The notes under the pieces are model-generated. The model was given only the letters and a program-made list of their open reading frames with translations, ran no database searches and was not told where the DNA came from. Of a stretch of 64,000 nt of DNA, positions 1-64,000 are shown piece after piece. Made by a program: the position numbers and the translations under genes. Source of the stretch: Polytrichum commune. Lineage: Eukaryota > Streptophyta > Polytrichopsida > Polytrichales > Polytrichaceae. The stretch covers positions 41,850,001-41,914,000 of the forward strand of contig OX485806.1 in the NCBI GenBank assembly GCA_950295325.1. Reading direction: 5' to 3'. Position 1 is the stretch's first letter, and each line of letters starts with the position of its first letter.

Positions 1-1424
1 TTTCTACTTGGAAAAAATATAATGTTTTAGAATTTAAATTCTTATGGGGCTAGCAGGTCTGATCCAGCATCTACTACCCACAGGACCACCCAGTTTTTCT
101 ACTCCATCTTTGAAAATCCAATTCTAATTGTCACCTTAACCAAATCACAAATGGGAAACGGCTATAGATAGCTATAGGAAATTTCTTTAAGAGAAAAATG
201 ATAAGTATTTTTTTCTAGCTTTTGAACTAAGCCTTCAGGGCATTGGCAGCTGAGGTCTACAATGCCTCCACTCGAAATTCTACAATCCAACCTACCTCGA
301 CAAAAGAAATGAAAATTTTGTATTGGTGTGTTAATAAACACACATTCTAATTAGGAGAGAGAGTAGAGGAGTTTCAGAAGCCTTTCTCTTAGGCCATTGA
401 GAATACATGCTAAAGGATTTCTTCTAACTACATTGAAGCAGGGCTTTGCCCAAGCATTAGAAGAAGAGAAAGTTACTACAAAGTGGAAGGAAGGGTTTTT
501 AAACCCTCTCAAAAAAAGGTTGGACCCCTCCGCCACCGGCTTCATTCTTCGAACCATTTTCCAAAATTTCGGCTCGGGGTTTTTATCGGTTGAGGTTGCC
601 GAGGTGGCTCCGACGGGGAACCCTAGAACATTTCTAATTTTTTGCCATTGAGTTGGTAAGGGGGCAAATGGGCAAATAACCCCTTTGCTCTCTTTCTATT
701 TTTTCTTCAAAAGTCTGTAAGTCGATTTCGTCTTCTTACGCCAAACACCTCTCATAGTTTTGTGTGACCTCTATTAACTAATAAACTAATATTTTCTTAG
801 CAAGCATCTACTTACATTTGCTTACCTAGCATATTTTTTCTATTTCGCTATTTTCTAGCGCTACTTAGTTTTCATTTTAACCAACCTTACCCTTAACTAG
901 AATTTTATTACTTCCGGTTGAAGGCCTGAAGTCCTTAGTACTCCAACTTCATTCTTCTCGGCTAACTACTAATTGAACTAATTTTTCCTAAATTCCCTAT
1001 CAATTCTAAATTTTAATGCTATCATTCTAACTAAAAGTGATCCCGCGGAGTGGTGGACCACTCTAAGGGTTCACAAGCCTCCCTCAAACCACATTTGTGG
1101 GATGTTGGTGAGGTACGAGGATGTATTCACCAATGTGTTGCTTAAAATTCACAGCCAATGAGTGAAAAAAAACTTTGCTCAACGAGAGATTGATTTTGAG
1201 CTATATGGTTACAAATGAAGTTGGTGGATGGACATGAGGAAGGTCAAAGCAATCCAAGAGTAAAAATGATCTTGGATTGAAAATGGGCTTTGGTCATTGC
1301 TTGGCCTAATCAACTACTACCACCGCTTCATTCAAGGTTGCTAGGACTTTGTCTGATTTGTTGGAAAAAATGGCTATCCCAAGAGTGGGGTGAGCCTTGT
1401 TACCAAGCCTTAGGGGAACTAGCG
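1..1424. other. Gene-poor left edge
   Basis: I see no supported gene here. A plus-strand open frame at 397-651 has no recognisable domain, and a minus-strand frame overlaps it, so I do not call it. The stretch is moderately AT-rich. Near 1050-1130 it has short phrases (cctcaaaccacatttgtggg) of the kind seen in degraded repeats. It is probably old repeat debris. Confidence 0.5.
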
Positions 1425-1742
1425 AGGCGGGCATTGGCCCAATATGGGGGCATAGTTGACTAGTATGGTTGAAGTTGTTGTAGTGTTTCTCTGACAATAC
1501 GATGATCAATTAAAAATTGGATTTTTATGGATGAAAATCCTTATATAAGATTGGTGATCGATTAAGAGGTGAGACCTAAATGCAAGTGTAGGAGGGTTGG
1601 TACCCCTCTTATGAACTAAAATGTTTGCGGTATGGGGAGCTAATCATTTGCATGTTGGAATGCAAAAGGTTAGTGCTCGTGATCTTTGCTAGAATTGAAA
1701 AATGACCAAGTTAGTTAAGGGAAGCTAGCGAAGGTTCCGACA
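1425..1742 (+). mobile_element. Partial LTR, family Y (3' third)
   Basis: This matches the 3' part of the Y LTR that is intact at 40712-41686. It runs from the block reading ggcattggcccaatat, through ctccggcaa-like and ggagctaatcattagcatg-like blocks, to the terminal ggttccgaca. It is strongly diverged, so it is an old copy. The 5' two thirds are missing. Confidence 0.75.
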
Positions 1743-2222
1743 TGCTATGTCCATTAGAAGCATAACAAATTGCTTGTGTAGATGCAAAAACAATTGAACC
1801 ATTGGTGGCAATAGAAATATACAAAGGAAAATAACTCACAATACATTTGAACAAAGAAACAAACATAGAGGGACCAAAAACAATAATTTTATTTTTACAT
1901 TGCTGTATGTATAATTTGCATGAGGGGATCTACGTTGAACAAGATGTTCACACTATTCTAAATGTAAATCTATAAAATTGGTTGTGAACATAGTTGCATG
2001 CAAAGATAGGGTGGATGACAGAGGATAAGGACGAGAGGGTGGATAGGGGGCAGTTCCTCTTAGCTAAGGGGACATAACCATGCCAACAAGATAATGACCA
2101 ACGAAGTTTGCGTCGATCAACCCAAATTGGGAGGTCTCAGTATATTACCTCAATCTAATCATGTCTAGATAGTGTGGAATGCTCCACCGTGATCCTTGCC
2201 CCACCTCTCGCCGCTGTTTTTT
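1743..2222. other. Unassigned spacer
   Basis: I see no gene. A short imperfect palindrome of the TTTGGGTCG/CGACCCAAA class lies at about 2107-2127, the first of a scattered set that runs through the next 3 kb. Confidence 0.4.
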
Positions 2223-5200
2223 TTAAGATGTCAACAACCTTCTCTGTAAAGGCTCAATATCCAGCCTTTGTCCTAACCCAACCTCTGCATGTGCATCATG
2301 CATGGATTCATCAATTTGATAAGGAGTAGAAGTATCATCACGCCCTTGTGGGCCTTCAACATCTAACATGGTTGTTTTAACAGCTATGTTGGTCAAATGG
2401 AGATTGAGTTGCAAAAGGGTTTGGGTCGCCAAACCCAAACTCTCTTTCATTGGGGAGTCACCTTGGGGCACTACAGGGGTAGGCAAGTTTGGGTCGAGCA
2501 ATCCAAACATCTTGGGGTTGTCTAGTTGGTGAACAGGGGGGCATCACTATGGGTGGTTGAAATGGTGGGGCCCCAAAGGGGAGGAGGCCTCCGAGACGTG
2601 CCAGATCTTGAGGTCGTCCACTTGTTAGAATAGGGCGTACAAAATGTGGTGGGGCCACATCTTGTGTTGGAAAGTGAAGGACGGTTGCGATAGGAACTGT
2701 TGCGAGATGGACTATTGGGGGATGCTTGCCGTAGGAAAGCAAAGGTGCAAGTGTCAAAAGGAGTTTGGAGGATCCACCACCAAACCTTGCACCCACATCC
2801 CTTGGATCATTAACGTGATCAAGTCGACATTGGACGAAGGCTAGGCCATCACCCTATGTCGCCCTTGTTTTAGCGCGGGGCCCCTCAACTTAGCGACTAC
2901 GTTCCGTATTGAGGGTTCTTCAGCGACAACCTTCTACAAGTGGACGCAATGCTCCTCATGCCTCAACCATTTTTTGTTAGCCTCTTGTACAATGAGGATT
3001 TTGGTTTCACCTTCACCATGCCAGCAAACGTTGTGGGGAAAGAGGATCTGACCTAAGTTGTTTGGCAAGCTCCATGTTGTCCTCATCCTCGCTACTTATA
3101 ACCATGGTCTCCTACATTGAATAATTGATGTAGAGTTTCTTGCCCTTTAGCCTCGTCCTCTCCCTGAACGTGGCAGTCACGTCCATGGAGTACATGTCCC
3201 TCACATCGTCCATAGTGAGGACGGGCACCAGCTTACTCTACGGAGTTGCCACTTGCATAGTTTTCTTATGTTCAGAAGTTTTGGAATTCTATGTGTAACT
3301 CGTTGCCCCTTCCTTGACCTTGTTTCCTACCCTAATTTCATTTTTTCTTGTTTTTCCTCCTCTTGTACCTCGATACCTATCGTTCAAGATGAATTGCCCA
3401 GATGCAACCCAACTTGGGGTTCACTTATTTCAACAAGCAATTCTTTTGGGGTTGATACGCCTCGCCCTATCCAACGGGTTTTCAACCCCTTGAACGATGT
3501 CCTCAATGTAGCTTTCAAGGATCCAATTGAGGATTTCCATTTTATTCGTCAACAATTTTTGGGTTTTGTAGAATCGAAGATTGCCATCCTCTATCTAGGT
3601 GTAGATGTTCAACCCCAACATCTATGCATTCCCAAAACACTTGTATTGAAATAACACTCATTAAATTGCACCAATGAAAATAAGAACAAACAATAGAATA
3701 AAACCAAAAAAAATGAACCCACCTAACAAAAACAGTGCATAGTTTGGGTCGGTCAACCCAAACTATGAACCAACTATTCAAAGTTACTTATCATGGAAGC
3801 GTAGATGGGTTTGGACCCCGAAAGAATGTTGACAATACTGTCTTTTCTCCTCGTCAACCGCAAGTAGAATTCCATCCGCAACTCATCGACAAGATAGTTG
3901 GTGTATTTAGCCTCATCGTAGAGGCACTTGCTGGCACCCAATCCTTCTGGAACTTGGAAGAGTTTTTCCATCCGATTTATAAGATGGTTATCCACCTTAA
4001 ACAAACTTTTTTTGTATACAAAATACAAATACAAAACGTTGACAACCTTGGTTTTTTTGTCTTTCAACGTCGTGTACGTCCCATCCTCCGGTGCAGCAAT
4101 GTAGTGAGATTTGGAGACAACATAATCAAGCTACAAATTCCTCACAATCTCATACACCTACTCTATTCTCCCATCTTTGACTATCCACAACCAGATGTCA
4201 ATCTCCTTGAACTTGGTGTTTGCATAGTTAAGGAACTTTGACAATAAAGGCTCATAAAAATAGATGCTCGTGGTGCCTTCAAAGGAACCATAATTCTAAA
4301 GGGGAACCGGTCACTTGTTTTTGTCTTCATTGCCTTCCTAACATCAACGCCATGCAAGACCTGGACTTTTAACGACTCGAGGGTGATAAGGTTGAAAAGC
4401 ACGTCCCTTTCAAAATTGACAATCTAATTTTTTTTATAAAGTTGGAGAAGGCACATAACGTGTGATCTGGAAGTGGCCGGTTATTCCCACCCTTCTCAAC
4501 TTGGACCTGAGGATATCTTCCCCTGCATCCCGATTAGAGCCACCGTGGACACATTGGTGAACATGTATTTCACTTTGAACACTCTTTATTGCACCTCGTT
4601 GACCTTGCCATCCACAAAAATGTTCATCTCAAATACTAGCTTGTGCAGCTCCTAGACCATAATCATCTTGTTCTTCATGTTCTCTGTCCATTCCTTCATT
4701 GTGTAACATGAAATAACAAAGAATTTGGGCTTGGAAAAGACAACTTTGGGGTGCACCCAACATCTTTTTGCTGACAACTCAACGTGTAGGATGTGAATTG
4801 TTGTTTTTCTCATCTTTGTATGCAAAGGCCTTGCAAAGTTCTAAAGAACGCTCTCACCAGAGGCTTCATTTGCTTGAACCATGATGTTTGGTTGGAAAGC
4901 AAATTTGTGTTGGAATTGATCAGATCCCCCGTATCGTGCTTTGTGAACATGTTCTTCCACTTCAACCAAACAAACTCGGATGTTGTTATTAAATAAATCT
5001 CCGTTCTCAGCTCGTTGTATATTTTCTGCTTATGATTGGCATTATCAATGGAGGAAAACCTATTAATCATCTGGTATTTGAAGTCTTACATATGAACCAG
5101 AGCACACGTGTTAGGATTGTATTTGTTTTTTTCAAATGAACATCCTAATCAACAACTGCAACAAAAAATTGGATCGATCGACCCAAACAATTAAAATAAA

Positions 5201-5650
5201 AAAAATTGGGTTGATCGACCCAAAAAATATTCACCTTCTACTTGGGATATTTGTCCTTCGCATTCTTCCAATCTCTAGGAGGTCTGCCGTAGATTTCTCA
5301 CACCTCCCGCAAGGCCATGATGTTCATAATCCATGAAGTTTGGTAGCCATGTTTGTTCTTCTCCATGTTGAAATAATGGAAGAGGTTCGAGAGTTTGGTT
5401 TTGTCATTAGAACACACCACCAATGTCTTTCACACATTTAATTTTTCTTTTTGATAGTTGGGATCATCCCACTCAGTCATCAGTTGGATTTTCTTCAACA
5501 TTTTCACACCGTTTTGACGGTCAATTAGCCAAAAATTGCATTTTTGATCAACGGCCACATATCTGGCACATGCATTCATTTTTGTCCTTGGAACATGATG
5601 GCAAGAGTCTGCCTATCAATTTGAATTGCTTGCTCACTATCTGAGCGATG
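2223..5650 (-). pseudogene. Decayed gene region gamma, possible methylase-like
   Basis: Several minus-strand reading frames without stops lie in order here: 4810-5070, 4181-4402, 3774-4067 and the proline-rich 2458-2796. Frameshifts and stops join them poorly. The frame at 3774-4067 contains LRLTRRKDSIVNILSGSK, whose hydrophobic-D..hydrophobic-x-SG-G/S pattern resembles motif I of N4/N6-type DNA methyltransferases. That resemblance is weak and inferred. Scattered palindromes of the TTTGGGTCG..CGACCCAAA class lie within or beside it (about 2487-2508, 3741-3764, 5168-5223), the same class that is arrayed upstream of the two DUF7869 genes. The plus-strand frame at 3735-4241 is the shadow of this region. 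It could instead be another unrecognised transposon gene. No function is claimed. Confidence 0.35.
3741..3764. repeat. Palindrome of the TTTGGGTCG..CGACCCAAA class
   Basis: AGTTTGGGTCGG is followed by its near-perfect reverse complement TCAACCCAAACT. It is an isolated copy of the unit that forms tandem arrays at 12985-13590 and 62752-63670. Related copies lie at about 2487-2508, 5169-5187 and 5206-5223. Confidence 0.8.
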
Positions 5651-5807
5651 ATCCAATCGACGTAGGCATTTTTTTTGCATGAACACATTTTTTTGATGGC
5701 GCTAGGTTGTACTAGCTGATGTTGACGTCGAACTTGAAATCCCTGCCCATATACTTAATAATGCGTGCACCCAACATAAACTATGCTTATGCATTGTATA
5801 TTCTACA

Positions 5808-6360
5808 TGTCGCACCCTTGTTTGCCCCCTTAACAGTCTTGTCAATTTTCATATCTAGCAAAGGTTACGAGCGTTAATCCTTTGCATTCCGCCATGCTAA
5901 TGATTAGCTCCTCCTACCCCGGAGCTTGTAATTCATAAGAGGGGAACCAACCCTCCTACTTTGCTCTCGAGACTCACCCCTTAATTGGTAACCAATTCTT
6001 AGATGTGGACTTTCATTCATGAAAATCCAATCTTATGTTGATCATCACGTTGCCAGAGCAATACTACAACAACCACTCAACGCCCCACTCAAATTGCCAT
6101 ATCTCCTAGCTCACACCTCCAATTGAGGTGTTCTTAAGCATTCTAGAAGATACATTTCATGAGCTACATGTAGCTCATGGCCTTACCTTCGTGCCTCTTA
6201 GTCTTTGTGGGTGGGAGGCGTTTGAAACGCCCGGGGCCCTCACCCACACTAAAATCATTTGGGCCCTCTCATCAACGGCGCCACAAGTCCTAGGAGTCAC
6301 TATGGGGACCTCGTTGTGTCCATAGTATTTTGGGCACTCCTCATGGCGAGGTGCGCGACA
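5808..6360 (-). mobile_element. Solo LTR, family Y, internally deleted, with TSD
   Basis: This is a reverse-oriented Y LTR. Its left end reads TGTCGCACCC and its right end reads ggtgcgcgaca. It is flanked by the exact 5-bp direct repeat ctaca (5803-5807 and 6361-6365), the signature of retroviral-type integration. At 553 bp it is about 420 bp shorter than the intact Y LTR at 40712-41686, so it has an internal deletion. The open frame at 6128-6325 is only LTR sequence. Confidence 0.9.
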
Positions 6361-6365
6361 CTACA

Positions 6366-7155
6366 TGACCCTAAAGTAATTGAAATACATAAATTCTACA
6401 ATAACATATAACATAATCTTGCAAGCTGAATCTCACAAACACTCAACACCCTAAATCTTACAAACACCAACACTTTGAATCTCACAAACATTCTCAATTT
6501 CAACAAAACAACGTCATCACACAAGCACTATGAATTTCAATCACACTTGAATCTCACAAACTGATGAATTTCCCAAACACAAGTTGAACATCTTACAAAC
6601 ATTCTAAAACCACTCAATGCCGTCACAAAAGTTCCTAACAACTAAGACAAAGGGGGTGAAAGCAAGAGGAGGAAGGGAGGAAGAATTATCAAACATGCGG
6701 GAGAAAGCATAGGAACCGCAGAGGCGAGCGTTTCCAAGAGTAACGTAAAGAAATGTTTGGCGTGGACGGAAAGAAAGAGTGAAAGAGGGTGACATTTCAG
6801 ATTTTGCAACCCTTGGGAATAGGCCCACAACCACAAGATTAAGGTACCCATGCAAATAGGATTATGGGGCAGCCCTAATCCCTAAATCCTAACCCGCTAA
6901 CCCTTTGCGGTAATAAGTTTTTTCAAGACACTCAAACATAGCCTAAGGTGCTTCATAGCCTAAGGTATTGCACAAAATGGTTAATTTTCACAAAATTCAT
7001 GCTTAAACTAATGTTCATTACAAATCTCAAGCAACAAAGAGAAGATAACAATCGGAAATGGAATAGGAAGCTCAGACATCAATCGGCCATGGTAGGTATC
7101 AGACCACCTTAGCCATAAATCAGGCCAGACAACAACCCGAATACCATGAGGGTAT
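6366..7155. other. Unassigned AT-rich spacer
   Basis: There is no recognisable gene. The block at 6425-6600 repeats short phrases such as tctcacaaac and tcttacaaacattct, a loose tandem of about 25-30 bp. Two overlapping minus-strand frames at 6604-6855 have no domain. There is a telomere-like phrase near 6870-6905 (ccctaatccctaaatcctaacc), too short and irregular to call telomeric. Confidence 0.4.
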
Positions 7156-7159
7156 CGTG

Positions 7160-8672
7160 CCAAAAGGACGGTTATTGGATTCACATGAAAAAAAAAACAT
7201 CGGAAGGATAATTAGTGAAACTGCATGCAAGAATGTTGCTAATTAATTAAGTGCAATTTCCTAAATCATTGTTGCCATGCGTCTAAGAGATATCAAGATC
7301 TTGACATAAATTAAAATTTGTTGTTTACATATCTATTTCATTCCACTATCATTCTTATCATAATTATTTTTTAACCTATATTTCATGAGCATAATTGATT
7401 ACCTAAGGAAATCAAATACAATGAGTAATATGATTATATGAAGTATTATGATATAAACTTTGAATTGATAAGTGGAGTATATGAATATCTACCATTAATA
7501 TTATATTATTGTTTTTCTCTAAAAATAAACTTTGAATGTTATAGCTAATGTTCCAAAAAATTAAAATATTTGCTTAAAATAGACTATGCTCTATTTATAA
7601 CTAAGGTTGTAATACATAACATGCATTATAATTGGAGTGATTCTAATTATAGCTAGACTAACTTACATTAAATGTCCGCACTAGAAATAGATTGTATTCT
7701 AATTATAGCAAAGATTGCAATACAACTATTATGACTGTGCTAAAATTAGACTATAATCACATAGCCGTGAAACCAAAGTACACCCAAAGATAAGAGAATT
7801 ATTAGTTGAAACATTGGAGATTAAGCAAAATTACTAAGTTGAGAGCATGACTCAAGAATTCTTCCTCAAGAGTTGATAAGAAAATGTAAGAGGAAAATTT
7901 TTTTACATGGAAAAATAGTATCTTAGAGCCGCTTCATTATTGTAAAAATATTGTCCACACATGTTTCAACCAAAAGAGGTCCCGGTAATGGAAACTAACA
8001 ATAAGGAGACTAGAAGTAAGAGTTGAGAGAAAAAAAATTGTAACGGAAAACAACTTGGTTACTCGGTTATTTCAAGAAATTACTTGGTCACTTGAAGAAA
8101 GGTTGCTTGATCCTAGCTACATGGCTACTTGGTAAATTAAAAAGAAATTAATTGTTACTTGAAGAAAGACTACCTGGCCACTTGAAAAAAAATGTGGTTT
8201 GTTACAAGCCACTTGGCAACTCGGCATATTGAAGAGAAATTACTTCCTACTTGAAGAAAAGCCACTCGGTTAATTCAAGAAAGATATGTACAACTTGAAA
8301 TACTTAGAAAAATAGGGAAGCAACCGCAGGGCATGAAGAAGTTCAATACAAGAAAAAAATTACAAGGAATAAATTTATAGATTAAAAGCAACGGAACCAC
8401 TTGAAGAGATATCATCAAGCAAAGAAGTTCATTACAACAGAAGGAGATTTTCTAAAAATTATACTTAAAAGACCATCATGATGGACACAAGGTAGAGGAT
8501 TTTTTTTTAAAACAAACAAAAACATCTACCAACACAATAAGGAAAACAACCAAGATAGAAACAACAAATGGTAAGGAGATGAGGTAGGTTAGTTATCACA
8601 ATCCAAAAAACACTCTAAGTCACTATAATACGGTCAACCTTAAGAATAAATGGAGGTAATTGAGCTCTACAA
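7160..8672 (+). mobile_element. Repeat X copy 1 (LTR-like, 5' truncated)
   Basis: This is colinear with the reverse complement of 14535-16680. Shared blocks include gattacctaaggaaatcaaat, ttgtaatacat, aagaaaggttgcttgatcc and the terminal ggtaattgagctctaca. It ends in ...CTACA, consistent with an LTR 3' end (the X start, TGTTCACC, is visible only in copy 2). It is non-coding. The left part of the repeat seems to be missing. Confidence 0.75.
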
Positions 8673-9809
8673 CTAATACTTAACCCCTATTTACATGACA
8701 TCATAACCTAATTTTGCAAACAAGTTGAATACATTGGTTCCTAAGCCGTTTGACCATTTTAGAGAAATAATAAAATTCATTTGACATTCAATTATGTTAT
8801 TTATGTTGAATATCTTCCCCAACTCCAATTTTAATGGTTTTGAATTGCATGGTCCTCAATTGGAATTGCTAAGATGCTCGTGTTTTTAATCATCCTTTAC
8901 ATATTCACATTGATGAATCATGTAATACACAATAAACCATGGTTCATGATATATTGCAAAGTGAACTCAAGTAAAATGATTTAAACGTACAAGCTACTAA
9001 GGGTTTAGGGTAGCTCAAGCAAATGAAATGTAGCTCCAATTGTCTTCATTTACAAAACGTTGTAAAATGAAGCCATTATGGAACCAGATGGAACCAGATG
9101 ATAATGATACATAGTCTAAGAAGGATATTTGAAAATTATATTGCAATCCTAAGAGGCAATTACATGGTTTAATAATATTACTATGTATTGTAATTTTCAT
9201 GATGGTTGTTGCTCTAGCCTACTAATTCAATACAAATTTATGTATTGTCATTAATTACAATATGGAATTACTCAATATGTATTGACACTTTATCATTATT
9301 TTTTGCCAAAAACATCAGATCGATTGTTTGATTTATATCATGCAACATTAATATATTTACTTGGAAGTTGACATTTCAAGTGAATAGGAGAAGCACAATG
9401 ATTACAAATGTATCTACCGCGCCCCCATGGAGTTCAACATCATGTGAAGCCATTCAAGCAATCATTTTGTTGTTCAATGTTCCCTCCACATATATTAAGC
9501 AACATATATTAGATTATGGCACAAAATGTAATGGATGTTCTTTGTATATGAAGGCATCAATGAACACATACGAGATTTAGGGTTTAGGTTGGGTTGGCAT
9601 AGGTAAAGCATGTTCAAAAAAAAAAAAAAAAACTATGACTTATTGTAGTGCAAGCCATAAATGAATAACACATAGGTCAAACGATGGGGCCTTGGTGCTT
9701 GTAATTTTAAATACAAATGTATATCGTCATCACAACATTTTAATTCACAAACATGGAAGGTGGTTGTGTGGTCGTATATAATGAACTCACTAAAGGAAAC
9801 ATGTGATCT
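8673..9809. other. Unassigned AT-rich spacer
   Basis: No gene is visible. Reading frames at 9015-9200 and 9368-9580 are short and without motif. A poly-A run lies at about 9616-9632. Confidence 0.4.
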
Positions 9810-10781
9810 TGTCGCGCACCCCTCCATGAGGAGTGCCCGAAACACCATGGGCACAAGGGGGACCCCGGAGTGACACCCGGGACTTGTGGCGCCGTTGGTG
9901 AGAGGGCCCAAGTGATCCTAGTGTGGGTGAGGGCCCCGGGCGTTGGGAACGCCTCCCACCCACGCAGACTAGGAGGCACGAGGGTAGGGCCATGAGCTAT
10001 GCGTAGCTCATGGCGTGGTGATTCTAGAATCCGCAAAAACACCTCAATCGGAGGTGTGAGCTAGGAGTTATGGCCATTTGAGTGGGGCATTGTCCCGGGA
10101 CAGCGCCCTGGTACAACAGTGCCTGGGAGTGATTCCCGGGACTGCCAAGCTTCAAACAGGCATAACTTCCTCCATACTTGCCTCAATGTGGCAAGTGAGG
10201 AGTCCATCGGCATCTACGTGAAGCGTAACTGAAGATGGAGTGGTCGTTTGTTAGCACCAGACATCATACAAGGAAGTTATGATGCTCTGAAGCTGTTGGG
10301 GGCTTCTAGGCCCAGCAACTAAGGGAAAATGTCTACTTGGCCCCAACTCTTGGTAGAGAGACAAGAGGTCTCTTGATGGTGGGATAGGGGCCCCACGTAG
10401 AGTCCTAAAGGCTTATATGGGTGAGGTGGTGTGGCCTCACCCATTCGAGGCTGAACAGCACGGCCTCCATGGGATTTGGCCCCTTGTGAGGCCATAGTTG
10501 CCTAGTATGGTTCGGGTTGTTGTAGTGTTGCTCCGGCAACGCGATGATCAACATGGGATTGGACTTCCATGGATGGAAGTCCACATCTAGGAATGGGTTA
10601 CCGATTAAGGGGTGAGTCCTGAAAGCAAAGTAAGAGGGTTGGTTCCCTCCTATGAATTATAAGGTCCGGGGTAGGAGGAGCTAATCATTAGCATGGCGGA
10701 ATGCGAATGGTTAGCACTCGTAACCTTTGCTAGGAATGGAAATTGGCAAGATTTTTAAGGGGACTAGCAAGGGTTGCGACA
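9810..10781 (+). mobile_element. Solo LTR, family Y, near full length
   Basis: A 972-bp LTR starts TGTCGCGCACC and ends GGTTGCGACA. The flanks gatct (9805-9809) and aatct (10782-10786) match at four of five bases, which fits a diverged 5-bp target duplication. It has the same internal blocks as 40712-41686. Minus-strand open frames at 9633-10042 are non-genic and recur in every Y copy because the same LTR stretch is open in that frame. Confidence 0.88.
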
Positions 10782-10786
10782 AATCT

Positions 10787-12984
10787 AGTATTTACAACTA
10801 GGTCATCCAATATTAAGCTATAAACTTGTCTTATTAGCAAAAAAATCTAATAGCAAAGTTATAGTATGTACGATCTTGATCATGTTAATATGTTATTTGA
10901 AACAATTAACTATTATATATTAAATCAAGGAATTTTCACGTTGTGAATGTTATGAGGACATACATTTCCAACTTTGCGTATTTTTCTCACTCACATTCCT
11001 AGAGTTAAAGTGGACTTGAGGATATGCTCAACATCCTTGAAAGAGTGAACCTAAAAATGCTAGTTGTGATTAATGACTCCCATTAATGACTTCCACATAC
11101 GTTAGTCATTGCCACACTTGCATGCTTAAGAATGGAGCAACGTTATATGCATACATTACAAATGACATATGTATTTAATGACTCTCACTGTATGGAGTTA
11201 CACAGTGTTGCCATGTTTTTTGTCAATGTATTGTTTAAAATATACCATAATGTTTGAGGTCAAGTAGAGGAATATTTGGAACATGATTTATTATGTATGT
11301 GATGCATGAAAATGAACTTGTAAAGGATGGTTTTTCTAAATTACTTATTAGATGCCCATTTCCCTTATTATACTTGCAAAAATAAATGTGGCCATCACCT
11401 TTCCTCCCAAAGGTGCATGTCATCTTCACATAAACTAATCATAAATGGAGTCAATATCCAAACTAATGTCAATACACATTTCTTCAATATACATAATATA
11501 TGCCAATTTAAATCAATTGATGATTGGGGCATCGAAGAGTCAGGCTTAATGCGCATTTTCTATAATAACTATGAAGCGGGAAAATTTGTCAGAAGGTTTG
11601 AAGTAACGTCCAAAGCAGCACCAAGCGGGAAAAACATCCAAAGAGGAAGTTGGGGAAGTGGACACTTCAAAAAGCCAAACCCTCCAAACGTCAGTCATTT
11701 TTGCTCTTCTTCCACTTTTGATATCGTAGCAAGCTCTCTCAAGACTTAGCGACATTTGAAGATACTCGAAGACGAACGGCTTCGAGTTTGAAGACCGAAT
11801 TTAGACTGAGAGCCCACGATACTGAAGGCCCGCGGACTGGAGACCGTGACTGGAGGACCGTGGAACCGGACGGCGAGTTTCCGAGACTTGAAGACTGATT
11901 CTTAACGAATCCGAAGACTCGGAGATATGAAGACCCCTTTTGGGTGTACCTTGAAGATTGAGGGCCCAAGTTACTGAGAGACCACGAGACCGTAGGAGCG
12001 AAGACTAAAGACCTATGAAGTACTTGAAAACTTGATTGAAGACTTTTGAAGACCGGGAGAACATGAAAAACTAAAGGACCACAAGTCTGAGGGCCCATGT
12101 GACTGGAGGACCGAGAAGACAAAAGACTAAGGAGATTTTGCGGGTCGAAGACCAAGGAGGTTCTCGAAGCTAAAGACTAAGGCGTTTTAAAGTCAAGACT
12201 TGGGATACTTGTGATGGCTAAGAAGATTTTACAAATACTAAGAAGATTCTCTTGAAGAGTGAAGTCTAAAGGAATTTCTCGAGACCGGAGAATTAAACTT
12301 TCATCATTAGAGATTGAAGACATTGAGAGGGATTCAAATCATCATTCGAGAATAGGAGAATTGAAGACGATCAAGTAGTCCAATCTCACGATTAAGTTAT
12401 TACAATCTAGATATATCAATAAACATGATTGATAAAATATTCAAGATTGTGAACTTTGTTTGAGGATATTAGAATTGGAAATGGAATTGAAGAATGTTTT
12501 GATACCATTACATTGATTGCAAAAACACTCTTTATGTTCATAACACTTAACCTCGACATTAGGATTTCGGGGAACATAAGCTTGAAAGCTTAGGCTACTT
12601 TCTCCTTAGAGATTTAGAAAGAGACTTTAATACAACATTCCGGATTTGGGATAAGAATATCTTGCTAGTCATTCAAACCATGAAAGATGCAAGATATAAT
12701 AGGTGATTAGGAACTAGGTTCTTAGGAACACCTTAATATAGGATTTCAGGGAACATAAACTTGTAATCTTAGGTCAATGACTTCATGAGGATTCAAAAAG
12801 CATTAAAATCATGGGTTACAAAATTAAGACAACTAAGAGTTACGGACACCTTCACAAGTATTGGAATCTAAGAGGACCTAATTTTGGTGGGAGTAATTTC
12901 CATGTAAACCGGTCAACAACGGGTTATACCGTCTAAGTTGCTAAGGGTTTGAAGGTGACCTCGACACCCGCCACATCAAATGGT
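10787..12984. other. Gene-free stretch with GAAGAC-rich tract
   Basis: No supported gene. From about 11755 to 12420 the sequence is built around repeated GAAGAC/GAAGACT words (cttgaagactgattc, gaagaccgaat, gaagactaagg), a degenerate simple repeat, and is purine-rich. Between 12550 and 12790 a phrase of the form aggatttc(g/a)gggaacataa recurs. Open frames at 11327-11749 and 11739-12155 fall in this tract and have no domain. Confidence 0.5.
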
Positions 12985-13590
12985 AGGTTTTGAGGATTTT
13001 TTGAGTCGGTCGACCCAAACCCCTTTCCATAGTGGGGACGTACTGAGGATGACTTTGAACCGTTCTTGCCACAAGGTTTGGGTTGGTCGACCCAAACCCC
13101 TTCCCACAATGTGGACAAAATGTGGATGACTTTGAACCCATCATGCCACAAGGTTTACGTCGGTCGACCCAAACCCCTCCCCACAGTGTGGACAAAATGT
13201 GGATGACCCTAAACCCGTCCTACTACAAGGTTAGGGTCGGTCGCACCAAACCCCTTTCCACAATGTCGGCAACTTGAGTATGACCTTGAATTCATATTGC
13301 CACAAGGTTTGGGTCGGTCGACCCAATCCCCTTCCCATAGTATAGGCAAATTGAGTATGACCCTAAACCCATCATGCCACAAGATATGGGTCAGTTGACC
13401 CAAACCCCCTCCTAGAGTGTGGACAAAATGTGAATGACCATAAACCCATCATGCCACAAGGTATGAATCGGTTAACTAAAACCCATCCCCACAGTGTAAG
13501 CAAACTAAGTATGACCTTGAACCCATCATGCCACAAGGTTTGGATCGGTCGACTCAAACCCATCATCCATACTATTGCCACACTATGATG
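12985..13590. repeat. Tandem palindromic minisatellite upstream of DUF7869 copy 1
   Basis: About eight units of roughly 75 bp occur here, each with a palindrome (TTTGGGTCGG/TCGACCCAAA) followed by ccccttcccacagtgtgg and caaa(a)tg...accct(t)gaacccatcatgccacaagg. The palindrome arms are conserved while spacers vary. The array ends about 150 bp before the first codons of DUF7869 copy 1. A related array sits at the same relative place upstream of copy 2, so it is probably part of that element. Open frames inside the array are repeat artefacts. Confidence 0.88.
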
Positions 13591-13732
13591 ATGGTGTATC
13601 CATCACATGACCCAATCCTTACGAATCGCAATGACATAGAAGTTATATCGACATGTGTGAGGACATAGTGTTCCCAATGGTCATTAAGTGATGTATTTTA
13701 GGACACGAGTCCTAAAACTTGTATCCATCTTT

Positions 13733-14534
13733 GACAAGGTTCAGTGTTCATATATGTAGGTACGGTAGAAGGATTTATTGGAAGAAATAAATCCTTTGAA
13801 GAAATGGCCACTTGGCTATCTACATTTGAGGATGAGCAAGATATTGTCGGGGAGGCTACTATTAATGACAGTGTAGAAAAAAATCATTTGGGGGTTCCTC
13901 GCCTTCCGTACTGTTATGCCCCATTGTTGAATGTACGGGGCTTGCAAGAGCTTCGTGGGTGAATTTGGAAGTTTTGTTTGCTAATGACAGTGGAATTGTT
14001 GTAGCGGATGGGTATTTGTTGTAACACCCATCTACAAGATTGCATTGATGAAAACCCGTTTGGCACCAAGGAAGTTGGGGTTGTCATCTTGAAGTCACTC
14101 GTTCATTCCAAAGTGAATTCCATTCATAGGTTCTACCTCCATAGGTGGCCATTGAAATATGTCATGATTGAGGAAGTTAGTTTGCATGAACATGAGCGAC
14201 GATACATGCAAATCCAAAAGGAGCTTCAAACAAATATCTGGCCATGTAAAGGTCTATGAAAATACAAGATATTGGCACATCCTACTCCATCTACAAATGA
14301 GTGTAAACGTCAAAGGTTGTTTAATAAAGAATCCATTAGAGAAGTTGTCACAAAGGATTGTTGTGCGCATCGATGTTGCCAATTGTTGCCAAGGGATAGA
14401 ATGAAGGCCATCTGTAAAAAAAAGTGGCTTGGAGATTTCTGTCTAAGATCCACCAATAAAACTTGATGTTCACACGGCAATACATGCGACCAGGCGGGTT
14501 GCAAGGTCATCACCTTTGAAAGCATCGACGTATC
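13733..14534 (+). pseudogene. DUF7869-family gene copy 1, N-terminal fragment
   Basis: The translation in shifting frames follows the intact minus-strand copy at 59513-62640 from its GSMFMCVGKMDG region to its ITIESIDVC region. For example GFIGR...ATWLSTFEDEQDIVGEAT matches GYTGR...ATWPSASEEELDIVGEAT, and the CCAHRCCQLLPRDR block matches CCVHCCCQLFPRDK. It has several frameshifts and stops. It is broken at 14534 by insertion of repeat X, and the gene continues as a 17-bp sliver at 17675-17691 and then at 21683-23441. It is non-functional as it stands. The family role is unproven; its structure suggests a transposon protein. Confidence 0.85.
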
Positions 14535-17500
14535 TGTAGAGCTCAACTACCTCCACTTGTTCCTAGGGTTGACCGTATCGTAGTGACTGCGAGCGTCATC
14601 CAGATTGTGATGACTAAACTACCACATCTCCTTGTCGTTGGTTGTTTTCTATCTTGGTTGTGTTCCTTGTTGTGTTGATAGGTGTCTTTATTCATCTTTT
14701 AAAAGGTCATATTTGTCTTTAAATAACTAGTTTATTTTTCCTCCAAATCACTGATTAGTCTAGTAACCATCTTCTCATGTCCAAGTAGCCTTCTTCAATT
14801 ACTTAATAAACCTCTCTTAAGTAATTTCTTATAAGTATCCAAATGATTGGAAGTTTTTCAAGTCATCGAGTACCAAAATAACGCGTAATTCCTTCATCAA
14901 TTGTCAAGTATCCAAGTAACATATAACATTCTTCAAATGTCAAAGTAACCTTCTTCAAGTGACCAAGTGGCCGTCTTCAATGTATCCAAGCAACCTACTA
15001 CACGTATCCAAGTTGCGCGGGACCTTCAAGTAACAAATGACCTTTCTTCTTATAATAAGTAAATTTACTTCAAATTATCAAATATGTTGCGCACCTCTCC
15101 ATGAGGAGTGCCCGAAATATCATGGGCACAAGGGGGACCCCGGAGTGACACCCGGGAACTTGTGGTGCCATTGGTGAGAAGGCCCGGGGCGTTGGCAACA
15201 CCTCCCACCCATGAGACTAGGAGGCACGAGGGTAAGGCCATGAGCTATGCATAGCTTATGGTGTGTAGATTCTAGAATGCTCAAGAACACCTCAATCGGA
15301 GGTGTGAGCTAGGAGATATGGCAATTTGAGTGGGGCGCTGTCCCGGGACAGCGCCCTGGTACAGCAGTGGCCTGGGAGTGGCTCCCGGGACTGCCAGGGT
15401 TTGAACAGCATAACTTCCTCAATACTTTCCCGAATGAGGCAAATGAGGGGTTCATCAGCATCTATGTGAAGCGTAGCTCAAGATGGAGTGGTCGCTTGTT
15501 AGCATCAAAGACCACATGAGGAAGTTAGCATGGTCTGAAGCTGCTAGGGGCTTCTAGGCCCTACGGCTAAGGGAAAATATCTACTTGGCCCCAACTCTTG
15601 GTAGAGAGACAAAACATTTCTTGATGGTGGGGTAGGGGCCCTACCAAAAGTCCTAGAAGCTTATATGGGTGAGGTGGTGTGGCCTTACCCACCCGAGGCC
15701 CAACATCACGGCCTCCATGGACATTGGCCCAATGTGAGGGCACAGTTGCCCTCCTATGAACTATAAGGTCCAGGGTATGAGGAGCTAACCATTAGCATGG
15801 CGGAATGCGAAAGGTTAGCGCTCGTAACCTTTGCTAAAAATGAAAATTGGCAAGATTGTTAAGAGGGCTAGCAAGACTTTCTCCTCATTGCTAGGTACTA
15901 TTACTGGATCTTTTTTCCATTAAAACAAATGTAGATAACAACTTAACAATAATGAAGTTGTTATTAATTTTTTTCCATGTAAAAGAGATTTCCTCTTTAC
16001 ATGTGTAGTAATTCCTCAACTAATCTTCCACTTCCTTATTAATTCTTGAGGAGACATTCTTGAGTCAATCTTTTTCAATTTAATATTTCTTCTTAATTTT
16101 CAATCCATTTTTATAAGAACATTCTTCTCATTACAACAATACTTTGAATCGTAAGTATAAGTGATACATTCTATTTCTACCACAATGTCTTAATATATGT
16201 TAGTCTAGCTATAATCAACCTCAGTCCAATTATAGTGGAGTTGATGTATTACAGCCCTTACTTATAAATAGAATGCAATCTATTTAAAGGAAATATTTTA
16301 GTTTTATTAAAGCATCAACTCTAACATCCACAATTTATTTTTAGAGGAGAAATAATGTAATAATAATCTTGGTAGACATTCATATGTTCAACTTATTATG
16401 TTAAAGCTTATATCATAATCATGTTACTCATCATATTTGATTTCCTTAGGTAATCAATCATGCTCGTGATAATAAAGGCTCAAAACTTATAATGATAAAA
16501 AATAGTGGAATGAATTAGATATGCAAGAAATAATTTTGATTTTAGGTTAATATCTTGAAACCTCTTAGACTCATGACAATCATTAATTTAGGAAGATATA
16601 CAACTCAATTATCAACGTTCTTGTATGCAAATCATACAATCTTCATTAGATATTCTCTCTCTCTCATGTGAATGTTAAATTTTTACAAGCCATTCTTGGT
16701 ACCCCCCTTCACTCATAACTATGCATTACAACTACCCTCACCTCATATGGGTTTTACTTACACAATTACTCTTCATTATTACAATTCTCTCATCACATGT
16801 ATAACTTCATATTCATTCCTTACACAATTGCCCCTCAATTCCTATAATGTTCTCACTTCTTGGAAGTTCTATATAATTATATCATACTCAATTTCTGACA
16901 CATATATCTATCTCACCTTTTGTGAGTTTTGAATGCATGACACTCATAAATTCTCTCAAACATAATGAATTGATAAGTCTAAGCTATCAGTTATTATGTT
17001 TCTACCTTGAATAACTAAGATGAAGGGTTGAGCTTGAAGCACGTATATTCCAAAATGGTAAAGATACAAAGGACCTAGTTTTTGTGTAGCCTATGGACGT
17101 GAATAAGATAAGATATATTAACTCTAATCCTAAATCTTTATATAGTAGGAGGAAACGCCTAACATATGCCTCCTTCCTTTATCCCTATATTTTTAATTTT
17201 CCTAAGAAGACATAGATGGTTTTTTCGGAGATCCTCAAATACAACACATATAATTGTCATCATTTTTATGATTCAGAATGTGGTAGATTGTAGCCTAAAA
17301 TCTATCTATATATGGGAAGATTCCTAAGGCTAACCAAGAAATCATTTCTTGGCCCTTATTTATTTCCACCTCCGTTTACCTCACCTATGTGGCTTAGGCA
17401 TTTACTTGCCACCTTGAAGCCCACTAATCCTAAGTGGCTTGCTATGTGACTTAGTAATTTTCTAATAGTTCCACTAATATTTACTTGCCCCTTACATACC

Positions 17501-17674
17501 TATAAGTCTAAATTGGTTTATTAATCATGGCCAATTAACCTTACATAGTATCTTATTATGTTGATTGGTAACCGTTTCGTTCTACAGCTAAGGTGGTTTG
17601 ATCCCCGCTACGGCCTGTTGATGTCCGAGCTTCCATTTTCATTTCCAGTTGTTGTTCAAGATTTGTGGTGAACA
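14535..17674 (-). mobile_element. Repeat X copy 2, full-length LTR-like element (interrupted by Y)
   Basis: The left end reads TGTAGAGCTC and the right end reads GTGGTGAACA, so in its own orientation it starts TGTTCACC and ends GAGCTCTACA (TG...CA). The flanks gtatc (14530-14534) and atatg (17675-17679) agree at the middle three bases; the intact paralogue supports a single original site here, so this is probably a decayed 5-bp target duplication. Removing the Y insert leaves about 2.35 kb. There is no coding sequence, so a large solo LTR is the best reading. Confidence 0.75.
15085..15875 (+). mobile_element. LTR Y inserted in repeat X
   Basis: It starts TGTTGCGCACCTCTCC and follows the Y consensus to ggctagcaag. 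It lacks the last ~10 bases (ggttgcgaca) and an internal block, and it is flanked on both sides by repeat X. This shows that X was already in place when Y arrived. Confidence 0.82.
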
Positions 17675-17691
17675 ATATGTTGTATGGCATG
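17675..17691 (+). pseudogene. 17-bp sliver of DUF7869 copy 1 between two LTR elements
   Basis: The bases between the end of X and the start of Ty3 element A correspond to the codons for the DVCCKAW stretch of copy 2. The first five bases are the decayed duplication left by X and the last five (gcatg) are the exact duplication left by A. Two independent integrations thus struck within about a dozen bases. Confidence 0.8.
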
Positions 17692-17805
17692 TGTGAGCCC
17701 AAAGTTGAGCCCACATGTGTTTTTAACCCTTAAAAGATATTAGAATTCAGACTTTGATTTTTTATCAGTTTGTATAAAACATAAAAAGATTGGTGCATTG
17801 AATTT

Positions 17806-18776
17806 GTTCAAGGATGCTAAAGAATATGTTAGGAAGTGTGATGCTTGCCAGAGGTATGCGAGGAATGATCTCCGCATGGAGATGCCTCTTCATGTGTCCT
17901 TTACCTCTAGTTCCTTTTGAAAAATGGGGGATCGATGATGTTGGTGAGGTTCACCCCTATTCTTCCTAGGATATGGCTTACATCATAGTTGCAACCGAGT
18001 ACTTGACTAAGTGGGCGGAAGCTAAAGCTGTAAAGACGAACACGGCCGCCCATGCCGCCACATTCATGTACGAAAACATTATCTCAAGGTTTGGGTGTCC
18101 TAAGATTCTAGTTAGTGATAGAGGCACCCATTTTTTGAACGAGATGTTCCAAGACCTTACAACTAGATTTAAGATAGACCATAGGAAGACAACTCCTTAT
18201 CATCCGCAGACCAATGGTCAAACGGAGCGTGTTAACGGGACTTTGGTGAGCATCCTTCGTAAGACAGTGTTTGATTCAAAGAGGGATTGGGATGTCAAGT
18301 TAATAGTAGCATTGTGGGCTTATCGAACAACCTTCAAAGTGACAACACAAACGACTTCATTTTCCTTGGTGTATGGATTAGAGGCTACACTACCCATTGA
18401 ATTCGAAGTCGAGTCACTACGAGTTGCGGTGCAATCGCGTCTCACAGATAGTCAGTCCTTGAGGAATCTATTGACAATCTTGGAGGAACTCGACGAAAGG
18501 AGGAGAATGAGCGCTCAACATATCAAGGCCATCTAGAGGCGAAGAAAGATCACCTTCGACAAACGACACAAGAAAAAGACATTGATGCCAGGTATGATGG
18601 TGATGATTCATGATGCTAGGAAGCTTGACTTCCCGGGTAAGTCTGATGCATGTTGGTTGGGGCCTTATCTTGTTCGAGAGGTGTTTCCTAACAACTCCAT
18701 GCAATTGGAGACGTTAAACGGCGAGAGCTTCCCGACACGCACGGCCGGCAGTCGGTGCAAGGAATACAGGGCATGA
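17806..18776 (+). pseudogene. Ty3-type integrase (pol 3' part), broken
   Basis: Shown directly: the CC half of an HHCC zinc finger (VRKCDACQRYA) near 17835; a catalytic core with ATEYLTKWAEA, VSDRGTHFLNEMF and HPQTNGQTERVNG; and a C-terminal FPGKSD..WLGPYLV block. In the usual D,D-35-E triad the first aspartate is replaced by glutamate (ATE rather than ATD); the second Asp and the final Glu are present. Breaks: a frameshift between 17890 and 17925, a stop just before the ATG at 17973, and an in-frame TAG at 18534-18536. The final stop (GSRCKEYRA) ends at about 18776. The element must have been mobilised before these changes or in trans. Confidence 0.92.
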
Positions 18777-18853
18777 AGGCACTTGGCCGCGAGCAAAAAA
18801 TTCAGGATCCATCCCCTAATGGTCGCCAATTATGTGAGCCCAAAGTTGAGCCC

Positions 18854-19931
18854 TATGAGCCCAAAATGGTTGCTCATATTTATTTTATGCTTAGAATTCA
18901 CTTGAAGTTTCATTTGACATTGTTATTGAAACAACAAAAAATATTAAAAAGAGTGAGGCTTGGTGTGGAATTATATTTTAGGCCTTAGGTTTAGGCGGGA
19001 TGGTTAATTAGAGGATTAGCGGCATTAGGGGGTTGGTTGAATTAAGTGGAGAGTGTGTGTATTAAGAAAGGGGAAGGGCCTTGGAGTTTAATTGCTTGAA
19101 TTGAGGCCTTCCCGCGTTGGTTTAGGAGTTGAGGGTTTAGTGGATAGGCTTGAGTTATTTTTAGTTAGAAAGGGGTTAAGGGATGTGTGGTTTTGGGGTG
19201 CTCTTTCTCTTTCTTTCTTTCTCTCCCCCTCCCTCTCTCCCTCTGGATTCGGCAGCTAGGCCAGGTTGAGAATGCTGGTTGAAGGATTGCGACAGCTAGG
19301 CAGGCTGAGAATGCTGGTTGAAGGCTTCGGCAGCTAGGCCAGTTGAGAATGATGGTTGAAGGAGTGCAGCAGCTAGGCCAGGTTGAGAATGTTGGTTGAA
19401 GGATTCGGCAGCTAGGCCAATTGAGAATGTTGGTTGAAGGATTTTGGCAGCTAGGCCAGTTGAGAATGTTGGTTGAAGGATTGCGGCAGCTAGGCCAGGC
19501 TGGGAATGCTGGTTGAAGGATTCAGCGGCTACCTAAGGGGTTGAGACCGAAGTGATATAAGGGGGGGAGCTTATCTGGTTACACTAGATTATGTTATAGT
19601 TTAGTCAATTAGGTTATTACATAATATTAATTTAGATAATTAGTTCAATAGCAGGTTAAGGGACCAGGAGGCATTAGATGGTGGGATTAGGGGGTGAACT
19701 TTGATGTGAGTGATTGTGGGGTCGCGATAGGGGGTGTTAGGATTGTGATAATAGAGAATAACGTTTGTCAACGCTTATACTCATGTCATGAAATAAATCG
19801 GTGTGCCAAAGTTGATGGGAGATGTACTGGATTTTTACAAAGTTGGCAAGAGGGAGTTATGTGAACATGAATGTGATCCCCATGCCCTCACCCGAACTAG
19901 GACGCATAAGGGTGGGTGGTTTGGCCTCACA
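18854..19931 (+). mobile_element. Solo LTR B copy 1, nested in LTR of A, with TSD
   Basis: The 1,078-bp LTR begins TATGAGCCCAAAATGG and ends GGTTTGGCCTCACA. It is flanked by the exact 5-bp repeat agccc (18849-18853, 19932-19936). It is colinear at both ends with the solo LTR at 27330-28714. Both copies begin TA rather than the canonical TG. The middle holds a CT-rich tract (19198-19245) followed by a minisatellite. Confidence 0.92.
19245..19560. repeat. ~40-bp minisatellite inside LTR B copy 1
   Basis: About seven tandem units of the form ggcagctaggccagg ttgagaatgctggttgaaggatt. They lie directly downstream of a CT-rich tract. The related LTRs at 23442-25594 and 27330-28714 have unrelated minisatellites at the equivalent place. 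Confidence 0.9.
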
Positions 19932-21682
19932 AGCCCACATGTGTTTTTAACCCTTAAAAGATATTAGAATTCAGACTTTGATTTTTCATCAGTTAGTATA
20001 AAACATAAAAAGACTGGTGCATTGAATTTTGATTGGAATTAAGTACAGGAGAGAGAAATAGTGCTCAACTCCTAATGGGACAATAGTTAGGGTGGTAATT
20101 AATCGTTGAGGTTAGGAGGAATGGCCACTAGGCTTAAGGGGGGTAGAAGTTTAATGACCGAATAAGGTTTGGTTAGTATTTGTTGAGGGTGATGGTCACT
20201 GTGACCTAGGAATTCCCGGGACCAGGAAGCGGGAGGCAGTTGAGGGCCTCTGTCGGCTCCTGGTCTCTCTCTCTCTCTCTTTGTAACGAAACTGGTTGAA
20301 CGAGTGCGAGCGGGGGGGGGGGGGGCGAGGCTGCACGGCTGGAGGAATGTGGCATCGTAGTAGTGTGTGATTTTGGGTTGCAGCCATGGAAGCACGGCTG
20401 GCTCAGCTAGCAGGGGACTAGCAGAAACTCTGACTTGGTGGCTTGGCTGAAGGGAAGGTCGTCGCACTCACGGCCGAATGCGGCATCAGGAGAATTCTCT
20501 CCTCATTGAATTCGATGGTTACTGGGAACTGCAAGGAGGGTGAGCAGCTCCATGAATGGGAGCTGCTGTAGAGATAGCGGGGAGACAGGGAAAGAGCCGA
20601 AGGTCAGTGACCTTGGGTGTATGCACATTGATTGAGATAATGCAGGAATCACGACACTCTGGTTTGAGAGCGATTGCGCTTTGGGCAGCAACGATTCGAA
20701 TAGGCTACGAATGCGGAAGCGGCATCAGAAAAATCTGGGTAATACTGTCCGCGCACTAAAATCTCCATTGCTATCTCCAGCCATAAAAAACATATCAGAG
20801 GACGCTCCTGAGGGGCAAGGGGAAATGCAAGAGCGGAAGCCTGCAACCAGGCAAGGCAGGTGGCGCTGCCTAAGGTTGTTGAGGGCATTACTTAGGAGTC
20901 GGTGTTAACTCACATGGAAGGGGAAGCGAGGCGGAGGTGCCTCTGAGGGCATCAAAAATCAATCAGGGTGGGTTGTTGGGCTGAATTTGAGATGGAGATG
21001 TAGGGCACCGATACAGGTAACTCAGCTGCCGACGGATGACGTGAGGAGGAGACCACCCACCGGTCCGGGGAGGTTGAAAGGTGTTGTTCGGCGATTCGAA
21101 GGTTCTGTACCAGGAATCCACCCTTGAGCTAGGCTTCAGACCCACTAACCTGGCTGGGATTCCGGGACTACCAGCACACTTCACCGATCAGGAGAGGGCA
21201 CAGTAGCAAGACAGCAAGCATTACGACTAGGGGGTTAAGCGGAACAGGGAGGCATCAACCTCCTCCGTCTCAACTGAATGGGGATAGTGTGAGGAAGGGC
21301 TGTGGGTAGAGCAGGGTAGATCAGGAAGCCACTAGAATATGGTTTCACTAGTGTAGGAGTTAGGAGTGAGGGGAAATTAGTGTAAGTTGATGGGTCTAAG
21401 GCCGTGGGCCAATTGGGGTTGGAATGATGGATATTCCAAGGGGGTTGTGATATGTGGCCAAAAGGTCCTTAGGTGGGGTATTTAATTGGGCAGTTAGGGA
21501 AATCAAATACTTGTGAAAGCTAATGTATCACCCAATTACATTATCAAAGTGTATGCTTGTGAGAACCCCATTTACTGGTGTAGTATGCGGAAGAGTGAGT
21601 AGTGATGCAGTAAGATAGGACATGTAAGCCATAGGCTTCCACCTGGACTACAACGCATAAGGGTGGGAGTTTAGGGCTGACA

Positions 21683-23441
21683 GCATGATACACCATTCAT
21701 GGTGTATCAAAAGCATAATTCTATAGACAAACTGCTTATGCCAAGGATGGCCGCTGGTCCCGTCATCATAACACATGGGCTTAAAAAAAACCTAGTGAAG
21801 CAACAAGGCAGGCTATTGCCACTCTAGCAACCATCATTGTCCTACTTGCCGATGCAATGCTGCACAAAACACGCACATTCGCAACTAGTGAAAAGATTGT
21901 GGTGAAGGTTCTTTCCACATGCAAAAAATGGAATGACATATTGTGTGGACGTACATGCAATTGGCGACAAGGCCAGTTTGGAGCCAATTTTGTTGTCAAA
22001 ATTGAGTGCAATAAAAAAACAAACTTTAGCGAATACATCATAAAATAATAAAGTGACAAATTTGCCTGGTATTCCAAACGCAAGAAGTTGAAGCGCCTTC
22101 TGGTTGCACACACGATGGAGAAAAGTCCTATGTAGCACATCAATTAAACTATCTCAAGCATGTGAACATGCAAGAGGCGCACCGTAATGATTACTATGCA
22201 AATAGAGCTTTGTTCATCTTCAAGCCTTTAGAGGTCCTTACAGTCATCCATGCCAAAATGGACCATGCCAAAATTTACAAGTAAATTTGGAAACAATTGC
22301 ATCATATTACCTAAATGTAACTTTGGGTTTGTAAGGTTGTATTTGGGGATATATATGTACATGATATGGAATATTTATAGATGATTATTAAACCCTTAGG
22401 TTGGCATTGCCGGAATGATTGCACATGGACACCATGATGTCAAGTTTGCTCATTATGCTCTCAATTTGATAGGGTCATTTGCAAGGTTTTTATGTGATTT
22501 GGAGATACCGCCGTCCTATTATTCAAGATTGTTATTTGAAAACACGGGGTCAACACCTCTATATGAAGTGGTATTGGATGGAAAAAATGTATGCTTCCAT
22601 TCATTGCCAGAGCCACCTAATGAACGTGTGATTGCCATGAATTTGCCCCAAAATATGCCCCCAATTGGACAATTATACCAAAGACAATAAAAATAGATAT
22701 GTTTGTGTTTTTTCTTCTGGTAGGCCACATGCACGATGATATTGATGCATCTTTCGGTCGGTGGAGCGTGAAGTTATTAATGGATTTGGAAAATGTTCCC
22801 GTCAAAACCCATATGATCAAGGAGGTGCCCGACTTTAAGGCCCGTATATTCAAAGTGAAACTCACCGATTGATCGGGCATATGAAGGCATAACAATTCCA
22901 GTTCCACATGCGTGACGATGGTGTCCCAGCCATGTAATACAAATTGTTGTGCATCACATAAGATTAGAGCCTGCCGGAGGGTCTCCTTGTACGGCACGTT
23001 GATGCGGATGGAAGGACAATATTACTAAATAAGGAGCCTAAGCCTTGCAAACCAATACCCATGAAGAATTTAGAGGATATTGTAAAAGACATATTAGACT
23101 GCATATGATATTGGGAGAGTTTGAGGGTAGCGGATGTTGGCAGATCATGTTGGCATCGTCACAAAAGTTGGATACAATATAGTTTGTGTTGCCTTGGCAC
23201 ACCTTTACCAAGATACCCTTACTTTGAGGCATGGATTTTGGAAAACAAATTTGTATCGATGTACAAACTTTGGAGGCTAGTTTTTGGGGAAATGGAAAAG
23301 TTCGTGAGGAGTTTGATATGGACAACCATTACGTCAAGCATGTTAGTAACTGTCCCCCACCATCTTTCCGTATTGTAGTGGATTGTCATGAAGGTTATAT
23401 GTTGTTTTGCATATTAGAGATGAGACATATGCAAAGCCAAT
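21683..23441 (+). pseudogene. DUF7869-family gene copy 1, central and C-terminal fragment
   Basis: Translation resumes at TIHGVSKA (21690) and follows copy 2 through the LATIIV, VIHAKMDHAK, MIAHGHHDVKFAHYAL, LLVGHMHDDIDASFGRWS and SFRIVVDCHEGYM segments. The intron of copy 2 is recognisable (about 22280-22405, ending cccttag before gttggcattg), but the exon just before it has lost about 25 codons. Copy 1 also lacks much of the segment after FGRWS. There are many stops. It ends abruptly at 23441, where LTR C begins, and the remaining C-terminus is not found after LTR C. Confidence 0.88.
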
Positions 23442-25594
23442 GTGTGAGCCCAAAAGGGTGCCCACATTTAGTCTTAGACCCTTGAAACGTTAGTTGATGC
23501 ACTTTGAAGTAGCATGTTACTTCATAAAAATATAAAAAGAGTGAAATGTTAGTCTTAGAAGTACCATGTTGTAAGAGGCTAGGATGTGAGTTGTTATTGT
23601 GTTTTTACCTTCGGAAGGATTTGAGTGAATGAGGATAGGTAAGGAGAACTTGGATTGAGTAGTTAGTGAGTAGGCTAGTACAAATGGATGGAGACAACCA
23701 AAGTGACTCAAGAGGCAAGTGCATTCGAATTGGGATGAATGGAGGATCACATGGAGCGCACAAGTGGACCACCTCATCATGGCCACTTAATGGGGAAGGC
23801 CCAAGGAAGAATGCAAGGTGGAGGATAAGCAAATTCTCAAAGCACCAATCAAATCACGAGTTAAGCATCGTGGTTTGAATTAAGTGGTGAGCGACGATTT
23901 GGGAAAGTAAGGGGAGAAAGTTATGGCGGCGGAAAGCGAAGGAGGCTAAGTTTGGGTTGAAGCATCCCAAGTTTGGTAAAGTGTGGTAGGTAGAAAGCCA
24001 AGGCTAGTTAAATGTTCGAATTAGGATCCTTGTTGATCATTTGAGGGAGGAAGGCTTAGAAGATAGGATTGGCGCCTACTAAGTAGGAGGAAATCTCAAG
24101 GGCTTATCGTGAGCCTTGAGGGTGCTCACCCCCTCAAGCTTACTATATAATCCCTCATTCTTCCCTCACTCATCCTCTCTTTCCTTTGTGCTCCAAGGCA
24201 CCCCACGAGTTATAAGTGTAGGTGTGGGAAGCCATATTGGAGCACATGTGTGTGCTTAGTTTTTAGTTTGAGAGCCAAGGCTTGTTAGCCTTGAAGAGGG
24301 CTTGACCTCTTGGTAGAATTAGTGTTGACGTGAAGGATTTTTAAAGTTAATTCATGATTCCAATTTGTGGTACTTAAAGTTCATGTTTTGAATACACGTG
24401 GTTGCAAGTTCCATGTTTAAGAGTTGAGCACTTGATGTTGTGATGGGTGCAAAAATATACTTGTGTGGATTAGTTAGTCTTAGTGAAGTTAGGAAATTCT
24501 CTCTCCCCCTCTCCTCTCTAGGATTTTAGGATTTTAGGATTAGAGAAGAATTGTGTGATTAGAAAGGGGTTGTTAGTAGAATTAGGGAAATTAGGTAGGA
24601 AGATTAGTTAAGGGCTTGAATAATTAGTGAGGTAGTTGGGGATTACAACTACAAAGTTGTGGGTTCATGAAGGAGCTGGGTTTATGAAGGAGCTGGGTTT
24701 GTTTAGTTAGAAAGTAAAGAGCTGGGTTTATGAAGGACCTGGGTTTGTTTAGTTAGAAGCTAAGGAGCTGGGTTCATGAAGGAGCTGGGTTTATGAAGGA
24801 GCTGGGTTTGTTTAGTTAGAAGCTAAGAAGCTGGGTTTATGAAGGAGCTAGGTTTATGTAATTAGAAAGTAAAGAGATGGGTTCATGAAGGAGCTTAGTA
24901 GATAGCCTACCTAATTAGCTCATAGACAAGTAGTTAGTTACATTATGCTAGTTAGTGTTATGGTGGCTTTCACAAGTAAATGTATTTGAGATTGACTATA
25001 GAGAATAGTGTTTTTTTTTAACACTTGCATCCTCTCTTTAAAAATAAACCACGTGCACAAATTAATGGAGAATGTGGAGCACTCTCGCGATGGCAAGACA
25101 AAGGAAGCAAAGACCAAAGGTGCGAGGGAGAGATTGACATAAGTCACATAAGTATTTCTTAATACTTAAAGGCTTATGTACGGTATGGAGACACCAAGTG
25201 AGACCTCTTATAGTAGCGATACGGAATACACAAGTGATAGTTCAAGTGGTAGTATAGAGTCAACGGCACGGACTCCATTTAGGAGAGGGATATCCTTAAG
25301 GGCTTGTGTAGCTAAAGCGGCCGGATGGACGTTAGAAGCAAACAAAGACAAAATAGCACCCGAGCATAAGGAGGTTAAAATAACATAGTTAACTTGTGCA
25401 TTCTCCACATACGTATTGAAATTGTACATTGAGTTGTTAAAAGTGAAATTCCAGTTAAATCCAAGACCACTTGAAGGGTGAACCTTGCACTATGGACTCA
25501 TCCAAGTCCAAATCCAATACCGCGGAGGAATGTGAGCCCAAACCCACTACTCGGACTACGGACGCTTAAGGGTGGGGGGTTTGGCCTCACATTG
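23442..25594 (+). mobile_element. LTR C, same superfamily as A and B LTRs
   Basis: It begins TGTGAGCCCAAAAGGG inside the DUF7869 copy 1 frame and ends GGTTTGGCCTCACA, the same end as LTR B. A TATA-like ctatataat lies at about 24141, followed by CT-rich DNA and a minisatellite (24655-24890). The block gagaatagtg...aatggagaatg (24995-25075) aligns with LTR B at 19755-19835. No matching 5-bp flank is seen on the right (caatg on the left, ttgat on the right), so the right side has probably been deleted. The 70-codon frame at 25176-25388, rich in Ser/Thr/Glu, is unassigned. Confidence 0.8.
24655..24890. repeat. Minisatellite inside LTR C
   Basis: Tandem units are built of gaaggagctgggtttatgaa and tgtttagttagaa(g/a)ctaa. 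It occupies the same relative place as the minisatellites of the two B LTRs but has a different sequence. Confidence 0.88.
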
Positions 25595-26047
25595 ATGCTA
25601 CCAAGCGACCACTCCATCTTCATCTACGCTTTATGTAGATGCCGATGGATTCCTCACTTGCCCCATTCGGGCAAGTATGGAGGAAGTTATGCCTGTTCAA
25701 ATCTTGGCAGTCCCGCGAATCCCTCCCAGGCCACTTCTGTACCAGGGCGCTGTCCCGGGACAAACAACGCCCCACTCAATTTGGCATAACTCTTAGCTCA
25801 CACCTGCGATTGAGGTGATCTTGAGCATTCTAGAATCACCACGCCATGAGGTACGCATAATTCATGGCCTTACCCTTGTGCCTCCTAGTCTTCATGGGTG
25901 GGAGGCGTTCTCAACGCCCGGGGCCCTCGTCCACACTAGGATCACTTGGGCCCTCTCACCAACGGCGCCACAAGTCCCGGGTGTCACTCCGAGGTCCCCC
26001 TTGTGCCCATGGTGTTTCGGGCACTCGTCATGGAGAGGCGCGCGACA
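25595..26047 (-). mobile_element. Partial LTR Y (reverse), 5' half
   Basis: It runs from the Y interior (gctaccaagcgaccactcc, reverse of the ggtcgcttgttagc block) to the 5' terminus (ggcgcgcgaca, reverse of TGTCGCGCGCC). The 3' half is missing, and it abuts LTR C. The open frames at 25815-26192 and 25864-26172 are the recurrent LTR shadow frames. Confidence 0.82.
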
Positions 26048-26049
26048 AT

Positions 26050-26401
26050 TATACTTGTTCAAACCTCTGCAGTCCCGGGATCCACTTCCAAGCCAATATT
26101 GTCCCAAGGCATTATTTCGGGACAACGCCCCACGCAAATTTTCCATATCTCGTAGCTCACACCTCCGTTTGAAATGTTCTTTAACATTCTAGAATGCGCA
26201 CGCCATAAGCTGCGCATGATTCATGGCCTTACCCTTGTCAATACTAATCTCCGTGAGTGGGAGGCGTTCCCAACGCCCGAGATCCTCATTTACATTAGGA
26301 TCTTTTGGGCCTTCTCACTATGGGCGCAACAAGTCTCGGATGCCACTCCGGGGTCCCCCTTGTGCCCATGGTGTTTCAGCCTCTTAGAGAAGTGCGTGAC
26401 A
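26050..26401 (-). mobile_element. Second partial LTR Y (reverse) in tandem
   Basis: It repeats the same 5' half of Y, more diverged, from cttgttcaaacctctgcagtc to aagtgcgtgaca. Its placement head to tail with the preceding copy suggests a local duplication or a nested insertion. Confidence 0.75.
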
Positions 26402-26524
26402 ATAAGGTCACGTTTTAACATTTTGTCCGCAGCATAAACATGATTTGTCTTGGTAGCGTTAAGCCACCTTTCAATATTGCTTCCGTGGCACAAACATGTT
26501 TTGCCTTGATAGCACAACGCCACA

Positions 26525-27159
26525 TGTTGCAACCCTTGCTAGTCCCCCTTAACTAACTTGGTTATTTTTAAAATTCTACCAAGGGTCACAAGCGCTAACC
26601 CTTCACATTCTGCCATGCTAATGGTTAGGTCCCTATACCGCGGACCTTATAGTTCATAGGAAGGGAACCAACCCTCCTACTCACCCCTTAATTGATAACC
26701 AATTCTTAGATGTGGACTTCCATCCATGAAAGTCCAATCTTATGTTGATCATTGTGTTGCCAGAGTAGCACTATAACAACCCGAACCATATTAGACAACT
26801 ATGCCCTCACATTGAGCCTATGCCCATGGGTATGGCAATTTTAGGTCCATTTAGTTAATTAGCGCAAATTCAACTCACTCAATTCACGCAATTTGGGGTC
26901 TAATTTGAGCTTACACCTCCGATTGAGGTGTTCTTAAGCATTCTAAAGTCCACACGCCATAAGCTATGCAAAGCTGATGGCCTTATCCTCGTGCCTCTTA
27001 GTCTTCGTCGATGAAAGGCGTTGCCAACTCAAGGGATTGTCACCCACACTAGGATCACTTGGGCCCTCTCACCAACAACGCCACAATTTCGACTGTCACT
27101 CAGGGGTGCCCCTTGTGCCTGTGGTGTTTCGGGCACTCTTCATGGAGAGGTGTGGGACA
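26525..27159 (-). mobile_element. LTR Y (reverse), both ends present, internal deletion
   Basis: It starts TGTTGCAACCCTTGC and ends gaggtgtgggaca. The middle is deleted (about 635 bp remain). No clear 5-bp duplication is visible. Confidence 0.8.
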
Positions 27160-27329
27160 TTCACCCCTACCAAACAAAGTTGATGCTCTCATTGACTATA
27201 CTCGTAATCGGCACACCAATTCTCAAGTTGCCATCCTCAATGGTGCGGCATTGTGTTTACTTTAGGGCACGAGCCCCACAATGTATCTTCATATTTGGCA
27301 TAGTCCCAAAGGTGTCGTTCCTAGGTGGT
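27160..27329. other. Short spacer before solo LTR B copy 2
   Basis: 170 bp without a recognised feature. An open stretch translates to VDALIDYTRNRHTNSQVAI, with no family recognised. It probably joins the sequence after 28714, because the solo LTR between them has an exact target duplication. Confidence 0.4.
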
Positions 27330-28714
27330 TATGAGCCCAAAATGGTTGCTCATATTTGTTTTATGTTTAGAATTTATTTAGAATTGCATTTGAAGTTGTT
27401 ATTTAAACAATTAAAAGTATAAAAAGAGTGAGGTTTGGTGTGATTATGTTTTAGGCCTTAAGCCTATTTTGTGTGATTAATTAGAAGCTTAGTGGCATTA
27501 GGAAGAGTTTTGGTTGAGTGAGTAGTGTTGGTGAGGCAAAGAGAAGTGCATTGGATTTAAATGTTTGATTTAGAACATGTTTGTGTTGGTTTAGGGGGTG
27601 AGGGTTTAGTGGATAGGATAAGGTCCTACTAAGTAGGAGAAGGTTAAGGGGTTTGTGGTCTTGGGTGCCCTCTCCTCCTCCTCCTCTCCTCTCTTCTTTT
27701 CTCTCTTCTTCCTCTCTCTCTCTCTCTCTCTCTCTTTTCTCTAGGATTTTAAGTTTTTAGAGCTCGGACGAATGCGGGACTTAGGAGGGGACTTAGTGGA
27801 ATTAGTGGAATTAGTGGAATTAGGTAGGGAAATTAGTTAGGGAATTAATGAGATTAGTGGAATTAGGTAGAGGGAATTAGTTAGGGGTTATAAGTTCTAA
27901 GGTTGGGGCTTAATTAGCTACGGTGGGGCCGAGTTAGCAACTGCTACAGAGTTTGAAGGCTGCTGGTGGTCGAGCTAGCAACTGCTACAAAGTTTGAAGG
28001 TTGCTAGTGTGGCCGAGTTGGCAACTGTTACAGAGTTTGAAGGCTGCTGGTGTGGCCGAAATGGCCAACTACTACAGAGTTTGAAGGCTGCTGGGTGGCC
28101 GAGTTAACAACTGCTACAGAGTTTGAAGGGTGTTGGGTGGCCGAGCTAGCAACTGCTACAGAGTTTGAAGGTTGCTAGTGTGGCCGAGTTGGCAACTGTT
28201 ACAAAGTTTGAAGGTTGCTGGTGTGGCCGAATTGGCCAACTACTACAAAGTTTGAAGGCTGCTGGGTGGCCGAGTTAGCAACTGCTACAGAGTTTGAAGG
28301 CTGCTGGTGTGGCCGAGTTGGCAACTGCTAAAGAGTTGAAGGCTGCTGGTGTGGCCGAGCTTGGCCGAAGACCCGATTATCGGAATAAGTCGAAGACCGG
28401 GCATAAGCCGGGTAATGGCTAAGAGTATTAGGGGATTTAGTTTTCACCTAAATTAGAGGGTGGACTAGGGCGATGAGATTTGGGTAATGAGTTGAGGGTT
28501 GGAGTGTGAATTAGTGTAGAGAGGAGGGGATAAATAGAGAAGAACATTTTTCAATGCTTATACTGTTATTATGGAATAAATTGGTGTGCAAGATTTGATG
28601 GGAAATGTAATGGATTCTCACGAATTTGGTAAGATGGAGTTATGGAAACATGAATGTGATATCCATTCCCTCACCCGGACTAGGGCGCTTAAGGATGGGT
28701 GGTTTGACCTCACA
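27330..28714 (+). mobile_element. Solo LTR B copy 2 with TSD
   Basis: It begins TATGAGCCCAAAATGG and ends GGTTTGACCTCACA. It is flanked by the exact 5-bp repeat gtggt (27325-27329, 28715-28719). It is colinear with 18854-19931 at both ends, but is longer (1,385 bp) because of its minisatellite (27900-28375). A CT-rich tract lies at about 27670-27740. Confidence 0.93.
27900..28375. repeat. ~46-bp minisatellite inside LTR B copy 2
   Basis: About ten units of ggccgagttggcaactgc tacagagtttgaaggctgctggtgt occur, with single-base and small length variation. The unit is unlike that of LTR B copy 1, although the flanking LTR sequence is shared. Confidence 0.92.
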
Positions 28715-28719
28715 GTGGT

Positions 28720-28934
28720 CCGTTAGCGACCTTGGATCTCTCTTCCCGGGACCTAACCTACATTAGACCCACCTACTTTGGGACTCATTTGGGTTGCCCT
28801 TGCTTTGGGGCCTCCCCTGTTAGGCTCCACTAGCCTAACTTGACGCATCTAGGCCGGACCTCAATGCTTCCACTAAGTTGTCTCGGTTGCAACTCCAAGA
28901 TGGCTTGCCATTGTGAAACCACGTCTCGATCGCT
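28720..28934. other. Spacer
   Basis: No feature is recognised. It is relatively GC-rich compared with its surroundings. Confidence 0.4.
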
Positions 28935-29240
28935 AAAAGTAGGCTATGTTCTATTTGTTACTAGTGTTGTAATACATTACCTATATTATAATTGGAGTGA
29001 GGCTAATTATAGCTAGGCTAACCTTAATTAAGAAGCTACTCTAAAAATAAAAGGTCTTTCAATTATAGCAAAGAATGCAATACAATTATTATAAAAATGC
29101 TAATATTAGATTGCAATCCATATAATTGTGAAACCTAAGGACGCTTGAAGAGAAGAAAATTATTATAGAAGATTAAACGGAATTACTAAGTTGAGTGCAT
29201 GATTCAAGGATGCCTCCTCAAGAGTTGATAAGAAATTGGA
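28935..29240 (+). mobile_element. Repeat X copy 3, left part
   Basis: It matches X copy 1 at about 7570-7885, through taggctatgttctattt, gcaatacaattattat and ctcaagagttgataagaaa. The match stops near 29240, where element alpha begins, and resumes near 40100, so alpha lies inside this copy of X. About 170 bp of X is missing at the junction. Confidence 0.78.
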
Positions 29241-29272
29241 AAATGATCTTGAATATTCTCCTTAGATGACCC

Positions 29273-32200
29273 CTATTTCAAATCATTTTCCAAAAAATGT
29301 TTCAATATGTGCTCAAACATGTCATTATCACCCTCAAATGCAAGAAGATGTCTGCCACATGCGCGTGTTGCCAGGATAAAAGATCCAGTGGAACATGTCA
29401 AATCAACAACGCGTCCATTTGTCGGTGTAAGCAATTCAATAAGGTTTTGAAAAAAACGCGGCGATGTTTTATATGGCCCTCTCCAAGGTCTTCCCGATTT
29501 ATGAAGAAACATGTTTTTTTCATCCACAAAATTGAAAAGCAAGTTTTTGCTTTTCAATTCAGTGCCATAAAACGTGGATTTTGGTTGTCTCGTGGATTTT
29601 GTGGTAGTAAAATCCCTTACCAAGACATAAGTCATAAATGCCGTAGTCTATAAAAAAATATAAATTGTCTCAAAACTACATACAATACAAATAACACCAA
29701 AATAATTACAAAAAATCAATTGTGATGTGTTATACTTATGGTATAGGTTGGACACTCCGGATCCTTGAAAATCATGTACAAATTCAGGCAAATAAAAGTC
29801 CTAAGAATTTTTATGTTGCCGTTGTGTAAGGTTGAATGCAAAACCTTCTTGATTTGCATATTGATAGAAGAAAATACTATGAGGATGCTATCGTCATATA
29901 AGATAGACTTACACAAGAACATTGTTGGAATCATCCAATTTTTGTCATACTTATTTCATAGAGGAATTTCAGCAGGTCTATTGGAAAGGTTGAAGTCAAG
30001 ACCATCGGGATATTAAAGAAAAACCAAGTCAACGACAAAGGAAGTCGGATTTCCCATGACATAAAATTTTCGAGTGTTCTTGAACTAAAATACCACAACA
30101 CATCATAATATAAGAATAAAAAATAAAATTAAATCAAAACAAAAATAAAATTAAAAGAAAAAATACAAAATCAAAATTATTTACGTTTTCAATAAATGCC
30201 CGCCATTGGATCCACTCAGAAGGGCCTACATCCACCCCTTCAGACTTGTTCTTGACAACAGTAGATCAAACAAAAGAGAGCGTGAGAAAGTTTTTCAGTA
30301 TGAATAAATCTTTTTTTATAACATTCGTTGGGGCACAATGAATAACGTCATAAGTGCTAGAGTAATGAAATTCCAATACATCGCACCCAAATTTTGAACT
30401 TTCGCCTCCGAATGTATTTTAATCCAAATCATTGGAAAAAACAAGCAATACTTCAAGTTGTGAAATTTCTAATTGACCTTGTATTTGTTTTCATAAACAG
30501 GTTTTTTTCTACGACATTGTAATAATCTTTAATAAATCTCAGCAGTGTACATGCATGAATCTCTTGCACAAGTTACACGCCAATTCCGAAAGAAACGAGG
30601 TTCCCCTATAACGCACTTGTGCGGAATCAAAACATATCAAAAATACCTACATACAAAAATATTATGAGCCAAATATTGAATAACAATTTAACATATGTAA
30701 TGAAAAAAATTAAACAAGTAGTAAAGATTAGGTTGTACCTGTATAATACATGTTTCATAGCAAGATCAATATTAGGTGCTCATCCCAAGCGTTTTTTTCC
30801 CACTTTTGAATTTACGATAAATATTGAATTGAAAGCCGCAAACTTCTAAGTTTGGATATACTCAGAGAAAGTAGGCACATCTGCTGGCAATTGAGGAGGA
30901 GAGGAAAGAATACTATGAAGCTCCTCAATAGATTTTTTTTCCAACTATGCCTAATATGTAGATTTTGATAACCAAACATTAAGTGCAGATTCAAAGAAGG
31001 GCGATTTCAAAAAATGTAATGCATCTGTGTCAATCCTATTGCCATTCCAAAGTTTGAGCCATCCGACCTTGAGTTCTGCATGCACATTACTGACAACAAC
31101 ACAATGAGGTTTATTTTGTAATATTTTAGGCACCGAGAATGAACCCCAATGGTGCTTAACTTCTTCAAAGAAAGCATGTATGAGGCTGATATCGGTAATC
31201 ACTAGTTGTTTTATAAAAACAGAAGAGAATATTATGCATTTTTTATTGACAGCTATGGACATTCCTTTTGAAATTCCTTCTGATGTTCTTTTAAAGGGAT
31301 GAATTTCATTGTAATGGTTGAGAGCAATATCACTAGCCTCAGCAAATTCTTGCTGGGAAAAAAAATTCAAAATTTATAAATACATATAGATATAATAAAA
31401 AATAAAGATGAATAAACATAAAGAACACAATAGGAAAAATTATATGAACTTACACTGTATATGTAATCTAAAAAAGTGGCCGCGTCAAATAATACCAAGT
31501 TTTGACGGACTTTTCCTCACATTGTTTATAACTTTTTGGATCCAGTTGTTTTTTAAAAGAAGTCAAAGACATGGTGCCAATGCTTTGCATCCGATACAAA
31601 AATATGCACAAAATTGGTGGAAATATGAAAGTTCTCAGTTGACTTGAAAAAATATTAAATTATATATTAGAAATAATTGAAAAAAACTTGTTGATGTTGT
31701 GTATAGTAGTCAACAAATTTGGAATGTCGTCAAATTGGGGCGTCAAAATGTAAAAATTCACAAAGACATGATGCGGTCAATGTAATTTTTCCAAGAACAA
31801 AATTTGTGATTACCATCCCATATAAAGAACATTTTTTTTGTATGATGTAAATGGAGGGTCTAAATACAATTGAGATTTTAACACTACATTGGCTTGAGTT
31901 CAATTTGGGCTTCAAGATGCACGAACCTCATCATTCACAAATTAATAGTCTATTTTAGAATCAGTGGCCGATATGTAAAACACACAATTACCATCACAAT
32001 AACTATTGAGAAAATCAGCCTCCAATTTAGTAATGTCACCCTTTAAAGCAGGACACACAATAGGCATAGGAACCATGCGACATAAAGGTACAAACAAGCG
32101 TAATTTGGGTCCAGCACGGATTGAAGATATTATGGCAGTAGAATTCATTTTTCATTTGTTCGTAAGCTCCCACACTTTTTCTTCATAGGTTTTATTATCA

Positions 32201-32360
32201 CCATCATTGGCTTCATCGGAGTCAAAATTATTAAGGGGTTCATGTAATTTTTTATTATTATGAAGATTTGATGAGATATCATGATTATGATAAACTTGTA
32301 CAGATGGACGATCTTGAGTTGAATTTGTGCAATGAAGTATTATTTTCTCCATATACATTC
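29273..32360 (-). pseudogene. ParB-like / DNA methyltransferase gene, alpha copy, broken
   Basis: Reading from 32148 downwards: a frame with FVPLCRMVPMPIVCPALKGD (beta: IPLCTLVHMPLVRPTLRSD); a WDGNHKFCSWKNYID segment near 31820, matching the ParB/Srx-type YDGNHRLLAWKECIE of beta; a frame at 30951-31370 (GWLKLWNGN, beta: RWLKWWNSG); a frame at 29716-29934 matching beta's middle domain; and at 29273-29635 GRPWRGPYKTSPRFF plus GRVVDLTCSTGSFILATRA, motif I of an amino-methyltransferase. Order ParB-like, then motif I at the C-terminus, is the circularly permuted layout. Frameshifts and stops separate the parts. Unlike beta, motif I has no intron. Confidence 0.75.
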
Positions 32361-32504
32361 TTTTGGTCCTAAATGCAAACAATGAAATAAGTTTTAGAAA
32401 TCATTTTGATGAACTAAGTTTTAGAAATGTCAATAAATATTTGAAATTAAAGATTGCAAAAGTGAACATGCTTAGAAAAAGAGGATGTAGAGAAAGAATA
32501 ATAC

Positions 32505-32875
32505 ATGTAGCAACAACAATTCCAACACCAAAACCGAATCAAAGCAACAATAACAACAATAACTCCAGCAACAACATCAATAGTAGATACAGAGCCAGAA
32601 CAACAGCAACACCAGCAACAAAATAACAACACCAACAGTAGTAACTTTGCACCAACACCATGTTAAAAACAACACCAATAACAACAACAGAGAAGTAACT
32701 AAACCAGTAAGACTAACACTACTAGTAGTAGCAACAACAAAATATTAGTAACCAGACCTAGTAACACCAACAACACTAGAATTAGTAGCAACACCAGTAG
32801 CAACACATGAGCAAGAACAATACAAGAGAAACAACAATAGTAGCAACAACTACAACAACACACAAGAAGAAGGGA
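32505..32875. repeat. CAA/AAC-rich low-complexity tract
   Basis: Degenerate trinucleotide repeat (aacaacaataacaac, agtagcaacaac). It lies in the spacer between the divergent alpha genes. The open frames over it (32363-32626, 32447-32635) are composition artefacts. Confidence 0.9.
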
Positions 32876-32954
32876 AAAAGAATCCTAAGGTGTGACTTTG
32901 GTAGCTTAAGTATTGTATGATTAGGGTGGCGGTTCACCCTAAACAACTAGGGCA

Positions 32955-33019
32955 GACCCTGTGCGTTAACGCACAGGGTCTATGTGCGCAACTGGAGGCC
33001 TGGCAAAGTTGCGCACATA
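32955..33019. promoter_or_regulatory. Perfect palindrome and hairpin between divergent alpha genes
   Basis: 32955-32980 is a perfect 26-bp palindrome with arm GACCCTGTGCGTT. It is followed at once by a 13-bp arm tatgtgcgcaact (32981-32993) whose exact complement agttgcgcacata lies at 33007-33019. Degraded copies of the same words continue to about 33110 (gcgctaacgtaaagggtct, gcagaccctatgcgttaac). Position between two divergent genes suggests a shared control or protein-binding region; that role is inferred. Confidence 0.7.
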
Positions 33020-36000
33020 GATCCTCTGCGCTAACGTAAAGGGTCTATTCGCCTGGCTACATATGTTTTGAAAGTTGCCAGCGCAGACCCTATGCGTTAA
33101 CACACATGGTTCACTTCGGTAACATTCCCATCATTTTAATCCGTTCAACAATTTGTATTTAAATGTAAATGTCATAATCTACCTTATTTTCATTCAATGC
33201 ACTATCAAATTATATGAAAGTGATGTTGATTTACATTTTTGTTTGTTCTGTTTTTTGAACTCGTCTTCATTTCGGATTTTGATATACGATTGCATGCATA
33301 CTCTTTGTTCTTTGCACCATCATTGTCTTCCATCGTCGGAGTCAATATTGTATCAAAATCCAATGTCTTTACATTTTCCCTTCCCTAGTTGCATTCTTCT
33401 TTCCTACACTCAGTCTGAACCTCTTTTTCTAAGAAACAAAATACAAAGCTCTACGCCTCACTGGTGTTCTCTCTACATCCTCCACCATCATTGCACAATC
33501 ATGATATGTTCTTCTAGTGTTTCTATCTCACATAAACCTGCCGTATATTACGGTCCATTGTGTTGTAATTGGCATCCAATGACCGAGTTATTTCAACGTG
33601 TCTTTCATTCTACTTTTATTTTTATTATATCTACCAGATTTCTTTGATATCCCAACCTTCCACATTCACTTCGTTCAATTTATAATGGCCAATTATTTAT
33701 TTTTCTGGCCAAATTTAATTGTTCCTGCATCTACATCTAGCCTACACAGTCACATTTTAAAACTTTGCCAATTTGTTTACTATTTGACACCGTTTTCTCT
33801 ATGATATCCGTACCCGCATTTCTCCCATGTGGTAATCTTATATTACACAATTCCTTTGTGGGTTCGAATTTCCTATAGCTTAGTTTCCAAAGGAGATATT
33901 TTTTAAGCTCTGGTTTAGGATTTTGTGCCTTGCTTGCAAATATTCTCTGACAACTATTATGATTTGTCTCGTTTTGTATTATTAGATGCTATGGTATGAC
34001 ATGTTTTTATTTACATCCATTATTATATTGTACAAAAGCGACATTGATCCAAGATTATTGTGATGTGTTGTTCATCTATTTCTTATTCTCCATGGCTACC
34101 ATTAGAACTCACGGATTTTTTGTTCCCTTCATTTTGCCACTTCAAGATGATGGTCATCTGGACGTCTCAGAGGATTTGCTTAGTTTGAAATTCAACTTCA
34201 AGATAGGAACCATGTATTTAGAGCAAGAGATGTACTCTGTAGATGAAGAGGTGTATGAAACGATTTTGGTTCAAAAAAACAGAACTGAGGTTTGTTTTAT
34301 GTGGATTTTAGGACTTGGTTCATTTAGAGTTATAGATCTTTATGAGTCTCAGATGCAAGCTTAAATTGTCATATTGACAAACGAATCCAGTACATCCACA
34401 GTTCAAATTCCCTCTATCGCACCTATTAAATTAGAACCCACTGATGACAATGTGTTTGTGCTATCATATTCAAAACATGACATTTGTACATCTGTTGATC
34501 TTTCAAACACATCGCCGTTTTCATTTTAAAATTTTTATTCCACTCTTTCACAACTTCCTATACATGTAGCCAAATTCCTATGCGGTCCTATGTACAAGAG
34601 GTTGGTTTTCCATATCTCACATTCTCAACGTCCTCCACTACACCCTTCACCTTCATCTATAGGGTTGACTATCGTTGATGCCTTAAAGCTTAGAAAATCA
34701 AGAAAAATATCAAAGTCAGATCTCGTATCCATTGATTTTGACAATATAGATGTTCGTGATGCAAGTACTTACAATTTTTTTTAAATGACAATGTTTTGTT
34801 TTTCTTGTCCCCTGTGGCACTTAGAGTTCCATTTAAAGTACGTATGGCCGCTTAATGGACGGCATGGACTACATGTGCGACGGTCGCCCTTGGTGCACCG
34901 CCAAAACCATAAATATCCAAAATGATTTTGGATTATCCTTCTGGCGGTCTACTTGTGCAGGTCATATCCAATGTCCTAATGACTATTGTGAATACATGCA
35001 TCGTAATGGGGGTCTCCAGAACAACATTGAATGGGTTGGTTCAACTCCTCTTTCATTTGTTGTGGGTAATGTTTCCTCTACTAAGTCCACTATTGACTGT
35101 AAGGTATGTCGTTCCACACCTGTGTATATTGCTTTGTATCATGCTCAAATAATATACATCCACTCCACATCTGTTGGAATGTTTAGGGCTTGCATTCATC
35201 TTGGTGTACATGATCATCATGTGGCCAATGCCATATGCCGTGAATCATTGGACATAGCATACCAGTGCGTTGCAAATGAAGTATTGAAAACACCCACAGC
35301 AAAAAAAATCAGCCATAGTTATGGCAGCGAGGAAACAATTTCTGGCCGATTACCTTTTCAAATCTCTCATTAGTGGCGAAAACCATCACTTGGTTGGTTC
35401 ATCTTTAGAGGTGGTCATGGATAAATTCAACACTCTTGCGTCCCCAAATTATCGTAACTTTGTATCTGGATCAGAGCATTTTTTGCGTAATGAAATGAGA
35501 ATTATGGATAGTATTATGGCACTTAAAGAACACTCTGCTTTTAAGTTCATCCATGGTAGTCGGTTCTCAGGGCAAACAAAACATAAAGTGTTTGTTTTCA
35601 AGATGTTTGTAGACCTTCTACGTAGTGGTGTGGAACTGGTGAAGAAGATGCAAGTCGGGGGGGGGGGGAAGATGGAGAATTCATGGATTATGTTTGACCA
35701 TGTGAAACGTTTGAAAGACTGGACGACAATGGCTTGCCATGTCTACGACAGTCGATACTGTAAAGTGTTAACCATTGCGTGTTGTGACATGCAATCTGAA
35801 GATGGTGCACTATAAATTCTCTTTTGGAAAAATTTGAATTCTGTCATGGCAGAAAATGGTGTACCAAACGTAAACTTCAAAGGGTTTATGGCTGATAGTG
35901 CTCAAGCTAATTGGAATGTGGTGAGGCCGATTTACGGGGATGATGACCCAATTCTATCCATGGTTGCACGTGAGCGTACATGTCTTTTCCATTGATATGC

Positions 36001-36238
36001 GAGCTTGAATAAGGTGACCCAAAAATACATCAAACCATCCTTGCAGTTTCAATACAAGCAAATATGCAAGGATTACAAAGACGCAAAAACAATGGACGCC
36101 GCCGACACTAAATATTATATGATTTGTTTTTGGTGGTTGTCATCCGAAGCTGCCTCGGAATAAGGCATCCTTGGCCTTTCAGAATGGTTGGTTTTTTGGC
36201 ATTTTTGTTACAGACAATGTGATGGTCATATGTTATTT

Positions 36239-36341
36239 GTAAGTACATATCAAAATTTATTATTCAATGTCATTCAATTTTTTTCCATTGTTATATATAT
36301 TATATTTTTTTTTTATCCTCATATTTTTGTATAGTTCATAG
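36239..36341 (+). other. Intron in alpha SWIM gene
   Basis: A GTAAGTACAT donor follows HMLF, and a T-rich tract ending catag precedes DLTIEEHVEMPTCN. The frame is kept (phase 0). Beta has an intron at the same codon position (52853-52992), so the intron is ancestral to both copies. Confidence 0.8.
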
Positions 36342-36689
36342 GATTTGACAATAGAAGAACATGTAGAAATGCCAACATGCAACCTTGCAGAGACTGTACA
36401 CAACAAATGGCTCCAACAGTTCGACAATAAGATGACTTGTTTATATGAAGCTATAGTGGACGACATGATCCGTGCTTTTATGCAAATTGCAAATTACCGG
36501 ACATGGTTGAAAGGGGGTCTGATGGTAAAGGTTATAATTCAAGATCCTTGAAACTCAAAGCGGCTGCCAGGTGTGGAGATCCAAAAATGTTGGCTAATGC
36601 CATGAAGTCTTACCCAGGGGCAGAAGACATCAACACTAGAGATTTTGCATTGGAAGGTGTAGTAAGTTTTTGCTCTCAGTTTAAATAAC

Positions 36690-38805
36690 CCAAAACCTAA
36701 GGGACAAACTCTCAAAGAAGGCTTAACTAGTGTCTATTACAGGCATTTGTCATATTATAGTTCATTAATTAGACAATAGGGTTGCTATCTTCATTCTAAA
36801 TTATTACTGGTATGACTTTTATTCTCCTTTTTTCTCTTGGTCTCCTCTCACTGTGTCTCATTCAGTGGGGTATGTGTGTCAGTAAGCTGTAGTTTCCATC
36901 TCGCCATGAGATTTTGTATAAGAATAGTCTTTGAGTATCACAATTGTCTTTGGTAACCATTGGCCAATGCATCTTCAAGTCAGAACAATTCCTTCATTAA
37001 TTGGTCAATGTTAATTCCAATACCAGACAATTTTTTTATTCCTTAACTCTAGATTTAATCATTACTAACACGAACATCAAGGTCAAGCTATAATCTTGAT
37101 TGCCCTGCAATCCTGTAACAACAACCAGGGTAACACACAAGACAATAGTTGATCGGGTTAGCTTGCACTTTCTATTCAAAGATCTCGTCTCTAGACTAGG
37201 TATTTATATAAAACTTTTCATAATTCTAGGATAACTTATGCTTAAATTTCATTGATAATCCAAAGTTTATCCTAATTCAAATACACTTAATCAACTTAAT
37301 CTCTCATTTCTCCTATTGATTAACCGATCAGAAGTGATTTCTCATCACTTCAATTGATTGAAGAATCCCTCATTTAACTGACTTGACACACTTAACTTCT
37401 ATCAGCCTAGCATGTTGATTTCAACAATAGTCTTATACGGCTGAACTATTTGCTCTTGCTTCTTCCTCACTTCCTCTCACAGGTCTTAACAATCGTCCAT
37501 TATGTCATTCACAAACTCTGGACCTTTAGACTTCCTCACTCTGTTCGACACAGGCTAACGATAGTCCATAGTTTTATTCACAGGCTGACACTTGGCCATT
37601 CATCTTCCTAACATTGCCTATCACAGGTCTTATCATTTCTCACGACTCTCAGGTAGCTCTCAGTTCGCCCTCTCACAAGGTTATCCTGACTATCGTTCAA
37701 CCATGCTCTTTGTATAACAATGATCTCTCTCGACGATAGTTCTACCCCCTCGATCTCTGTTTTGGGTCAACCTCCTATGCAAATAGTGCGATTTGACTCG
37801 TCACCCTTAATGCGGTTCTCGCTCAACATCTATCTCTTAAACATAATATATTTCCTCACGCAGATGATAGTTTTCTTCTGCCACAATCTTCTTCCACTCA
37901 GGTTGCTCAAATATCACTCACATTCTCATTTATCATTCCACTTTCTCATTCGCATTATTTTTATTCTTTAGTCATTGTCTCTTTGATGAAATAGATCGTT
38001 CATTCATACATTCTTTCTCTTATCCCTCAATCTTCATACCTCAAATTCTCAATTCTCATTCATTCAACTACATTCACAACTTCTCTCTTTATTAATTGCG
38101 GTCTCGATACAGACAATCATTTATCACATCCCTCTCAGCAATTCAACTTAATGTTACAGCTAACTTGGTTGTGCTTGCATTCTTGCTCTAACTCACTCAA
38201 CCAACAACTATCTATGTTCATTGTTAACCTCTTAGTCCATAGTGACCTCGACAATGGATGATAGTTTTGAATTCAACTCATCCAAATCATAAAGCAGTTC
38301 GACTCACTTTGGCCCTTCAATAACTCAAAATTCAATTAACAATATACTTCAATAGAAATCAGTGCCTGCAATCAGTGCCGTGATCCTGAATTTACGTAGA
38401 AGATAGTTTTACAATAAATCTCACATATTGGTGTGATGAGGGAGACAAACCTATAGTTTAACTATTCGCTCAAAGATAATCAAAGAATGCCTGCTTGTTT
38501 CTCCCTCGCCAGCCCTCTTAGCTCGGCGGGGGAAGACGATAGTTATTGTAACCACCTAAGGGCACCTAAACCCGTGCCTATAGTTATAACTACCTGCCAA
38601 CAGTTTAACTATGTTCATCTTCTCGGATGGACTTCATCCGAGACTCTACTATAAGCCTATACTTAAACTAATTGACCAAAAATTTGGCTCACAGAAAGTT
38701 TAGAGCTCTTTGGTTCCACCAAACCTACCACCGGGTGCTGATTGTGACTCTCATCGACCCGACAAAGTGAACTATTTCATTCCTCGTCCCAACACCTGAG
38801 CAACT
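36690..38805. other. 2.1-kb non-coding interruption of alpha SWIM gene
   Basis: It lies between the codons for DFALEGV and the codons for SKWHIVRL, which are only about 200 codons apart in beta. It is T/C-rich and has no coding capacity. The word GATAGTT and near variants (gacgatagttat, gatgatagtttt, tatagtttaactatt) recur at least eight times between 37720 and 38610. No clean terminal repeats or target duplication are visible. It may be an intron, an LTR-like insert or another non-autonomous element. Confidence 0.5.
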
Positions 38806-40009
38806 TGTCAACGCATAGAGGAATCGTTGAGTTCTGTAATTCATGGTATGGTTTATACTACATCCATGTTAGAATCTATTTGTCTTGCTTCCAAGTGGCA
38901 CATTGTAAGATTACCACCCAACTCAGCCAAACGATGTTGGACACTGCACGCCATTACAGGGACTATGTGCAATGCCAAAGTCGGGACTGGGAAACATGGC
39001 ACACCTGCTTCAATATACAAAGGGCTCAGGAAGGAATTTTGCTCTCCCAACAATGTGGAGTATGAATTTTGGTTTTGCCCTGATGATATCAAACGTTGTG
39101 TGAGTGGCAGTAAGAAGAAATATGTATTGGATTGGCTTATAGTACCCAACACGTGGCCGGTGAAGATAGATACCAATCTATCGATAGAGGAGATTTTGGC
39201 ACTTGAAGATGTTGGATTTCAACTAAAGCAGAAGGAGGCATTGTCCCCCCGTCGTAGGCTTTCAACAATCACAATTCTCCCTATCCCTTGCTTGCATTTT
39301 TGTATGCCACCAAACCTGGACGCCCACCCTACATTCAAGTTTGGGAAAACAATGCGTCGCAATCCCACAGCACCGCAATCCCACAGCACCGCAGGCGGAT
39401 CACAAAACAAATGGGAGAGCGCCGGACTCATGCAAGGTTACTATGTGATTGGGGTCACTGCCATTCCATATCCGGGCTTTGGAGTGATAATCAACATTGT
39501 CTCCAAGTAGGATATCACATATCATGTCACAATTGGCGACATCCCACATTGCACATGCCCGGATTTCACTAAAATATCCTCTTATGCATTGGGAAATAAA
39601 AGAAAATGGGTGTATTGTAAACATTTTTATTATGTGTTAAGATTTTTGTGCAAGGTGGATTACAAGAGTGACAAATTCATTCATGCACCTACATATACCT
39701 ATAATGAGGTCATGCAACTACTTGAACTTGCTGGTATTGTGGAATGTGAGTAGTATTGCAAGTGTTTTATTAAGCAACATATATTTGAATGTCAATAAAT
39801 GACATGTTTTTGTTTGGATTATTATAATAAAAATAAGCTAGGGATTGAAAGTATTTCAAATAATCCATGGTAATACGTTTCCTTCCTTCTTATTTCATTT
39901 AAAATCTTTACAATTGAAAATATTCAGTTCATGTAGTACTATATTTAGTTCATGAAACCTAAACCCATGCACCTTTACTAATTTTGAATTCATTACTCAT
40001 GTGTTACCG

Positions 40010-40099
40010 CTCATTGCGCATGTGTTAGCGCTCATTACTCATGTCATACTGCTCACTGCTCATTGCTCATTGCTCATCGCTCATAAGATAGCTTCCATC
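40010..40099. repeat. Right terminal repeat of element alpha
   Basis: Tandem gctcatt/gctcact words end in gctcataagatagcttccatc. Beta's right end has gctcaccgctcaccgctcg and then gctcacacggtagcgtcgttg at its border. The shared form is repeated (c)gctca(c/t) and a final (g)tagc plus seven bases. This defines the alpha border at about 40099. Confidence 0.65.
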
Positions 40100-40711
40100 G
40101 GAAGATACTCGGTTACTTGAAGGAGTTATTTTGTCATTTGAAGAAAGGTTGCTTGATCCTAGATTCATGGTTATTTGGTAAATTAAAGAGAAAGTAATTG
40201 ATACTTGAAAAAATGCTACTTGGTCACTTGAAGAAAAGATGGCTTGTTACAAGCCACTTAGCAACCCGGCATATTAAAGAAAAGTTATCTAGTACTTGAA
40301 GAAAGGCCACTTGGTTAATTGAAAAAAAATACGTACAACTTGAAACACTTAGAAAGAAGAGGAAACAACTACGGTACATGAAGAAGTTTGATACAAAATG
40401 AAACTTACAAACAAATAAGTTTATAGATTAGAAGCAACATAATGCGTTGAAGAAATATCATCAAGAGAAGAAGTTCATTACAACAAATAAGGATTTTTTT
40501 AAAGTTATACTTAGAAAACCATCATGATGAATACAAGGTAGAGGAGTTTTCAAAAGACGAACGATCTACCAACACAATAGGGAAAACAACCAAGAGAAAA
40601 ACCACAAATCACAAGGATGATAGGTAGGGTAATCATCATAATCTAGACAAGGCTCTAAGTCACTACGATAAGGTCAACACTAACAACAAGTGGAGGTAAT
40701 TGAGCTCTAGA
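40100..40711 (+). mobile_element. Repeat X copy 3, right part
   Basis: It resumes the X sequence (actcggttacttgaagg, gaaaggttgcttgatcc) and runs to its 3' terminus tgagctctaga. A Y LTR has been inserted exactly at this terminus. Confidence 0.82.
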
Positions 40712-41686
40712 TGTTGCGCACCTCTCCATGAAGAGTGCTTGAAACACCATGGGCACAAAGGGGACCCCAGAGTGACACCCGAGACTTGTGGCGCCGTTGG
40801 TGAGAGGGCCCAAGTGATCCTAGTGTGGGTGAGGGCCCCGGGCGTTGGAAACGCCTCCCTCCCACGGAAACTGGAAGGCACAAGGGTAAGGCCATGAGCT
40901 ATGTGTAGCTTATGGCGTGTAAATTCTAGAGTGCTCAAGAACACCTCAATCAGAGGTGTGAGCTAATAGATATGCCAATTTGAGTGGGGCGCTGTCCCAG
41001 GACAACGCCCTGGTACAGCAGTGGCCTGGGAGTGGCTCCTGGGACTGCCAAGGTTTGAACAGGCATAACTTCCTCAATACTTGTCTGAATGGGGCAAGTG
41101 AGGAGTCTATCGGCATCTATGTGAAGCGTAGATGAAGATGAAGTGGTTGCTTGTTCATGTCAAAGATCACATTAGGAAGTTATAATGATCTGAAGCTACT
41201 AGGGGCTTTGAGGCCCAACGGCTAAGGGAAAATGTCTACTTGGCCCCAACTCTTGGTAGAGAAACAAAAGGTTTTTTGACGGTAGGGTAGGGGCCCCGAC
41301 TAGAATGCTAGAGGCTTATATGGGTGAGGTGGTGTGGCCTCACCCACTCGAGGCCGAATGACATGGCCTCCAAGGGCATTGGCCCAATGTGAGGCCATAG
41401 TTGCCTAGTACGCTTCGGGTTGTTGGAGTGTTGCTCCGGCAACGCGATGATCAACATAAGATTGGACTTTCATGGATGGAAATCCACATCTAAGAATTGG
41501 TTACCAATTAAGGGGTGAATCACGAAAGCAAAGTAGAAGGGTTAGTTCCCCTCTTATGAATTATAAGGTCCAAGGTAGGAGGAGCTAATCATTAGCATGG
41601 CGGAATGCGAAGGCTTAGCGCTCGTGACCTTTGCTAGAAATAAAAATGGTCAATATAGTTAAGGGGAGCTAGCGAGGGTTGCGACA
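40712..41686 (+). mobile_element. Solo LTR, family Y, intact reference copy with TSD
   Basis: The 975-bp LTR runs TGTTGCGCACCTCTCC to GAGGGTTGCGACA and is flanked by the exact 5-bp repeat ctaga (40707-40711, 41687-41691). It is the best copy for defining the family. It lies at the last bases of repeat X. The minus-strand frame at 40663-40944 is an LTR shadow. Confidence 0.95.
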
Positions 41687-41691
41687 CTAGA

Positions 41692-42850
41692 GTTGGAGGT
41701 AATGTGTGATGATTGTTGTGTGGGTTATGTTTTTCAAGGGATGACAGTGATATATATTTGGATAAGCCTTAAGATTTTGGTTGCAAATTCTTGAGGTGGT
41801 GATTATCTTAGTAAGTTGCTCATGAAATGTGTTGGAATTTGCATGTTTCTTTTTCAAAATTCAAATTTTTGGCTATATACGCGAAATGGCCAATATTCTT
41901 CTACAAACAAAAAAATTATATATGTCCATAATATGCATTCATACGTGTGGTTTGGTATTTTTTTAACGTGTTTTTACATTTTTAATGTCCTCAGGCAATT
42001 GTTTTGGTATCTTTGAAATTGAAGTGGAATTGTCATTGCAATATTCTTGGAAGTAAGAATAATGTTTGGTGTGATTGTTGATAATGGCCATGAGCGTTGA
42101 TTTAGATTAATGTCCTCTATTAAATTATTAATATTCCTTACTTATTTTGATTTGAATCTAGATGTTTTAACAAATTTCAATCTCAATTGTCTTCACTCTT
42201 GATGTAAGGTTTATTAATTTTGAAAAAATTAAAGGATACAAATTTTTGGATGCGTATCAATATCTTAAAGCGTATACATATGATATCAAGTTAAGTTACT
42301 ATGATATTTTTTTATCAACTATTGACAACAAAATATCTCTCCAAGGTCTTGATTAAATTTTCCAAAGAAGGTCAAACTTTTGGTTTGTTCTATAATTCTC
42401 CATAAAAACATAAACGTCAAATCATTCATATAGATATTTTTATGAATACACATAAACAATTATTGATATCAATAGAATAGTATGTAAGCTATCCTAATAC
42501 CAAATTGTTTTCTTTATAAATTATGGTAGTAATATTAAAAAATATTTAAATATTAATATTTTGCATGTTTTTTTTCTTCTTCTTTGAAGTCAAGTATTAA
42601 CACTTGAGATATTAATGCAATTCTTATAAGTGCATGTGATAATTAACATAATCGTAAATATTAGTTATCATACTTAAGAATTTAACATTAATCTCATTCA
42701 CAATACATGTCAAGTTATAGTTTTGTATTGATCAATTTTCAACATTATTTTTCAATCATAAGTATTATTTCTTTGAAAAATATAATATATTTTCTCTAAA
42801 TTATTCACATTATCAATATGGATTGATGTTTAATTCAACATCATTTTATT
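41692..42850. other. AT-rich gene-free stretch
   Basis: About 70 percent A+T by eye, with no supported coding sequence. The frame at 41816-42016 has no domain and an amino-acid bias typical of AT-rich DNA. Confidence 0.5.
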
Positions 42851-43161
42851 CACATTGGCCCAATGTGAGGCCATAGTTGCCTAGTACGCTTCGGGTTGTT
42901 GGAGTGTTGCTCCGGCAACGCGATGATCAACATAAGATTGGACTTCCATGGATGAAAGTCCACATCTAAGAATTGGTTACCAATTAAGTGGTGAGTCCCG
43001 AAAGCAAAGTAGGAGGGTTGGTTCCCCTCTTCTGAATTATAAGGTCCGGGGTAGGACGAATTAACCATTAGCATGGCGGAATGCGAAGGGTTAGCGCTCG
43101 TAACCTTTGCTAGAAAGGAAAATGGGCAAGATTGTTAAAGGGGCTAGCAAGGGTTGCAACA
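42851..43161 (+). mobile_element. Partial LTR Y (3' third)
   Basis: It starts at ttggcccaatgtgaggccatag and runs to gcaagggttgcaaca, the Y 3' terminus. It is closely similar to 41385-41686 (for example tagtacgcttcgggttgttggagtg in both), so the two may derive from a recent common source. Confidence 0.88.
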
Positions 43162-44332
43162 TCCATCTTCTTAATTGTAGATCAAATGTTTAGTTCATCA
43201 TTAATCTTGTGAAAAATGAACAATTGAATGCCAATTGATCAAATAAATAATTGAAGTTTGTCAAAACATGAATTTAGTGAAGGCAAGTAGTCCTTGGCAA
43301 AATGCTAGTAGAATGTGAAATCGGAGAATAAGTTTGAGTGAGCTATATAAGGAAACTTTTGATTTATAAAAATACATGGAAAAACATCAAATTCAATTAT
43401 TAGGCAATAATCTTGTAGTAAGACACTTAGCCTAAGAAAGATAAGCATAGGCAGTAGTGTCGAGAGAATTAACCAAGAGGACAATAATCCATAATTATTC
43501 AAGAAAATAGTTTGTTAGGATGAGACGATTTTTTATTAAGGGAAAAGGAGCCGAGGTCCTTTAGAAATGCCATAGCTTGTGAGGAGAAAGAATTTTCAAG
43601 TGTGAAGCAAAAGGGAACGAGGCATGCGAATGGGCGATTAAAAATTGAAAATCAATAGAAATTAAGAAATGTCATTAGCTTGAGTGAAATGCAAAAAAAC
43701 AAAAATATTTGATATGAGTAGAGTCATAAGACTAAGAGTCTAGCAAGCCATAAGCATGGAAAATGTCTCCACTATTAGAGTAAGGACAAAGAGACAACTC
43801 TGAGCAATTATAGCATGGGAGCAATAATTGGACTTTAGTCACTTTACCACCACGAGGCTAATGATACGAATGCATGCAATGGACATACTTAGCATCAAGC
43901 TATAAGTTTTAAGAGGCAAAACCATCCCCCCAAAAATTACTTGATTGGAGTAAAATTTTAACAAAAACAATTCAACTTGAGACTAAAGTGGACTAAGGCT
44001 TTAATGAAAATATATGGCCTAGTTGTTGATGCATTAATTTCATATGACTCTATGGATATTTGTTGTGATAAGTTTCTAGATTAACCAAGAATGAAGATGG
44101 CAATTATAGTCTTCGATAAATGGTTGAATGATTGTAAGTTAAATATAGATGATTGAATTTGATATTATTGCAAAACATAATTCATGCTATTCAAAGATGA
44201 TGCATATATTCAAATGACATTATTTTAGATTTTATTCCGACGATTAATTATGGACAATTTGCCAAATTTTTGGATTCCATGATTAAATTAAAGGATGGAA
44301 TGAAAGTGATAGAAGTCCACACACATAGGATT
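43162..44332. other. AT-rich gene-free stretch
   Basis: No supported coding sequence, repeat or motif is recognised. The minus-strand frame at 43305-43502 has no recognisable domain. Confidence 0.5.
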
Positions 44333-44410
44333 TGTGACGCACCTCTCCATGAGGACTGCCTACAACACCATGAGCACAAAATGGACCTTAGAGTGACACT
44401 TGGAACTTGT
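44333..44410 (+). mobile_element. 5' end fragment of LTR Y at the left border of beta
   Basis: TGTGACGCACCTCTCCATGAG...gagtgacacttggaacttgt matches the first 75 bases of Y and then stops. The next 11 bases (44411-44421) are the left direct repeat of element beta and equal the start of the reverse Y copy at 55002. Confidence 0.8.
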
Positions 44411-44421
44411 TGTCGCGACCC
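44411..44421. repeat. Left 11-bp direct repeat (TSD) of element beta
   Basis: TGTCGCGACCC here is identical to 55002-55012. The target was the end of a Y LTR. MULE-type elements are known to make 8-11 bp duplications. Because the sequence is also a Y terminus, an independent origin from a second Y end cannot be fully excluded. Confidence 0.75.
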
Positions 44422-44475
44422 AGGAATGCTACGATGTGAGCGGTGAGCGGTGAACAGATCTCGTGAGCAGAAAAT
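44422..44475. repeat. Left terminal inverted repeat of beta
   Basis: It pairs with 54948-55001. The shared core is GCTAC(g/c)(a/g)TGTGAGCGGTG, then gtgagcgg-type words and GTGAGCAGAAAA. The six outermost bases (aggaat) do not pair perfectly with the right end (caacgac reversed). The inner parts contain short tandem repeats of ggtgagc. Confidence 0.82.
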
Positions 44476-46118
44476 GTTAGTTTAAAACTCTATTGTTGGA
44501 AAGTTAGGACCCTTATAACCGTGGATTTTGCACATATTCCAAGCTTGATTTTGAATGTTTTGAGAGTTATGGACTCTATTACCGTGGAAATAGGCCAACA
44601 TTTCCCTATTCATAAAGTTAATAGATTATTGAACCATAGAAATATTTTAATAAAATACAAAATTAGGGCTTACATCACTATGACGTCAAAATTACAATTA
44701 CCAAACTTGTGAACTATAGTTTATATTACGGTATATTAAATAATATTTACTATTTGAAGGAAACACGAAGGAGGTTGGCGTAAAAAAATTCTCCACATAC
44801 AGTCCACCCTCTATTAATGTTACACCTCTAAGTGTTAACCATTTCTAAATGTTAAACGTGTTAATTGTTAACAAAATGGTGTTCCCTTTTTTGTAAATTT
44901 GACTCTATAAATGTTAACGAATGAAATACATTCATACTTCACCCATGATTTGTAAACTTGATATTGAAAAAAAATTTGATTGGGTTTGCAATTTTGTGAA
45001 TGGTATTCTCTCACAAGTAATGTTCACAATTGCTTATAGTTAGAACATGTTAAGATTTGTATATTGCTCAAAGATGTAATTTTATAATTGTTAACTATTA
45101 ACACCTTTATAAATTTTAACTTTGATCCACTCTCGAGGGTTAATATTTATAGAGGGTGAACATTTGAGGGTTAACATTATAGAGGGTGAACAAAAATGAA
45201 GAATGCAATGCGGGTAGTATGAATTGGAGTGTGTTGGGTGGTATGCAACAAGTATTATTGAATACTTATGATTCAATGAAACAAGGAGGAGGTGTGTGAG
45301 GCAACAACTTTTTATTGGAATGGGTGGATGCTACATTGTTTTGTGAGTAGCGGTTAAGACTGTGAGAAGATGGTGGACTAAATTCTCTTTGGAGTATGAC
45401 GACCACCACGTGTAGTGTGATTTGAGAACAACGAAAACTTGCATTCAATGAGACAATTGGAATATTGAAAACCACATCACACTTTATTAATCCAAATACC
45501 GACCAATCAAACCAAAAACCAATCAAACCAAAATTCAATCAACCATGAGGTTGTCACTACTAGATTCCCTACTTCCAAAGATACTACCCTCATGGCCGCC
45601 CTCATCGGAAGTGGAATCTAAGCTATGGCACTCATTCTCCACCTCCGCAGAATGGTCGAAAAAATCTAAAGCACGGGGGTCATAACGTGGAGATGGGTAC
45701 TAGCTTCGGTAGGAGAAGGTTGTGCCACTAGTACCATCGCCATATCATGGGCATAGATAGGCAATGTGAATCCCATGGTGGGAGTACCCAACACATCCGC
45801 TCCAACACCAAGTCTGAAAATAAGCACGAAAATTGTAAGAAAGAGGATGGAAAGTGTAAAAGCTGAATGGACAAGGAAAATAAGCGAAGAAGGTCATCAT
45901 ACTCACTTACTGCGAGGGCTCTGGCCTCGATCGCTTCAAGGCCGGCTGCCTCTTCTGCGTGCCTTGTGAAGCCTGCGTGGAAGCAACAACAATGGATGGA
46001 GCCTTCACCGCAGGCTTAACACTCTTAAGTGGCTTAAGGACACGGTTGAAGGTGTCCTCATCCTCCTCAAGAGCAACGATATGGCACCCAAGCTGCCTGC
46101 ATGCATGGATAGAAGTCC

Positions 46119-46207
46119 CTGTTGCGGAGGAAATCTTAGCAAAGGGAAAGAAAAAAAAACTTAGAAATTGAAAATTAGGATATGATGGCAAGTGAAGTAG
46201 GACATAC
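46119..46207 (-). other. 89-bp intron inside methyltransferase motif I (beta)
   Basis: The donor GTATGT follows GTTG (codons ...VGV-G) and the acceptor gcaacag precedes GGACTTCT. Joining gives VGVGTSIHACR in frame, matching the continuous STGSFILATRA motif of alpha. The alternative acceptor gctaag at 46135 would put the next exon out of frame. Confidence 0.75.
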
Positions 46208-47525
46208 CAACGCCTACATTAACGTCCACCACAACCTGTCCAATGTCTGTAGTGGCCATTATCAAGGAGGACATGAAAGAAATATCTTTCTCCCGGGGAC
46301 CACGCCAAGCTTTGGAGCCGTCCATGAGAGGAGTTGCGGTATAATTCATAATCGCATCATCCATGTCGAGCTCAATGCCAAGAGCCTTGGCGAAATGACG
46401 AGTGCCGGGGCCGCTTATCAAGGTCGGATCCAATTGTTTTCGTGGCACGAACAAGTAGTACAACCTGGAAGAGGTTGGTGGTCTTGTCCTTATGCTTAGC
46501 TGAATGTAGGCAAAGACGGTTGACTCCCAGCCACTCCTTGAAGATCGTGAACCCAAAAGGAACGAAGTGGTCTTCAATGCTCTCCCTGAAGTCACCATTG
46601 TCATCCGGATGAAAGAGGAGGAGAGCTCCATCGTCATGTAGGATCTCATCCGCGAAATCGAAGAGCTCACCTAGAAAATCGGTATCCAAAGCATTCCAGG
46701 AAGGTACACTATAGGAAGGATCGGAGACATTGGGTACGGGCAGGTTCTCCGGGATGTCGGCAATGACAAGATGAGCCATGCCCACATATGACCTCGCAAC
46801 GCCTAGAGCTCTCTTAGGATGGGAGGGTGGAAGAGAAAGAATGAAGTTTGAAACCTCTTGAAAATGACGACGTTGATGGATAATGGAGGCATTCAACATG
46901 AATTCTAAAACAACGGGAGGACGCCTAGCAGATGAAGGAATGGGCCGAGGAGGCAGCCTGGATAGAGTAGGAATTTGACTAAAAGTTGGAGTAGATGCAA
47001 CTGCCGCCTCATGTGAAGCCGGGGGATCATCCTCCACAGTCTTGAGCTTCCTCGCGCGCTTCTTTAGTGATGACTCGTCTTGAGTCGCATGCTTCCTCCT
47101 CTTGGACTTCTGAGTGTTGGGCTCATCGAGAGTCGCAACAACCTCATCCACCTCCTGAAGCTGACTCTCTAGAAGAACAACCTCATCGCTTTGAGAAGGT
47201 GGCTCTCCACCGGAGAGCCGAATCTTCAAGGCCGCCTCCTCATCCGGCTGCCACGTCCTCTTACACTCCAAGTACCAGCAACACTCGCGGAGATGCGGGA
47301 GGGAGAAGTTGCGCTTTTAGCCGGCGAAAAAATGAAGGTGGGCGAAGAGGAATCCGACCATGCATCTAGAAAGGGAGGAAGCTTCTTCAAAGCCTTCTTC
47401 TTGAAAAACTCGTGCTTGATGTACCTTCACAACCAAGGAGTGAGGCCTATAAGAAACTTAGAAAACAAAGAGTATGATATAAATGAGAACAAAAGATGTC
47501 TCAACTAACTTACCGGAAAATCAAG

Positions 47526-49560
47526 CGCTTGACACCCATAGAGCTTTGATAGCCAAAAAAAAAGGTTTAAGAATTTCTGGATTGAGAGACCTAGGGGCTG
47601 TCGGTTCCGACAACGCCCCTAGGCCCTCCAACCAGACCTCACAAACAACACACCTAATCTCTAAACTCATATTCAGACCCCATAAAATGATGCAATATTC
47701 ATTAACCAAACAAGTAACTAGCTTCCTGGACCCATTTCGGACCCCTTAAATGAACCAACATTCATTAACCAAACAAGTAACTAGCTTCCTGGACCCATTA
47801 CAAACCCGTTAAAATGAACCAACATTCATAAACCAAACAAGTAACTAACTTCCTGGGCCCATTTCAGACCCCTTAAAAAAAATGAACCAACATTCATTAA
47901 GCAAACATGTAACTAGCTTCCTGGACCCATTTCAGACCCCTTAAATGAACCAATATTCATGAACCAAACATGTAACTAGCTTCTTGGGCCTATTTCAGAC
48001 CCGTTAAAATGAACCAACATTCATTGACCAAACATGTAACTAGCTTCCTGGGCCCATTTCAGACCCCTTAAATATGAACCAACATTCATTAACCAACCAT
48101 GTAACTAGCTTCTTGGGCCCATTTCAGACCCCTTAAAAATGAACCAACATTCATTAAGCAAACATGTAACTAGCTTCCTGGACCCATTTCAGACCCCTTA
48201 AATGAACCAACATTCATTAACCAAACATGCAACTAGCTACCTGGAGTCATTTCAGACCCTTTAAATGAACCAACATTCATGAACCAAACATGTAACTAGC
48301 TTCTTGGGCCTATTTCAAACCCCTTAAAAATGAACCAACATTCATTAAGCAAACATGTAACTAGCTTCCTGGACCCATTTCAGACCCCTTAAATGAACCA
48401 ATATTCATTAACCAAACAAGTAATTAGCTTCCTAGACCTATTTAGACCCCTTAAATTGATCCAACATTCATTAACCAAACATGTAACTAGCACCCTTGAC
48501 CCATTTCAGACCCCTTAAAATGAACCAACATAGCATTCATGGACCCCATTTCTGACCCTCTAGACACACCCATAGAGCTTTGATAGCATAAAAAAATGGT
48601 TAGAGAATTTGTGGATTGAGAGCCCCAGGGCTGTCGGATCCGACAACGCCCCTAGGCCCTCCAACCAGACCTCACAAAAGCACACCTCATCTCTAAACTC
48701 ATATGCAGACCCCTCATATTGATCCAACATTCATTAACCAAACATGTAACTAGCTTCTTGGGCCCATTTCAAACCCCTTAACGTGAACCAACATTCACTA
48801 ACCAAACAAGTAACTAGCATCCTGGACCCATTACAGACCCCTCAAAATGAACCAACATAGCATTCCTGAACCCCATTTCAGACCCTCTAGACACACCCAT
48901 AGAGCTTTGATAGCAAAAACAAAATGGTTTGAGAATTTCTGGTTTGAGAGACGCAGGGGCTGTTGGATCCAACAACGCCCCTAGGCCCTCCAACCAGACC
49001 TAACAAAATCACACCTAATCTCTAAACTCATATTCAAACCCCTTAAAAATGAACCAACATTCATCAACCAAACATGTAACTAGCTTCTTGAGCCCATTTC
49101 AGACCCCATAAAATGATCCAATATTCATTAACCAAACAAGTAATTAGCTTCCTGGACCTATTTCAGACCCCTTAAAATGAACCAACATTCATTAACCAAC
49201 CATGTAATTAGCTTCTTGGGCCCATTTCAGACCCCTTAAATTGATCCAACATTCATTAAACAAACATGCAACTAGCACACTGGACTCATTTCAGACCCCT
49301 TAAAATTGTCCAACATTCATTAACCAAACATGTAACTAGCACCCTGGATCCATTTCAAACCCCTTAAAATTGTCCAACATTCATTAACCAAACATGTAAC
49401 TAGCACCCTGGACCCATTACAGACCCCTAAAAATGAACCAACATAACATTCATGGACCCCATTTCCGACCTCTAGACACACCCATAAAGCTTTGATAGCA
49501 GAAGATAGCTTTAGATAGCCTATAAGCAACTTAGAGAACAAATAGTTTGATGTAAATGAG
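47526..49560. repeat. ~63-bp minisatellite with higher-order structure inside the methyltransferase gene
   Basis: About 30 units of aaccaacattcattaacc...aacatgtaactagcttcctggacccatttcagacccc are present. They are grouped by a longer interspersed block (gaccctctagacacacccatagagctttgatag...aacgcccctaggccctccaaccagacctcac) near 47520-47660, 48535-48680, 48870-49020 and 49450-49500. The array lies in an intron between methyltransferase exons. About 70 bp containing an exon end and splice donor (ctaacttacc.aaaatcaagcgcttgac) are present on both sides (47455-47525 and 49535-49605), so the array arrived with or caused a duplication. Confidence 0.9.
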
Positions 49561-51559
49561 AACAAAAGATGTCCCAACTAACTTACCAAAAAATCAAGCG
49601 CTTGACAATGTTGTCAGCGCCTTTGACATCCTTCCACAACGTCCCTTTTCCATAGATATCTGACCCTGAAAAATGACCAATGAACGCCTTATCCCAAAGG
49701 CAAATTCGCCACTTCTCCAAGTAATCAGGCAACGAATCAACTTCCACGTCTCCGTCAAGCCCACCCAATGCACTAAGTATATCCGGTAACTCCTTGACCG
49801 CAACATCCTCTAGCTGTGAAAAAATTCAAGGCGAACATGAGAATTGGCACAAAATGAAGAATTGAAAGGTAAGTAAAGAAAAAATGATAGACGTACCCCT
49901 GCCCAGAACGTTGCTTTATTGAGTCAAGATGTCCTCGCTTGCAGGACTTTTGGGAAACCGGATAGCTTCACGATTGAAACTTCCACTGTTCCACCACTTA
50001 AGCCAACGGATTTTATACTCTGGCTCGACAGCGGCAGTGGCAATGAGTTGCAATTTCTCCAATGTCATCTCAATCTTTTGAGAATGGTGGACGCTATAAT
50101 GCCTAGTAATCTGAAACAAATGCAATCAAAATAGAAGGCCAAGTAAATTCGAGAATGTTTTCTGAAAAAATGCTGCAAAGAATGCAAGCAATACGAAAAG
50201 TATAATTCCAAATGGGATGACAAGGAAATTACCTCCTTTAGGAACTGTTTTCCAATGGCAGGGTTTGCGATCGATTGTTGTTTGTTGAACTTGTGCCCAA
50301 GTTCCTCAGTCGTCTTCTTAATCACAGAGTCCAATACATCACTCAACCCCTTCCATGACTACTCATCTAGAGGCACTTCCTCCTTGTAGATTTGGGCTGC
50401 CTCATCTACTGCATCACCTATCTCTTGCTGAACATATATTCTAAATTGTTAGATTATGACTAAAAGCAATGAAAACGAAATAAAGGTTAAAGAATTTGGG
50501 TTTAGGGGCTTACATTGAAAATGAAGGACACCATAAGATCCTAGGTCAGCGGGTACCAAGGGAGCTTGGGGCCTCTGCTCTTGTACAATTGGAATTGCTC
50601 CTCGGTCAATAATGGCTGGTAGTAGCTAAGATCATACGAACCGTATTTTTGGATGCGGTGTAGAGTGTGAACAAGGCTAGTTTTAACGTGCGCGGTTTGG
50701 TTAGCCTTGTTGCGGTTGACACAAATGCCATTAGATGCAAATTAAAAAATAAAGAAAACAACGAATTGAAAAACCATCATACTCACTTGTTGATGTCGTG
50801 CATTGCGTTAAGGACGTCCCCACGCCCACCCGTTATGTCCAAGATGACACATTCGGGGCAACCATGCTTCTCGTACCAGAGTGCATCGTCCTTGTGATCT
50901 GTTTCAATACACTCCTTCCATGCTAGCAAGCGGTGGTTACCATCATACACAAAGAACATACATCCACTGAGGCTCATCAAGTCCTTATCCGCGCGCAAAA
51001 AAGACTCAAACTTATCATTTTCTGCATTCCAAAACTCTCCCCATTCACTTTTGTCTTTGCCAGAAATGAATCGATTCTCTCCACTCTCATTTGCAGTAGA
51101 CACATACAAAGTGGCAGACCCAGCACGGTATCCAAATTGAAATGCCGCCATTAGTTTTTAACGTCGCTTCGGAGCGTTGGGCGAACCAATGGCATGTGAA
51201 CCAGCGTGCAGAGGGGGATTCTCATAGAGGACTTTTCGGCCGGTTGTATTTTCATGCCCTCAACAACTGAAAAGCTATCTTTCTTTAAATTATGGCGAAT
51301 GCAATACTCCATTGCACGGACACCCACATCCAACTCTGGAGGTGAACCACCTAGTGGCATGACGGGTGTCTGCGGTTCGCTACTTCATGGTGCAAGACTA
51401 GTGTTTTCAGCACATGACAACGGAGACTCTTGCTCCCTATGCTCTTCAACACTAACCCCAACATCCAATGACTCTCCATCCGCACCCATCTCAACGATCT
51501 GCAGATTAGCAATTATTTGCAAACATTAGAAGCAGTCAATTGAACACCCTTATAGAGGA

Positions 51560-51660
51560 CCCATTAAGCAAAACATCCACCACACAATGAACCAACATAA
51601 CATTCCTGGACCCCATTTCAGACCCTCTAGACACACCCACAGACCTTTGATAGAAGGAAA
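51560..51660. repeat. Stray unit of the 63-bp minisatellite at the SWIM gene start
   Basis: aatgaaccaacataacattcctggaccccatttcagaccctctagacacacccacagacctttgatag matches the array block at 48850-48910 almost exactly. It replaces the 5' region that alpha's SWIM gene has, so beta's apparent start codon at 51587 lies in repeat DNA and is unlikely to be the original start. Confidence 0.85.
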
Positions 51661-54400
51661 AAAATGGTGTACCGCCTCACCCTTCACCGCAGATGTTGAT
51701 CCCCCAGCTGGGTCATCTCTCGTTTGTAAGGTCTGTAAGACACCACCCTACTGTCTTGATACTTGCCAACCCAAGATGTACTATGTTCTTGGCAAAGGTG
51801 ATATGACCCGTGCATGCATCCATATGGGTCATCACCATCACCCCGTTTCGCAAGGTGTCTGTAGAGAGTCTAAGGTTGAAATTCATGATCTCATTGGTAG
51901 GGAAGTTGAGAGGACTCCCACCGCCACCAACTCTGCCATTGCATTGGCTGTAAGTAAAGAGTTCTTGGCCAAGTACCTTCTATGCACGGGATCTGAGCCC
52001 AATAAGGTTATGGACCTCGAGTCCATGAAGTTTGTCATGGACAGGTACCAACACCTCAACACCCCGAGTATTCGAAACACGGTCACTTCCTTCAAGCGCA
52101 TTGGGCAAGGGGGGATCATTGACAGCATCACCGGACTCAGAGGTCATAGCAGTTGGTCCTATGTGCAAGAAAACAAATTCCCAGGCCAGGGAAAGCTGTT
52201 GGAGAAAGTCTACGTGTTCAAGATGTCCGAGGTGGGCCCTGGGTCTGGAGTTGACCTTGTCATGAGAATGCAACCACACGGTGACTTGCACGATGCTTGG
52301 GTCATGTTCGACCATGTCAAGCGTGTCAAGGGGTGGACAACCATGGCTTGTCATGTCTATGACTTGGCCTACTGCCGAGTTATGACTATTGCAGTATGTG
52401 ATATGCAGTCTGAGGATGTCACGGCGCAGAGCCTTCTTTGGCATGGGCTCAATGAAGTTATGGACAGACATGGCATTGCTAAAGTTAACTTCAAAGGGTT
52501 CATGGCGGACAGTGCACAAGCCAATTGGAATGCAGTTAGGATTATCTATGCAAGTGGTGATCCCAAGGTTCCTATGGAGTCTCGCGAGAGGACATGTCTA
52601 TTGCACTGGACAGTGTCTATGGAGCGCCACACCGCCACCCACATCAAGCCCGACCTCCAACAACAACACAAGTTGTTATGCAAGCAGTACAAAGATGCCA
52701 AGACTCCCGAGCAGTCCGAGTCCTGTTATCTTGCCATCCGGGCTTGGTGGCTTTCATCCGGAGCTGCATCCAAGGAAGGAATCAGGGACCTTGATACATG
52801 GCTTGCATTCTGGCACTTTCGTTACCGTCAATGGGGTGGTTTCATGCAACTAGTGAGTATACCATCCACTTTCTGCTTTGTTTTTTTATGTCAATTTTTT
52901 TTTGGTTTTTTTTGGTGTTTTTGCTATCATATTGGGCTTTTACCCATATTTTGTGCAAAGCGTACTCACTATATTTCATTGACTTCTCTCAGAATTTCAC
53001 AGATTTTGAGTTCGCAGAGATGCCATCTTGCAACCTCTCTGAGACAGTCCATAACAAATGGCTTCAGCAGTCTGGAAACCGTGGCTATGATCTATATGTT
53101 GCGACCGTGGATGATTTCGTGAGGGCGTTCATGCAATGTATGAACTACTACGCCTACTTGAAGGGTGATCCCTCTGGTACTGGCCCAGGAAAATAAGAAC
53201 TCCGCCTTCGTGCTGCACAACGATCCGGTGACGCCAAGAGAATTGTTGCAGCCCTCGAGCACATGCCTGGAGCAGAGCATTGGTGCACCCGCAAACCCCA
53301 ACTCGAAGGAGAGGAGGTCTTTGGCACCGCCAAGCGCAAACTTGATATGTCCCCTGGTTCTGATCAGGATTCACATAGACCTGACAAGGTCAGCTTCTCT
53401 CATCCACGAGTGAACACTAGGTCAACTAAGGCACATACCGATTCTGCCACACCATCAGACCAGCCCCTAACACAATCACTGGAGAAATCGATTCCACAAC
53501 GGGTCACCCACGTCAATAACATTCAGGAGACCCACTGCGATGTCTCCAAGTGGCACATTTCTAGACTGCCCAAGACTTCCGCCAAGGCCTGCTTTGCCAT
53601 GCAAGCTCACACAAAGACCAAGTGCACCCAGAAGATCGTTCGGCATGGTAAAAATACTCCAGCCCCTACGTACGCTGGCTACATGCGCGACTACAAGAAG
53701 AACAAGGAATTCTTGACACAGTTCTTCTTCTGCAACGACGACATTGAGAGATGTGTCAAAGGCACTAGGAGGAAGTGGGTGCAGCATCGTCCGGATGTCC
53801 CGGACGTCTGGCGTCCTCATTGGGACAAACCTCACTCTTCAGGAGGTTCTGGCCCTTGAAGAAGCGGGATTCCAACTTCAACAGCGTGAAGATGTGTCAC
53901 CCAGAAGACTCTTCAGTGACTCCTCCAATGTTGCCTCATCCATGGCCGAACTCCCTACCCCGGCCCAAGCCGATCAATACCCTACTCTCAAGTTTGGAAA
54001 GAAGATTCGGCGCAGCAACAACGGACCATGCGTCCAACAACGCAACAAGTGGGAGTCCGCCCTCAACGTGGACGGACAAATCACCTCCGTCACAATGATA
54101 CCCCACCCAGGGATCGGGTGCATCATTCTCTTCCAGTCTCGGAAGTAGGCTAAGATTGAGGAGTACCGTATCACTATCAGCACCTTCCCATCTTGTACAT
54201 GCCCGGATTTCGTGGAGATGTCAGCAAGAGCACTTGGGAAGCGGCGCACTTGGGTAAACTGCAAGCACTTGTACTTCATTTTTCGTGTTACCTGCAACTT
54301 GGACCAATACCAAGAAACTTTCATCCATGCTCCGAGCCTTAGTTTCAATGAAGTGAAGCACCTCCTCGAAAGTGGCATCATGAAGCATGTGGGACCTTAG
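51587..54400 (+). pseudogene. SWIM zinc-finger, MULE-like transposase gene, beta copy
   Basis: Real homology begins near 51690 (CKVCKTPPY Cys pair, RACIHMGHHHHP). The core has VMFDHVKRVKGWTTMACHVYD (52300), AVCDMQSEDVT (52395), NFKGFMADSAQANWNAVR (52488), ERTCLLHW, WWLSSGAASKEG and LAFWHFRYRQWGGFMQ, then an intron, MPSCNLSETVHNKWLQQ, KWHISRLPKTSAKAC, EVLALEEAGFQL and a SWIM finger CTCPDF...WVNCKHLYFIF (54195-54280). The acidic residues in MFDH, CDMQSED and ADSAQ are candidates for the DDE-type site; this is inferred. Breaks: TAA at 53194-53196, a one-base shift near 53810, and TAG at 54146-54148. The last also occurs at the same codon in alpha. The true N-terminus is missing. The best surviving copy of the pair. 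Confidence 0.85.
52853..52992 (+). other. Intron in beta SWIM gene
   Basis: The donor GTGAGTATAC follows GGFMQL, and the pyrimidine-rich acceptor gacttctctcag precedes NFTDFEFAEMPSCN. Length 140 bp, phase 0. It is at the same position as alpha's intron. Reading through it gives an artificial 511-residue frame from 51587 to 53122. Confidence 0.88.
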
Positions 54401-54947
54401 CGTGGATCCCTAGAGGAGCTAGGCTGCCCCCCCCCCCTTATTTATAAGTTCACGCTAAGTATTTTCTATTGCGTTGAGTATACCATAGTACGAGTTCGCT
54501 CTGAAAATATCATTGATATATCAGGCCTATCATTATCTACACGATTTGAATTGTATTCGTTTATAAATATTTATAAAGGTTTATAAATATTTATGGGTCT
54601 CTTCTTCCAACGGTAGTTTTAGATGTTATTGAATGGTACGAGTCTTGCTACTTTGCTTGAATGCTTGAATCTTATGACTTAGAGTTTTCTCTCACGTTGT
54701 GACCTTAGCCTATGATTAAGCGGTTGTTACCATAATATGGATAGTCAAAAGTTTCCTGGTTTGATTAGATCATGTGAACTAGTCGCTCTGAAAGGAACCC
54801 TATAACCAAGTCTCTGTCCTTAAAGCCCCCAAAATTTGCACGGAAATAGGTCTAGCTTTTTTACTAAAAAAAAATGTCCCACGATTTTCTCTATTTTAAA
54901 TTCCAAATTTAGAAATTATATTCATATAATTGGAAAGTGTTGATTTT
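54401..54947. other. 3' region of the beta SWIM gene
   Basis: No further gene. A poly-C run (54430-54438) and a ttataaatatttataaagg repeat (54560-54595) are seen. It leads into the right terminal repeat. Confidence 0.5.
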
Positions 54948-55001
54948 TTTCTGCTCACCGCTCACCGCTCGCGTCCCACCGCTCACACGGTAGCGTCGTT
55001 G
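54948..55001. repeat. Right terminal inverted repeat of beta
   Basis: It reads ttttctgctcaccgctcacc...gctcacacggtagcgtcgttg, the inverse of 44422-44475. The direct repeat TGTCGCGACCC follows immediately at 55002-55012. Confidence 0.82.
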
Positions 55002-55648
55002 TGTCGCGACCCTTGCTAATTTTCTTTAACTTAGCTTGACCACCTCCCAACTCTAGCAAGTGCCACGAACGCTAACCTGCACATTCCATGCACATACATG
55101 GTTAGCTCCCAATACCGCGGACCTTCAAGCTCATAGCTTGGTGACCAAACACTCCTACACATGCATTCGGGACTCCCCCCTTAGTAGGTAGCCAATGGCT
55201 AAGGTGGACTTCCCTCCATGGAGGTTCATTCTTGAGTTGATCATTGTGTTGCCAAAATAACACTACAACTATCCAGAGCAAATTGTTAAGTATGCTCCGG
55301 GGGGGGGGCGGTCAGCTAAGCCACCTCACTCATATAAGCATCGAGGACTTTGTGAGGGGCCCCTATTCAACCGTCAAATACCCTTTTGTTTCTCTACAAC
55401 GATTGGGGCCAACTAGACATTTTCCCTTAGTCGCTGGGGCTAAAACCCCCCAGCAGCTTCAGACCATCATAACTTCTACATATGATGTAAGATACTATCA
55501 AGCAATCATTCTATTGCCATCTATTCTTTACATAGATGCCGATAAACCCCTCATTTGCGCAAGTATTGAGGAAGTTATGGCTGTTCAAACCTAGGCAGTC
55601 CCGGGCGCCACTCCCAGGCCAGTGTTGTCCCAAGACAACACCTATCAA
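55002..55648 (-). mobile_element. Partial LTR Y (reverse)
   Basis: It starts TGTCGCGACCCTTGC and follows reversed Y to the ccaggccagtgttgtcccaagacaac block, then stops. The 5' part of the LTR is missing. Its first 11 bases are the right-hand direct repeat of element beta, so beta inserted at the very end of this LTR. It has a G8 run near 55301. Confidence 0.85.
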
Positions 55649-56079
55649 CGTGGATTGAGAATTAGGGTAGGAATGAGGACCAGGGTGATGTGTGCTAGGT
55701 AGAAAATTACTTAGTTGATAATTCAACAATTAGTGAGATTGATATAAACGGCATGAACAAGCTAATGTGTAATTAACATTGGTTCAAGGCCATTAGGGTA
55801 CTGTGTGAGTGAGTGATTAGATTGGTAGGGTAAGTTATGAGGCTCAAGAGCAACATGGATTCCTAATGGGTAATTGTGTGTAAGACTGACCATAGAGTAG
55901 TGGAGTATTTATGAATACTTGAACCTTTAGGATATTGAATAAAAGGTTGTGTGTTAAATGTTCATATTTTGGGAGCATTGGGAGTTGGGGCACAAGGCTA
56001 AGGGAGTTAAGCGAGTACATGCGAACCATGGGCTCTCACCTGGACTACGACATATAAGGGTGGGGGTTTATGGCTGACA
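55649..56079 (+). mobile_element. 3' end of an A-type LTR
   Basis: The end ctcacctggactacgacatataagggtgggggtttatggctgaca matches the end of element A's LTR at 21638-21682 (cacctggactacaacgcataag...ggctgaca). The 5' part is absent. Confidence 0.8.
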
Positions 56080-56099
56080 ACATCGGAATAATATTTTAT

Positions 56100-56770
56100 G
56101 TTCATATGTTTGCCGCTGATGTGCAACCTTATATCTAAGGTGCCTTTCAAGTATTGTATAATTTGCTTGACCGCTATCTAATGCATCGAACCTAGTTTCG
56201 ACATAAACCGGCTACCACACCTATCACAAATGCAACATCCGGTTTTGTGGCACCATTGCGTACATCAATGACCCAACGCCTATTGGTACAAAATTTCCCT
56301 CATTTCGTACAAATGCCCATTGTGATATTGCTCCAAAACCTTTGGCAACGAGGTCTTCGCATTGAGCAGGGTTTCGAGAGATTTGCAATTACCCATGCCA
56401 AATTGCTCTAATATACTTTTGATGTAGCTTCATTGATGCATGGTAATGGTGCAGGTCCTCCTATCCCTTTCAAAATGTACTCCGAGAAAAAAATGCAACT
56501 CGCCAAGGTCACTCATTTTGAATTTGTGCTTGAGGCTAGATTTCAACTCGTTGATCATGTCCAAATTACATGCCAAAAATATTGAGGTTGTTTACATATA
56601 TGATTATAAATACAATGTAATGGCAAGTTTGCAAATCATACTACAAATGATCCATATGGTTTTTTATTAAACATTTTCTTACAAAAATATGTGAAATGCA
56701 TTTATACCACGTTCTTCCAAATTGTTTAAATCCGTAGAACAATGTCTTCAACTTGCTTGGCCTAGCCAAT
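56100..56770 (-). pseudogene. Ty1/copia pol remnant, second copy
   Basis: The stretch at 56425-56660 (cttcattgatgcatggtaatgg...acatatatgattata) repeats 57220-57450, part of the reverse transcriptase region of the neighbouring copia fragment. The sequence 56150-56300, minus strand, fits the region before copia RNase H (e.g. ...GCCKPDVAFVI-like order), but is full of stops. Low coding value. Confidence 0.55.
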
Positions 56771-56963
56771 TATTGGAAAATGAGAGTAGGAAACAAAGAG
56801 ACCAACATAGGAAGGTAAAACACAATGCACAAGGAATGCATATATTGGAGAGAGTGATTAGCTCCTCCTCTTATGCCTTTATTTATATGTGTAGATTATG
56901 ACCAGTGTTGACAACCCATATAGGACAATGTCACCAATGTAACCTAACACTATTTTCCAATAC
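56771..56963 (-). mobile_element. Copia-type 3' LTR with adjacent polypurine tract
   Basis: In minus orientation the polypurine tract aaaagaggag is followed by TATTGGAAAATAGTGTTAGG and, 190 bp later, by cctactctcattttccaata. It directly follows the RNase H fragment at 56950-57210, the normal order RNase H - polypurine tract - 3' LTR. A paralogous LTR lies at 58752-58947. Confidence 0.75.
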
Positions 56964-57565
56964 TCCTCTTTTGCGAGGTGACATTGTAGTCCAACCTAAT
57001 TATTTCATTTAACAACTCATGCCTATCTCTCGCTAAAGCCTTTGTTAGAATATCCGCTATCATATATTGTGTTGGACAATGTTCTAGTCCTATAACCTTG
57101 TTTTCAGTATTCTCTCTAATAAAATGATGTTGCACATCGATATGTTTTGACCGATCATGGTTGGTGGGGGTTTCGATGCATTTGTAATCACCTATGCCAA
57201 ATCGTTCCAAAATGGTTTCAATGTAGCTTCATTGATGCATGGTAATGATGCGGGTCCCCCTATTCCTCTCAAAATGAATTCCAAAAAAAAAATGCTTACC
57301 AAAACTCGCCAAGGTCACTCATCTTGATTTCACGCTCGAGGCTAGATTTCAACTCGTTGTTCAAGTCTACATTGCTTGCCAAAATGATGAAGTCGTTTAC
57401 ATATATGATTACAATCACAGTATAGTCGCAAGTTTGTAAAACATACAATGAGAGGTCCACATGGCTCCTCGTAAAGCCTTTATTCACAAAAATATGTGAA
57501 TGCCCTCGTACCATGCTTCTCCGATTCACTTCAATTTGTAGAGCGTTTTCTTCAACTTGCATACA
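56964..57565 (-). pseudogene. Ty1/copia reverse transcriptase / RNase H fragment
   Basis: 57296-57562 encodes DLSLYVLQTCDYTVIVIIYVND, the copia reverse transcriptase active-site block with YVND where YVDD is usual, then the end of the palm domain. 56950-57210 encodes [18 protein letters not shown] and [16 protein letters not shown], the copia RNase H C-terminus. About 85 bp out of frame separates them. The rest of pol is missing. The Asp to Asn change at the active site and the breaks make it non-functional. Confidence 0.85.
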
Positions 57566-57569
57566 ACTT

Positions 57570-58274
57570 TGGCAATTTGAGTGGGGCGTTGTCCCGGGAC
57601 TACATCAGTGGCCTGGCGGTGGCTCCCGGGACTGCCAAGGTTTGAATAGGCATAACTTCCTCAATACTTGCCCAAATAGGGAAAGTGATGGGTCCATTAT
57701 CATCTATGTGGCACATACATGAGGATGCAGTGGTAGCTTGTTAGCAATAGAAATCATATAAGGAAGTTATGGTGTTCTGAAGCTAGTGGGGCTTCTAGCC
57801 CCAACGGCTAAGGGGAAAATGTCTATTTGGCCCCAACTCTTGGTAGAGAGACAAAAGGTTTCTTGACAGTGGTGTAGGGGCCCCGCCTAGTGTCCAAGAG
57901 GCTTATATGAGTAAGGTGGTGTGGCCTCACGCACCCGAAGATGAACGGCACCGCCTTCATGGGCTTTGGCCCAATGTGAGGGCATAATTGCCTAGTGTGA
58001 TTTGGGTTGTCGTAGTGGTGCTCCGGCTACGCGATGATCAACATAAGATTGAATTTCCATGAATGAAAGTCCATATCTAAGAATTTATTATCGATGAAGG
58101 GATGAATACCAAAAGCAAACTAAGAGGGTTGGTTCCCATCCTATGATTTTATAAGGTCCGAGGGATAAATAGCTAATCATTGGCATGGTGGAATGCAATG
58201 GGTTAACATTCATCAACCTTGTTAGAAATGAAAATGGTCAGGATGGCTAAAAAGAGCTAGCCAGGGTTGCAATA
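57570..58274 (+). mobile_element. LTR Y (5' LTR of an internal-containing copy)
   Basis: It begins in the Y interior (gcaatttgagtggggcgttgtcccgggac) and runs to the 3' terminus agccagggttgcaata. It is the only Y copy followed by internal retrotransposon sequence. Confidence 0.82.
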
Positions 58275-58608
58275 CGCGGTATCAGGGCATGGGTTCAATA
58301 TTTGAGCTAACACTTGGAGGAAGAAATGGCTATTAAATGTACGAGTTATGATGGTGAGTCCGGGAAAGGTTGTGACGCTCAAATTATAACAAGGATCATG
58401 TACAAGTGAATTTTTACCATACCATTGATTATATGACAATGGTGGGGATTATGGTGGATTTGGTAAAAAACATGGAAAAATCCTCGCAAACCTTGAAAAA
58501 TATTTGAGGGCTAAAGTACTAAATGCACCCATTACCTTGGATGGTGGTAATGTTGGATTGAAATTCCAATTCAAAAATGCTTTGACGGTGATGACCTTGG
58601 TGCAAATG
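58275..58608 (+). mobile_element. Primer-binding site and gag-region remnant of family Y
   Basis: Directly after the LTR comes ggtatcagggcatgggttc, close to the usual plant primer-binding site TGGTATCAGAGC complementary to initiator-Met tRNA. The following 300 bp has short open stretches (e.g. TIDYMTMVGIMVDLVKNMEK) compatible with the start of gag but no diagnostic motif. It ends at a reverse Y fragment. This identifies Y as an LTR retrotransposon family. Confidence 0.72.
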
Positions 58609-58751
58609 TTGCAACCCTTGCTATCCCCCTTCATAATCTTGTCAATTTTCATTTCTAGCAAAGGTTACAAACACTAATCCTTTGCATTGTGCCATGCTAA
58701 TGGTTAGCTCTTCCTACTGCAGACCTTATAGTTCATTAGAAGGAACCAACT
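58609..58751 (-). mobile_element. Short reverse LTR Y fragment
   Basis: TGTTGCAACCCTTGCTATCCCCC...ggttagctcttcc...ttcattagaaggaaccaac matches the Y 3' end reversed, and is cut off by the following copia LTR. Confidence 0.8.
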
Positions 58752-59000
58752 ATTGGGAAATGAGAGAAGAAAACAAAGAGATCAGCGTAGGAAGCAAGAA
58801 CACAATACACTAGGATTGCATACAATAGAGAGAGTGATTAGCTCCTCCCCTTATACCTTTATTTATATGTATGGATTAGGACGAGCGTTGACAACCCATA
58901 TGAAACAATGTCGCCGATGCAACCTAACACTATCCTCCAATACTCCCACTTTGCGAGGTGGCATTGTAGTTCAACCCCAAACACTATATTCGTTAAATTG
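58752..59000 (-). mobile_element. Copia-type LTR, second copy, with polypurine tract
   Basis: It starts tattgggaaatgag and aligns with 56771-56963 across its length (gagtgattagctcctcc, ttgacaacccatatg, cctaacactatcctccaata). It is followed by the reversed polypurine tract (ctcccacttt) and about 50 bp of internal sequence. Confidence 0.78.
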
Positions 59001-59512
59001 AGACTTTCTCTAGTCTCAAATTAATATATGGATCAAACAACATGAAGATGCCTGAAACTATATTGTCAACAATCTCAAATATATTAAATGTTCTAATATC
59101 CCACACCTATGATGTGCAGACATAAGCACATATGGTAGAGCACTCAACACCAATTTCATTAACAAAAACACATTGGGTAGAGCACTCCAAACAAGTTTCA
59201 CCCAAAAATATATATATAATGATTTCTATTATTAGCATGCTCCATAGAATATAGACATTGCAACATACAAAGTGCATGTAATAAATGCATATTTTTTCAA
59301 TGGACAATTTAGTCCCAAACTTAATAAAAAAATGAACTTCACATTTGTATTGAAATATAGTAAATGGATATTCATCCAACTCCAAAACAATATAGTATTC
59401 GTAAGTTCTACCCAAACTCTGCCCCAATTTTGAAGAGCACACATATGAGTAATATATGTTCGTAGAATTACTGTTTACACTATAATCATGCTAACACAAT
59501 CCTACCAACTTC
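59001..59512. other. AT-rich spacer
   Basis: No supported gene. Overlapping minus-strand frames at 59107-59444 have no domain. It may include the 3' untranslated region of the DUF7869 gene. Confidence 0.4.
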
Positions 59513-62500
59513 TCATTCAACGTGGGTTGCTTCTTCTGCGATCCGAGCAAGGTTGTCTTTTGCAAAAGTTATGTACTTTTGAGGGATGGACACTGATCCA
59601 CTATGATTTTTCCGTGGTTTCCATGCTATGAATATGGAATCTGTATCTACCCAAGATGGACCGTGCTCAGAATCCACCTTCCACCGAAAGTTAGGGTTTG
59701 TATCCCAGCCTGTATAATGCCGAATCACATCTTCATTCCTTGCCGTCGGTCGGTAGTACTCCACTTGTATTTGTCGAAAATGAGGGCTGGAAGTTACAAA
59801 ATTGGGTTTGGACAAAGCTCTTGCCACCCACACTGGCTTCACATATGTCTCGTCTCCAGGACGCAAAATGAGCATATATCCTTCATGACAATCCACTGCA
59901 ATGCGGAAAGATGGTGGCGGACGACTACTAGCAGGCCCCACGTAATGGTCGTCCACATCAAACTCCTCTCGAACCTCTCCATTTCCCAAAAGACTAGCCT
60001 TTGAAGCTTGTACATCGACTCGTGTTTGTGGCCAAAATCCATGCCTCAAAGTATGAGGGCTATCTTGGTGGAGGTCTACCAAGGCGGCACGAACACGTGT
60101 CCAATAATGTATCCAACTCCCATAACGATGCCAACATGATCCGCCAACATCCGCTATCTTCAAACTCTCCCAATATTGTATGAAGCCTGATATACCTTTC
60201 AAAATATCCTCCAAATTCTTCATGGCTATTGGCTTACAAGGGCTAGGCTCCCCATCCGGTAACATGGTCTTCCCATCCGCATCCACGCGCCACACAAGAA
60301 GACCCTCCGGCGGGCTCCAGTCTTGTGTCGTGCACAACAACTTGTATTGCATGGCCGGGACACCATCGTCACGCATGTAGAACCGGAATTGTTGTGCCTT
60401 CGTATGCCCGATCAATTGGTGAGCTCCACTTCGAATATAAGGTTCTATAAATGCCTTGAAGTCTGGCACCTCCTCAATCATATGGGGGATGACGGGAACG
60501 TTCTCCAAATCCATGTACGACTTCATCAATAATGGGATTGTAGGAAAATCCTCCTCCCGCAACTTCATGCTCCACCGCCCAAAAGATGCATCAATATCAT
60601 CGTGCGTGTGGCCTACCAATAGGAAGGACACAAAAACCTCCTTGAAAATGCCTTTCGCAACCAACAACGACCAATATGCAAATACATATCTGCTTTTATT
60701 GTCCTTGGCACAATTGTCCAATTGGACACGCAAAGTTGGAGGCAACTTCTTGGCAATCACGGGTTCATTGGGTGGCTCGGGCAACGAATGCAAGCATACA
60801 TCTTTTCCATCCAACACCACTTCATATAAAGGTGTTGAACCCGTGTTCTCAAATAACAATCCTGAAGAATAGGCTGGTGGTTTCTCTAAATCACGTAAAA
60901 GCCTTGCAAATGATCCTATCGTGTGGTTTGAATCCGCTGGATACAAATCAAGAGCATAATGAGCAAACTTGACATCACCGTGTCCATGTGCAATCATTCC
61001 TGCAATGCCAACCCAACGTGATTAGCATCTATGTATGAATAAACCATTATGAAGGAATCCATGTTCTCCAGTACATCACGGAATAAAAAACCACAACATT
61101 TAGGGTATGTCATGACATTGTTTCGAAGTTCACCTGTAACCGATACAGGCAACTTAAAAAACCCATCCGTGGCCTTGATTCGATTTGCAAAACATGGGGA
61201 GGCTGTTTTGGCATGGTCCATTTTGTCATGGATGACCGTAAGAACCTCTAAGGGCCTGGAGATGGACAAAGCTCTATTTGTGTAGTAATCATTACGGTGT
61301 GCCTCTTGCATGTTTACGTGCTTGAAATAGTTCAATTGATGCGCTGCATATGACTCGGTACCCATCGTGTGTGCATCCCGGTGGCGCTTCAACTTCTCGC
61401 AATTAGAGCACCTGGCAAATTTGTCCCCTCGTCTTTTTGTAATGTATTCGCTAAAGTTTTGTTTCTTGATTGCACTTAATTTTGACAATGAAATTGGCTC
61501 CAACCCAATCTTCTCGCCAACTGCATTAACGTCCAACAATATGTCTTTCCATTTTGTGCCTGTGGGAAGAACTTTCTCCACAACCTTTTCACCGGTTGTG
61601 AGTGTGCGTGTTTTGTGCGGCATTGCATCAGCAAGGGGGACAATGATGGTTGCTAGAGTTGCCGTTGCTTGCCTTGTTGCTTCCCTAGGTTTCTTTAAAC
61701 CCACGTTCCCATGGTGACGGGACCGGCGGCCTTCCTTGGCATAAGCAGCTTGTCTATAGAAGTCCGCCTTCGACACACCGTAAATGGTGTACCATGCCTT
61801 ACAACACACGTCTATGCTTTCAATGGTGATTACCTTGCGACCCGTCCCATTCACATGTATTGCCCTATGGACATCAAGTTTTTTTGTGGATCTTAGACGA
61901 AAATCTCCAAGCCACATTTCTTCACGGATGGCCTTCAATTTATCCCTTGGAAACAATTGGCAACAACAATGCACACAACAATCCTTTGTGGCAACTTCTC
62001 TTATGGACTCCTCCCCAAGCAGCCTTTGACGTTTACAATCAGTTGCAGATGGAGAAGGACGTGCCACAGTATCGTACTTTCTTTGACCCTTGCGTGGCCG
62101 CATGTTTGATTGCATTTCCTTTTCGAGTTGCATGTGTCGTTGCTCATGTTCACGCAAGCTAACTCCATCAGTCGTGACATTCCTCAATGGCCACCTGCGG
62201 AGGGAGAACCTATGAGTGGGATCCACCTCAGAAGAAACGAGTGACTCCAATATGACAATCCCAACGTCCTCGGTGCCAAGCAGATTTTGATCAATGCAAT
62301 CTTGTGGATGGGTGTTACGACAGATACCCTCCGCCACAACAACCCCATTGTCATTAAGAAGTAACACATCCAAATTCACCCATGAAGCTCTTGAAAGCAC
62401 GGCACACTCTGGAATGGGACAGTATATGTATATGGAACGCGAAGGTATATCGAAATGCTCTTCATCTGAACTCTCATCCATAGTAGCCTCCCCGACAATG

Positions 62501-62640
62501 TCTAGCTCTTCCTCAGATGCAGATGGCCAAGTGGCCATGTCTTCTCCAGACGAATACCCTCTTCCAGTATACCCATCCATTTTGCCTACACACATGAACA
62601 TGGAACCTTGTAAAGAATTGACAAAAGCTATAGGGTCCAA
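59513..62640 (-). CDS. DUF7869-family transposon protein, copy 2, two exons, apparently intact
   Basis: Exon 1 (62640-61134) and exon 2 (60999-59513) join across a 134-bp intron (61000-61133) into one 997-residue frame; the junction gives PVSVT-GMIAHGHGD. Visible parts: an acidic Ser-rich N-terminus; a Cys cluster CCVHCCCQLFPRDK (~residue 215); CSNCEKLKRHRD (~405); the HDKMDHAKT block; and in exon 2 the family hallmarks VQLDNCAKDNKSRYVFAYW and LLVGHTHDDIDASFGRWS (~630-690). The start at 62640 (MDPIAFVNSLQG) is the first Met; the decayed paralogue aligns from GSMF onwards. DUF7869 proteins are common, repeat-like and of unknown function; a nuclease/transposase role is my inference from the conserved D/H/N motifs and from the mobile setting. 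A palindrome array lies 110 bp upstream. Confidence 0.85.
61000..61133 (-). other. Intron of the DUF7869 gene copy 2
   Basis: Donor: GTTACAG|GTGAACTTCG. Acceptor: TTGGCATTGCAG|GAATG. Removing it fuses two frames that otherwise overlap by ATGA. The paralogous decayed copy has matching sequence at about 22280-22405 with its own acceptor-like cccttag, which supports an ancestral intron. Confidence 0.88.
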
Positions 62641-62751
62641 TAGAAAAACACAGAAACCTTATCAATTTCGATATCCAGAAAATACTCAACAATTTGTTGT
62701 ATGAATATTATATCGATGGGTTCCAAAAAGATGGAGCGCACAACAGTTTAT

Positions 62752-63670
62752 TCAGGATCCGTCTATGCACATCCCCATTGTGTGCATGAGGGTGGGTTTG
62801 GGTCGAGCAACCCAAACCTCGTGATAGGATGGGCCTGCTAATCCAGGCCCAACCCGTGACAGGGGTGGGTTTGGGTCGCTCGACCCAAACCTCACAATGG
62901 AGGTGGGTTTGGGTCGCTCGACCCAAACCTCACAATGGAGGTGTGTTTGGGTCGAGCGACCCAAACCTCGTGACAGGATGGGCCTGGTAATCCAGACCCA
63001 GCCCTTGATAGGGGTGGGTTTGGGTTGCTCGACCCAAACCTCGTGACAGGATGGGCCTGGTAATCCAGACCCAGCCCTTGATAGGGGTGGGTTTGGGTCG
63101 CTCGACCCAAACCTCGTGACAGGATGGGCCTGCTAATCCAGGCCCAACCCCTGACAGGGGTGGGTTTGGGTCGCTCGCCCCAAACCTCACAATGGAGGTG
63201 TGTTTGGGTCGTGCGACCCAAACCTCATGACAGGATGGGCCTGGCAATCCAGGCCCAGCGCGTGATAGCGGTGGGTTTGGGTCGCTCGACCCAAACCTCA
63301 TAATGGAGGTGGGTTTGGGTCGAGCGACCCAAACCTCGTGACAGGATGGGCCTGCTAATCCAGGCCCAACCCGTGACAGGGGTGGGTTTGGGTCGCTCGA
63401 CCCAAACCTCACAATGGAGGTGTGTTTGGGTCGAGCGACCCAAACCTTGTTACAGGATGGGCCTGCTAATCCAGGCCCAACCCGTGAGAGGGGGTGGGTT
63501 TGGGTCGAGCGACCCAAACCTCGTGACAGGATGGGCTTGCTAATCCAGGCCCAGCCCGTGATAGGGGTGGGTTTGGGTCGCTCGACCCAAACCTCACTAT
63601 GGGGGTGGGTTTGGGTCGAGCGACCCAAACCTCACTATGGGGGTGGGTTTGGGTCGAGCGACCCAAACAT
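62752..63670. repeat. Tandem palindromic array upstream of DUF7869 copy 2
   Basis: About 16 palindromes TTTGGGTCG(a/c)(g)CGACCCAAA are separated by two spacer types: a short cctcacaatggaggtggg and a longer cctcgtgacaggatgggcctg plus ctaatccaggcccaacccg. Arms are almost invariant while the two central base pairs vary (gagc or gctc). Open frames up to 232 codons across the array (62930-63628) are repeat artefacts. Copies at 12985-13590 and 3741-3764 share the arms. Confidence 0.93.
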
Positions 63671-64000
63671 TCCGCAAATTCCGCCTTAAATTGCGGTAAT
63701 CTTCCATATTCAGCTACGTGGATACTAATTGGAAGAATTCAGGCCGTGCATGGCTGTTGTAATTAGCTACTCATCAACGGATGCATACACGAACCTTGCA
63801 CTCCACCACTACTTGAGAGAGCTTGCAACCATTTCAGAATGGAGAGATGAGAAAAAAAGAGCAAAGTTTGGGGGGTTTGGTACTTTATACTACCCGCCTC
63901 CGCCTTGGCCTTCCTCTTTGGATCCCTTTCCAGCCTGAACGTAAACCCTAAACCTAAGTTCAAACCTTCTGACAGAATTTCCCGCTTCTTGTTGGTAATA
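63671..64000. other. Right edge, unassigned
   Basis: It holds a plus-strand frame at 63729-63938 (MEEFRPCMAVVISYSSTDAY...) and an overlapping minus-strand frame at 63763-63963. Neither has a recognised domain, so no gene is called. The stretch is less repetitive than what precedes it and could be the outer flank of the DUF7869 element or part of a host gene. Confidence 0.4.

Follow-up and report, generated by a model that had tools for sequence, protein, structure and literature searches.

VANC has been reported as the anti-silencing protein of VANDAL elements in Arabidopsis, and its targets often form tandem repeats (PMC5735166). The moss elements described here resemble the VANDAL/VANC system in that they are MULE-type transposons with an extra gene and carry noncoding tandem arrays that vary between relatives. 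VANC is not known to be related to methyltransferases, unlike the moss accessory protein, and anti-silencing is the feature of VANC, whereas for the moss protein it is only proposed. The moss elements share with MuDR (mudrA/mudrB) the organization of a two-gene MULE, with a transposase and a second protein; however, mudrB is reported to be of unknown function (PMC6446971), whereas the second moss protein carries a methyltransferase-derived domain.

DNA methyltransferase genes are also carried by other transposable element lineages, namely the DNMT- or Dam-bearing retrotransposons (dinoflagellate, charophyte and DIRS), which reach hundreds of copies in Symbiodinium. The enzymes of those retrotransposons are C5 or Dam-like (PMC5890265), whereas the moss domain is of the permuted beta class, has an altered catalytic motif and is carried by a DNA transposon. 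Phage and bacterial ParB-methyltransferases (PF02195 plus PF01555) share the apparent domain order and the methyltransferase homology, but identity is about 24%, and DPPY is present in 6/7 of the aligned phage and database proteins, with DLPF in 1/7. In bdelloid rotifers, N4CMT is likewise a eukaryotic amino-methyltransferase of the bacterial type; it is encoded by the host, combines SPPY with a chromodomain and acts on transposons (PMC8885841), whereas the moss gene lies inside a transposon. Methyltransferase-carrying retrotransposons and Arabidopsis MULEs with a second, anti-silencing gene were already known; the moss DNA transposon group would combine the two, with a second gene that is under selection and whose catalytic motif is changed throughout.

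The window, which is the whole 64,000-nucleotide stretch of Polytrichum commune DNA that was analysed, contains a 10,580-bp element at 44422-55001. It is flanked on both sides by the exact 11-bp target-site duplication TGTCGCGACCC, read from the sequence (left, 44411-44421; right, 55002-55012). It is a decayed copy of a MULE-like two-gene transposon, and its left end recurs in copies located at C1:21.036 Mb and C1:39.858 Mb. The similarity of copies A and B to it is confined to roughly the first 1.2 and 1.9 kb from the left, respectively, plus a 185-bp piece further in for B; in this copy search, 8 short second pieces of 48 rows were left out before counting. The initial annotation had proposed such a unit with terminal inverted repeats and an identical outer direct repeat, and this was confirmed. 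The inverted ends do not pair perfectly: complementarity is 88% over 26 nt and 79% over 34 nt. The ends also carry heptamer arrays of short, direct repeats, with GAGCGGT twice on the plus strand at the left (44438-44451) and GAGCGGT GAGCGGT GAGCAGA on the minus strand at the right (54950-54970).

The two divergent genes that had been proposed were both found, but neither is intact, since several stops and frame changes have broken them. The ParB-like/methyltransferase gene lies on the minus strand (about 45538-51489) and was identified by tblastn as the decayed counterpart of the intact gene in element K. Its exon 1 (50786-51489, minus strand) contains the ParB-like region (VYDGNHRLLAW) and a frame change near 51158. 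Two methyltransferase exons follow on the same strand, one with the motif IV variant ADIPEN (46390-47316) and the other with the motif X region (AWRGPREKD) and the start of motif I (46179-46388). The intron at 47535-49517 holds a 63-64-bp tandem array, which has no counterpart at the same place in copies C and D. Transposase remnants occupy 51668-54388 on the plus strand and include a C-terminal SWIM-like CxC...CxH; no counterpart of the N-terminal ~350 transposase residues was found in the window element.

A second, older element was detected in the same window. Its decayed ParB-like/methyltransferase gene (29300-32151, minus strand) was recognized at 25-29% identity when the K protein was used in tblastn, and the ParB-like motif reads GNHK, versus GNHR in the other ParB-like exons read. 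A decayed transposase is placed divergently from this gene (34086-39741, plus strand), and the right end is marked by a heptamer array of five GAGCRRT units (40048-40082, minus strand). A convincing duplication at the left end was looked for and not found, and this end looks lost.

The young copy K provided an intact example of the organization. Its accessory gene consists of 8 exons with GT-AG introns and encodes 1096 aa with no stop, and its transposase is a 2-exon frame without a stop; like the window element, K has heptamer arrays at both ends. In the accessory protein, a ParB-like region is combined with a permuted beta-class methyltransferase-derived domain, and the part between them contains a basic stretch that, by eye, resembles a nuclear localisation signal. 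In 21 related elements, K included (21/22 end-paired elements), both ends were found together with matches to the ParB-like region, the methyltransferase and the transposase, arranged alike; two of the 21 are 26 and 32 kb long. Among the matches listed, 92/150 scored transposase matches had a ParB/methyltransferase-family match divergently upstream within 20 kb, compared with 3 when strands were flipped and a random mean of 1.3 (maximum 4, 200 trials). No listed partner was present within 40 kb of 47/150 listed transposase matches, and 6/18 right ends without a listed left end were also without a listed partner; transposase-only relatives may therefore exist. In these other match lists, 6 second pieces of 150 listed rows and 1 short piece of 41 rows were left out before counting. 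The second gene is present in hundreds of copies and is kept across divergent subfamilies, with its divergent placement and conserved motifs, and many of its exon matches in the genome are stop-free (among the matches listed). Thus, further copies with both genes and inverted ends exist, and the two-gene model, with a recurrent and selected second gene, was upheld by the 21 end-paired elements, the divergent subfamilies and the 92/150 pairing. The element had been called a plant DNA transposon, and this wording was borne out in part by a relative annotated in the moss Ceratodon purpureus, met in a search with the methyltransferase domain alone.

With regard to MULE membership, the target-site duplications fall within the 8-11 bp of MULEs, measuring 9-11 bp in 9/9 elements with both ends read: 11 bp in the window element, an exact 10 bp each in C, D, G, H, K and M (by eye), 9 bp in E and 10 bp in F. 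Complete genes are absent from E (3.3 kb) and F (8.3 kb). Terminal inverted repeats are likewise present, although imperfect (about 26-34 nt, with heptamer arrays). No MULE DDE domain was matched in Pfam, either with 1196 residues of K's transposase (up to E 1) or with its core (up to E 10), and the D, D and CxxH positions were picked out by eye alone. The SWIM zinc finger profile PF04434 fell short of its gathering score with the window element (E 0.042) as well as with K (E 0.011), and a PDB search with the transposase returned no match up to E 1. We describe the elements as MULE-like; in view of the missing DDE profile match, strict MULE membership is putative.

The selection estimates indicated constraint on the second gene. 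The dN/dS values were 0.08-0.22 for the methyltransferase domain (the five pairs that gave a value) and 0.11-0.51 for the ParB-like domain (four pairs), showing that both domains are under purifying selection. We consider it probable that the window element is a decayed member of a large two-gene MULE-like group whose accessory protein targets the DNA of the element itself and aids its mobilisation or its escape from silencing. The protein would act on noncoding DNA, either the terminal heptamer arrays or the internal tandem arrays, in a role similar to that of VANC for VANDAL elements.

A rather less likely explanation is that the second protein is a transposition factor, in which the ParB-like domain would nick or handle the end DNA, like bacterial ParB-methylases, while the methyltransferase fold would only guide it. 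GNHR is kept across the ParB-like exons read (K-like copies, the window element, L047, L048 and L060-L063), and mudrB, a second MULE protein of unknown function, is apparently needed for integration (PMC6446971). However, the ParB fold was confirmed neither by phage search nor by profile comparison or structure model. The ParB-like region had no Pfam or NCBIfam match. In tblastn of phages with the ParB-like part, there was no phage ParB match; the 6 records within the E 10 limit, the best of them at E 0.1, were either unannotated or labelled as tail, head or hypothetical proteins. With hhalign, the ParB-like exons showed no significant similarity to phage ParB-methylases, and AlphaFold of the window's ParB exon alone gave an unusable model (pLDDT 38.5). 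The ParB assignment of the initial annotation is therefore putative; it draws on the GNHR motif and the domain order, and neither the profile searches nor the structure model supported it. Moreover, many MULEs have one gene only (PMC6446971), so a partner protein is not generally needed.

The whole 1096-aa K protein had 0 homologues at E 1e-3 among 7994 scored candidates; because this search admitted only proteins of 0.55-1.75x the query length, the methyltransferase domain was searched alone. The C-terminal domain of K matched PF01555 at E 2.1e-5 (25.0 bits, just under the gathering score of 26.7), and the Ceratodon purpureus relative did so at E 1.9e-5, likewise just under that score. Matches of the K domain to chains of DpnA and CcrM had E values between 8e-4 and 2e-3, and a phage adenine methyltransferase aligned with 94% of it (E 2e-4). 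Single methyltransferase exons of L047 and L048 had no Pfam methyltransferase match, and one L048 exon reached E 0.01 with an NCBIfam DNA methyltransferase model, far below its cut-off. AlphaFold of the methyltransferase exon with 29 sequences was unusable (pLDDT 36.0). Alignment with phage enzymes placed motif IV before motif I, which is the permuted order. Judged by these comparisons, the C-terminal domain shares ancestry with the N6A/N4C methyltransferases of the beta class; the homology and permutation claimed for it were retained, whereas the implied working N6A/N4C enzyme was not, with D[LI]P[ED] in place of DPPY/SPPY. This replacement was found in 12/12 distinct genomic sequences with a readable motif IV (near-identical copies counted once and the decayed second element left out). 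The domain therefore does not keep the catalytic consensus [DSN]PP[YFW]. A script found AD[LI]P in 31/55 database proteins, with E or D as the next residue in 29/31 and K in 2/31; the remaining 24/55 are partial, varied or, in P0175, bacterial.

It is unlikely that the second gene encodes an active methyltransferase that writes 6mA/4mC on the element, an idea raised in the initial annotation, with the acidic motif IV residue being tolerated or the target base being held otherwise. K, L047 and L048 seem to have kept the domain order and the motifs of the SAM site. The purifying selection is consistent with activity, as is the DLP variant ADLPF in the phage protein LPM4, which is annotated as an adenine-specific methyltransferase. 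In addition, N4CMT shows that a captured bacterial amino-methyltransferase is able to work in a eukaryote; however, changing its SPPY to APPA abolished activity (PMC8885841). The acidic instead of aromatic residue in all 12 genomic sequences and in all but two of the 31 database proteins with AD[LI]P also argues against this explanation, and because DPPY is replaced, ordinary adenine or cytosine methylation is doubtful. It is highly improbable that the gene is a captured host or foreign passenger without function for the element: MULEs tend to take up host gene fragments (PMC6446971), but the gene's retention, placement and motifs in divergent subfamilies, its many stop-free exon matches, the low dN/dS and the co-occurrence with the transposase disfavour it. 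The domain retains the acidic residues expected to bind SAM; under the preferred reading, the accessory protein would mainly bind DNA, and perhaps SAM too, or perform an altered chemistry, rather than carry out ordinary N6A/N4C methylation.

Collectively, these results suggest a borrowed, altered bacterial-type enzyme that transposons use to manage their own DNA. More tentatively, and with the odds against it, an ancient, large moss group of two-gene MULE-like elements may have taken over a ParB-methyltransferase from prokaryotes or phages, in which D[LI]P[ED] then became fixed, giving a new kind of element-encoded DNA-marking, SAM-dependent or nicking protein that would recognise the element's own repeat arrays and control silencing or transposition. 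Near-identical complete copies suggest recent activity, so direct tests are feasible. Such a natural system would make it possible to study whether transposons can convert a DNA-modification enzyme borrowed from prokaryotes into a tool against host silencing, and what such an enzyme does once its catalytic motif changes.

The window corresponded to G000:C4:41850001-41914000 in the genome examined (408 Mb in 64 contigs, seven of chromosome size, 42-78 Mb). The position of the MULE-like element in the initial annotation, 44422-55001, was borne out on reading the sequence, with TGTCGCGACCC on either flank. The inverted repeats described at its ends were present, if imperfect. The two divergent genes claimed between the ends were both recovered, but compared with an intact relative both were broken: the left, ParB-like/methyltransferase gene contained several in-frame stops and frame changes, the transposase contained two stops and frame changes, and the first ~350 transposase residues had no counterpart in the window copy. 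Because both of its genes are broken, the window copy is a fossil, and the working parts therefore had to be read elsewhere in the genome.

A second, decayed two-gene element spanned 29300-40082 of the window. It was older and more diverged and had the same arrangement, with the ParB-like/methyltransferase gene on the minus strand (29300-32151) and the transposase divergent to it on the plus strand (34086-39741). Its right end carried a five-unit heptamer array, and no recognisable left end was found at 29300-40082. This element was flanked, at 25602-27086 and 40711-43115, by long inverted repeats lying 14-16 kb apart (at most 284 nt, 88%), which seem to belong to a different repeat family. 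On the minus strand at 59516-62658, two long open frames (502 and 554 aa) overlapped.

A genome search with the left end of the window element yielded at least 48 matches. Neighbourhoods were examined for twelve copies (A-F, of which C and D were then extended, with G-K and M added). Copies C, D, G, H, J, K and M formed one young group, and copy I was a relative of it (93% over 3.4 kb). By eye, C, D, G, H, K and M had the ends GGGGAAAGTTAGTATG... and the inverse of GGACGAGACTTGTATG..., and all six were flanked by exact 10-bp duplications. Since C, D, G, H and M were 99.6-99.9% identical to K over the left 5.2-kb and right 4.5-kb pieces, the group is, judged by this identity, recently amplified. 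Coding integrity was observed in K, the one copy for which spliced reading covered both genes (L043 and L044 joined): the left gene read through eight exons with GT-AG introns to give a 1096-aa protein, and the transposase comprised two exons with no stop.

The joint recurrence of both genes inside paired ends, which the two-gene model had called for, was confirmed. Pairing combined matches to left ends, right ends, ParB-like exons, methyltransferase exons and the transposase core, and in 21 of the 22 end-paired places each of the three coding parts had a match, with order and orientation unchanged from place to place; such matches do not imply the intactness of each copy. Among the matches listed, 18 of the 40 right ends lacked a left end; with 72 of 150 listed rows used, 12 of these 18 had a methyltransferase match of the divergent (E-type) subfamily divergently upstream and six had none. 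Coupling of the gene to the transposon was also observed in the protein matches. A ParB- or methyltransferase-family match lay divergently upstream of 92 of the 150 scored transposase matches within 20 kb and of 103 within 40 kb, compared with 3 and 9 in a strand-flipped control and with means of 1.3 (maximum 4) and 2.6 (maximum 7) in 200 random placements. When only the first ParB list was used, a transposase so placed lay at most 20 kb from 53 of the 150 ParB matches, against a mean of 0.6 for random placement. The protein lists each covered 150 scored matches out of 776-1904 candidates, and the copy numbers are therefore minimum values; ParB-like places numbered at least 274 or 295, depending on the lists combined. 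Two observations spoke against a strict two-gene rule: 47 of 150 transposase matches had no partner within 40 kb among the matches listed, and elements E (3.3 kb, with a methyltransferase fragment) and F (8.3 kb, covering transposase residues 1-617) had flanking duplications and incomplete genes.

Different ParB-methyltransferase subfamilies (K-like, L060-like and E-type) were paired with transposases that are close relatives of one another (mostly 86-98% identity to K), and this suggests module exchange between elements. Separately, transposase matches at G000:C3:13620523-13621161 and C3:58494821-58495459 lay in open frames of 2390 and 2527 residues, far longer than the other transposase frames listed, and are possibly fused or within a larger element.

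The first exon read MFFV-x-[DE]GNHR..AW in K-like copies, the window copy, L047, L048 and L060-L063, and MFFIWDGNHK in the decayed second element. This region is N-terminal to the methyltransferase, as in phage ParB-methylases. It had no ParB match in Pfam or NCBIfam; used as query, it found no ParB in phages; hhalign gave no meaningful match and the AlphaFold model was unusable. We consider it fairly probable that the region is a ParB domain.

The C-terminal domain matched PF01555 at E 2.1e-5 (25.0 bits; gathering score 26.7) and DpnA and CcrM chains at E 8e-4 to 2e-3; Pfam detected no methyltransferase in the single methyltransferase exons of L047 and L048. Motif IV preceded motif I in the alignment, as in beta-class enzymes. 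Among phage proteins, 108 records matched at E <=1, and seven covered at least 80% of the domain. An Aeromonas phage LPM4 protein matched at E 2e-4 over 94% of the domain; one of the seven long matches (E 7e-3, 94%) was annotated 'ParB-like partition protein'; this protein matched N6_N4_Mtase strongly and ParB_N just under the gathering score (E 3.7e-5). An intein apparently interrupts a ParB_N-methyltransferase protein of Streptococcus phage Javan575 (L052:922-3033), in which Intein_splicing and Hint_2 matches fell below the gathering scores.

On the SAM side, the motifs appear to be preserved: K has DINAGVG...ALEED, and L047 and L048 have similar sequences. The catalytic DPPY position is altered, reading DLPE, DIPE or DIPD in all 12 distinct genomic sequences, namely the K-like group (C, D, G, H, J, K and M agree), I, the window copy, L047, L048 and L053-L059 (7/7); this count leaves out the decayed second element, which by eye read stop-YPDG. 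A search with the methyltransferase domain returned 55 proteins at E <=10, mostly ENA and JGI entries with identity up to 95%, and including one bacterial-type enzyme (E 1.4). A script found AD[LI]P in 31 of the 55 (DIPEN 20, DLPEN 5, DLPDG 2, DIPKN 2, DIPEY 1, DLPEG 1), followed by E or D in 29 and K in two. The 24 without this string were partial, varied (e.g. VDLPEG, DISEN, NIPEN) or bacterial (P0175, an enzyme with DPPY). In N4CMT, the available text reports that an SPPY to APPA change abolished activity (PMC8885841).

Pairwise Nei-Gojobori dN/dS values for the methyltransferase piece were 0.198 (K/I), 0.21 (K/window), 0.218 (L053/L054), 0.134 (L055/L057) and 0.077 (L053/L059); those for the ParB-like piece were 0.109 (K/window), 0.312 (L062/L063), 0.366 (L048/L061) and 0.51 (K/C, few changes). 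The L055/L057, L053/L059 and L048/L061 values are rough, with synonymous distances of 1.6-3.0, and in the remaining pairs listed the synonymous sites were either saturated or unchanged. It appears that purifying selection acted on both domains during element diversification.

The moss Ceratodon purpureus protein KC19_5G032000 matched the methyltransferase domain with 39% identity (E 1.9e-23); a gene of this type is therefore, on this homology, present in at least one other moss. A MULE survey describes 8-11 bp target-site duplications and additional open reading frames or domains (mudrB, SET and an Ovarian Tumour Gene among them), and the word 'methyltransferase' is absent from its main text as available (PMC6446971). 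The DNMT- and Dam-bearing elements in the available portion of PMC5890265 are retrotransposons, with one exception, a remark on DNMT-carrying DNA transposons in marine viruses, whereas the present element is a MULE-like DNA transposon. No MULE with a ParB-methyltransferase was found among the matches listed in the open-licence PMC literature, as far as its text was available.

For the second-gene protein, anti-silencing or regulatory binding ranked first. A role in transposition or in ParB-like nicking, for which Bce_0392 is the comparison cited from the available part of PMC5512222, ranked second, and ordinary methylation third. The protein may act on the element's own DNA, with the heptamer arrays at the element ends and the internal tandem arrays as candidate target sites. 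Five of the nine GAGCGG/CCGCTC sites in the 64-kb window lay within 60 bp of the window element's ends, and the internal arrays differed by subfamily (in the window element 63-64 bp, within an intron; in K 171 bp, separating the two genes). For VANC proteins, the accessible text of PMC5735166 describes targets that are often tandem repeats varying between related elements; here, the arrays likewise vary between subfamilies, and their role as targets is putative.
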